A DNA stretch of 37,603 nt from a virus. Of the stretch, positions 1 through 37,603 are shown piece by piece. Both the position numbers and the translations under genes were made by a program. Where the stretch lies: IMG/VR virus record IMGVR_UViG_3300044977_000091, positions 1-37,603 of that record, one strand, 5' to 3'. How positions within the stretch are numbered: the first letter of the stretch is position 1; every line of letters starts with the position of its first letter. The notes beneath the pieces are model-generated. The model ran no database searches, was not told the origin of the DNA, and was given only the letters and a program-made list of their open reading frames with translations.

Positions 1-2
1 GG

Positions 3-239
3 CTAATTACTGGGAAGATCCCGGGAAAATATCGTCTGGTCGTCGAGACAGCTCGCGTCGATGACAGCGGGAATTTTCACATCTCTGCTGAGGCAGCCGA
101 GAGAATATGGATCAGCACATGGGAATTCTTGATCGGCCAACTTTGTGACGATTTGGACCCAGAATGGGGTGACGTCAACATCGTGACAGATGAGACGCTA
201 GTGGCCTGGAATGCCGCCATCGCCAAGGAGAAGGTCTAA
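3..239 (+). CDS. 3' end of an unrecognised gene (partial, 78 codons visible)
   Basis: An open frame runs from base 3, with no stop, to TAA at 237-239. It has no in-frame ATG, so the true start lies left of the window. The visible part reads LITGKIPGKYRLVVETARV at its start and is acidic toward the end (CDDLDPEWGDVNIV). I do not recognise the family. The stop lies 9 bases before the ATG of the giant polyvalent gene, and the bases just after this stop supply that gene's ribosome-binding site, so the two are probably co-transcribed. The G+C content is lower than in the following gene. A virion or accessory function is possible from position only. Confidence 0.6.
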   Translation, partial: LITGKIPGKYRLVVETARVDDSGNFHISAEAAERIWISTWEFLIGQLCDDLDPEWGDVNIVTDETLVAWNAAIAKEKV

Positions 240-248
240 GGGGTTCTG

Positions 249-3200
249 ATGGCAGCGGACGGCAACGCCCCGGACTGGCGCCAACTACCGGTCTTCGATA
301 GTGCCGGCGAGCAGTACCAGATCGACCCCGACTTGCTCCGTGCCCACACGATGGTGGAGAGCGGCGGCGACCCCACGGCATTCAACCAGGAAACCCAGGC
401 TGCTGGCCCTGCGCAGCTATTGCCCGCGACGGCGAAGCGGCTGGGCGTCAAGGACCCGACGGACTGGAACCAGGCCATCCCGGCGATGGCCAGGACGCTG
501 CGGGAAAACTACGACCAGCTCGGCAATCCTGCCCTCGCCTCGATGGCGTATTTCGGATCGCCGGATCAGGACAAGTGGGGACCCAAGACCCAAGGCTATC
601 TGAAGAAGGTCAGCGCCGCCTACGGCGACTTCGGCGACCAGAACCCGTTTGAGTACAAGCCGAAGAAGCAACAGCAGCCGTTGTCGTTCGATGACCTCCT
701 GGGTGGCGGCAAGGCCGCGCAGCGGCAGCTTTCGTTCGACGACCTCCTGGGCTCCCCAGAGGAGAGCGGCGCGACCTGGGCCAAGGGCGCGAAGAACATG
801 GAGCAGATGCTCGGGATCTCGCCGAAGGTCGACGAACTCCTGGGCTTGGGTGGCCGCGAGGCCGCGCAGTCGGCGGTATCGGGCACGGGATCGACCGCCA
901 AGGGCTTGGCCGAGATGAACAAGTCCCGCGAGATGCTGCGGCCATATTGGGACCTCTACCAGAGGTTCGACCAGATGTCGCCCGAGGAGCAGCGCAAGGC
1001 CGAGATCCAGATCGACCGCGACGCCATGACGAAGAAGATCCCGGAGGGTATCGGGATCTACCTGACGGCCCAATTGCAAGAGGCCAAGGAAGGCCGGAAA
1101 GTCGCGACCTTCGATGAATTCGCCGGCGCGCCGCCGAGCGAGACCGGTCTCTACAAAGCCGGCGAGGCCGCGAGCAAGTTCGGGCAGCAGCAATTCCCGG
1201 TGACCGAGCAGGAGCGCAAGGAGCACCCGATCGTCTCCGGCATCGGCCAGACCGTCGGCGGCACGATCCCGGCAATCGCCGCGACTGCGGCCGGTAGCCT
1301 CGTCGGTCAGCCGGAGCTCGGTCTCGCGGCTGGAGCGGGACAGATGGGCGCCATGATGGCGAGCGAGCAGGCCGAGCGCGCACGCCAGCAGCGTCCCTAT
1401 GGCCCGCTGACGCCCGAGGAACAGGCGGAGGCGGAGAAGCGCGAGACAGGCGCGGCACAGTCCGGTTTCGTCGGCGGGGCCGCCATGGGTGCGCTGCCGC
1501 TGGGCGCCATCCTGCGCCCGGTCGAGCGCACGGCGCCCGGCTTAATGCCGTGGGCGGCCGCAAAGCTCCAGCAGGCGGCGCAGGGCGGCATCACGTTTGC
1601 CGGGATCGGCGAAGCGCAGACGTGGCTTGGCGAGCAGATCGCGCGTCAATACGGCGACGACAAGGCCGGCTACAGCTTCGACCTCAATCGCGTGGTCTCG
1701 GGCCTGATCGGCGGCGGCCTGCTGGCCGCAGCGCATCCGGCTGGCGCGCCGCCTGAGCGCGAGGCCGAGGCGGCACCGGCGACCGCGGGCGCTGGAGAAA
1801 CGCGGCAGGCGCCACCTCCATCGCCGCCGCAGGGTGGCGTTCCGTCGCTGCCGGCACCGCGCAGCGCGATGCCAGAGGCGCGCACGGTCGAGGACCTGGT
1901 GCGCGATGTTCAGGCACCCCCGCCGGACGCCGGTACGCGTGCCAAGCCGGTCAAGGTCGAGACAGCCGATGATCTCGGCACGGCCGAGCGCCACGTCGAC
2001 CCACAGCCGACAGAGGCGCAGATCGAGGCCGGCAACTATCAGAAAGGCCACGTCCGTTTCCAGGGCCTCGACGGCACGATCGAGAGCGCCGCCGGCGATG
2101 TCCGGCGCGGCACCGGCCCGGACGGCAAGCCCTGGGAAGTCCAGATGCCGGTCGCCTACGGCTATTTGAAAGGCACCCGTGGCCGCGACGGCGATCAGGT
2201 CGACGCCTTCTTCGGCAATCACCCGGATGCCAAGACGGCGTTCGTGGTCGACCAGATCAAGCTGCCGGGCGGGAAGTTCGACGAGCACAAGCTCTTGCTC
2301 GGCTTCCCCAGCGAGGCCGCGGCCGTGGACGCCTACCAGCGCTCGTTCAGCGATGGCAAGGGGCAGGACCGCATCGGCGCCGTCACGGCGATGACGCCGC
2401 CGGAGCTCAAGGACTGGCTGGGCAAGCCCGGCGCGCGCATGCGGCCGGCCGGAAAGATCGAGCCCCGTGTGGCGCCGCCGCCGACCGATGCCGCGAGCCC
2501 GCAGGCTGTAATTCGCGACATCGACGCGGGCCATGTGACGCCGAACCCTGACGCCATCGCGGCACGGTGGGGCATCGAGCCCATCCAGGCTGCGCGGCTC
2601 ATGCACGACGTCTACCAGCGGCCGGATTCGCCGATCCAGCCCGCGTCGGCGCCGAGCGAGGATCCGGCGACGTGGACGTGGCGCCGAGTGTCGGACGACC
2701 GCCGAGAGGCCCGGGTCCGGGACGTCGCCGACTATGCCCACACGGAGTTCGGCATCGGCCGTGAGCAGCACCCGGACGACGTCGCGTTCATCGATGCAAC
2801 GATGGCGGCGCAGCAGCAGGCCATCATGCAGCGGCTGCAGCCGATCAAGGACAGGGCGTCGAAGCACGGGCTGACGCTCACGGACGACGAAGCCAGCGAT
2901 GTCGAGCTCGCGATCGAGCACGGGCACGATCCCGACGAGGCGATCCATGACGCCGCCGAGCGCGGCGGGATCAGGACCGAGCAGGACCTCGCGGGCGAGG
3001 CCCAGAAGGGAGAGGGGATTCCGGATGAGTGGAAAACGCCGCTCGAGCCAGTCGCCGAACTGGCGCCTCCAACTGTCGACGAGCCTCCAAGGCCGCGCGC
3101 GGCACCAGCCGGGCCTGAGCCCGGAGCAGAGGAAAGAGGCGTTGCGCGCGGCGCAGAACCTACGGGCGGTCCACAAGAGGCGCGCACCCAAGAAGTAGCC

Positions 3201-6200
3201 CACACTGGCGAGCAGGAGCGCCGCGTCGCCGAGCTCGAGGCCGAGCGGGCGGCGGAAGCCCGGGGTGAGAAGGTCGCGGGCGCGCCGGCGCGCAGCTTCG
3301 AGCAGATCGCAAAGCACCCGGTAGGCTTCGATGATCTTCTGCCCAAGACGGAGGAGAAGCCGGCCGGCTACGGCGCCGGGAACAAGTTCTTCACCCAAGA
3401 CGCGGCGGCTAAGGCACGGGAGCGGCTCCGCGCCAAGATGGGGCGGCTCTCGGCCGGGTTCGACCCCGAGATGATGCTCGATGGCCTGACGCTGGCCGGG
3501 TATCACATCGAGGCCGGGGCGCGGAAGTTCTCGGATTACTCGAAGGCGATGCTCGGCGACCTGGGCGAGTCGATCAAGCCGTACCTGAAGCACCTCTACC
3601 AGTCCGTCCGGGGCTATCCCGGTTTCGACGCCCACGGGATGGACGAAGACGCCGCGATCGACCGGCACCTCAATGGCGAGCCGCAGCGCACGCCGCGGAT
3701 GCTCGACGACAACGGCAACCCGGTTTTCACCAAGGGCGAGCGGGTCGTGATCCCGGAGGGTGGCGGCCATCTGGTCGGCCGTCATGGCGAGGTGACGGCA
3801 GCCCACGCCATGACGATGGCGCCGATGTTTGGCCACGGCGAGCGCCAGACATCCTTTCACTACGAGGTCAAGACCGACGAGGGCGCACTATCGCATTCCT
3901 CTAAGCTCGAGCCCGAGACCGCGCGACCGCCACGCGTGGTTCCAGACCCCATGGTCGACGGCGTTGCGGTTCATCCGCGTGACCTTGAGAGCCGCATCGG
4001 GTATGCGGTCAAGGATGCCAAGAACCTTACCGAGCGCGCCGGGCGCGCCCGCAAGGGCGAGATGAAGCAGGCGCTTATGGACGGCGCCGCGAATGAAACC
4101 AGGAACGCGCAGAAACTGCGCGCAGTCATTGAGAACTGGCGCCGGCAGTATCCCGAGGAGTCCGCGCGGCTGTTCCCGGTGGCAAAGAGCGGAGCGACGG
4201 TCGCGCCGGAACCGCCGAAACCCGCTCCGCCCGAGGTTCCGCGGCCGCCCCAGGCGCGCGCCGAGGTCCGGCAAAACGCGGAGAAAGGCGGCGTCGAGAT
4301 CAAATTCTCGGCGCGGCCCGATGAGGCGACGATCGGGCGCCTGAAGGCCGCGGGGTTCCGGTGGTCGAGCCCGCAGAAGCTCTGGTACGCGAAGCAGACC
4401 TCGGATCGGCTGGCGCTGGCGAACGAGTTCGCGGGCGCCGAGCCAGTACAGCGAGATTTACCCAAGCCGGCCCAAGCGTCCCGTCCTCTTGCGCATCTCA
4501 CCGACGATGAACTGGCCGAGATGGCACGGCGTCACGGCGTGGATGTTTCCGGTCTTCCTCCTTCGGAGGCTACGCCAGCGGGCGCGGTGCCATTCCGCCG
4601 AAAAGGGACGGAGGACAGGGTCACAGAGGCGATGGCACGCACGCCGACGGCTCATATCGAGCAGCAGGCGGCGCAGCAGGGCGGCCGGGCCGAGATCGAC
4701 CATGCCGAGGGCCAGAGCGCCGCGGCGCCGGTCACGACCGCGGCCTCGCCGTTCCCGGACGCGGTCCCGGAGGACCAGCGCTGGAAGCCCGGCGACCGCG
4801 TCATGCTGAAATATCCCTCTGGGCTCCTCGGACCAGCCCGCGCGCGCGAGGTCGTGAGCGTTAGCCCGGACGGCAGGCAGATTACCCTCGACGGCGGCCT
4901 GCTCGAGCCGCACGAGGGTCTCGAGCGCGCCCCCGAGGGGCCGAAGTCAGAAGCGGAGACGAGAGATGAACTTCATGGGAACCTACCTCCAGGCGATGCG
5001 GCAGCAGGCACCGGGGATGTTCAACGAGCTGGCGCGCGCGGGCAAGCTGGAGACGTTCGCGCACCAGAAGAGCGTCGAGGCACACCGGCTCCTGAACGAG
5101 CTACTGGCGCCGGAGCCGAAGGGCGTGGACGGCCTGCCGAAGGATCCGCAGGCACTGAGGCTCGCGGAAGAGAGGGTGATGGGCGAAATGCTGGACTTCC
5201 CGGTGCCGGAGCGGGACCAGCATCCGGAGCCGCCCGACGACTTGCCGCAGCCAAAGTCACAGGCAAAAACCTCTCCCTTGCAGCTGGTGAGGTAGAGGAG
5301 GGCCGCGGCCCCAGCCAGAAGGCCAAGGACAATGTCGCGGCGATCGAGCTCGCGAAGCGGATCCTGGCCGAGGACCGGCCGGCGACGCGCGAGGAGCAGA
5401 CGGCGCTGGCCAAGTATGTGGGTTGGGGTGGGCTCTCGGGCGCGTTCCCGGACAGCAACGCCCGGTTCCGCCCGGGGCTCGAGGAGGTCGGGAAGCGGCT
5501 CAAGACGCTGCTGACGCCCCAGGAATACGAGACCGCGCGCAAGTCGACCCAATACGCGCACTACACTTCCGAGCCCGTGATCCGCGCCATGTGGGACGCG
5601 GTCCGAGCGATGGGGTTCGACGGCGGCAACGTCTTCGAGCCCGGGATGGGTGTCGGGCACTTCATCGGCATGATGCCGCCCGACCTCGCGCTGCGGACGC
5701 GCTACGAAGGCCTCGAGCTCGATCACCAGACCGCCCGGCTGGCGAAGCTGATCTATCCCGAGTCTGGCGTGCGCCAAGCCGACTACACCCGGACGCCGAT
5801 GCCCGAGAACGCGTTCGATCTCGTGATCGGGAATCCGCCGTTCTCAGATGCCGTGGTGCACGCTGATCCGAAGTACACGGCGCGGAACTTCATGCTGCAC
5901 GACTACTTCTTTGCGAAGTCGCTCGACAGCGTCCGGCCCGGCGGCCTCATGGCCTTCATCACCAGCGCCGGCACGATGAACAAGATCGACCCCGCGGCAC
6001 GGCGCTACCTTAGCGAGCGCGCCGACCTAGTCGGCGGCGTCCGGTTGCCGAACAACGCCTTCCGGCAGAACGCCGGCACCGATGTCACGACCGACATCCT
6101 GTTCTTCAAGAAACGGCCTGAGCCCGTCAGCTTCGAGGGCCCGGGTGCCGAGAAGGTCCCGGACTGGACCGAGACGACGCCGCGGTCACTGCCTGGCCGC

Positions 6201-9200
6201 CAGGGCACGCCGATCGCCGGCAACGTCAGCCGCTATTTCTCCGAACACCCCGAGCAGGTCATCGGCCGCGAGACCTTCGCCGACACCCTGTATGGCCAAG
6301 AGGGCCGCTATGCCGTGCAGCCGATCGAAGGCCAGGCGTTGGCGCCAGCACTGGCCGAGGCCCTGGGGCGCTTGCCCCGGGATGTCATGGAGAAGCCGCT
6401 CACGGGCGAGGAGCGCGCGGTGCGCGACCTCGAGGCGCCGGAGCGTAAGGACGGCAGCTACTACCTCCGGAATGGCGATCTCTGGCAGTACCGCCAAGGC
6501 GCGGGCCAAGCCGTCGCCCGGCGCGGCTCCGGTGTCGCGGGTCTGACGGCCGCCGATCACGAGCGCATCAAACGCCTGATCCCGATCCGTGACGCGCTGC
6601 GGGACGTCTTCCGCGGTGACCTGACGGGCGACGTCGAGACCTCGGCCCGCGCGCGCGAGGCGCTCAATCAGCGCTACGACGCCTTCGTGCAGAAGCACGG
6701 GCCTTTGAACAAGGCCGAGTTCCGCCGGCAGCGCCCGAGCATCATCGCCCAGGAGAACGCGCGGCAGGAAGCCCGGGAGGAAGCCAGGGCCGCGGACCTG
6801 CCGTGGCGCGAGGGCGAGTTCAATTCCGACGCGCTCGAGCGCGGGGGTGCGAAGATCCAGGAGATCGCCCGCGCCCGCGCGGATCAGCGCCAGGATGCCG
6901 AGGCCAAGGGCCGCGAGTTCGACGAGGGCAGCTTCGAGCCCGACGAGATGCCCGATGTCGTGATCGAGAAGCGGCCGAACATCGACGCCTTCATGGACGA
7001 TCCCGAGTCCTACCGGCTGCGCGCGATCGAGCACTACGACGATGGCTCTGGCGAGAGCCGGAAGAAGCGCATCTTCTTCGAGAACATCATCTCGAAGGAG
7101 GAAGAGCCCCAGTTGGCCTCGGCCAACGACGGCGTGCTCTGGTCCTTGAACAAGCACGGGCGCCTCGACCTCGACGCCATCGCGGCCCAGATGGGCAAGA
7201 GCCGCGACGAAGTCGTCGAGGAGCTGGGCGACAAGGTGTTCCGCGTCCCGGGCACCGAGGACGCCTACCAGACCGCCGACGAGTATCTGTCGGGCGACGT
7301 CATGGACAAGCTCGCGGAGGCGAAGGCGATCGCGGGGGTTGACCCGACCTATCAGCGGAACGTCGACGCGCTGCAGCGGGCGCAGCCGAAGCCCTTGGCG
7401 CCGTCCGAGATCACCATGACGCTCGGGATGCCCTGGATCCCGCCCGACACCATCCGGGCCTTCGCGCGCGACCACGCGCGGATCGGCGATGTCGAGCCGA
7501 GCCACAACAAGATCATCGGCGGATGGGTCGCGGAGGGGAAGACGCAAGGCGCCGCCTTCAACCAGTGGGGCACGCCGGAGCTATCGGCCTTCGAGGTCCT
7601 GCGCGCGGCGCTGAACCGTGCGGCACCGCGCATCTACAAGGAGATCCGGACCCCGGAAGGCAAGGTACGGGAATTCGACCCCGTCGCGACCCAGGGGGCG
7701 CGGGACAAGATCGACCAGATGAAGCAGGCGTTCCGGGACTACGTCGAGCAGACGCCGGAACTCAAGGACCGCTTGGCCCAGATCTACAACGACAAGTTCA
7801 ACCGCACGGTCCTGCGGCCGTTCGACGGCTCCTATCTAACCACGCCGGGAGTTTCGTCCGAGTGGAAATGGCGACCGCACCAGCAGCGTGCGATTGCGCG
7901 TATAGTGCAAACTGGAAATACATACGTAGCACATGAAGTTGGTGCTGGTAAGACATCCGTATATATTGGCGCAGGAATGGAGATGCGAAGACTTGGCCTA
8001 ATAAAAAAGCCAGGCTTTATTGTGCCAAACCACATGCTCGCTCAGTTCGCCAAGGAATTCTACGAGCAGTATCCGCTGGCCAAGGTCATGGTCGCGGACG
8101 AGCGCGGGTTCCACACCTCGACGCGCAAGCAGTTCATGGCAAACGTGGCGCAGAACGACATCGATGGCGTAGTCATGACCCACAGCGCCTTCGGCATGAT
8201 CCCGATCAGTGACGAATTCCAGGAGCACCTGATCCGGGAGCAGCTTGAGCAGGTCGCGCAGGCCATGGGCGCGCTCAACGAGAAAGACGACCGCATCACG
8301 GTCAAGCGGCTGGAGAAGCAGAAGGAGAGGCTCGAACAGCGCCTGCAGGGCGCATTCAAGGGCAAGAAGGACCAGACCAACACCTTCGAGGAGATGGGTG
8401 TCGATCACCTGTTCATCGACGAAGCCCACATGATGCGAAAACTCGAATTCGCCACGCGGCAGAGCCGCCTCAAGGGCATCACGCCCGACGGTTCGAACAT
8501 GGCCTGGGATCTGTACTCGAAGATCCAATACTTGGAGAGCCGTCGTCCTGGGCGCTCCGCTGTGCTTGGATCCGGCACGCCAGTTACGAACACCATGGGT
8601 GAGCTCTATACGATCTCGCGCTATCTGCAGCGGCCGGAGTTGGAGCGGCGCGGCCTCGGGCACTTCGACAGCTGGGCGAACACCTTCGGCGACCTCAAGA
8701 CCGCGATGGAACAGACGGCCGAGGGCGCCTATCAGCACGTCACCCGGTTCGCGAAATTCGTCAACATCCCTGAGCTCTACAAGATGGTCGGGCAGATCAT
8801 GGACGTGGTCACGGGCCATGACCTCGATCAGTACGTGGTGCGGCCGCGGCTCAAGGGTGGCGAGCGCTCGTTCCACCTGGCGCCGAAGACGCCGGAGCTT
8901 GAGGCCTATCAGGGCGAACTCGCGTCCAGGGTAGCGGCCATCAAGGCCAGGAAGGGGCCGCCGCAGAAAGGCGACGACATCCTGCTTGCGGTGATCGGCG
9001 ACGGCCGCCATGCCGCGATCGACATGCGCTATGTCGATCCGCAGCTGCCGAGCAGTCCGGACTCGAAGCTCAACCAGATGATCGACAACGTGCACCGCAC
9101 ATGGGCCGAGACGCACGACGTCCAGTTCTACGATCCCGCGAGCAACTATCAGAAGCCGGCGTTCCGCGGGCCGGCGACCCAGATGGTGTTCATGAATTTC

Positions 9201-12200
9201 GGCACTGGCGACAGCGAGCGGCGCCTCTTCTCCGGCTACGACTGGGTAAAGCGCGAGCTCGTGCGCCGCGGCGTGCCGAAGGACCAGATCGCCTTCATCA
9301 AGGACTACAAGTCGCACGTCGCCAAGCAGAAGCTGTTCAACGACATGAACGAGGGCCGGGTCCGGATCCTGGTCGGCTCGGTGCAGAAGATGGGCACGGG
9401 CGTCAACGCCCAGCGGCGCCTCTACGCGATCCACAACGAGGATCCGCTCTGGTATCCGGCCGACGACACCCAGCGGAACGGTCGCGGCCTGCGGCAGGGC
9501 AATTTCAATCCCGAGATCGAGATCCACGACTACTCGACCAAGGGCACCTACGACTCGACGATGTGGCAGCTGATGGGGAACAAGGGCCGCTTCATCGAGC
9601 AGTTCTTCCGCGGCGACCCGAACCTGCGCGACATCGAGGACTTGGGCGAGGCCAGCCAGTATGAGCAGGCGTCGGCGATCTCGACCGCGGACGAGCGCAT
9701 CATCCACCTGACGGAGATGAAGCACCAGCTCGACCGCCTGGAGTTGCGGAAGCAAGGCCACGACCGCGAGCAGTATCAGGCGAAGCACGACCTCGAATAT
9801 GCGCGCCGGGAAGCGGTCGGATACGACCAGTTTGCCAAGGCGATCGAGGGCGACATTGCCAAGCGGCGGTCCACGGCCGGCGACGAGTTCACGATGCAGG
9901 TCGGCGACAGCACCTTTGACAAGCGGAAGGCCGCTGCGGCGGCGCTCGACGCCGAAGTCATGAGGGCGGCGTCCCGGCTCGAGGGCTATGGCGACACAAC
10001 GACGCTCGGCGCCCTCGGCGGCTTCCCGATCGTGCTGGAGAAGCGCGCGGGCTGGCGGCCGAACGAGAAGGTCATCTATTCTCTGAACCTGGAGCGCAGC
10101 GACGGCTCGTTGATGCCGATGGAAAGCGGCGGCGCCGGTGCCATGGGTGCGATCCAGTCGGGTGAATCGCGGCTGCGGAACCTCGAAGGTGCGCTCGCGA
10201 ACGCGCGGCGTCAGGGCGACGACTATCGCCGGCAGGCCAAGAGCCTCGAGGCCATGGTCGGCAAGAAGTTCGAGCACGGCGACGAGATCAAGGATCTTCG
10301 GCAGAAGGTCGACGACCTGGAGTTCGACATCAACCTGTCGACGAAGGCCAGGGAGATCGAAAGCGCGATTCCGAGCGATGTCCGCGCCGCCGGCAAGGCC
10401 AATGCCGAAGTACCCTTCGAGAAGGCGCTGGAGCACTATGTCGACGGCCTGGACACGAAGCTGATCCCAGGACTGCGCGATGCCAACACGCGGATCTTCG
10501 GTGCCCAGGCCAACACCCGCAGCCTCAACCATCTCTACGACATGGTCACGGGCCGCCGCAAAGCCCCAGAGGCGCCCACGGCGACCGAGGCCGCGCCTCC
10601 GCGTGTCAGCCTCGCGCAGCGCGGCTATGGCCTCGAGCCCTTGATCTCCAGCGCCGGCGTCGAGAAGGCGTCGCCCGAGGCATGGCGCGGCTTCATTCGC
10701 CAGAGCAAGGGCGTCTCGGCCGACGATGTCACGCGCTCGGGCGTCCACCAATGGCTCGACCGCCAGACGGGCCCCGTGACCAAGCAGGCGCTCCTGGATC
10801 ACATCCGCCAGGAGAACGTGGGCCGCCCCGTGACGGACCAGCAGCGCGATCAGGTGACGAAGGCGGTCAACGAAGTCCTGGACCGCATGGCGCCAGGCGC
10901 TAAGCGCATCCGCGAGCAGGGCTTGATCAGCGTCGACGGCCAGAAGGGCACGGCGCACTATCAGCGCGACGGCCTCGAGCACACGATCCGCTGGAGCCTC
11001 GCGAGCCCGGATGCCGTCGGGAGCGCGCGGCACGAGGCGATCCACTATCTGCGCCACTCCGGCCTGCTGACGGAGCCCGAGTGGGCGACGCTGGAGAAGG
11101 CGGCGGAGGACCAGGGCTGGATCGACCGGCATGGCGTCTCGAAGCAATACGGCGACGTGCCATATGAGACGCAACTCGAGGAAGCGGTCGCCAAGGAGTT
11201 CGCGAAGTGGCGCCGCGACCAGGGCCCGGAGCCGACGCGCATCCGGCAGGTCTTCGACAAGATCGGGCGGTTCCTGAACGCCGCCGGCGCGGCGGTGCGG
11301 CGCCTCCTGGGTCGGCAGGCGACGGCCGACGACATCTTCGGCTCGATCGAGCGCGGCGAGGTCGGGGCGCGGCCGCGGCAGGTCGAGCCCCAGGGTGCGC
11401 TGGCGCGGGATCAGCGAGAGATTCCCGGAACCGAGGCCGAGACGCCAGAGCAAGTCGCGGCACGACTCCGCCAGCGGCAGAAGGAGGAGGCTGAAGCTGC
11501 GATGCGCGGCCGGAAGGGGCCGAAGAAGCCGCAGGAGGACGTGGGCGAAACCCCGCTGTTCGGCGGACCGCGCCAGGGCGGACTGTTCGAGCTCGCGCCT
11601 GGCGACATGGAGCCGGCCGACCCGGAGGAGCCAGAGCCGACGACGATTGCCGGTCGGATCATGGCGAAGCTGCCGGGCCCGGTGCGGCTGGCCGAGGCCG
11701 CGAACTCGGCGCTGGACTATGCCCGCTCGCTGACGAAGGCATTCAGCCCCATGGCGATGCCGGCGGGCCGCTTCGAACCCACGGAGCGCGGCATCCACTA
11801 CGAGCAGTCGAAGTGGATCCAGGACGCGCGCGCGACGGCGTTCGACTTCGCCTCGAAGCAGCGCGCGAGCGCGCACGAGTGGGGCGCGATCGACCGGTGG
11901 ACGGAGCGGAATTTCAAGCCCCAGCAGCGCGAGCGCATGTACGACGCGCTCGACGAGATGAGCGTGGCGGCGCAGCAGGGCAAGCCCTTGGCCGGCATCG
12001 GTGTCGACCGCCTCACGCCGGAGGAGCGCGACGCCACGATGCGGCTCTACGAGAAGGTCAAGGCGCGGTTCGATCTCGCCCGCCAGGTCGGCGTCCACGA
12101 CATGGAGGGCCTGCCATGGTACGCGCCAAGGATGCTGGTCAACGTCGGAGAGCCTGACGCCAAGGTCGTGCGCGACATCCGGACACTGGCGCTCGCGGGA

Positions 12201-14330
12201 CAGAACCTCGACAAGGCCATCATCGGCAAGGTGCTGATCAAGCAGATCGAGAAGCTGGGTGACGCGGCCGGCGTCAAGACGGTGTCGTATGGCGCCGATG
12301 CCTGGGGTGGTGCCAGGGGGCCATCTGGGCTCGATAGGCTGGGCAGCAACATCACCACGACGTCGGCGCAGCTGCGCCATAGGAAGTATCTGACGCGAGA
12401 AGAGACCGAGGAAGCGGCCAGCCACGTCAAGGTATCGACGGAGCGCCGCGGCTTTACGATCCCAGGCCATCCGGCCTTCGAGCGTACGCGGCTGCGGTTC
12501 GAGACCTCGGAGGAGACCGGAAGCCAGAACAAGCCGGCGGTGATGCCCGTCCGTAGCGCCGAGACCGGGCAGATGCAGTTTCTGCGGGAGCCGATCTACG
12601 TCCACCCGGACTTCGAAGGTCCGTTGCGCGCGATCATGTCCAGCGAGACCAGCAAAGTCGTCCAGGGCCTGATGCGGTTCAAGGGCCGGACCATGACCGC
12701 GATCATGTGGTCGCCGATGACGCACAACATGGTGATAGCCGGCCGCGCGCTGCCGGCGGTCAACGGCAACCCGGTGGCGCTGATCGGCGACTATTCCCGC
12801 GGCGCCGCGATCACGGGGCGGCCGCTCTTCGGCGCCGAAACCGAGCCATCGCCGAAGATGCAGGAGATGATCCGAGACGGCGTCGACCCCATCGGACACC
12901 GGTACGAACTCCAGCAGGGAATCACGGGCATCGCCGAGGCGCCGACGATCGCGCCGGGCCGCTCGTTGACCGCAAAGGCCATCGGTCTCGTGCCCGGCCT
13001 CTTCGACCGCCGCGCCGGCGATGCCACCAAGCGCGCGATCGACGCCACCGGTGACCTGATGCACAACCGGCTGCTGTGGGATCGGGTCGGCGCGCTGCAG
13101 GCTGGCCTGTGGGATCGGCTCAAGGGCAATCTGATCCAGCGTGGGTTCGATCCCGATACCGCCGGGATCTACGCCGGGCACTTCGCCAACCGATACGCCG
13201 GCGCGATGCCGATGGAGTCGATGTCGCGCTTCGCCCGGGCGCTCTCGGGCCTGCTGCTGTTCTCAAGGTCGTATACCCTCGGCACCCTGGGGACGTTCAA
13301 GGATGCGCTGGTCGGGCTCCCGCTCGACCGCCAGGCCAAGATCATGCAGCTGGCGGGCTCCGACGAGCTCGCACGCGTCCAGGGCGTCGCCAGGCGTAAG
13401 GCGATGTCGATTATCGCCATCGATGCGGCGCTCTTCTACGCCGGCATCTCGGCGACCCAGAGCGCGCTCGCGGTCATGTCGGCGGCGCCGTCGTGGTCCG
13501 ATCTGCCGGACGAGATCGGCAAAGAGCTCCACGGGTACGCACGCAGGCTCGCGGCCGAGTACAGTTGGGTCAAGGACAACCCCGTGCGGGTGCTGGCGCT
13601 GCCCTTCCTGGTCAAGGACCTGACGGCACAATCGGAGAATGAGCCCGGCAAGGATGACCGCATCAAAGTCGGCGAGGTCGATCCCGAGCACGGCGACCAC
13701 ACGGCGATCTACATGCGCAATCCCGTCGGCAAGACCGGCGAGGAACTGGTGGGCTGGCTCACGAAGCCGTTGCAGATGATCCGCAACAAGCTTTCGCCCA
13801 TGGCGCGCCCGTTCTATGAGATGCTGTCGAACAATCAGGGCTTTGACCAAAAGCTCTACGACAGCCACGAGGGCGCGCTGAAGTCGATGGGACGAATCGG
13901 TTGGGAGATGGTGAAGGAGCAGGGTCCGGCCGATGCGGTCAAGGCCGCGTGGGACTATCTGCACGGGAACATGGATCCGCACTCGGCGAAGCTCCAACTG
14001 GCGGGCTCCGCGACCGGCTTCACGTTCTCGCACGGCTATCCCGGCGGCCCGGCCGAAGGCGTTGCCCATGCGGCGCTCGAGCGATACAAATTCATGCTCT
14101 CGAAGGAAGCGCCCGACATCCGCCGCATGATCAAGGCCGGGAACATGGACGCGGCTGACGCACAGATGCAGAAACTCGGGATCGCGGCCGAGGATCAGCG
14201 CTGGCTCAAGATGAGCACGCTTTACCCGAAGGCGATCTTGACCGGCCGGCAGGCGCGGCTCTTCGAGGAGATCGCGACGCCGGAGGAGAAGCAGGCCTAT
14301 GAGCGCGCGGTCGAGGGCTTGCACGAGTGA
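249..14330 (+). CDS. Giant polyvalent virion protein: transglycosylase, InPase-like, N6-methylase, SNF2 helicase, zincin
   Basis: The product is 4,693 residues; the ATG follows AAGGGG. Visible order: SLT-type lytic transglycosylase (about 20-125, candidate catalytic Glu37 in MVESGG, GPAQLLP motif); two SFDDLLG repeats (147, 163); Gly/Ala hydrophobic segments (about 330-480); InPase-like domain (about 570-740, DGDQVDAFFG with D647, D649, D652); a helical domain with YHIEAG (about 1025-1140); a short domain with RWSSPQKLWYAK (about 1350); an N6-adenine methylase (FEPGMGVGHF at 1796, NPPF at 1862-1865); an SNF2-like helicase (Walker A EVGAGKT around K2568, DEAH at 2724, SGTPVTN, QRNGRGLRQG); coiled coils (about 3140-3370); a zincin motif HEAIH at 3595-3599; and a C-terminal third with hydrophobic helices near 4330 and 4385-4415. 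Known polyvalent proteins of phages and conjugative elements are thought to enter the host with the DNA and counter restriction. That role is inferred here; the domains are seen. Confidence 0.93.
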   Translation: MAADGNAPDWRQLPVFDSAGEQYQIDPDLLRAHTMVESGGDPTAFNQETQAAGPAQLLPATAKRLGVKDPTDWNQAIPAMARTLRENYDQLGNPALASMAYFGSPDQDKWGPKTQGYLKKVSAAYGDFGDQNPFEYKPKKQQQPLSFDDLLGGGKAAQRQLSFDDLLGSPEESGATWAKGAKNMEQMLGISPKVDELLGLGGREAAQSAVSGTGSTAKGLAEMNKSREMLRPYWDLYQRFDQMSPEEQRKAEIQIDRDAMTKKIPEGIGIYLTAQLQEAKEGRKVATFDEFAGAPPSETGLYKAGEAASKFGQQQFPVTEQERKEHPIVSGIGQTVGGTIPAIAATAAGSLVGQPELGLAAGAGQMGAMMASEQAERARQQRPYGPLTPEEQAEAEKRETGAAQSGFVGGAAMGALPLGAILRPVERTAPGLMPWAAAKLQQAAQGGITFAGIGEAQTWLGEQIARQYGDDKAGYSFDLNRVVSGLIGGGLLAAAHPAGAPPEREAEAAPATAGAGETRQAPPPSPPQGGVPSLPAPRSAMPEARTVEDLVRDVQAPPPDAGTRAKPVKVETADDLGTAERHVDPQPTEAQIEAGNYQKGHVRFQGLDGTIESAAGDVRRGTGPDGKPWEVQMPVAYGYLKGTRGRDGDQVDAFFGNHPDAKTAFVVDQIKLPGGKFDEHKLLLGFPSEAAAVDAYQRSFSDGKGQDRIGAVTAMTPPELKDWLGKPGARMRPAGKIEPRVAPPPTDAASPQAVIRDIDAGHVTPNPDAIAARWGIEPIQAARLMHDVYQRPDSPIQPASAPSEDPATWTWRRVSDDRREARVRDVADYAHTEFGIGREQHPDDVAFIDATMAAQQQAIMQRLQPIKDRASKHGLTLTDDEASDVELAIEHGHDPDEAIHDAAERGGIRTEQDLAGEAQKGEGIPDEWKTPLEPVAELAPPTVDEPPRPRAAPAGPEPGAEERGVARGAEPTGGPQEARTQEVAHTGEQERRVAELEAERAAEARGEKVAGAPARSFEQIAKHPVGFDDLLPKTEEKPAGYGAGNKFFTQDAAAKARERLRAKMGRLSAGFDPEMMLDGLTLAGYHIEAGARKFSDYSKAMLGDLGESIKPYLKHLYQSVRGYPGFDAHGMDEDAAIDRHLNGEPQRTPRMLDDNGNPVFTKGERVVIPEGGGHLVGRHGEVTAAHAMTMAPMFGHGERQTSFHYEVKTDEGALSHSSKLEPETARPPRVVPDPMVDGVAVHPRDLESRIGYAVKDAKNLTERAGRARKGEMKQALMDGAANETRNAQKLRAVIENWRRQYPEESARLFPVAKSGATVAPEPPKPAPPEVPRPPQARAEVRQNAEKGGVEIKFSARPDEATIGRLKAAGFRWSSPQKLWYAKQTSDRLALANEFAGAEPVQRDLPKPAQASRPLAHLTDDELAEMARRHGVDVSGLPPSEATPAGAVPFRRKGTEDRVTEAMARTPTAHIEQQAAQQGGRAEIDHAEGQSAAAPVTTAASPFPDAVPEDQRWKPGDRVMLKYPSGLLGPARAREVVSVSPDGRQITLDGGLLEPHEGLERAPEGPKSEAETRDELHGNLPPGDAAAGTGDVQRAGARGQAGDVRAPEERRGTPAPERATGAGAEGRGRPAEGSAGTEARGREGDGRNAGLPGAGAGPASGAARRLAAAKVTGKNLSLAAGEVEEGRGPSQKAKDNVAAIELAKRILAEDRPATREEQTALAKYVGWGGLSGAFPDSNARFRPGLEEVGKRLKTLLTPQEYETARKSTQYAHYTSEPVIRAMWDAVRAMGFDGGNVFEPGMGVGHFIGMMPPDLALRTRYEGLELDHQTARLAKLIYPESGVRQADYTRTPMPENAFDLVIGNPPFSDAVVHADPKYTARNFMLHDYFFAKSLDSVRPGGLMAFITSAGTMNKIDPAARRYLSERADLVGGVRLPNNAFRQNAGTDVTTDILFFKKRPEPVSFEGPGAEKVPDWTETTPRSLPGRQGTPIAGNVSRYFSEHPEQVIGRETFADTLYGQEGRYAVQPIEGQALAPALAEALGRLPRDVMEKPLTGEERAVRDLEAPERKDGSYYLRNGDLWQYRQGAGQAVARRGSGVAGLTAADHERIKRLIPIRDALRDVFRGDLTGDVETSARAREALNQRYDAFVQKHGPLNKAEFRRQRPSIIAQENARQEAREEARAADLPWREGEFNSDALERGGAKIQEIARARADQRQDAEAKGREFDEGSFEPDEMPDVVIEKRPNIDAFMDDPESYRLRAIEHYDDGSGESRKKRIFFENIISKEEEPQLASANDGVLWSLNKHGRLDLDAIAAQMGKSRDEVVEELGDKVFRVPGTEDAYQTADEYLSGDVMDKLAEAKAIAGVDPTYQRNVDALQRAQPKPLAPSEITMTLGMPWIPPDTIRAFARDHARIGDVEPSHNKIIGGWVAEGKTQGAAFNQWGTPELSAFEVLRAALNRAAPRIYKEIRTPEGKVREFDPVATQGARDKIDQMKQAFRDYVEQTPELKDRLAQIYNDKFNRTVLRPFDGSYLTTPGVSSEWKWRPHQQRAIARIVQTGNTYVAHEVGAGKTSVYIGAGMEMRRLGLIKKPGFIVPNHMLAQFAKEFYEQYPLAKVMVADERGFHTSTRKQFMANVAQNDIDGVVMTHSAFGMIPISDEFQEHLIREQLEQVAQAMGALNEKDDRITVKRLEKQKERLEQRLQGAFKGKKDQTNTFEEMGVDHLFIDEAHMMRKLEFATRQSRLKGITPDGSNMAWDLYSKIQYLESRRPGRSAVLGSGTPVTNTMGELYTISRYLQRPELERRGLGHFDSWANTFGDLKTAMEQTAEGAYQHVTRFAKFVNIPELYKMVGQIMDVVTGHDLDQYVVRPRLKGGERSFHLAPKTPELEAYQGELASRVAAIKARKGPPQKGDDILLAVIGDGRHAAIDMRYVDPQLPSSPDSKLNQMIDNVHRTWAETHDVQFYDPASNYQKPAFRGPATQMVFMNFGTGDSERRLFSGYDWVKRELVRRGVPKDQIAFIKDYKSHVAKQKLFNDMNEGRVRILVGSVQKMGTGVNAQRRLYAIHNEDPLWYPADDTQRNGRGLRQGNFNPEIEIHDYSTKGTYDSTMWQLMGNKGRFIEQFFRGDPNLRDIEDLGEASQYEQASAISTADERIIHLTEMKHQLDRLELRKQGHDREQYQAKHDLEYARREAVGYDQFAKAIEGDIAKRRSTAGDEFTMQVGDSTFDKRKAAAAALDAEVMRAASRLEGYGDTTTLGALGGFPIVLEKRAGWRPNEKVIYSLNLERSDGSLMPMESGGAGAMGAIQSGESRLRNLEGALANARRQGDDYRRQAKSLEAMVGKKFEHGDEIKDLRQKVDDLEFDINLSTKAREIESAIPSDVRAAGKANAEVPFEKALEHYVDGLDTKLIPGLRDANTRIFGAQANTRSLNHLYDMVTGRRKAPEAPTATEAAPPRVSLAQRGYGLEPLISSAGVEKASPEAWRGFIRQSKGVSADDVTRSGVHQWLDRQTGPVTKQALLDHIRQENVGRPVTDQQRDQVTKAVNEVLDRMAPGAKRIREQGLISVDGQKGTAHYQRDGLEHTIRWSLASPDAVGSARHEAIHYLRHSGLLTEPEWATLEKAAEDQGWIDRHGVSKQYGDVPYETQLEEAVAKEFAKWRRDQGPEPTRIRQVFDKIGRFLNAAGAAVRRLLGRQATADDIFGSIERGEVGARPRQVEPQGALARDQREIPGTEAETPEQVAARLRQRQKEEAEAAMRGRKGPKKPQEDVGETPLFGGPRQGGLFELAPGDMEPADPEEPEPTTIAGRIMAKLPGPVRLAEAANSALDYARSLTKAFSPMAMPAGRFEPTERGIHYEQSKWIQDARATAFDFASKQRASAHEWGAIDRWTERNFKPQQRERMYDALDEMSVAAQQGKPLAGIGVDRLTPEERDATMRLYEKVKARFDLARQVGVHDMEGLPWYAPRMLVNVGEPDAKVVRDIRTLALAGQNLDKAIIGKVLIKQIEKLGDAAGVKTVSYGADAWGGARGPSGLDRLGSNITTTSAQLRHRKYLTREETEEAASHVKVSTERRGFTIPGHPAFERTRLRFETSEETGSQNKPAVMPVRSAETGQMQFLREPIYVHPDFEGPLRAIMSSETSKVVQGLMRFKGRTMTAIMWSPMTHNMVIAGRALPAVNGNPVALIGDYSRGAAITGRPLFGAETEPSPKMQEMIRDGVDPIGHRYELQQGITGIAEAPTIAPGRSLTAKAIGLVPGLFDRRAGDATKRAIDATGDLMHNRLLWDRVGALQAGLWDRLKGNLIQRGFDPDTAGIYAGHFANRYAGAMPMESMSRFARALSGLLLFSRSYTLGTLGTFKDALVGLPLDRQAKIMQLAGSDELARVQGVARRKAMSIIAIDAALFYAGISATQSALAVMSAAPSWSDLPDEIGKELHGYARRLAAEYSWVKDNPVRVLALPFLVKDLTAQSENEPGKDDRIKVGEVDPEHGDHTAIYMRNPVGKTGEELVGWLTKPLQMIRNKLSPMARPFYEMLSNNQGFDQKLYDSHEGALKSMGRIGWEMVKEQGPADAVKAAWDYLHGNMDPHSAKLQLAGSATGFTFSHGYPGGPAEGVAHAALERYKFMLSKEAPDIRRMIKAGNMDAADAQMQKLGIAAEDQRWLKMSTLYPKAILTGRQARLFEEIATPEEKQAYERAVEGLHE
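3025..3198 (+). CDS. Nested out-of-frame ORF 1 inside the giant gene (57 codons)
   Basis: This ORF lies in the +1 frame relative to the giant gene. Its ATG follows a strong Shine-Dalgarno-like run (GAGAGGGGA at 3010-3018, about 6 bases away) and it ends with TAG. The product is basic, and its second half reads like an ordinary helix (LSPEQRKEALRAAQNLRAV). The giant protein's own frame over the same bases (about residues 921-985) is low-complexity Pro/Ala/Glu/Arg sequence typical of a linker. It may be an overprinted gene, or the relic of a small gene swallowed when neighbouring genes fused. No family is recognised. Chance is possible, because GC-rich genes hold many long alternate frames. Confidence 0.33.
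   Translation: MSGKRRSSQSPNWRLQLSTSLQGRARHQPGLSPEQRKEALRAAQNLRAVHKRRAPKK
4966..5295 (+). CDS. Nested out-of-frame ORF 2 inside the giant gene (109 codons)
   Basis: This ORF is in the same +1 frame as nested ORF 1. The ATG follows GGAG at 4955-4958 and the ORF ends in TAG just before the methylase domain of the giant protein begins. The product has balanced, protein-like composition: MNFMGTYLQAMRQQAPGMFN, then LARAGKLETFAHQKS and an acidic Pro-rich tail. The pattern 'YL..MR...P.....L...GKL......' recalls TnpV-type small proteins of mobile elements, but this is only a resemblance. The giant frame here (about residues 1573-1682) is a Gly/Ala/Arg/Glu-rich disordered linker. This combination suggests that the +1 frame is, or was, the selected one. 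It may be an expressed overprinted gene or a fusion relic. Confidence 0.45.
   Translation: MNFMGTYLQAMRQQAPGMFNELARAGKLETFAHQKSVEAHRLLNELLAPEPKGVDGLPKDPQALRLAEERVMGEMLDFPVPERDQHPEPPDDLPQPKSQAKTSPLQLVR
7896..8036 (+). other. AT-rich, atypical-codon patch over the helicase Walker A motif
   Basis: Lines 7921-7980 and 7981-8040 count 28/60 and 27/60 G+C, against roughly two thirds in the rest of the gene. Codons that are rare elsewhere in the gene cluster here: ATA, GTA, CTA, ACA, AGA, GGA, AAA. The patch is in frame and encodes the most conserved helicase segment (VAHEVGAGKTSVYIGAGMEM and what follows). Possible causes are a recombined segment from an AT-richer relative, an assembly chimera at a conserved site, or selection on RNA or translation. 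Confidence 0.7.
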
Positions 14331-14602
14331 CCGCCCGGGGCGTCGCCCAGACGCTCTTCGGGCTTACCGCAGTGCTGGCGGGCACGGTGTGGTTTGCCAG
14401 CACCGTAGTCGGCGATTCGCCCGTTGCCGTGCCGCCGCCACCGCGGCCGGCGCTTGAGATCCGGGGAACGATCGATCTCCCCAACGGCACCTCGATGTAT
14501 TCGATCGTCGTCAACGCCTCTCCGCCCTACGTGTGCGTGGTCCTGACGGCGCCGCAGCCGATCATGCACTGCGATCAGGACGCGACGATTTCAAACCGAT
14601 AG
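14327..14602 (+). CDS. Small membrane-anchored protein (91 aa)
   Basis: The GTG start overlaps the stop of the giant gene (GTGA), so translation is probably coupled. The N-terminus has one hydrophobic helix (about residues 6-27, GVAQTLFGLTAVLAGTVWF). A Pro-rich stretch follows (VPPPPRP), then a compact domain with two Cys (YVCVVLT, MHCDQ). The family is not recognised. The layout fits a single-pass inner-membrane protein or an uncleaved signal anchor with a periplasmic domain whose two cysteines could form a disulfide. The position directly behind the virion protein and ahead of the lysis genes suggests a late function. Confidence 0.75.
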   Translation: MTARGVAQTLFGLTAVLAGTVWFASTVVGDSPVAVPPPPRPALEIRGTIDLPNGTSMYSIVVNASPPYVCVVLTAPQPIMHCDQDATISNR

Positions 14603-14635
14603 ATATAGCCGCTTCCAACGCGGCACACCGCTTGA

Positions 14636-14675
14636 TATAGTGGCGGCATGCCTGGCGCGCGCGGCCGCCGGTGAG
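14636..14675 (+). promoter_or_regulatory. Repeated promoter-like element, copy A
   Basis: A -10-like TATAGT at 14636-14641 is followed by a GC-rich block (GGCGCGCGCGGCCGCC) and GGTGAG at 14670-14675. The same order occurs at 17222-17258 and 19891-19927, each ahead of a gene for a small membrane protein. The -35 is weak (TTCCAA at 14613-14618, 17-base spacer). A 5-bp hairpin (GCCGC/GCGGC) lies just upstream. Confidence 0.45.
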
Positions 14676-14721
14676 TGAAAACTCCCGGCAGCTCAAGAGG
14701 GCTGGCAGGGAGTGGGGGACG

Positions 14722-14841
14722 ATGGCACCTCCCCCAATGCTCTTGGAGCGGACCAAGATGGACCTCCCTGCCGGCGAGCAGCCTACCACCGCGCGCTTTC
14801 GATTTCTCCCCCGGAAACCCCGAAGCGTTTCGGTCTCCTGA
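14722..14841 (+). CDS. Possible small peptide gene (39 aa)
   Basis: The ATG is preceded by a purine-rich site (CAGGGAGTGGGGG) and the frame ends with TGA at 14839-14841, which overlaps the next ATG (TGATG). The predicted peptide starts MAPPPMLLERTKMDLPAGEQ and ends with a basic, Ser-rich tail. The next gene has no convincing ribosome-binding site of its own, so this ORF could serve translational coupling. Alternatively the next gene starts at GTG 14712 in its own frame and this ORF is chance. The family is not recognised. Confidence 0.35.
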   Translation: MAPPPMLLERTKMDLPAGEQPTTARFRFLPRKPRSVSVS

Positions 14842-15110
14842 TGGCCGACACCACCAATGGAAACGGGAAAAGCAGCCCGTGGCGGATCAGTGTCGCCGAT
14901 GTCGTGACCATGGTCGCGATGGCGTGCACCGCGGCCGCGATCGTGTTCCGCACCGACCGAGACCTCGCGCTCCTGACGCAAAACGTCCAGGAGTTGACGC
15001 TCGAGGTCTGCGAGCTCCGGGCGCAGATCACCGGCATCGACGCCAACAAGGCCGTGCTGTTCTGCCAGAATCGGGCGTTCACGCTCCCGTTCCCGGCCGG
15101 CGGCGACTAG
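14841..15110 (+). CDS. Small single-pass membrane protein with coiled coil (89 aa)
   Basis: I chose the ATG at 14841, which gives MADTTNGNGKSSPWRISVAD, then a hydrophobic helix (about residues 18-36, VVTMVAMACTAAAIVF), then a short coiled-coil-like segment (LLTQNVQELTLEVCELRAQI) and a tail with one further Cys. A longer frame from GTG 14712 is possible. The architecture (short N-terminus, one membrane helix, coiled coil) resembles the product at 17287-17757 and fits a holin-like or spanin-like late protein, but no family is recognised. It lies 31 bp or more upstream of the HTH regulator gene and is probably read from promoter-like copy A. Confidence 0.65.
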   Translation: MADTTNGNGKSSPWRISVADVVTMVAMACTAAAIVFRTDRDLALLTQNVQELTLEVCELRAQITGIDANKAVLFCQNRAFTLPFPAGGD

Positions 15111-15117
15111 ACGCCGC

Positions 15118-15163
15118 TTGCGTTTCGGCGAGAAATAGCGCTACGGTTGTGGGACATTCAACC
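15118..15163 (+). promoter_or_regulatory. Candidate promoter with overlapping operator-like palindrome
   Basis: TTGCGT (15118-15123) and TACGGT (15142-15147) are 18 bases apart. The inverted repeat GGTTG/CAACC (15145-15149, 15159-15163) covers the -10 end. The HTH regulator starts directly downstream, so autoregulation is plausible. The first ten bases, TTGCGTTTCG, also occur at promoter-like copy C (19869). Confidence 0.3.
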
Positions 15164-15183
15164 GCATGCGCGAGTGTCTACCC

Positions 15184-16203
15184 ATGAAGTCGCTTGTCTC
15201 GATACGCCTCGACGCCGCGTTGAAGCGCGCGGCTGGGCGTGGAAATTCTCGTTCATTGAAGGAGGTCGCGAACGCGATCGAGGTCGATGACGACACGTTG
15301 CGGAATTACCGAAACGACCGCACCCCGATCACCGCCGACAAGCTCTTCAAGCTCTGCGATCTCCTGGGGCCGGAATTCCGTGCCGAAGCCCTGGGCGAGC
15401 GCCTGGAGCGCCTGCTGTGGGTTGACGATGCTGGAGCCGTGCACGAGACCGCAGACCTCGACGGCTTCGCCCGAGAGGCCCAGGGGCTTCCGGCGGGTGT
15501 CCAGGGCGACCACGCGGCGGCGCTGCGGCGGAATAACGGCTGGGTCTCGGTTCGCGTCCGCGACGGCGTGGCGACGATCCGCTACCACGAACGCGGCATC
15601 AAGGCCCGAGCGGCGCGGCGCGTGGCCGACCGGCTGACGGCACCCGATGGCGCTGCGGCGGCGCGGCGACAGGTCGAGCTCGAAGATCATGACGGGACCG
15701 CGCGCATGGTCTCGATCGACCCCGAATTGCCCAAGGACGCCGCGCTGGCGGTCGAGCTCGCGGCGGCGATTGCCCATTTGCCGAGCCCACGTCCACCGCG
15801 GATCCGGCGCCTGCGCCTGGACGAGTTCCCGCATCCGCACGCCAAGACCTTGATCCAGATCGCCGCGGCGCCGCCCGAGGGAGTCCTGCCCGCCCTTGGC
15901 CGCGCCGATCTGCTGTCCAAGGTGTCGATCCTGCGCCGGCACAACGGCTCGCTCTACAGCGCGCGGGTCGGCGACCACGCCGGGTTGTCGCCATCGCTCA
16001 AGGGCATGATGGTCGGTCCCGTCAGCGGCATCCCGGACGTGCGTTACTCGGAAGTTCTGCACCATTGCGCCGACGAGACACTGGCGGAGGGAGCCACCTG
16101 CAGGTTAATCTCGATGCAGCTTTTCGGTGTCGAGTGCGAGTGGTTCCAGGCCGCATTCCGCGGCGACCAGGACACGTACATCTCATACGTCAGCAGGGTA
16201 TAG
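15184..16203 (+). CDS. HTH-domain regulator of unknown class (339 aa)
   Basis: The N-terminal 70 residues look like a Cro/CI-type (XRE-like) helix-turn-helix: SLKEVANAIEVDDDTLRNY, followed by ITADKLFKLCDLLG. The remaining 260 residues are not recognised; they contain a His-rich junction (DEFPHPHAKTL) and a C-terminal part with three Cys. I prefer the ATG at 15184 (MKSLVSIRLD); an in-frame ATG at 15166 would add six residues, and neither has a clear ribosome-binding site. The gene has its own candidate promoter and palindrome upstream, yet sits in the late module. It could be a regulator acting on late genes or a lysogenic-conversion cargo gene. It lacks the usual LexA/CI-type self-cleavage motifs as far as I can see. 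Confidence 0.72.
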   Translation: MKSLVSIRLDAALKRAAGRGNSRSLKEVANAIEVDDDTLRNYRNDRTPITADKLFKLCDLLGPEFRAEALGERLERLLWVDDAGAVHETADLDGFAREAQGLPAGVQGDHAAALRRNNGWVSVRVRDGVATIRYHERGIKARAARRVADRLTAPDGAAAARRQVELEDHDGTARMVSIDPELPKDAALAVELAAAIAHLPSPRPPRIRRLRLDEFPHPHAKTLIQIAAAPPEGVLPALGRADLLSKVSILRRHNGSLYSARVGDHAGLSPSLKGMMVGPVSGIPDVRYSEVLHHCADETLAEGATCRLISMQLFGVECEWFQAAFRGDQDTYISYVSRV

Positions 16204-16206
16204 GCC

Positions 16207-16446
16207 ATGTTCAGTCCCGGTGATCTTGTCGTGTGCGTGTGCGCCGATGGCGCGAATCGTCTCGAAAAAGGCCGGATTTACGAAATTGAAGCCGTAGGGG
16301 TCATGATCCTGGGATCGCCGGGAGTCGATCTGGTCGGGATGTACAAGGGGCCGGTCAGCCCTGCTTGGTATGCCGAGCGCTTCCGCGCGTGCCGCAAGAC
16401 CGACATCTCCGCTCTCCGCGCTCTCGTTGCCCAGGTGGGTTCGTGA
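16207..16446 (+). CDS. Small unrecognised protein (79 aa)
   Basis: The gene starts 3 bases after the regulator's stop. The sequence opens FSPGDLVVCVCADGANRLEK, then GRIYEIEAVGVMILG, a pattern of short beta strands seen in small phage proteins with a KOW/SH3-like barrel (a guess). The end is helical (ISALRALVAQVGS). Its TGA overlaps the GTG of the next gene (GTGA), so the two are translationally coupled and may act together. No catalytic motif is seen. Confidence 0.72.
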   Translation: MFSPGDLVVCVCADGANRLEKGRIYEIEAVGVMILGSPGVDLVGMYKGPVSPAWYAERFRACRKTDISALRALVAQVGS

Positions 16447-17201
16447 AGCATTTCCAGGACGCGTTCAACGTCAGCTACGTCGAGCCCGAGCGCCGCGAAA
16501 TCCTGAACACGGTCAAGAACCGCAGCCTCGCGTGGCTGGGCCACGAGGGCTATCAGGTCTTGGTCTCGCGCGAGCTCCACCACATCGTGGAATTCTGGAC
16601 CAAGTACCGCGGCGGCAAGAACCTCCTCGAGATGCCGTATTTCGATCCGCGCTGCTGGCCCAACGCGTCGAAGTCCAACACCTTGCTGCTGTTCCTGCAG
16701 AAGGACGGCGAGATCGTGGGCTCCTGCGGATTCCGGCTCGTCGACCTCTTCGACAGGCGCCGCATGCAGCCCCTGACGCTGCGCGAGGCCATCCGGGAGC
16801 GGCATTTCTTCTACCTCGACCCCGGGCTTGGACCAGAGGGCGAGACCGCGGAGTGCCGCGGCCACATCACGGACCTGATCCAGGACTGCACCGTCTGCAT
16901 CGCGGGCTCGGTGTGGCTCCGGCCGGACCTCCAGGGCCTCGACGTCTTCAAGGCATTCGTCCGGATCTCGCGCCTCGCCACCTTCACGGCGCCGGAGTTC
17001 ATCTGGTCCTGGGCCGTGACCATGTACACGAACCGGAACCGGGACATCGCTCTCGACCACTACGGCATGCCGAGCTATCACCCGGTCGCGATCCGGTTCC
17101 GCGATGAGGATTGGTGGCTGGCGACCGCGAGCCGGCAGGACATCATAGAGATCACGCTGGCGGCGGCCGAGCGGCCCTTTAGCGATCCGCTGACGTTCTA
17201 G
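16443..17201 (+). CDS. Unrecognised 252-aa protein, possibly acetyltransferase-like
   Basis: I start it at GTG 16443, which overlaps the previous stop and has AGGTGG a few bases upstream. A longer frame from 16365 runs across the previous gene and is unlikely. The middle has a beta strand and turn (TLLLFLQKDGEIVGSCGF), and later CIAGSVWLRPDLQGLDVFKA with a following helix. This loosely recalls GNAT N-acetyltransferases, where such a strand-loop-helix binds acetyl-CoA, but the classic Q/R-x-x-G-x-G/A loop is not clear. The protein is rich in Trp and aromatic residues. It forms a two-gene unit with 16207-16446. Function unknown; a virion or host-modifying role is open. Confidence 0.72.
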   Translation: MKHFQDAFNVSYVEPERREILNTVKNRSLAWLGHEGYQVLVSRELHHIVEFWTKYRGGKNLLEMPYFDPRCWPNASKSNTLLLFLQKDGEIVGSCGFRLVDLFDRRRMQPLTLREAIRERHFFYLDPGLGPEGETAECRGHITDLIQDCTVCIAGSVWLRPDLQGLDVFKAFVRISRLATFTAPEFIWSWAVTMYTNRNRDIALDHYGMPSYHPVAIRFRDEDWWLATASRQDIIEITLAAAERPFSDPLTF

Positions 17202-17221
17202 CCCCAACCCGAGGTTTCTGG

Positions 17222-17258
17222 TATTCTCCCGACCGCCTGGCGCGCGGCCGTCGGCGAG
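17222..17258 (+). promoter_or_regulatory. Repeated promoter-like element, copy B
   Basis: TATTCT at 17222-17227 is followed by CGCCTGGCGCGCGGCCG and by GGCGAG at 17253-17258. The order and spacing match copies A (14636) and C (19891); the block CCTGGCGCGCG is shared exactly with copy A. I see no good -35. The downstream gene starts at 17287 behind GGAAAGGG. Confidence 0.45.
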
Positions 17259-17286
17259 TTCCCATCGCTGGGAAAGGGTGACAGCG

Positions 17287-17757
17287 ATGGCCGACGCCGG
17301 ACGAGTCGCGACCAATGGACTCAGTGCTGTCAGCACGATCATACAGACGGTTACTGTCGTATCCATATTCGTCGGCGGTTTTTGGCTGGGAATTATAGTC
17401 CCAATTTCTGCCCGGGTTGAGAAGGTGGATCAAGAACTTAGTGAGCGCATCAATAGAGTGGAGAGCGCCGAGTCCATCTTGCAAGTTACCCTGGCCGAGT
17501 ACAGGGAATTCCACACGAATACCGACAAGACTCTTGAGAACATGCGCAACGATCTTGCCAAGCTGCGTGATCAACAGGTAACGCGCGGCGAGCACCAGCA
17601 AAAATGGGATGCTGACACAGCAGCATTCAGCAGAGTGCAGAACGAGATTGACGAGATCAAGCGGGACTTCGGGTCCGCCTACTCGCTGAACGACAAAATC
17701 AAGGAATTGCAGACGGAGTTGAACGACATCCGCCACGCGCCGACACCGACCAGATGA
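17287..17757 (+). CDS. Single-pass membrane protein with long coiled coil (156 aa)
   Basis: The ATG at 17287 has GGAAAGGG about 8 bases upstream, better than the in-frame GTG at 17278. One membrane helix lies near residues 15-38 (TIIQTVTVVSIFVGGFWLGI). The rest is a long charged coiled coil, including KVDQELSERINRVESAE, ending at a Pro-rich tail. This fits an inner-membrane lysis protein (i-spanin-like or holin-associated) because the endolysin gene follows 8 bases later, but no family is recognised. Base composition is visibly lower in G+C than the flanking genes, so it may have a separate origin. Confidence 0.72.
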   Translation: MADAGRVATNGLSAVSTIIQTVTVVSIFVGGFWLGIIVPISARVEKVDQELSERINRVESAESILQVTLAEYREFHTNTDKTLENMRNDLAKLRDQQVTRGEHQQKWDADTAAFSRVQNEIDEIKRDFGSAYSLNDKIKELQTELNDIRHAPTPTR

Positions 17758-17765
17758 GGTAACGC

Positions 17766-18167
17766 ATGGCCTACGACAAGCCCATCGGTGTCATCACGGT
17801 CGCGGCCGAGGCGAGCTCGGAGCCGCACCTGGGCCGCGTCGCCGTAGCGGCCGTGATCCTGAACCGGGTCCGGGATGGCCGGTTCGGCCACACCGCGGCC
17901 GCGGTCTGCCTCAAGCGGATGCAGTTCAGCGAGTGGGACGCGGATCGCGCGGATAATGCGGACCTCGAGCGCGTCGCGTCCATGGCTGACGACGATTCCG
18001 TAATCGTCGATTGCGCTGCAGCGTGGGACGAGGCAATCTCAGGTAATGATCCGACCGGTGCCGCGACCCACTTCTACTCCGAGCCACACCCGGCACCGCC
18101 GTGGACCGTCGGCGCGACCTTCACCGTGCAGATCGGCCGGAATCTCTTCTTCAAAGACGTCAAATAA
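17766..18167 (+). CDS. Endolysin: SleB-type cell wall hydrolase (133 aa)
   Basis: The product matches the SleB/Hydrolase_2 pattern: the catalytic-type Glu in ITVAAEASSEP, then GRVAVAAVILNRVRDGRF, an internal QFSEW motif, and the C-terminal THFYSEP and IGRNLFFKD. SleB enzymes cleave peptidoglycan glycan strands (lytic transglycosylase-like). The length is about that of the catalytic domain alone. There is no signal peptide or SAR helix, so it should need a holin. The start has GAGGTAA about 3 bases upstream. It follows the membrane protein gene at 17287, which could be part of the same lysis unit. Confidence 0.85.
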   Translation: MAYDKPIGVITVAAEASSEPHLGRVAVAAVILNRVRDGRFGHTAAAVCLKRMQFSEWDADRADNADLERVASMADDDSVIVDCAAAWDEAISGNDPTGAATHFYSEPHPAPPWTVGATFTVQIGRNLFFKDVK

Positions 18168-18221
18168 CGAAGCGCCTACGGGACACAAAAAAATGACACC
18201 AACCGCCAGGGATCAGAGAAC

Positions 18222-18416
18222 ATGGACACACCAGATGTCGAGGCGCTCCAGCGCAGGGTAGACACGCTCTGTCGCACGCACCTTGGAGCGCTGGCCGCCG
18301 GCCCGCTCGATCGAGACCCGATCGTGGGTCGCCAATACGAGACGCTGACCCCAGAGGGGCGCGCGCACCTTTCGGCCCGCGTCGCATACGTGACGCGGAA
18401 ACTCACCGGAGGGTAG
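18222..18416 (+). CDS. Small unrecognised helical protein (64 aa)
   Basis: The product is short and mostly helical: MDTPDVEALQRRVDTLCRTH, then a loop and LTPEGRAHLSARVAYVTRKL. A moderate ribosome-binding site (CAGGGATCAGAG) precedes the ATG. It ends 5 bases before the tail spike gene and could be a chaperone or attachment partner for that spike, or a lysis accessory protein. Both are guesses from position. Confidence 0.62.
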   Translation: MDTPDVEALQRRVDTLCRTHLGALAAGPLDRDPIVGRQYETLTPEGRAHLSARVAYVTRKLTGG

Positions 18417-18421
18417 GACCG

Positions 18422-19726
18422 ATGGCACAGAATCCCGTTCAGGCTGCACTGGCGAAAGAACTGGCCGATCTCGCTGCGGCCGGCGCAGACATGACGCCAC
18501 TACAGGCGGCTATCGCCGCGCTGCCGCCCGCGGCACCGGCGCTCTCCGTGTCGCCGAGCGGCGCGTACATCGACAACATCGGCCCGATCCTGGTCGACAA
18601 ATTCGGAAACACTTGGCAGATCGTCGCCGGCAACCGGGGCAACGACAACCCGGAACAGATGCTCGCGCTCAACGGCGCAACCGTTCCGTCCGGCGCCGTG
18701 ATCCTGGGATTGATCTTCGACGGCATATTTTATCAGGAAAACAACGACCCTCAACAAACGCCCGCCAACAAGTGGTGGAGCGCACCGGCTGCGAACGGCG
18801 CTTTTGTCGCGGTTCCGGGCGATCCGCGCATAGCCCCGGCAGGCCCCGCCGCAACGCCTGCAGCCACTGCGGCCCCGTCGAGCGGTGTCCCGGCATACCT
18901 CAACGCCAATGGATTCACCTTCACCAAAAAGACCTACGAGTACATTCCGAGCGCCGGTCCACTGGCCAATCTCGATATCGCTTTCGATCAATCGCCCGGT
19001 CACGCTTGGTATCCGTATCCGTGGTGGGCGCCTACATCGGAAGGACTGAGCGCGTCCAACTTCAATTTCGACCCGTCAGACGGCGCTTTGGTCATCACGC
19101 CCGGTCCGCAGGGGACGGCGACTATCGAGAGCTTCCAGAATATCGCGGTTGGCGGAACGGGAATTATCAACGGCAACGGTTTTCTCGGCACGCACGCTTT
19201 CGAGATCGACTGGCATCCGAACAACGGTTCCGGCTACTGGTCGATGTCGAAAAACCATGTCAGCGACAACGTGACGCCTGTCGCGTCGAATCCTCTCACG
19301 CTCATTTCCGAAATGGACTTTGTTGAGTCCTGTTCTGGCACGAGTTCGATTGTGGCCGAAGCAGCGGCGCGACAGATGGTCCCGACGACCCTCCATCGTA
19401 ATACCGGGGCCGGGGAGGGGATTGCCGACACCAACAATCAAGGAAATATGACTGCGCCACCCGCGAAGTTCTTTGCAACGATGCCGAACGGTCAACCCTT
19501 CGACGGCCAGCGACACGTTTTCGCAGGCATGCACATCAAAGGAACCGGGTTCTGGCTGTTCGTCGATGGCGTTCTGGTAAACGAATTCACGGGCGCCAAC
19601 TATTACGACAGTGCGGCCCAGGATTTCGCCATGTTCATCGACTACGCCGGCAACTACATGCTCAACACGAGCAACAACCCCGACCCGGCAGAGCTTCGGA
19701 TCTACCGGCACACGATCTGGACGTGA
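18422..19726 (+). CDS. Tail spike/fibre with GH16-like glycosidase motif (434 aa)
   Basis: A strong ribosome-binding site (GGAGGGTAGGA) precedes the ATG. The N-terminal 45 residues are Ala/Pro-rich. Next comes a receptor-module pattern seen in many alphaproteobacterial surface and phage proteins (DKFGNTWQIVAG, later FYQEN and NKWWSAP; about 55-125), then an Ala/Pro linker and a beta-rich, aromatic domain from about 155 to the end. SEMDFVES gives E297, D299 and E302, matching the ExDxxE catalytic motif of GH16 glycoside hydrolases, and the Trp-rich beta pattern (FEIDWHP, GTGFWLFVDGVLV) fits a concanavalin A-like fold. I infer a polysaccharide-degrading tail spike. A terminator follows at once, and G+C is lower than in the neighbours, consistent with horizontal exchange of spikes. 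Confidence 0.78.
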   Translation: MAQNPVQAALAKELADLAAAGADMTPLQAAIAALPPAAPALSVSPSGAYIDNIGPILVDKFGNTWQIVAGNRGNDNPEQMLALNGATVPSGAVILGLIFDGIFYQENNDPQQTPANKWWSAPAANGAFVAVPGDPRIAPAGPAATPAATAAPSSGVPAYLNANGFTFTKKTYEYIPSAGPLANLDIAFDQSPGHAWYPYPWWAPTSEGLSASNFNFDPSDGALVITPGPQGTATIESFQNIAVGGTGIINGNGFLGTHAFEIDWHPNNGSGYWSMSKNHVSDNVTPVASNPLTLISEMDFVESCSGTSSIVAEAAARQMVPTTLHRNTGAGEGIADTNNQGNMTAPPAKFFATMPNGQPFDGQRHVFAGMHIKGTGFWLFVDGVLVNEFTGANYYDSAAQDFAMFIDYAGNYMLNTSNNPDPAELRIYRHTIWT

Positions 19727-19732
19727 CGAAAA

Positions 19733-19768
19733 AGGCCGCCCTGCGGCGTGGGAGCCAGAGGGCGGCCT
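19733..19768 (+). terminator. Rho-independent terminator after the tail spike gene
   Basis: A perfect 10-bp stem (AGGCCGCCCT, 19733-19742; AGGGCGGCCT, 19759-19768) encloses a 16-base loop. An A-run lies before it and GAGTTT after it, so it could also act on the other strand. It starts 7 bases after the spike stop codon. Confidence 0.75.
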
Positions 19769-19786
19769 GAGTTTAGGGAGGAAAGC

Positions 19787-19806
19787 CCTCCCGCGGGCGC
19801 GGGAGG
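19787..19806 (+). terminator. Second hairpin behind the spike gene
   Basis: A perfect 8-bp stem CCTCCCGC/GCGGGAGG has a 4-base loop GGGC. It has no T-tract, so it may be an RNA-stabilising or back-up structure rather than a true terminator. It separates the spike terminator from promoter-like copy C. Confidence 0.4.
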
Positions 19807-19868
19807 TGCCAGGGATCAATCCGGCCCGAAAATATTCGGCTATCTCGCAAAGGTTGTAAAGCCCCATT

Positions 19869-19927
19869 TTGCGTTTCGCCAGAACTGAGATATAGTCGCG
19901 TTCGCCCAGCCCCGCGCGGCCGGTGAG
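19869..19927 (+). promoter_or_regulatory. Repeated promoter-like element, copy C, with a recognisable -35
   Basis: TTGCGT (19869-19874), a 16-base spacer and TATAGT (19891-19896) are followed by the GC-rich block CCGCGCGGCCGGTGAG, with GGTGAG at 19922-19927. It is the best of the three copies and the only visible promoter for the holin-to-lipase cassette, directly downstream of two hairpins. Confidence 0.55.
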
Positions 19928-19947
19928 ATCCTGCTCCAGGAGCCACC

Positions 19948-20295
19948 ATGGCCGGCACCACCCGAGACGACGCGATCAAGGCCGCGCAATCGCTGCCCGA
20001 TCTGGTCAACAAGCTTCAGACCGTGGACCCGGCGCTGGCGACACAGCTCGCCGGCAAATCCCTCGTCATGAGCCGCACGCCATGGGGCACGCTTGCCGCA
20101 ACGGGCGTCGCCTACCTCTCGACTCGCTACGGCCTTGGTTGGAGCGAGGGGTTCAGCGCGACCGTGGCCGGTGTCGGCCTTCTGGCCGGCTCCTACTTCA
20201 TGCGCTGGATCACCACCACCCCGATCATGGGCATCTTTACCAAAGCGCCTCGCACGGCAGCGGTCCCGGCGCCCGCAGTAGGAGCAACACAATGA
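19948..20295 (+). CDS. Holin-like protein with two membrane helices (115 aa)
   Basis: The ATG has CAGGAG 5 bases upstream. The N-terminal 40 residues are soluble and helical (RDDAIKAAQSLPDLVNKL). Two likely membrane helices follow (about 47-62, LAATGVAYLSTRYGLGW, and about 67-90, FSATVAGVGLLAGSYFMRW), then a Pro/Ala tail. Size and layout fit a phage holin with two membrane segments. It heads a cassette of lipoproteins and a lipase, and its stop overlaps the next start (ATGA). It is one of three holin-type candidates in the window (also 14841 and 17287); this one has the best topology. Confidence 0.65.
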   Translation: MAGTTRDDAIKAAQSLPDLVNKLQTVDPALATQLAGKSLVMSRTPWGTLAATGVAYLSTRYGLGWSEGFSATVAGVGLLAGSYFMRWITTTPIMGIFTKAPRTAAVPAPAVGATQ

Positions 20296-20660
20296 AACTC
20301 CGAATCCTCGCTCTTTCGGCCGTCCTCGCGCTCGCGGCCTGCAACACCACGCCAGGCGCGACGCCCTTGCAGGACGTGACCCAGGTGCTGCAGACCATCC
20401 AGCCGATCGAAAGCACGCTCGCGTGCGCGGCACAGCAGGGCTGTAACCAAGCGACCGCTGTCGCCACGATCGCCGGCTCTACGGCAGACGCCAACAACGC
20501 GCAGCTGTGCAGCATCGTCGCTGGCACGTTCTGCAACGGCCTGCCAGCCGGCGCCACGTTGCCGGTACCGGTGCCGGTCTCGGGCACCACCGCGGTCCCG
20601 ACGCCAACCGGACCCGTAGTGCTGCCGGTCCCGGCGGTGAAGTCGGCACCAGCGTCGTGA
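20292..20660 (+). CDS. Secreted lipoprotein 1 (122 aa)
   Basis: A typical lipoprotein signal peptide is visible: basic start (MKLR), hydrophobic core and lipobox LAAC with Cys17. The mature part has four further Cys and a Pro/Val-rich tail (LPVPVPVSGTTAVPTP). It starts inside the stop of the holin-like gene and its own stop overlaps the next GTG (GTGA). Position and type fit an outer-membrane lysis lipoprotein (o-spanin-like), though it is longer than classic Rz1. Pro-rich lipoproteins are common in that role. Function inferred. Confidence 0.75.
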   Translation: MKLRILALSAVLALAACNTTPGATPLQDVTQVLQTIQPIESTLACAAQQGCNQATAVATIAGSTADANNAQLCSIVAGTFCNGLPAGATLPVPVPVSGTTAVPTPTGPVVLPVPAVKSAPAS

Positions 20661-20863
20661 GGCTTGCCGCGGTGGGCGCTACCGCGGCGGCGCTCATGCT
20701 CTCGGGCTGCGCCATCGCGGCTCTGCCGGTGGCGTCCCAGATCACGGCCTGGTCGGCCATCGCCGCTGGCGCCGGCGCGGCCGCGACCGCCTCGGTGACC
20801 TTGATCGGGGACTGCCAGAAGGAAGGCGGCTGCCAGCTCGTCAAAAAGATGCTGCCGCCGTAG
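20657..20863 (+). CDS. Secreted lipoprotein 2 (68 aa)
   Basis: It starts at GTG 20657, overlapping the previous stop (GTGA). A longer frame from 20507 runs across lipoprotein 1 and is rejected. The signal peptide ends in lipobox LSGC with Cys18, followed by an Ala/Gly-rich segment and a short Cys-containing end (GDCQKEGGCQLVKKMLPP) that could form a disulfide. Its size is close to small entericidin- or Rz1-type lipoproteins. Two successive overlapping lipoprotein genes in a lysis cassette suggest a two-part outer-membrane disruption system. No family is recognised. Confidence 0.68.
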   Translation: MRLAAVGATAAALMLSGCAIAALPVASQITAWSAIAAGAGAAATASVTLIGDCQKEGGCQLVKKMLPP

Positions 20864-20874
20864 GAGGAACTCGC

Positions 20875-21024
20875 ATGAATATCGCGCTCATCGTCGTTGT
20901 CATCCTGGTGCTGTTCGCCTTCGCCGGCGGCTACTCTGGCCACATCCCGGCGCATTACGGATACGGCGGCGGCGGTCTCGGACTGATCGTGATCCTGGTC
21001 CTCGTCTTTCTGCTGTTCCGATGA
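20875..21024 (+). CDS. DUF3309-like tiny membrane protein (49 aa)
   Basis: The ATG has TAGGAGGAAC just upstream, a strong site. The peptide has a hydrophobic helix (NIALIVVVILVLFAFAGG), a Gly/Tyr/His linker (HIPAHYGYGGGGLG) and a second helix (LIVILVLVFLLF). Length and pattern match DUF3309, a family of about 50-residue two-helix peptides found in many proteobacteria, of unknown function. Here it sits in a lysis cassette and could be a pinholin-like or membrane-stress peptide. Its stop overlaps the next start (ATGA). It is too short for most gene callers. Confidence 0.7.
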   Translation: MNIALIVVVILVLFAFAGGYSGHIPAHYGYGGGGLGLIVILVLVFLLFR

Positions 21025-21284
21025 AGAAACCCATTGCGAACAGGCCTGCGCCGCAGCGGCCCGAGATCGCGGAACTCGCGGCGGCACGCTCTGAGCTCGG
21101 CCGCATCGCCGGCATGCTCGGCGTCTCGACCCACGCCCAGATCGGGCCCGCGATCGTGGTGCTCCAGCATCAACTCGAGGTGGCGAACCAGAAGTGGCAG
21201 GTCGCGCACAAGGTCATCGCCGCCGGACCGCCCGAGGTCGCCGAGGGTCCGATCGCGGCGTGGCTGCACCGGCTGTTCGGCTGA
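21021..21284 (+). CDS. Small helical protein (87 aa)
   Basis: It starts within the stop of the DUF3309-like gene and its TGA overlaps the lipase ATG by one base (TGATG). The sequence has a Pro-rich start, then helices (EIAELAAARSELGRIAGML, later IVVLQHQLEVANQKWQVAHK) and an amphipathic end (IAAWLHRLFG). No signal peptide or membrane helix is seen. The family is not recognised. Its strict coupling to the lipase suggests a partner, chaperone or immunity-like role, which is a guess. Confidence 0.68.
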   Translation: MKKPIANRPAPQRPEIAELAAARSELGRIAGMLGVSTHAQIGPAIVVLQHQLEVANQKWQVAHKVIAAGPPEVAEGPIAAWLHRLFG

Positions 21285-21994
21285 TGCTCGCCCCATTCGA
21301 TCGCGCCGTAGCCCTGGTGATCGCCAAGGCCAGCGTCGCCTGCTACCAGACCGACGCCGACGTCAGGCGCCAGCTACTGCCACTCGGGACCGCGGAGATC
21401 GGCTATATCGACGGTGCCGACGATTCCGCGCTCCTGGTCATCGAGACCCCGACCGACGTCCTCTGGATTCCACGCGGCACCATGTTCACGGCGCTGCTGC
21501 TGCCGTCGATCGCGGCCAACCTCGAGACGAAGCCTGTCGACATCGGTGGCGGCCGGCTGGTGATGGCGGGCTACCGTGATCAGATGCTCGACCTGATGGC
21601 GCGACTCGATGGCGTGCCGGAGCCGAGCATGATCGGCGGCCATTCCATGGGCGGTGCGGTCGCGAACCTGATGGCCCAGACGGTCGAGTGGAAGAAGCCG
21701 CCGCGGGTCTGCATCACGATCGCGGCCCCGATGCACGGCAACCAGGGATTCAACACCGCAGCCGTGGTGCCGAGGATGCGGATCGAGCGCGAGGCTGACC
21801 CGGCGCCGCGATGGCCGCCCGCGCTCGCGGCCCTCTACGAGCAGCCGGCCGGCGTCGACTGGCTGCACGGCCGGACCGTGACGCTATGCGACCACCGGCC
21901 GACGCTGGTCGACTTCCTGTTGAGCTGGGGGGATCACGACATCGTCAAATACGCTTCGGACATCGAGGCGCTGCCGCTGGCTTCAGCGGCCTGA
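21284..21994 (+). CDS. Lipase/esterase of the alpha/beta-hydrolase fold (236 aa)
   Basis: The start is the ATG overlapping the previous stop. A longer frame from 21194 is rejected because it crosses the previous gene. The nucleophile elbow reads IGGHSMGGAVANLMA (Ser121), and a C-terminal WGDHDIVKY supplies a likely catalytic His; DVLWIPRGT before the elbow is also typical of class 3 lipases (Lipase_3). No signal peptide is seen. In a lysis cassette, such an enzyme could attack outer-membrane lipids or lipoprotein acyl chains, as LysB esterases do in mycobacteriophages, but LysB homology is not claimed. Its last 12 bases overlap the end of the leftward operon. Confidence 0.78.
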   Translation: MLAPFDRAVALVIAKASVACYQTDADVRRQLLPLGTAEIGYIDGADDSALLVIETPTDVLWIPRGTMFTALLLPSIAANLETKPVDIGGGRLVMAGYRDQMLDLMARLDGVPEPSMIGGHSMGGAVANLMAQTVEWKKPPRVCITIAAPMHGNQGFNTAAVVPRMRIEREADPAPRWPPALAALYEQPAGVDWLHGRTVTLCDHRPTLVDFLLSWGDHDIVKYASDIEALPLASAA

Positions 21995-22339
21995 CGTCGC
22001 CTCGGCGCGCGCATCCCGAAGCCCGCGCGCATACCCATCTTCTTCGGCTCGGCGAAGAGCCGTGGCGTGTTCGGACTTCATGCGCTGCATGGCGCGATCG
22101 GTCTCGCTATCTTCGTTGTTGATCACGGACAGAAGACGCTGGACCTCGGCCTGCTGGACCCGCAGCGCCAGCAGCAGGCCGCCTTCCCTGCCCTTGATGC
22201 GGCAGGCGGCTTCTGCACCAGGATCGGCGCCGAAGTGGTTGCGCGCAGCGCGTTGGCCGGCGAAGTCTGGCGAGAACGTGTCGCCGCAGTGGAAGCACGT
22301 CCATCCGTGCGGCGGTGCCTCATAGGTATCGGCGCTCAC
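21983..22339 (-). CDS. Cys/His zinc-finger-like protein with coiled coil (118 aa)
   Basis: It starts at GTG 22339, which overlaps the HIRAN gene's stop (GTGA). The longer in-frame extension lies over that gene. The N-terminus has GWTCFHCGDTFSP and then a His/Cys pair (ARNHFGADP, ACRIK), a likely zinc site. A coiled coil follows (LLLALRVQQAEVQRLLS). This layout is common in small early proteins of alphaproteobacterial phages. It is the last gene of the leftward operon; its final 12 bases overlap the rightward lipase gene end to end. Confidence 0.72.
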   Translation of the reverse strand: MSADTYEAPPHGWTCFHCGDTFSPDFAGQRAARNHFGADPGAEAACRIKGREGGLLLALRVQQAEVQRLLSVINNEDSETDRAMQRMKSEHATALRRAEEDGYARGLRDARAEATSGR

Positions 22340-22650
22340 GTCGACACCACGGCGATGTTGGGCTTCTGGAACACGACCGTCGCGTCCCGGCCATGGCCGG
22401 CATCGAGCCAGGGCGCCAGCACGGCGGCCTCGGTCGCCTTGATGAACCCGACTTTGGTGTCGCGGGCGAGAGCCTGGCCCTCGACCACGAGGCCCGCGAT
22501 GGCGTGAACCTCGATCGCGTTCTTGTCCTTGGGGTTGTCGGGCGTCCGCACGAGCTTGATGCGGTCGCCGGGCCAGAGCGCGAACCATGCATCGCGCTGG
22601 GCGCGCTCGAGGTGCTGCTGGCCGACGATGGTGTAGCGCTGGGCTGTCAC
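22336..22650 (-). CDS. HIRAN-domain protein (104 aa)
   Basis: It starts at GTG 22650 with AGGAGGAGG upstream on the minus strand. The sequence follows the HIRAN pattern: LWPGDRIKLVRTPDNPKDKN, then AIEVHAIAGLVVEG, VGFIKATEAAVLAPWLDAGH. HIRAN domains bind single-stranded 3' DNA ends in HLTF/Rad5-type remodelling enzymes, and stand-alone phage versions are thought to act on damaged or stalled replication DNA. It lies in an operon with a RecT-like annealing protein, which fits DNA recombination or repair. Starts and stops overlap on both sides. Confidence 0.8.
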   Translation of the reverse strand: MTAQRYTIVGQQHLERAQRDAWFALWPGDRIKLVRTPDNPKDKNAIEVHAIAGLVVEGQALARDTKVGFIKATEAAVLAPWLDAGHGRDATVVFQKPNIAVVST

Positions 22651-23009
22651 GTTGATCCTCCTCCTGGCCTCGGCGGCGGTCCTACAGAGCCGGGGCGGCC
22701 GGCGCCACTTCCGCCAGGCCTTCCCGCTCCCGCGCCCCCAGGGCGCGCCGCCGTGGCGCCACCGGGGCGATTCTGACTTCTTTGCACTTTTGCCGCCTGA
22801 CGCTCCTGGCGCGGCTTCGCCTGCTTGGCCCGGAGCGTGTAGAGCGCGCCCTTCTTGTAGCCATCGAGCCAGTATTCGGTCGTAACCCGCGAGACCGGGC
22901 AGGTGACCGAGATCTTGCCCGTGAGCTGGGGCGCCTTTGCGTCGTCCGGGCGGGCGCGCGAGTTCTTTGCGATGTAGCCCTGGCCTTTGCCGTGCGGCGG
23001 CGCGGTCAT
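22647..23009 (-). CDS. Unrecognised protein with Gly/Pro/Arg-rich tail (120 aa)
   Basis: The first 80 residues contain TGKISVTCPVSRVTTEYWLD and GYKKGALYTLRAKQAKPRQE, resembling a small beta domain. The last 40 residues are repeats of the type GRPGG/ARPGG (RPGGAGAGRPGGSGAGRPGS). Such tails are disordered and often bind nucleic acid or mediate protein contacts. The stop overlaps the HIRAN gene's GTG, and its ATG overlaps the ASCH gene's stop region. The family is not recognised. Confidence 0.66.
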   Translation of the reverse strand: MTAPPHGKGQGYIAKNSRARPDDAKAPQLTGKISVTCPVSRVTTEYWLDGYKKGALYTLRAKQAKPRQERQAAKVQRSQNRPGGATAARPGGAGAGRPGGSGAGRPGSVGPPPRPGGGST

Positions 23010-23434
23010 GCGGCGTCTTTAATGCTGTCGTCTGGTACGTTGAAGAAACCCTGGGCACCTTTCCACGGGATTGGCCGCGCGAATACGCGGTAGGAGCCGC
23101 GGCGCCAAGCGTAGCGGTCCGGTCGGAAGTCTCCGCAATGGTAGTCATCGGTTTCCTGGTGACCGATCGGAATCGCGGCTGTCGGCAGGCATGAGACGAG
23201 ATGGACAATCCCTATCAGCGCACCGGTCGGAAGGTCCATCGCCCAATGGCCGCCGAACTCATCATCAAGGATTGCGCGTAGCGGGTCACCAAGCGGGAAA
23301 TCTTTCACGAATTTCTTAGCTGCGTGGACCAAAAGAGGCCCGCGGTGCGATGTTGGCCAATGCCGCGTCTCGTGGAGCTTGCGGTCGCTTAGCCATAGGC
23401 TCCCCCACGGCTGCCAGAGAGAAATCGCCTTCAT
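23006..23434 (-). CDS. ASCH-domain protein (142 aa)
   Basis: The ATG at 23434 is chosen because the sequence then opens MKAISLWQPWGSLWLSDRKL, the typical ASCH start, followed by ETRHWPTSHRGPLLVHAAKK and a later WRRGSYRVFARP. ASCH is a PUA-like beta-barrel fold thought to bind RNA or modified bases; one branch (YqfB) removes acetyl groups from N4-acetylcytidine. Catalytic identity here is not shown. A second ASCH-like gene lies at 28310-28714 in the same operon. The upstream extension to 23638 overlaps another gene and is rejected. Confidence 0.8.
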   Translation of the reverse strand: MKAISLWQPWGSLWLSDRKLHETRHWPTSHRGPLLVHAAKKFVKDFPLGDPLRAILDDEFGGHWAMDLPTGALIGIVHLVSCLPTAAIPIGHQETDDYHCGDFRPDRYAWRRGSYRVFARPIPWKGAQGFFNVPDDSIKDAA

Positions 23435-23658
23435 GGCCGCGGCCAGGTCTTCGCCACCATGCCAGGCTTCGCCTCGTGGACGAGCGCGACGAAGTCCTTG
23501 CGGTCTTGGTCGTTCGCGAAATAGAGGCAGAGCGGCAGGCTGGCTTCGAGCCGCTCGTCGGCGGCACGGCCGATCTCGGAGACGACGAAGGCGACGAGAT
23601 CGTCGACCGACGGCCCCGACCGGAGTAGCTCCCGGCATCGATGCGGCAGTTTGCTCAT
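23431..23658 (-). CDS. Small unrecognised protein (75 aa)
   Basis: The sequence is MSKLPHRCRELLRSGPSVDD, then LVAFVVSEIGRAADERLEAS and an aromatic middle (LPLCLYFANDQDRKDF). The ATG has GAGGACGC upstream. Its stop overlaps the ASCH gene start (ATGA), so the pair is coupled. It is mostly helical with no membrane helix. The family is not recognised. Confidence 0.66.
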   Translation of the reverse strand: MSKLPHRCRELLRSGPSVDDLVAFVVSEIGRAADERLEASLPLCLYFANDQDRKDFVALVHEAKPGMVAKTWPRP

Positions 23659-23665
23659 GGCGTCC

Positions 23666-23881
23666 TCACTCGTCCACGTCGTCGAAGATCGACCGGTTGC
23701 CCTTCTCGTCCAGCATGGTCCCGTCGTCGGCGAAGACGCGCTGGCCGTTGCCGTAGCGGTGCTCGCGCCAGCCGGGGGTATGGAGGTCGAGAGCCGCGAT
23801 CTTTTCCCTCTCCCGTTCCCTTTGGGCGTCGCGTGCAGCGAAGAGCCGCATCAAGCGCCGCGTCATATCGCCAAGGCTCAT
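23666..23881 (-). CDS. Small charged protein (71 aa)
   Basis: It starts within the previous stop (ATGA) and has GAGGAAGC upstream. The sequence has a basic helix (MTRRLMRLFAARDAQRERER), then HTPGWREHRYGNGQRVFADD and an acidic end (SIFDDVDE). No family is recognised. The basic helix followed by a short beta part could bind nucleic acid, but this is a guess. Confidence 0.64.
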   Translation of the reverse strand: MSLGDMTRRLMRLFAARDAQREREREKIAALDLHTPGWREHRYGNGQRVFADDGTMLDEKGNRSIFDDVDE

Positions 23882-24318
23882 GGCTTCCTCATTGGTAAAG
23901 GGTGGACCTCAATGTCGACCGTTGGCGGTTGAAGGAGCGGAAGGCCATCCTCGGAGAAGCCTACGCCAAAGGCGACCATCGCATCGGCAATGTATCGGAT
24001 TACGAGCCAGCCGCTTTGCGGCGTGCTGAAGCAGGCTTCCTTGGCGCCCCAGGCGAGCTGCCCAAGCGTGTGCCATACGGGATCTGTGCCCTTGCCATCG
24101 ATGCCCCAGCCCTTATGCCGAAAACACTCGTGAGCCACTCGGACGCATTGAGCGGGCGAGCGTCGCCCTTCTTTCCATGACGCCGCCCACGATAGCCATT
24201 CATCGTAATCGTCCTTCTTGTGAAGGCGAGCCGTGATCTCATCAATAGCGAAGTTGATGAACCATACGAGGCGCGGGTTCGGGGCTATCGTCATCGCCGC
24301 GCGTTGCTCCGGCGTCAT
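23878..24318 (-). CDS. Unrecognised protein (146 aa)
   Basis: The start at ATG 24318 overlaps the stop of the RecT-like gene (ATGA). A longer frame to 24945 lies over that gene's low-complexity part and is a shadow. The product reads MTPEQRAAMTIAPNPRLVWF, then EWLSWAASWKEGRRSPAQCV and HECFRHKGWG, with many Trp/His residues. It is helical and soluble by appearance. No family is recognised. Coupling to the RecT-like gene suggests a recombination or replication accessory. Confidence 0.68.
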   Translation of the reverse strand: MTPEQRAAMTIAPNPRLVWFINFAIDEITARLHKKDDYDEWLSWAASWKEGRRSPAQCVRVAHECFRHKGWGIDGKGTDPVWHTLGQLAWGAKEACFSTPQSGWLVIRYIADAMVAFGVGFSEDGLPLLQPPTVDIEVHPLPMRKP

Positions 24319-26189
24319 GGCTTCTTCGCCGCCGCGTTGAGCAAGAGCGACCGCTCCAACCCCTCGGCCCAGGACTTCATCCCGTCCTTGTAGAGCTCCA
24401 GCGACGCCTTGTTGAGTTCGTGCAGCCGCGCGAACGCATCCGGAGGCGCCCCGTGGGCCTGCAGCCGCTTGACGTCGGCCTGGAGCGCGACGAAGTAGGC
24501 GCTGGTGCCCTTCATCTCGGGCTTCCACTCGATGGCCTTGAGCCCGTACTTGTCGTCGAGCGCCGCAGACGCTGCCGCGGTGTCGGCGGTGTCGTCCTTC
24601 TTCTTGCGCGGTGCGGGCTTCTTGTCCCCCTCGGGCGCCGGCGTGGCAGCGGGTGGCGCTGGTGCGGCTGGCGGCGGCGGGACCGCTGGTGGAGGCGCAG
24701 GAACCGGCGGCGGTGGAGGCGGTGTCGTCGAGATCGGCGGTGCCGCGGGTGCCTCCTGCTTGGGCGCCGGCGGCGGCGGGAAGATCTTCTCCTTCAGCGC
24801 CACCGGCACCGCGCCGGCACGGTCGGCCTCCTGGAGCCACGCCGCGTTGTTGGCGTAGAGCTTGCCGCGGCTCTCGGGCGTCAGGTTGTCGGCGGCGCGT
24901 GAAAGCCAGTCGGTCGCCTTCCTGTAGTCGGATGCGCTCTGGCACTGCGCAATTTCCTCGTCCTTGTGATTCTTGAGCAGGAAGAACGGGCGTGGCGCTG
25001 GCGCGGCGGCTGGAGGCGGCGTGGGAGCAGCAGCGCCCGGCGGCGCCACGTCGCCATCCGGCGGCGCCCGGTTAGTCGGCTCTGGTTGCGGCGCGACCTG
25101 GGCAACCGGTGCTGCCACAGGCGGCTTCGCGGCCTCGGCCTCGAGCGCCTGCTCGGCCGCGACCTTCATCTCCAAGAGCGCCTTGGTCCGTTCGAACCCG
25201 AGCTTCTCCGTCAACTCCAGCATCACGGCGTCGTTGTTCTCGAACCACTTCACGGCGTCGCCGGGACGCTTCATCAGGTGCTGGACGTAGTCCGCGGCCT
25301 TGTCGAGCCAGTCGCCCGACGGGAATTGCGTCGCCGCCTCGGTCCCGACCTCATCGTAGAGCGGGTAGAGATCGGAGATCACGACGGGATCGGCGGCCTT
25401 CGGCGGCTCGGGCGGCGGTTCCGCCTTGGTCTCCTTCCGCGCCGACCGAGTCGGCCGCGGCGGCGCCGTCTCCGTCCGCTCCACGACGGCGTCGATGACC
25501 TGGCCGGCCGAACGTCCCATCTCGGCCCACTGCCCAGAGGTCATGTGCTCCTCGGCCATCCGCATGCCAAGAAGCACGTCGGCGAAGGCATCGCGGAGAT
25601 TGAAGGTGCGGGCGCGGAATTGCAGGAGTCGCTTCCAGTACGTTTGCCAAGGCCCTTCCTTCTCAATCAGCCCAGCAGTCTCGGCGTCAGCCCAGGAGAA
25701 CTCGTAGCGGTACTCCTTCGGGATGCCGCGTCGCCGTAGCCAGCAGACGGCCTTGGGGTTTTTCGGTTGCCCTTTCTCGTTCAGGTCATCGAGGCCTTCG
25801 AGGTACTCGTGGAAGTCCTCCAACAGCCCACTGGAATAGACGCGGCCCAGCGGCACGTCGCCGTACCACGACGGCTTGCCGTTGATCACGGCCTGGTTCT
25901 GCAGCGAGAACAGGGCGTCGTAACCCAGGGTGCGGCCGTTCATGATCGCGATCCGCATCTTGGCGCGGTTGGGGTTGCTGTCCTTGCCGATGTAGCTCTT
26001 AGGCACGCACTCGCCGTTGATCAGGTCATCGATGATGGCCTCCAGGTCGGGGCGGGTGTCGCAGCGCAGGTACTCGGGCAGGGTGTAGATCGGCTGCAGC
26101 ATGCCGAGGGTCTGGAGTTCAGGGATCTGATGAATGGGCCGCTCTTGCGGCATGTCGACGGTGGTCTTCTGTGCGGTCACGGTATCCAT
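24315..26189 (-). CDS. RecT-like single-strand annealing protein with long disordered region (624 aa)
   Basis: About residues 80-235 follow the pattern of phage RecT-type proteins: RTLGYDALFSLQNQAVINGK, WYGDVPLGRVYSSGLLEDF, then GPWQTYWKRLLQFRARTFNL and a DAFADVLLGMR motif. These proteins coat single-stranded DNA and anneal it for recombination. Residues about 240-520 are Pro/Ala-rich and presumably disordered. The last 95 residues are helical (KGTSAYFVALQADVKRLQAH). The length is about twice that of usual RecT. No RecE or YqaJ exonuclease is seen; a DUF1064-type nuclease is on the other strand at 30971. A ribosome-binding site AGGGAGAAAG precedes the ATG. Confidence 0.78.
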   Translation of the reverse strand: MDTVTAQKTTVDMPQERPIHQIPELQTLGMLQPIYTLPEYLRCDTRPDLEAIIDDLINGECVPKSYIGKDSNPNRAKMRIAIMNGRTLGYDALFSLQNQAVINGKPSWYGDVPLGRVYSSGLLEDFHEYLEGLDDLNEKGQPKNPKAVCWLRRRGIPKEYRYEFSWADAETAGLIEKEGPWQTYWKRLLQFRARTFNLRDAFADVLLGMRMAEEHMTSGQWAEMGRSAGQVIDAVVERTETAPPRPTRSARKETKAEPPPEPPKAADPVVISDLYPLYDEVGTEAATQFPSGDWLDKAADYVQHLMKRPGDAVKWFENNDAVMLELTEKLGFERTKALLEMKVAAEQALEAEAAKPPVAAPVAQVAPQPEPTNRAPPDGDVAPPGAAAPTPPPAAAPAPRPFFLLKNHKDEEIAQCQSASDYRKATDWLSRAADNLTPESRGKLYANNAAWLQEADRAGAVPVALKEKIFPPPPAPKQEAPAAPPISTTPPPPPPVPAPPPAVPPPPAAPAPPAATPAPEGDKKPAPRKKKDDTADTAAASAALDDKYGLKAIEWKPEMKGTSAYFVALQADVKRLQAHGAPPDAFARLHELNKASLELYKDGMKSWAEGLERSLLLNAAAKKP

Positions 26190-26206
26190 ATTCCACTTTC
26201 TCCCTT

Positions 26207-26728
26207 TTAGACGATCCCTCGCAGAAGGACGGCGAGCGGATCAAAATGTCCAGGTGCACGCGCGATGATCTCGCCATGGACGTCGACCACGACGGGCGCG
26301 AACTGCGCGGCGACGAGGCCCATGCCGCGCGTATCGGAATGTGTGCAGTACACCGCGATGTCGCCTTTGATCCCACCGACGAATTCGTCGGCCGCACCGA
26401 AAAGGAACGAGACATTGCGGGGCTTCGATTTGAGCAGGACGCTAGCAAAGGTCCAGGACCACATCGGATTGGCCTCAATGCAATAAACTCGCTTGGCCCG
26501 CAGACCCAGGTGAAGCGCCAGGAGTCCGATGCCGCCACCGATCTCGACGACGGTCTTCCCGGCGATGCGCGGTGCCAAGTAATCAGCGATTGCTGATGCG
26601 GTCTCGTCGTCGATGACCGTCAACACCGCGGCAGAGTTGATGCCGTGGCGCTCCGAGTAGGAACGCGCCGCCTCAGACCCATCCATGAAATCATAGACGG
26701 CGTTGAGTGTTTCCTTGAGATCTGACAT
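26207..26728 (-). CDS. SAM-dependent methyltransferase, class I (173 aa)
   Basis: The glycine-rich SAM loop is clear: KTVVEIGGGIGLLALHLGL, followed by the acidic end of strand 2 in RVYCIEANP. Later ADEFVGGIKGDIAVYCTH resembles the region of the catalytic strand. No N/D-P-P-Y/F motif of adenine or cytosine-N4 DNA methylases is seen, so the target may be a protein, RNA or small molecule. The ATG has GAGGGGTGGG upstream, inside the end of the preceding gene. An N-terminal extension to 26908 runs over that gene and is rejected. Confidence 0.78.
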   Translation of the reverse strand: MSDLKETLNAVYDFMDGSEAARSYSERHGINSAAVLTVIDDETASAIADYLAPRIAGKTVVEIGGGIGLLALHLGLRAKRVYCIEANPMWSWTFASVLLKSKPRNVSFLFGAADEFVGGIKGDIAVYCTHSDTRGMGLVAAQFAPVVVDVHGEIIARAPGHFDPLAVLLRGIV

Positions 26729-27651
26729 CACCCACCCCTCACGGTGACTTTGGGCGCCGACTCCTGCCACTGGACGCCGGGGATGTCCCGGGTCGGCTTC
26801 CCGTCGGCGTCCTTGGGCAGCAGCTTCATCGCGGCGTTGATCTTGGTCTGGGCGGGTTCGCAGTATTCCCGGGGGACGAGCTCGGCGTTGACGATGACGG
26901 CCTTCCACGTGACCGTGACGCTCGAGGACGATCCGCGGGCGCTGCGCACGGAGGCGGCGCTGGTCGGGATCGGAATTGCGACGGGCGGGGGAGGCGCAAC
27001 GGGCGGCGGTGCTTCTGGGTATCCGCAGGCATCACGGGTAGCGGCTTCCTGATCACCGCGCTGGAGCACCTGACGGGCGGCCGCTTCCTGGCCCGCGCGC
27101 TCCTGGGCTTGGTCATAGGCCTGCCGCTCGGCCTGCCCAGCCATGGTCAGGATATTGTGCTCATTCAGGAAGCCCAAGAGCCGCAGGTTTTCGAGTTCCT
27201 GTTCGGCGACAGGCTTGGAGTTCCGGTAGCGATCGAGGCACTCGCCCGCGACCGGGCGCCACGCCGAGGCGCGGGCGCGCTTGCGCTTCAGCAGCCCCCA
27301 GTCCGCGATCGTCTTGTCGACGGTCTCGCGGGCGGAGGCCAACTGGTCGGACAGGCGCTTGAAGAACGCGCGGGCGACGTCCGCGGGTTTCTCATAGGGT
27401 GCTACCTGCTCGGCCGTGCGTCCGTCGACCTCCTTCTGGGCTTTGCGGATCTGCACCGCGAAGTCGTTGCGCCGCCCGGCCTCTTCCTCGCTGTCGATGA
27501 CCGGCAGCTTGAAGGTCGCCGAGGTGTCGATGCCGCCGACGCGGTTCACGAGGTCTTCGTTGTCGGCGCGCAGCCGCGCCTCGATCAGTGCGGGGTCGAA
27601 AGCGAACGGAAGAGAGTTGTCGCCGATGCCCGGCGTCTGGTTCGTAGTCAT
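26728..27651 (-). CDS. Coiled-coil protein of the RecT-type cluster (307 aa)
   Basis: The sequence begins MTTNQTPGIGDNSLPFAFDP and has a long helical central part (FFKRLSDQLASARETVDKTI, later ERAGQEAAARQVLQRGD), a Pro-rich linker, and a C-terminal beta segment (TVTWKAVIVNAELVPREYC) that ends with IPGVQWQESAPKVTVRGG. Proteins of this shape accompany RecT-type genes in alphaproteobacterial phages; the precise role is unknown. One possibility is a recombination mediator or nuclease inhibitor, but nothing catalytic is visible. It overlaps both neighbours by a few bases. Confidence 0.72.
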   Translation of the reverse strand: MTTNQTPGIGDNSLPFAFDPALIEARLRADNEDLVNRVGGIDTSATFKLPVIDSEEEAGRRNDFAVQIRKAQKEVDGRTAEQVAPYEKPADVARAFFKRLSDQLASARETVDKTIADWGLLKRKRARASAWRPVAGECLDRYRNSKPVAEQELENLRLLGFLNEHNILTMAGQAERQAYDQAQERAGQEAAARQVLQRGDQEAATRDACGYPEAPPPVAPPPPVAIPIPTSAASVRSARGSSSSVTVTWKAVIVNAELVPREYCEPAQTKINAAMKLLPKDADGKPTRDIPGVQWQESAPKVTVRGG

Positions 27652-28064
27652 TCCCGTGCTCCGTGTGGTGCCGGCAAGAGCGGCAACATCTTCTTGCTCT
27701 CATAGGATTGGGCAATCGCCGGCATGGCGTGTTCGCCGACGGTGCGGCCATCTGGCATGACAACATGCGCCAGAAAAGCCTCTTCGAAGGTCTCGATCTT
27801 GCTGCCGACGCTTTCCAGCTTCGCCTTGATGCACAAGAGCAGGGCGCGCCATTTCTGCCGTCGCTGCTGGGCGACATTGTCGCTCTCGCCCTCTGGCAAC
27901 GGCAGTTCAAACCGGATGCGGCGTCCGGCAGCCTCAAACATGATAACCGCTCGGCCAACCTCGTTCATATAGGCGAAGCGCTCGGCGCCGTAGCGCATGA
28001 GCGTGCGCTCGACCTCGGCGCGGGTCTGATCGACCGGAACCTTAGTCTTTTCGGCGAATGCCAT
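27648..28064 (-). CDS. Conserved phage protein of unknown function (138 aa)
   Basis: The opening MAFAEKTKVPVDQTRAEVER, then TLMRYGAERFAYMNEVGRAV, is a recurrent signature in prophages of alphaproteobacteria. It continues with a beta hairpin (RRIRFELPLPEG) and a helical region (QRRQKWRALLLCIKAKLE) that ends with VVMPDGRTVGEHA. The stop overlaps the coiled-coil gene's ATG (ATGA). The function is not known. Its conserved position beside RecT-type genes suggests a recombination or replication role. Confidence 0.78.
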   Translation of the reverse strand: MAFAEKTKVPVDQTRAEVERTLMRYGAERFAYMNEVGRAVIMFEAAGRRIRFELPLPEGESDNVAQQRRQKWRALLLCIKAKLESVGSKIETFEEAFLAHVVMPDGRTVGEHAMPAIAQSYESKKMLPLLPAPHGARE

Positions 28065-28320
28065 GTTCTTGATGCTCCATCGCGATCAGTCGCCGGACGC
28101 CTTCGGCGATCGCCGTCCCCTTGGTGCGCCCGCGGCAGCGGCCGCCGGCGAGGATCGGGTAAAGTGCCACGGCACCAGCGTCCTGCGAGTCCCAGACGAC
28201 CCAAAGGTAGGCGCCATCCTTCAGCGGGTGGACCGTAAGACTGGCGATGTTGCGCAACTCGCCCTGGAACACGGCCACGCCGGCGCCCCGCCAGAACGCC
28301 TTAACCCGGTCAGGTCTCAT
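28042..28320 (-). CDS. Small unrecognised beta-rich protein (92 aa)
   Basis: It starts at ATG 28320, overlapping the ASCH-like gene by 11 bases and the next gene by 23 bases. The sequence reads MRPDRVKAFWRGAGVAVFQG, then LTVHPLKDGAYLWVVWDSQD and a Gly/Arg loop (GGRCRGRTKG). The pattern suggests a small beta sheet followed by a C-terminal helix. The family is not recognised. Confidence 0.62.
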   Translation of the reverse strand: MRPDRVKAFWRGAGVAVFQGELRNIASLTVHPLKDGAYLWVVWDSQDAGAVALYPILAGGRCRGRTKGTAIAEGVRRLIAMEHQEHGIRRKD

Positions 28321-28714
28321 CAGCGATCTCCGGCGGCAGCGGTAGCCAGCGGATGTGCTGGCCCGAGAAGGTATCGGGCACGGCTGGATGCTCCTGGTTC
28401 CAGAACTCGACCATCTCGTCGAAGTTATGGAAGCCATCGAAGGTCGCAAAGATGTCGAGTTCGGTCACGCGCACGATGACGCGCCTGCCGCCGACCTGGA
28501 CGCTCTGCGGTGCCCTGAGCACGAGCGACACAGGCTCGACCGCCATGCAGGGCAGCCGGCAGATCAGTTCACAGTGCTTCGTCCGCAGACCGGTGAAGAG
28601 CTGCAGCTGCTCGCCCGGGCGGGCGTGGCGCTTCCGGTCGGCCCGGATGGTGCCGCCCTTGGTGCCCGCCAGGATGGGCTCGCGGAAGCGGTCGCGGAAT
28701 CCGTAGGCAACCAT
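28310..28714 (-). CDS. ASCH-like protein 2 (134 aa)
   Basis: The pattern MVAYGFRDRFREPILAGTKG, then TIRADRKRHARPGEQLQLFT and GLRTKHCELICRL is the ASCH/PUA-like arrangement of 'I..G.K..TIR..R....pG..l.l..G.r....'. A C-terminal helical part (DGFHNFDEMVEFWNQEHP) is also common in ASCH proteins of phages. It differs strongly in sequence from the ASCH protein at 23006. The role is probably binding or processing of modified nucleosides or RNA; this is inferred. Confidence 0.74.
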   Translation of the reverse strand: MVAYGFRDRFREPILAGTKGGTIRADRKRHARPGEQLQLFTGLRTKHCELICRLPCMAVEPVSLVLRAPQSVQVGGRRVIVRVTELDIFATFDGFHNFDEMVEFWNQEHPAVPDTFSGQHIRWLPLPPEIADET

Positions 28715-28716
28715 GG

Positions 28717-28908
28717 TCAGCCCTGGCCCCAGAGCGCCCGCAGCTTCGTGAAGCTGTGCATGAACTCGGTGCGCAGCCGGTCACGTAGAACTTGGTCCCT
28801 CGGGCAGCGGTCGAGCATGCTCTGGATCTCGCGCTCGAGCCGCTCCGCGGCCGCCAGCGCGTTGTGCCGGCGCAACTGGTCTTTTCGGCCGTAGATGCGG
28901 GGTTGCAT
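28717..28908 (-). CDS. Small helical protein (63 aa)
   Basis: The product is basic and helical: MQPRIYGRKDQLRRHNALAA, then EREIQSMLDRCPRDQVLRDR and a short end with a Trp. The ATG overlaps the stop of the preceding gene by one base (TGATG). No motif or family is recognised. A small DNA- or protein-binding role is possible. Confidence 0.62.
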   Translation of the reverse strand: MQPRIYGRKDQLRRHNALAAAERLEREIQSMLDRCPRDQVLRDRLRTEFMHSFTKLRALWGQG

Positions 28909-29252
28909 CAGAACGGGACCCCTGGGCAGTCATCGCGCGTGCAGAAGTCCTTGTCCTCGAAGCACGTTCCGCATTTGGGCGGCACATAGCTGCCCGGCGG
29001 CGCCACTGCGACAAGCTGGTCGATCTCTATCTGCTTCGCGATCACCAGCGCGTCCCGGACCTGTTCAAGATCTTCGGCCGGCTTCTCGTCGGCGATGATG
29101 CGCAGCGCGCGACGCCGTGCCCACTCGCGGACCAGGGCCGCGGCGTCAGGGTCGTGACCGCGAAGGATGAAAAGCTGCTCGTAGTCGCCGGCGCGACCGA
29201 GACAACCCTCGCCCCGCTGAAGTTGCTCCAGTATCTCCCGCTTCGTCGCCAT
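28908..29252 (-). CDS. Phage protein with C-terminal Cys cluster (114 aa)
   Basis: The N-terminal part contains EQLFILRGHDPDAAALVREW, a motif that recurs in small early phage proteins of unknown role. The middle is helical. The C-terminal CGTCFEDKDFC followed by a further Cys (DDCPG) is a likely metal site. GAGGAGATC precedes the ATG, and this ATG overlaps the stop of the preceding gene by one base. The family is not recognised. Confidence 0.68.
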   Translation of the reverse strand: MATKREILEQLQRGEGCLGRAGDYEQLFILRGHDPDAAALVREWARRRALRIIADEKPAEDLEQVRDALVIAKQIEIDQLVAVAPPGSYVPPKCGTCFEDKDFCTRDDCPGVPF

Positions 29253-29656
29253 CAGAAGATCTCCTCTTCGTCAACCGGATTCCCGTCGCCGTCGACCTCC
29301 TCGACCTCGCGGAAGTCCGGGTCTTCCTCGGCGACGCTCGGCACCGGCCCCGCGAGCAGCGGCGTCGGCACGATGCAGCGGATCGACGGCGGAAGCTGGT
29401 AATCGGACTGCGGCTGCCGCTCCCAGGCGACCTTGGCCGAGCACGGCGTCAGGCGGTAGATCGCGGCGCCGCCGTGGAAGACCACGGGTAGGAGCGTGCC
29501 TTTGAACAGCGGCTCGATCGCGCACATCTTTGTGCCGAATCTCTCGACTTCGCTGAAGCGCCCGACCAGCGTCGTATGTCCGAAAAGCTCGAGAATGCAG
29601 TACTCGCCGGGCGGCAGCGTCGCAGCCGTAGGCTCGAGAATCTCAGCCTCGTTCAT
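29252..29656 (-). CDS. Unrecognised beta-rich protein with acidic tail (134 aa)
   Basis: It starts at ATG 29656 behind a strong site (AGGAGGAAGGGG). An extension to 29896 lies over the next gene. The sequence opens MNEAEILEPTAATLPPGEYC, continues with beta strands (ILELFGHTTLVGRFSEVERF) and a hydrophobic middle (PVVFHGGAAIYRLTP), and ends strongly acidic (EEVDGDGNPVDEEEIF). No family is recognised. Acidic tails of this kind occur in DNA mimics and in partners of single-strand binding proteins, but this is only a resemblance. Confidence 0.7.
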   Translation of the reverse strand: MNEAEILEPTAATLPPGEYCILELFGHTTLVGRFSEVERFGTKMCAIEPLFKGTLLPVVFHGGAAIYRLTPCSAKVAWERQPQSDYQLPPSIRCIVPTPLLAGPVPSVAEEDPDFREVEEVDGDGNPVDEEEIF

Positions 29657-29667
29657 CCCCTTCCTCC

Positions 29668-30093
29668 TCAATAGACCAATGGCTCTTTCCCGAGATCGGC
29701 GGCCTTGCGCGGGTCCGCCTCCGGCGTCTCGGCCGCGTACCGCCGTACCCAGGCGCGCTCCTGCAGCAAGAAGTCGTATTCCTCTTTCGTGATAGGGCCG
29801 CCCCAGGTCGCGACAGCGGTGATCGCCTCCCGTAGCGCTCCAGGGCTGTCGGGACTGTCCAAGCGCAACTGCTGGCCCTCGACGAAGAGTTCCCACACCC
29901 AGGAGCGGTCGAGCGGCTGCCCGGTGACCGGATCATTCGGAGGTCCGTACCTGATCTCGGCCGGTATCGCCGGGCCGCCGCGGACATAGTGGACGCGATA
30001 GAACCCCGGCTGCGGGCCGGCTTTCCAATCGAAGGCGGCGCGCGCCGCGGGGTCGCGCCAGATCCTGAAACTCACGATCCGACCCGCTGCCAC
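29668..30093 (-). CDS. Unrecognised protein, first gene of the leftward operon (141 aa)
   Basis: I choose GTG 30093, which has AGGGCGAG upstream; a TTG at 30162 has no ribosome-binding site and falls at the predicted transcription start. The sequence contains RIVSFRIWRDPAARAAFDWK, then GFYRVHYVRGGPAIPAEIRY, TWGGPITKEEYDFLLQER and a C-terminal KAADLGKEPLVY. A beta domain followed by helices is suggested. It is the promoter-proximal gene of a cluster of 17 leftward genes and is likely expressed early. The family is not recognised. Confidence 0.66.
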   Translation of the reverse strand: MAAGRIVSFRIWRDPAARAAFDWKAGPQPGFYRVHYVRGGPAIPAEIRYGPPNDPVTGQPLDRSWVWELFVEGQQLRLDSPDSPGALREAITAVATWGGPITKEEYDFLLQERAWVRRYAAETPEADPRKAADLGKEPLVY

Positions 30094-30162
30094 GTCTCGC
30101 CCTGCGCCGGAACGCGGCCTTTGGCCTCGCCTGATTGCATGGTGGGTGGTACTCCCTGCCAA

Positions 30163-30238
30163 ACCGAAACTACGCTCTTACGCGCGCGCTACGCAAGGTC
30201 TAATATCGCGTTTTCCGACGCAACCAGGGGACCGGGTT
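30163..30238. promoter_or_regulatory. Divergent early control region
   Basis: Rightward: TTACGC (30178-30183), 17 bases, TAATAT (30201-30206), ahead of the gene at 30239. Leftward: TTGCGT (complement of 30191-30196), 16 bases, CGTAGT (complement of 30169-30174). ACGCAA occurs twice (30191-30196, 30218-30223) on either side of the rightward -10, so one regulator could control both directions. The region also has a run of alternating GC (CGCGCGCG). Confidence 0.5.
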
Positions 30239-30967
30239 ATGAGAGACGCGACTGAAACGAATGGCGTGAAACACGCTGACGTTCATCATCTGCTGGGGAG
30301 TCTCACGCGCGCCGACATCAAGAAAAACGCCATCCAGGCGGACATTCGCGCCATCTATGACCTGGGCGAGAGCAAGGGCATCCCGCGCAAGGCGCTGAAG
30401 CGTCTTTTCAACCGCGCAAAGGTCGACCCCACGGAGCGCGCGCAGCAGGATCTGTTCGACGCCGTTCTGGAGCGTGCCGCAGGCTTCGGCGACACCGCGC
30501 CGACCTACGACGAAGCCGCGGGCGCCTTCGCGATCCCGCACGGCATCGAGGACGAGGAGCGCGAGGACGGCCAGGAGGGCGACGACACCCCGAGCGCCGC
30601 GCCTGCGCCACCGCCACCAAAGCCTCCAAAGGCCGCGAAGCCAGCCAAGGCTGCGAAGACCACCAAGCCGAAGGCCGAGAAGCCCAAGGCGAACGGCAAG
30701 GCCGCGAACGGCCACGCCAACGGCCACGGCGTCGAGCAGCCGGCCACCATGACCGCGGCGACCCTGGACAAGATCCAGGACGAGGGCAAGCACGCCGGTG
30801 CCAAGGGTCTCCTGCGCGACAAGAACCCGTGGCCCGAGGGCGGCCAGGGTCACGCGCGCTGGGACGTCGGCTGGATCGAGGGCCGGGCCATCCATGACTT
30901 CGCACCCGCGCCCACGGCAAAGCCTCCGGTGCCCGCCGAAGACGGTCCGGCGCCGCAGTTCGAGTAA
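30239..30967 (+). CDS. Protein with GapR/DUF2312-like start and RMF-like end (242 aa)
   Basis: The ATG at 30239 has AGGGGA upstream. About residues 25-75 (KKNAIQADIRAIYDLGESKG, then KALKRLFNRAK) resemble the helical GapR/DUF2312 pattern of nucleoid-associated proteins in alphaproteobacteria. The middle is a Lys/Ala/Pro-rich disordered region (KPPKAAKPAKAAKTTKPKAE). The C-terminal part (DEGKHAGAKGLLRDKNPWPE, then WDVGWIEGRAI) matches the ribosome modulation factor pattern of phage and alphaproteobacterial proteins. RMF inactivates ribosomes; whether this short module does so is unknown. It is the first rightward early gene. Confidence 0.68.
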   Translation: MRDATETNGVKHADVHHLLGSLTRADIKKNAIQADIRAIYDLGESKGIPRKALKRLFNRAKVDPTERAQQDLFDAVLERAAGFGDTAPTYDEAAGAFAIPHGIEDEEREDGQEGDDTPSAAPAPPPPKPPKAAKPAKAAKTTKPKAEKPKANGKAANGHANGHGVEQPATMTAATLDKIQDEGKHAGAKGLLRDKNPWPEGGQGHARWDVGWIEGRAIHDFAPAPTAKPPVPAEDGPAPQFE

Positions 30968-30970
30968 CCG

Positions 30971-31465
30971 ATGGCCGGGCGGCGGTCCTGGTCCGGTGTC
31001 GCGACTCCGGTCCCGGTCGAGCGCCGCACCGACGCCAAGGGCCGGGTCTTCGACAGCCAGGGCGAGATGCTCTGGTATCTGGAGCTCGAGATCCTGCAGA
31101 GCGCCGGCGGGATCCGCAACCTCGCCCGCAAGGTGTGGTTCCCGCTCGTGCTCGATGACGGCCGCCCGCTCTTGATCAGGAGCCAAGGCTATCCGAACGG
31201 CCGAGTCGGCCGGTACACGCCCGATGCGGTCTTTGACCAGCCGGTCACGCCCGACCTCTGGGAGCGCGTCTACGCCGAATACAAGGGCTTCGATGAACCG
31301 AAAGCGCAGCTGCGGCGCGCGGTCTTCGAGCTCATCTACGGCGTCCGGGTGACGCTCTTCGGGCCAGCGGTCAAGGCGGCGAAGCGGAAGGCCAAGAAGC
31401 GCGAGGTGGCGCGCGCGGCGCGGAAGGTCCAGAAGCAAGCGGCGAAGCTGGCGGCGGCGGAATGA
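30971..31465 (+). CDS. DUF1064-type PD-(D/E)XK nuclease-like protein (164 aa)
   Basis: The pattern FDSQGEMLWYLELEILQSAG, then IRNLARKVWFPLVL and YTPDAVFDQ ... YAEYKGF matches DUF1064, a phage family with the restriction-endonuclease fold. Candidate active-site residues are D85, E103 and K105. A basic C-terminal tail (KAAKRKAKKREVARAARK) probably contacts DNA. Such proteins are thought to act as structure-specific nucleases in phage replication or recombination. It lies 3 bases after the RMF-like gene and could be the missing nuclease partner for the RecT-like protein. A hairpin terminator follows at 31562. Confidence 0.76.
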   Translation: MAGRRSWSGVATPVPVERRTDAKGRVFDSQGEMLWYLELEILQSAGGIRNLARKVWFPLVLDDGRPLLIRSQGYPNGRVGRYTPDAVFDQPVTPDLWERVYAEYKGFDEPKAQLRRAVFELIYGVRVTLFGPAVKAAKRKAKKREVARAARKVQKQAAKLAAAE

Positions 31466-31561
31466 TGTGCGGGTAGGTGGGAGCGGCCCGGGCCGAGCCC
31501 GTTGCCGCCCCACACCCGGCGGACCCCGATGGCACCAGCCAAACGACGTTGTCCGGTGCGC

Positions 31562-31583
31562 AATCGGGACAATCCCCGATTTT
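31562..31583 (+). terminator. Terminator-like hairpin after the DUF1064-type gene
   Basis: A 7-bp stem AATCGGG/CCCGATT (31562-31568, 31575-31581) with 6-base loop is followed by TT. It lies 97 bases after the stop of the nuclease-like gene. The short T-tract makes it a modest terminator. Confidence 0.5.
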
Positions 31584-31720
31584 CACCGCGGCGTCAATCT
31601 AGATGACCTTGCCTATCGCGACCCGAAAGGCGTAGGCTGAGTCCCGCCGCGGCCCCTGCGCCGTGTGATGGACCCCGAACGTTACGGCCACATGACCCCA
31701 CCGCCCTAAACCACAAACGA

Positions 31721-31749
31721 GAAGAGCCGCCCGGCGAAGGCGGCTCTTC
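31721..31749 (+). terminator. Strong hairpin, terminator or attenuator
   Basis: A perfect 11-bp stem GAAGAGCCGCC/GGCGGCTCTTC (31721-31731, 31739-31749) has loop CGGCGAA and is followed by GTATTGTT. It lies 38 bases before a start codon with a strong ribosome-binding site at 31787, so it could attenuate the replication operon as well as end upstream transcription. Confidence 0.7.
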
Positions 31750-31786
31750 GTATTGTTCCGTTGTCACCGGCAAAGGAGATCAACAG

Positions 31787-31870
31787 ATGGCGTCAGACGC
31801 CCTCTATATACACATACCAGCAGGTTCCGTTCAAGCCCCGCGTGAGATTTTCTGCGGTGCTGGACGATGA
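31787..31870 (+). CDS. Possible leader peptide, coupled to the next gene (27 aa)
   Basis: The ATG has AAAGGAGAT about 6 bases upstream, one of the best ribosome-binding sites in the window. The peptide is MASDALYIHIPAGSVQAPRE and seven more residues. Its stop TGA overlaps the ATG of the next gene (ATGA at 31867-31870), which lacks a good site of its own, so this ORF probably delivers ribosomes to it. It follows a strong hairpin, an arrangement suited to attenuation. No family is recognised; it is too short for gene callers. Confidence 0.5.
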   Translation: MASDALYIHIPAGSVQAPREIFCGAGR

Positions 31871-32130
31871 ACAAAGACCACAAAGACCGTTTGGTCGACT
31901 GTCTGGTGTGCAACATCAGCGACACGGAAGCTACCTTGGACGGCATAAAAGTCCTTGGGGCAGTCATAACCTACCGTCTGTTCGGCCTTTCGACGCTGAC
32001 CGTTCGGCAGATCGCGGAGGTCGCCGATATCTCCGAGGCCCGTGTAGGAGAGGCTCTTGAAGGCTTAGCGCACGACGTTCCGGCAGTGGGCGCTGGCCAC
32101 TATTCGCTGGATTCGCGGTGGACGAAATGA
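31867..32130 (+). CDS. Small winged-helix DNA-binding protein (87 aa)
   Basis: The sequence has MNKDHKDRLVDCLVCNISDT and then a helix-turn-helix (LTVRQIAEVADISEARVGEA) with a wing-like end. It is the first gene of the replication operon; its start is inside the leader peptide's stop and its own stop overlaps the initiator gene's ATG (ATGA). This could be a regulator of replication, acting at the hairpin, promoter or iterons, or a partner of the initiator. No specific family is recognised. G+C is lower than in most of the window. Confidence 0.7.
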   Translation: MNKDHKDRLVDCLVCNISDTEATLDGIKVLGAVITYRLFGLSTLTVRQIAEVADISEARVGEALEGLAHDVPAVGAGHYSLDSRWTK

Positions 32131-33122
32131 TCACGACCGATGCTGGGCTCGCGATCATGCGGCGCGCCTTGGAAGATCGCGTCAGCTATTCCGCGCTACT
32201 TCTCCTAACCGTCTATTTCGATGTGGTCGACGACAGGGGCGAGACTGCGCTGTCGACTCGCATGCTCCACGAAGCCACGAAACTTTGCCGGCGGATCGTC
32301 ATCTCCGCCCGCGCCGAACTACTGAAACGCGGCTATCTAGCCGACACCAAACGCGACGACGCCGGCGTTCCTGTTCTAGTGGTAGTTGGTGCACCAAAAT
32401 GCACCCCCACCGGTGCACCAAAATGCACCCCTCCATCCTCGCCGCGGCAGCTCGGTGACGCTGCCGAATCCGTATCTGACGTAAAAACTGTAAAAAAACC
32501 ACGAACTGCCAAAGAGATAGCTGGTGAGGTGCATCCCGTTGCACCGGGTGCATCCCGTTGCACCGGGGGTCCAAAGGTATCTTTCTTAGAGAAAGAAGAA
32601 ACAAGTAAGAAAGATTCCCTTTTGACCCTGCCAGGAATGTCTGCTGGCGAAACGCCGAACGAACTGCCCAAGCTTCTGGACCCGCCAACCGCGACAGAGG
32701 TCGCCGCTCACGAGCGCTTCTGGAGGGAGTACCCTCGCCAGCGCGGTAAGGAGAATTCACTGCGCGCCTTCGTCTCGCGGCAACGGCGAAGGGGAGACGA
32801 GGCGGAGGCGATGATCCGTGGCGCGAAGCTGCACCGCGACGCATTCGAGCGCGAGTGCAAGCGTCTCCAGGTAACGCCGCACGAGCGCAACATCATCATT
32901 CGCGGCATGAAGTTCCCAGAAAACTACCTGAAGGAGGGCCTTTTCAAGGAAGACCCTGACATCGACATCAGCCGGGTGGTCGGCCAGCGCAAGGCCGACG
33001 AGATCAAGCGGGAACGCGCGAGCACTACCGCCAACGGTCGCTTGGTCGAGCGCAAGCCCAAGCCGATCGCTGTTGACACGCCCGAGTGGCACGAGCGGCA
33101 GCGCGCCATGGGGTTGGAATGA
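32127..33122 (+). CDS. Replication initiator/helicase loader-like protein carrying the origin (331 aa)
   Basis: ATG 32127 overlaps the previous stop (ATGA); GTG 32118 would add three residues. The N-terminal 90 residues look like a winged helix (VSYSALLLLTVYFDVVDDRG, then TRMLHEATKLCRRIVISARA), as in phage initiators. Residues about 90-190 are a variable linker in which the DNA carries four palindromic iterons (see 32388-32564). The C-terminal part (RFWREYPRQRGKENSLRAFV, later EAMIRGAKLHRDAF) follows the pattern of phage replisome-organiser and helicase-loader proteins. The next gene is a DnaB-like helicase, as in lambda-type O-P/DnaB arrangements. The family assignment is by pattern and context only. 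Confidence 0.74.
   Translation: MITTDAGLAIMRRALEDRVSYSALLLLTVYFDVVDDRGETALSTRMLHEATKLCRRIVISARAELLKRGYLADTKRDDAGVPVLVVVGAPKCTPTGAPKCTPPSSPRQLGDAAESVSDVKTVKKPRTAKEIAGEVHPVAPGASRCTGGPKVSFLEKEETSKKDSLLTLPGMSAGETPNELPKLLDPPTATEVAAHERFWREYPRQRGKENSLRAFVSRQRRRGDEAEAMIRGAKLHRDAFERECKRLQVTPHERNIIIRGMKFPENYLKEGLFKEDPDIDISRVVGQRKADEIKRERASTTANGRLVERKPKPIAVDTPEWHERQRAMGLE
32388..32429 (+). repeat. Iteron pair 1: two 18-bp palindromes
   Basis: GGTGCA-CCAAAA-TGCACC occurs at 32388-32405 and again at 32412-32429, start to start 24 bases. Each is a perfect 6-bp inverted repeat around a 6-base centre. The pair codes for a repeated GAPKCTP in the initiator. Compare pair 2. Confidence 0.85.
32528..32564 (+). 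repeat. Iteron pair 2: two 18-bp palindromes
   Basis: GGTGCA-TCCCGT-TGCACC occurs at 32528-32545 and 32547-32564, start to start 19 bases. The arms are identical to pair 1 but the centre differs. The 19-base step puts the two copies in different reading frames, so the conserved unit is DNA, not protein. Confidence 0.85.
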
Positions 33123-34441
33123 CCCGCCACGACCCCATTACGGCCTCGATCCGGCGCGAGGAGAGCGACGAGGCCTCGAAGGAGGCGGAGCAGCGGTTGA
33201 TTGCGGCGACGTTCACGGCGAACTCCCTGGCCGTGACGCTGGAGATCGACCCTGGCGAGATGGGCGACGAGAACTGCCGCATGCTCTGGACGACCGCGCG
33301 CGCGGTTGTCGGCAGGGGGGATTCGTTCACGCTCGGCCTGATCGCCAAGCAACACGAGACCTGGGGCAAGTACTGCCGAGCGTTGATCGCGGCCTTCGGC
33401 GGCGAGACTCGGGAATCGATCGGCGAGATCACGAGGACGATCAAGGACGCGGCCGCGCGCCGCCGGCTGCACGATCTCGCCATGGGGTTAGCGGAGCAAG
33501 CCCATGACGTCGCGACCACGCCAGAGGAGATGCTGGCGACCTTCATCCGGCAGGCATCGTCGATCGCCCGCCGCCCGACGGCCAAGACCAAGCGGCAGAT
33601 CGCGCTCGAGATTGTCGAGGACTTGGCGCGTGAGCCCGACTGCTACTCGACCGGCATGCCGATCCTGGACAGGGCTCTCGGCGGCGGCATCTACCCGGCG
33701 AAGATGATCGGTTTCGCAGCCCGCAAGAAAGTCGGCAAGACCGTGCTCCTGGGCACGATCAGCGACAACCTCAACCGCGCCGCAGTGAAGCACCTGTTCA
33801 TCTCGCACGAGATGGCGCCGAAGCAGATCGAGCAGCGCAACATGGCTCGCGCGGGGTGTTTCAACCCCATCCAGTTCCTGACCCGCCGCCACGCGTCGCT
33901 GCACGAGGTCGCGGCCAACTACGCGATCGAGACCCCGGACCACACCGTCTACGAGCACCGGCCTGGCGGGACGCTCGAGGACGACAAGCGCATGGTCTCG
34001 TCCGCCATCGTCAACCACGGGATCAAGGGCGTGATCATTGATTACTGGCAGCTGATCCGCGGCCGGCGCGGCCAAGACACTGAGGAGCAGCACCTTGGAC
34101 AGGTCGCCCAGCACCTCTACGACCTCTGCGTCGCCGAGGGCCTGTGGCTCTTGATCGCGGCGCAAATCAATCAGCAGGGCAACACCCGGGGCGGCGAAGG
34201 GCTCAAGCTCGCGTGCGACGCCTACTTCACGATCCACCGCGAGAAAGACCAGGACGCGGCTTGGCTCGAGATGGAGGAGTCTAGGTACGTGCCTTACACG
34301 AACGTCGGCTCTGACGAAAAGCCGGGCCTGATCTTCGTCAAGAACGGCCCGTATTTCGAGGACGCGATGACCGTCGCCGGCCCGGCGGAATTGACCGACG
34401 ATGGCCGTTGGACCCACCCGCAATATTCAGCGCTCAAGTAG
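33119..34441 (+). CDS. DnaB-like replicative helicase (440 aa)
   Basis: The start at ATG 33119 overlaps the initiator stop (ATGA). A short N-terminal domain (EAEQRLIAATF) is followed by a RecA-like core: Walker A AARKKVGKTVL (K207), then HLFISHEMAPKQIEQRNMAR as in DnaB motif H1a, Walker B GVIIDYWQLI, and LLIAAQINQQG. The Walker A is unusual, with Lys-Lys-Val replacing the common Arg-Pro-Ser-Met before GKT. The protein is a little shorter than DnaB. It should unwind DNA ahead of the phage replication fork after loading at the iteron origin by the upstream protein. Confidence 0.86.
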   Translation: MTRHDPITASIRREESDEASKEAEQRLIAATFTANSLAVTLEIDPGEMGDENCRMLWTTARAVVGRGDSFTLGLIAKQHETWGKYCRALIAAFGGETRESIGEITRTIKDAAARRRLHDLAMGLAEQAHDVATTPEEMLATFIRQASSIARRPTAKTKRQIALEIVEDLAREPDCYSTGMPILDRALGGGIYPAKMIGFAARKKVGKTVLLGTISDNLNRAAVKHLFISHEMAPKQIEQRNMARAGCFNPIQFLTRRHASLHEVAANYAIETPDHTVYEHRPGGTLEDDKRMVSSAIVNHGIKGVIIDYWQLIRGRRGQDTEEQHLGQVAQHLYDLCVAEGLWLLIAAQINQQGNTRGGEGLKLACDAYFTIHREKDQDAAWLEMEESRYVPYTNVGSDEKPGLIFVKNGPYFEDAMTVAGPAELTDDGRWTHPQYSALK

Positions 34442-34450
34442 GAGGCCGAG

Positions 34451-34792
34451 ATGGCAATTCGTGAAACCAGCGTGATCGAAGTCGAGCTCGAGGACGGGAC
34501 GATCGACCTGCTGCGGGAAGTGGCGCGGCTCCAGCCCAGGATATACGGCGGGAGCGGGCCGGCGGTGGCCGAGTACTTGATCCGGCGCGGGCTCGATGAC
34601 CTGGCGCGCGCCGGGCTGTTGCCGACGCCGGAGGAGGTGGACACGGCCGAGGACAAATCGGCCGCGGTGATGGACTTCGGGCTCGCGCAGGACATCAACC
34701 GTCGCGTCGTGGCAACGTCGCACTTTGGGTTCCAAGAGCCCGCGCCACGCGGCGAAATGCTCGGCACGCTCGCAGAAGTGCCGCAGCGATGA
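34451..34792 (+). CDS. Small unrecognised protein, possible ribbon-helix-helix (113 aa)
   Basis: TAGGAGG precedes the ATG. The start AIRETSVIEVELEDGTIDLL and AEYLIRRGLDDLARAGLL fit a beta strand followed by two helices, as in ribbon-helix-helix DNA binders, but the match is weak. The C-terminal half is Pro/Glu-rich. Its stop overlaps the next start (ATGA). It follows the helicase by 9 bases and probably belongs to the same operon. Confidence 0.66.
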   Translation: MAIRETSVIEVELEDGTIDLLREVARLQPRIYGGSGPAVAEYLIRRGLDDLARAGLLPTPEEVDTAEDKSAAVMDFGLAQDINRRVVATSHFGFQEPAPRGEMLGTLAEVPQR

Positions 34793-35112
34793 GCGACACC
34801 TTCACGGCCGCCGACGGCACCGAGCGCTACGGTGCCGGCGAGCAGCCCTGGGACCGGGCGAAGCGTATAGGCGTGAGCCTCGCGCATGGGTCCGCCTTGA
34901 TGGTCCTGAAGTACCTGGGCCGCACCAAGGGCGACACGGCGCACGACGACGAATCGATGCGCTGGTACTATCGGCGGTTGACCGAGATGGCCTACGGGCC
35001 CGTGACCTTGCCGCACACCCACCGCAGCCAGCTTGAGGCCCGTGATCTGCTCTACGCGCTGAACGCGGAATTGACCGCGACCGAGAAGACGCGGCTCGGA
35101 GTGGGCGGATGA
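34789..35112 (+). CDS. DUF3310-like protein (107 aa)
   Basis: The pattern EQPWDRAKRIGVSLAHGSAL, then MVLKYLGRTKGD and DESMRWYYRRL resembles DUF3310, phage proteins of about 100 residues sometimes annotated as nucleotide-kinase-like. The conserved Lys-Tyr and Arg-x-x-Lys positions are visible. The function of this family is not established. Start and stop overlap the neighbouring genes (ATGA both sides). Confidence 0.62.
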   Translation: MSDTFTAADGTERYGAGEQPWDRAKRIGVSLAHGSALMVLKYLGRTKGDTAHDDESMRWYYRRLTEMAYGPVTLPHTHRSQLEARDLLYALNAELTATEKTRLGVGG

Positions 35113-35288
35113 AGCGGCGCGACGCCAAGGGTAGGTTTTCCGGCGCCCGCAGCCCCGAGGAGAAGTGCGCTGTCAGAGCCCAGTGGTATGCCGCCAGGGC
35201 GCAAGATCCGAACTGGCTGATCGCCCGGCGCCAGGCCGCGCGGGCGTGGCGCTCCCGCAATCCGGGACTGAGCGGTGGTGTCCGATGA
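35109..35288 (+). CDS. Small basic protein (59 aa)
   Basis: It runs from ATG 35109, inside the previous stop, to TGA 35286-35288. The sequence starts MKRRDAKGRFSGARSPEEKC and ends with AWRSRNPGLSGGVR. It is Arg-rich with three Trp, so RNA or DNA binding is plausible. The tight overlaps with both neighbours (ATGA) argue that it is a real gene although it is short. Confidence 0.6.
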   Translation: MKRRDAKGRFSGARSPEEKCAVRAQWYAARAQDPNWLIARRQAARAWRSRNPGLSGGVR

Positions 35289-35524
35289 AGCGCCGTCGCC
35301 CTCTGGCGCCGCCGGAGCGCCGCCAGATCGAGATCCCGATGCCGGCCCAGCCGCGCGCCGGCCGAGAACCGCGCCAGCGCTACCGCGCCATCCAGGCGCT
35401 TCGGGCCAACGGCCATAGCGTCTACCGCTGCGGCCTCAACCACCACAGGGTCGACGGCAAGCTGCTGGGGACCGAGCAACTGTTCGAGCTCGAACGCAGG
35501 ATCGTGGAGAGCGCCAATGGATGA
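35285..35524 (+). CDS. Small basic protein (79 aa)
   Basis: ATG 35285 overlaps the previous stop. The N-terminus is rich in Arg and Pro (MKRRRPLAPPERRQIEIPMP). The C-terminal part has QRYRAIQALRANGHSVYRCG, then HHRVDGKLLGTEQLFELERR, which could be a small nucleic-acid binding domain with His/Cys. The start in the longer frame (35165) runs over the previous gene and is not used. The gene overlaps the next by 8 bases. The family is not recognised. Confidence 0.62.
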   Translation: MKRRRPLAPPERRQIEIPMPAQPRAGREPRQRYRAIQALRANGHSVYRCGLNHHRVDGKLLGTEQLFELERRIVESANG

Positions 35525-35669
35525 CGTCGTGAGGGAATTCTGCGAAAACGAAAGCGGCCGCATCGCGCGGTTCGCGGCGAAGCACAAGGCCGACCCCCGC
35601 GCCCGCGAGCTGGTCGAGGTCGCGCGGCGGATCGGCGAGATGGCGAAGGCCGAGGCGCAGGCGGGATGA
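35517..35669 (+). CDS. Small helical protein (50 aa)
   Basis: It runs from ATG 35517, 8 bases inside the previous gene, to TGA 35667-35669, which overlaps the Dam start. The sequence starts MDDVVREFCENESGRIARFA and is helical throughout. Although short, its position between two coupled genes without any gap supports it. The family is not recognised. Confidence 0.55.
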   Translation: MDDVVREFCENESGRIARFAAKHKADPRARELVEVARRIGEMAKAEAQAG

Positions 35670-36538
35670 GCGCCATCGAGACAGCAGCGGCACGGCCAGC
35701 GCTCCGCTGGCACGGCGGAAAGTGGCGCCTCGCCCCTTGGGTGCTGGCCCACATGCCGGCGCATCGGATCTACGTGGAGCCGTTCGGCGGCGCGGCCTCG
35801 GTGCTGATCCGCAAGCCCAGGAGCTACGCCGAGATCTACAACGACCTGGATGGCGAGGTGGTGAACTTCTTCCGCGTGCTCCGCGATCCAGCCAGCGCTG
35901 CGAGGCTGATCGAGGTCCTGCGCCTCACGCCGTTTGCCCGAGAGGAGTTCTTTGACGCTTACGCGGAGACCGAGAACCCAGTGGAGCGCGCCCGCCGGCT
36001 AGCGGTCCGCTCGTACATGGGCTTTGGCAGCGATGCGCCAAACCGAGAGATTCGCACCGGATTTCGTGCCAATGCCAATCGGAACGGCACAACGCCGGCG
36101 CAGGATTGGATGAACTACCCGGACAAGGTCGTCGCCATCGTCGCCCGCATGGCCGGCGTGCAGATCGAGCAGCGGCCAGCGATGGATGTGTGTCGACAGC
36201 ACGATGGTCCGGAGACGCTCCACTACCTGGACCCCCCGTATCTGCCTGAGACCCGCTCGCAGAAGAGCAGGCGGTCCGGGCTCGGCTACCATGCCTACGC
36301 TCACGAGTTGACGGTCGAGCAGCACGCCGAGATCCTGGCCGAGATCCAGCACTTCAAGGGCATGGTGATGTTGAGCGGCTACCAGAGCCCACTCTACACC
36401 GCCGCGCTGCAGGCCTGGACCCGGTACGAGACGGAGCATATGGCCGACGGCGCGCGGCCCAGGCGCGAATGCCTGTGGCTCAACCAAGCCTGCGTCGACG
36501 CGCTCGGGCACGGCCCGCTCTTCGCGGTCGCGCCATGA
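35666..36538 (+). CDS. dam: DNA adenine methylase, Dam/D12 class (290 aa)
   Basis: The D12-class motifs are clear: LRWHGGKWRLAPWVL at the start (motif X), VEPFGGAASV (SAM-binding motif I), and YLDPPY (DPPY at 189-192, the catalytic motif). Dam enzymes transfer methyl from SAM to the N6 of adenine, often in GATC. The length is typical. It is a third methylase in the window, next to the methylase domain in the giant protein and the SAM enzyme at 26207. It overlaps both neighbours and probably protects phage DNA or times replication. The target sequence cannot be told from the protein alone. Confidence 0.9.
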   Translation: MSAIETAAARPALRWHGGKWRLAPWVLAHMPAHRIYVEPFGGAASVLIRKPRSYAEIYNDLDGEVVNFFRVLRDPASAARLIEVLRLTPFAREEFFDAYAETENPVERARRLAVRSYMGFGSDAPNREIRTGFRANANRNGTTPAQDWMNYPDKVVAIVARMAGVQIEQRPAMDVCRQHDGPETLHYLDPPYLPETRSQKSRRSGLGYHAYAHELTVEQHAEILAEIQHFKGMVMLSGYQSPLYTAALQAWTRYETEHMADGARPRRECLWLNQACVDALGHGPLFAVAP

Positions 36539-37128
36539 GCGCCCGCTCGCTCCGCAAGCCCCCGCCGTCGCCGCACGCGCGCTCCGGCGGCTGCCAGTGG
36601 TGCGGCGAGCCAGTGCGGCCCGGCCCCACCGGGCGCAAGCGCACGTGGCACCAGGGCCACGACGGCGAGCCCGAGTGTCTCCACGCCTACCGGCTGGCCA
36701 TGTGGGGCAGCTACCTGCGCGAGGTCATCGAGGCTCGGGACAAGGGCGTCTGCGCCCAATGCGGCTTCGACTGCATGGGACCGGCGAACTATCGGCCGCG
36801 CTCAGAGTACGGCATCGGCGGGGTCATCCTTGACCGCGACGGGACACGACGTTGGACCCCGATCAAATGGGTCCACGTCCGCGGCTTCATCTGCGATCAC
36901 GTCACGCCCCTGTGGACGGTTGACCGCACGCTTCCGTGGGAGCGGCTGATCTGGTTTTGGAGCGCCGCAAATGTCCAGACCCTGTGCCAGCTGTGCAGCG
37001 ACGCCAAGACCGCTCTCGAGGCGACGCAGCGCGCGAAAGAGCGTAGGGTCCACCGAAAAATGGGGCCAGGCCGCGCCAAGGCTGAACCGGAGCCGCTCCG
37101 CGGCACCGACGGACAACGATTGACCTAG
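36535..37128 (+). CDS. HNH endonuclease (197 aa)
   Basis: ATG 36535 overlaps the Dam stop. Three CxxC pairs are visible (GGCQWCGEP, CAQCGF, TLCQLCSDAK) together with the HNH core ICDHVTPLW and NVQTLCQLC. These bind zinc and form the beta-beta-alpha-metal nuclease fold. The protein is larger than a minimal HNH domain, with a basic N-terminus and a Lys/Arg-rich C-terminus for DNA contact. Phage HNH proteins can be homing nucleases or act in DNA packaging; no terminase gene is adjacent here, so which of these applies is open. Confidence 0.84.
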   Translation: MSARSLRKPPPSPHARSGGCQWCGEPVRPGPTGRKRTWHQGHDGEPECLHAYRLAMWGSYLREVIEARDKGVCAQCGFDCMGPANYRPRSEYGIGGVILDRDGTRRWTPIKWVHVRGFICDHVTPLWTVDRTLPWERLIWFWSAANVQTLCQLCSDAKTALEATQRAKERRVHRKMGPGRAKAEPEPLRGTDGQRLT

Positions 37129-37141
37129 GAGTCATAGAACC

Positions 37142-37435
37142 ATGCCTGACACCCCAATCCCGGCAGAGCCATCGCCTGAATGGCTGAAGCTGATGGCCGG
37201 CTTGATCCTCAGCGGCTCGTTCATCGCGCGAGAGGAGCGCGAGAAGATCGCCGCCGCCCTATCCCGCCTCGCCCAGGTGGAGCAAGAGCGGGACGCGAGC
37301 GATGCGGCGATTGAGTGGCTTTTGTACATGGCCGGCAAGGCTTCGTGGCCAGGCTGTGAAGCCGACGACCACGCGTCTCAATGGGTGAGCGATGCGAGGG
37401 AGAGGCACAAGCGCTCCCGCCAGCAGAGGGCATGA
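37142..37435 (+). CDS. Small helical protein (97 aa)
   Basis: TAGGAGT lies upstream of the ATG. The sequence reads MPDTPIPAEPSPEWLKLMAG, then helices (REEREKIAAALSRLAQVEQE, DAAIEWLLYMAGKA). The last part (SDARERHKRSRQQRA) is basic. The family is not recognised. It begins a run of small genes at the right edge. Confidence 0.64.
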   Translation: MPDTPIPAEPSPEWLKLMAGLILSGSFIAREEREKIAAALSRLAQVEQERDASDAAIEWLLYMAGKASWPGCEADDHASQWVSDARERHKRSRQQRA

Positions 37436-37569
37436 GATGACTGACACGCAAGCGACCTTCCTCATTGGCTTTGGAGTCGGTCTAATCGTGGCCGGACTTA
37501 TGTTCAGCATTCCTATATGGATTGCCGGCTACAGGTTGAGGAAAAAGCCATGACCCGCCAGCAGAGGGG
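37416..37569 (+). repeat. Duplicated 15-base ribosome-binding module
   Basis: CCCGCCAGCAGAGGG occurs at 37416-37430 and 37554-37568, each just ahead of an ATG (37437, 37576). The first copy is the coding end of the gene at 37142 (ending QQRA). A duplication of a gene end plus ribosome-binding site is the simplest reading. Confidence 0.6.
37437..37553 (+). CDS. Single-pass membrane peptide (38 aa)
   Basis: It runs from ATG 37437 to TGA 37551-37553. Residues about 7-31 form one hydrophobic helix (FLIGFGVGLIVAGLMFSIPI), followed by a basic end (RLRKKP), which by the positive-inside rule places the C-terminus in the cytoplasm. A site CAGAGGG lies upstream. The family is not recognised. Confidence 0.5.
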   Translation: MTDTQATFLIGFGVGLIVAGLMFSIPIWIAGYRLRKKP

Positions 37570-37575
37570 CACGAC

Positions 37576-37603
37576 ATGAGCATTCATAGCTTGAAAGTAG
37601 CGC
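37576..37603 (+). CDS. 5' start of a gene cut by the window end
   Basis: ATG 37576 has AGAGGGGC upstream. Nine codons are visible (MSIHSLKVA), still open at the edge. The frame and ribosome-binding site match the neighbouring small genes, but identity cannot be judged. Confidence 0.35.

Follow-up and report, generated by a model that had tools for sequence, protein, structure and literature searches.

The stretch of DNA analysed here (the window) is a single IMG/VR virus record of 37,603 bp, IMGVR_UViG_3300044977_000091. It contains a predicted replication initiator gene, set between a small HTH-like ORF and a helicase gene and carrying palindromic repeats (iterons) within its coding sequence. 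The features of this locus, some of which have no strand assigned, are as follows.

31867-32130, + strand: small HTH-like ORF of 87 aa directly upstream of the initiator gene (ORF list, weak HTH matches only); its stop overlaps the initiator ATG (ATGA).
32127-33122, + strand: replication initiator gene, 331 aa, matching PHROG 270 'replication initiation protein' (7e-11, residues 14-327).
32127-32390, + strand: predicted winged-helix (wHTH) DNA-binding domain, residues 1-88 (AlphaFold pLDDT about 80-96).
32388-32405, no strand: iteron 1, GGTGCA-CCAAAA-TGCACC (GGTGCACCAAAATGCACC), by sequence match.
32400-32675, + strand: initiator linker, residues 92-183, predicted disordered (pLDDT < 50 in nearly all of 92-183).
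32412-32429, no strand: iteron 2, the same as iteron 1 (GGTGCACCAAAATGCACC), by sequence match.
32473-32522, no strand: AT-rich tract downstream of pair 1, 64% AT, second in AT content among the 50-bp stretches of the window (composition scan).
32528-32545, no strand: iteron 3, GGTGCA-TCCCGT-TGCACC (GGTGCATCCCGTTGCACC), in another reading frame, by sequence match.
32547-32564, no strand: iteron 4, the same as iteron 3 (GGTGCATCCCGTTGCACC), by sequence match.
32574-32623, no strand: AT-rich tract downstream of pair 2, 70% AT, the most AT-rich 50 bp of the window and a candidate unwinding element (composition scan).
32579-32615, no strand: 10-bp inverted repeat, ATCTTTCTTA (32579-32588) and TAAGAAAGAT (32606-32615), with a 17-nt loop, within the AT-rich tract (sequence).
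33119-34441, + strand: DnaB-family replicative helicase (PF03796 2.7e-13, PHROG 19 1.4e-31); its ATG overlaps the initiator stop (ATGA).

A first-pass annotation, made from the letters of the sequence, had proposed a lambda-like origin inside the initiator gene, followed by a gene for a DnaB-like helicase; the PF03796 match bears out the helicase. The initiator matches PHROG 270 in a six-frame search as well (2.9e-13), and has no Pfam match: PF04492 (Phage_rep_O) fails to match at E up to 1, with P22 gp18 as a matching control (6.9e-38), and neither PF13730 (HTH_36) nor the RepA_N domain is found. PF13730 matches seven of eight tested relatives (L021 falls just under the cut-off; L009 has no match). 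Like the HTH_36 initiators with TGCA dyads, the window initiator has GTGCA-N6-TGCAC dyads directly past the wHTH domain, together with a recognition-helix Arg. By profile, it belongs to PHROG 270; by dyad, position, and Arg, its predicted place is in the TGCA group. No close relative of the initiator was found by tblastn in INPHARED or by pattern search in IMG/VR, and none of the helicase in IMG/VR. Since the initiator has no close relative in the collections searched, the dyad conservation described below is conservation at the level of the class, not among near kin of this phage.

Elsewhere on the record, an ORF of 4,693 aa (249-14330) combines transglycosylase, pyrophosphatase-like, N6-methylase, and helicase (ResIII/DEAD) domains, and on these domains resembles polyvalent proteins that travel in the virion. 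An ORF with a borderline GapR-like DNA-binding domain (30188-30967; PF10073, 9.6e-5, just under the cut-off) lies two genes ahead of the replication cassette and is followed by a Holliday-junction resolvase-like ORF (30971-31465; PHROG 190). Downstream of the helicase are a D12-class adenine methyltransferase (35666-36538; PF02086 2.7e-19) and an HNH endonuclease-like ORF (36469-37128; PHROG 11604).

All four GGTGCA-N6-TGCACC copies reported by the first-pass annotation are exact, starting at 32388, 32412, 32528, and 32547. No fifth copy occurs across the whole window, even when two mismatches are allowed. From base composition, 0.004 exact copies would be expected per window. In 2502 synonymous shuffles of the initiator gene, in which protein and codon use are kept, exact copies average 0.08 and never exceed 2; when copies with up to two mismatches are counted, the shuffle mean is 1.78. 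Four exact iterons are thus far above chance. The two copies of pair 1 are identical across 18 bp, and pair 2 is an exact 19-bp tandem, so that local duplication within each pair is plausible. The copies had also been said to lie in different reading frames; this holds for copy 3 only, whereas the 24-bp step is a multiple of three and copies 1, 2, and 4 share a frame, coding GAPKCT, GAPKCT, and GASRCT. The broader claim, that the DNA rather than the protein is conserved, is made firmer by relatives: in L009 the copies occupy all three frames, and other initiator genes have iterons in two. An alternative reading of the sites as direct repeats (TGCAYC each 10 bp) was dropped: conservation of the outer GG/CC is 93% on either side, and the direct repeat does not hold through pair 2.

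Against an overall AT content of 34%, the window reaches its extremes beside the iterons. The DNA between the pairs, described earlier as AT-rich, is so in its second half only (32481-32527, 62% AT); 32430-32480, at 33% AT, is about the window mean. The description does fit the DNA right after pair 2 (32574-32623). The 7-bp inverted repeat noted there is present as well (32580-32586/32590-32596), its left arm contained in the longer 10-bp repeat. Neither a DnaA nor an IHF consensus was found near the iterons, and the suggested check of GC skew gave a shallow local dip near 32-32.5 kb, which is not diagnostic. Among 65 non-redundant TGCA initiators, AT content in the 160 bp past the last dyad exceeds that of segments drawn at random from the locus itself (KS p 4e-17), and the window is the extreme case for AT richness after the dyads.

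In many initiators the AT-rich DNA past the dyads also carries (T)GAACC repeats, 11-12 bp apart (for example L208, L211, L212, L214, and L227-L306). They occur in 25 of 66 non-redundant genes, compared with 12.2 expected, with 14 of 20 distances equal to 11 or 12. They accompany different iteron types, and there are none in the window. From their placement they are a candidate unwinding or strand-binding element.

In the AlphaFold model of the initiator, the recognition helix spans residues 55-68, with R56 near its start, and C-terminal helices follow the linker. Iterons 1-4 code residues 88-146. By this model the origin DNA (the greater part of the iterons, with the two AT tracts) is almost wholly within the predicted disordered linker, and because it is coded there it could tolerate sites without harm to the protein. 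A sequence search of the PDB found no match to the initiator. A fold search of the PDB returned generic wHTH domains, mostly of transcription regulators (CodY, MarR), none of them at E < 0.001; pSK41-type Rep is among these weak matches (E 0.03-0.08).

Does the arrangement recur? Two N6 dyads no more than 30 bp apart were sought in IMG/VR and GTDB, and found in 18 IMG/VR contigs and at 64 GTDB loci. Ten of the 18 viral contigs have the pair in a wHTH ORF directly past the domain, and four more have it within 58 bp of such an ORF; these counts are partly circular, in that the wHTH HMM was seeded with ten initiators, the window and nine N6 loci. The corresponding N5 search is free of this circularity, because no N5 locus was in the seed. 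At least 120 IMG/VR contigs carry paired N5 dyads. Of the 120 listed, 111 have the pair inside a wHTH ORF, with the dyads starting 2-60 residues past the domain in nearly all contigs listed. A control palindrome of the same form, likewise paired, was found in no IMG/VR contig. PHROG replication-initiation families independently match 12 of 20 motif-bearing ORFs.

The converse approach ignores the DNA. A scan with 13 wHTH domains as protein queries picked 80 loci, with 76 distinct initiator genes, and GTGCA-N5-TGCAC dyads are present in 73 of the 76. These genes have no dyads with spacing 2-4 or 6-9, and none of three control palindromes at spacing 5 or 6. The scan stays near its first sequence (68-100% identity), and 73 of 76 therefore measures conservation within one large subfamily. 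The first-pass annotation had raised the question of whether relatives might keep the initiator and lack the palindromes: near relatives in this subfamily keep the dyads, but some distant ones carry other repeats. Among more distant named phages fetched by protein similarity, TGCA dyads are present in Pseudomonas phi2, JBD68, vB_Pae_U2, ST64B, and a faecal phage; the initiator of Arthrobacter Kuleana has TGCA half-sites; and Aggregatibacter S1249, Klebsiella KpnBHU6, Stenotrophomonas BUCT708, Serratia BZS1, and Vibrio phages have other repeats in the same place. Among distant initiators, then, repeats that differ at one place indicate that the position is constant and the sequence can switch. 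In the literature searched (subscription journals lay outside the search), no description of a GGTGCA iteron in phage initiators was found.

The dyads also turn up in longer arrays and other settings. The longest N5 array seen has seven dyads in one initiator gene (L207:1578-1727), and L012 has eight N6 dyads in tandem. In Demequina gelatinilytica (L065:5185-5358), five N6 dyads lie inside an ORF that matches PHROG 3171 and 2447 and is not matched by the wHTH HMM, apparently the same dyad with a different N-terminal domain.

Of the 64 GTDB loci with an N6 pair, 60 lie outside wHTH initiators, and many are REP-like chromosomal repeats: intergenic gtag-GGTGCA-N6-TGCACC-ctac palindromes in head-to-head pairs, whose 18-bp core is identical to the phage iterons (L024-L087). 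Examples are L024:1257-1320, L025:1491-1802, L041:310-358, and L059:1136-1186, and the hosts include Sulfurovum, Phycisphaerae, Hyphomonadaceae, Aggregatibacter, Alysiella, and others. Because most GTDB pairs are of this kind, the 18-bp dyad is meaningful only in context and is not diagnostic alone.

What might read the half-site? All 69 non-redundant TGCA-type initiators have Arg at the residue aligned with R56, the sole invariant column near the recognition helix. It is replaced in seven of eleven rows scored as lacking the dyad. At least two of the eleven (L095, L129) are not initiators but second wHTH ORFs next to an initiator of TGCA type. The association of Arg with TGCA gives a Fisher p of 1e-7 with kinship ignored; by independent pairs, which are few, it is two for and none against. 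Arg at the equivalent position is also common in other winged helices. The alignments suggest an apparent link between the recognition-helix Arg and the iteron half-site. When 40 different N6 dyads and 224 different N5 dyads are compared, conservation of the outer G and C is about 90% and the centre is free, a pattern as for a predicted dimer site. In a tree of 80 wHTH domains, N6 spacing is scattered (11 spacing changes, compared with 13.0 for shuffled labels), and supported branches force at least two changes, which suggests that the half-site spacing changed more than once. The window initiator sits on an end branch of 3.25 in the wHTH tree, and its placement is unsure. Hybrid TGCAC/TTCAC dyads number 78 of 103 in the class with the helix change Gln to Met, compared with 70 of 177; that class is one clade.

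An origin embedded in the initiator gene is a layout already known from phages lambda and P22. In lambda, O dimers bind the iterons, and two iterons plus the AT-rich region are enough for unwinding (PMC7466680). Lambda ori lies in gene O and, like the window, places four dyad iterons, each about 18 bp long, and an AT-rich tract midway along the initiator gene; lambda O is a wHTH-type protein that binds as a dimer (PMC7466680), and the window initiator is also predicted to be wHTH. However, the window initiator lacks a Phage_rep_O match, its iteron sequence differs, its iterons form two pairs with an AT tract after each, and the next gene encodes a helicase and not a P-type loader. P22 gene 18/gene 12 and phage L 18/12 resemble the window in gene order, with an internal origin in the initiator gene and then a DnaB-type helicase (NC_002371 annotation; PMC8022706). 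They differ in that P22 gp18 is a Phage_rep_O protein (6.9e-38) with ATCGGTAAAA-type repeats, and the repeats of phage L are TGTCCAACGGA (PMC8022706). Each of the three phages, lambda, P22, and L, carries a different iteron inside its own initiator gene (PMC8022706). The earlier label of a lambda-like origin is thus best supported in function and layout (iterons and AT-rich DNA mid-gene, helicase next, recurrent dyad), whereas the initiator is outside the lambda O Pfam family and the gene order is that of P22 18-12.

Closer in the core dyad are the HTH_36/PHROG 270-391-1032-345 initiators (Pseudomonas phages JBD68 and vB_Pae_U2; IMG/VR L147 and L131), in which it follows the wHTH domain with AT-rich DNA behind. 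Annotated only as replication or hypothetical proteins, these mostly have N5 dyads (17 bp), in contrast to N6 (18 bp) in the window, and their full sequences cannot be aligned to the window linker or C-terminus. A plasmid parallel is pSK41 Rep (RepA_N, staphylococcal plasmids), likewise built from a wHTH N-terminal domain, a central linker that codes the origin (four Rep boxes), and a C-terminal recruitment domain (PMC5703833). Its ori-coded linker can be deleted if the origin is supplied elsewhere, and pPR9 Rep has a phage-like HTH of PF13730 (PMC5703833). These Rep proteins differ from the window initiator in belonging to plasmids and to the RepA_N family, unmatched in the window, in their boxes, and in recruiting DnaG. 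In the PLE satellites of Vibrio cholerae, the DNA-binding domain of RepA_N and the iterons covary as a module (PMC8263062), although the origin there is intergenic, the family is again RepA_N, and the iterons are about 30 bp.

These observations suggest that the iterons and AT tracts are very probably the replication origin of this phage, inside its own initiator gene. That reading draws on the repeats, which are more numerous than expected by chance, on the AT tracts, on the protein families and predicted fold, and on how the dyad recurs at the same position in many distant initiators. Its best form is a predicted lambda/P22-style origin served by an HTH_36/PHROG 270-like initiator, not by lambda O, and with the rarer N6 spacing. 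In the mechanism that we propose, a wHTH-domain dimer would bind each 18-bp dyad, placing one recognition helix at each GGTGCA half-site. By analogy with lambda, wrapping or bending of the region by four bound dimers might open the AT-rich DNA next to it, with 32574-32623 the likeliest stretch. The C-terminal domain would then recruit the DnaB-type helicase encoded by the next gene.

The dyads could instead be operators, through which either the wHTH protein or the small HTH-like product encoded upstream regulates its own operon while replication starts elsewhere. They do lie within the operon, and a predicted wHTH of dimer type whose fold matches are mostly CodY- and MarR-like regulators would suit that role. 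Yet they are 260-440 bp into a coding region, not at a promoter; the protein encoded there scores as an initiator of replication; and many initiators have dyads at this position, followed by AT-rich DNA. Autoregulation would, moreover, be compatible with origin function, and operators in place of an origin seem improbable. A partition (parS-like), packaging, or transcription-attenuation site would act through hairpins, and each dyad could form a short one; pair 1 as ssDNA folds better than shuffles (z -2.6), but pair 2 as separate hairpins does not (z -1.2). The host gene is mostly an initiator, and spacing fixed at 5 or 6 across the class is expected for a dimer site, making a hairpin function decidedly improbable.

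It would be harder still to credit a repeat kept for the sake of the protein, with the DNA repeat as by-product. Three of the four copies do code GA(P/S)(K/R)CT in one frame, but copy 3 is out of frame, the frames vary in L009 and other genes, the linker is predicted to be disordered, and shuffles encoding the same protein give 0.08 copies. Equally hard to credit are selfish palindromes of REP/BIME or other type that entered the gene by chance. The 18-bp core is indeed shared with the intergenic pairs of several bacterial genomes; the window copies, however, lack the gtag...ctac ends and have no further copy in the window, and phage copies are concentrated at one place in wHTH initiators, outside which the REP-like repeats lie.

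Beyond the predicted origin itself, a broader proposal is offered tentatively, with chances a little short of even. One origin-recognition code, in which GGTGCA half-sites are read by an invariant recognition-helix Arg, may be common to wHTH initiators of actinobacterial, proteobacterial, and other phages. The 5- or 6-bp spacing would have switched more than once, and in some relatives half-site and helix would have changed together. In this scheme the window would be a distant N6 member with two iteron-plus-AT modules.

For most environmental phages the origin has yet to be mapped. If a dyad can mark it by sequence alone in this large class of initiators, annotated as hypothetical, origins could be predicted in thousands of genomes of phages and prophages. 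Moreover, the apparent link between Arg and half-site, along with the change from 5 to 6 bp in spacing, would make the long-standing question of how origin specificity changes in phages addressable by binding experiments on small wHTH domains.
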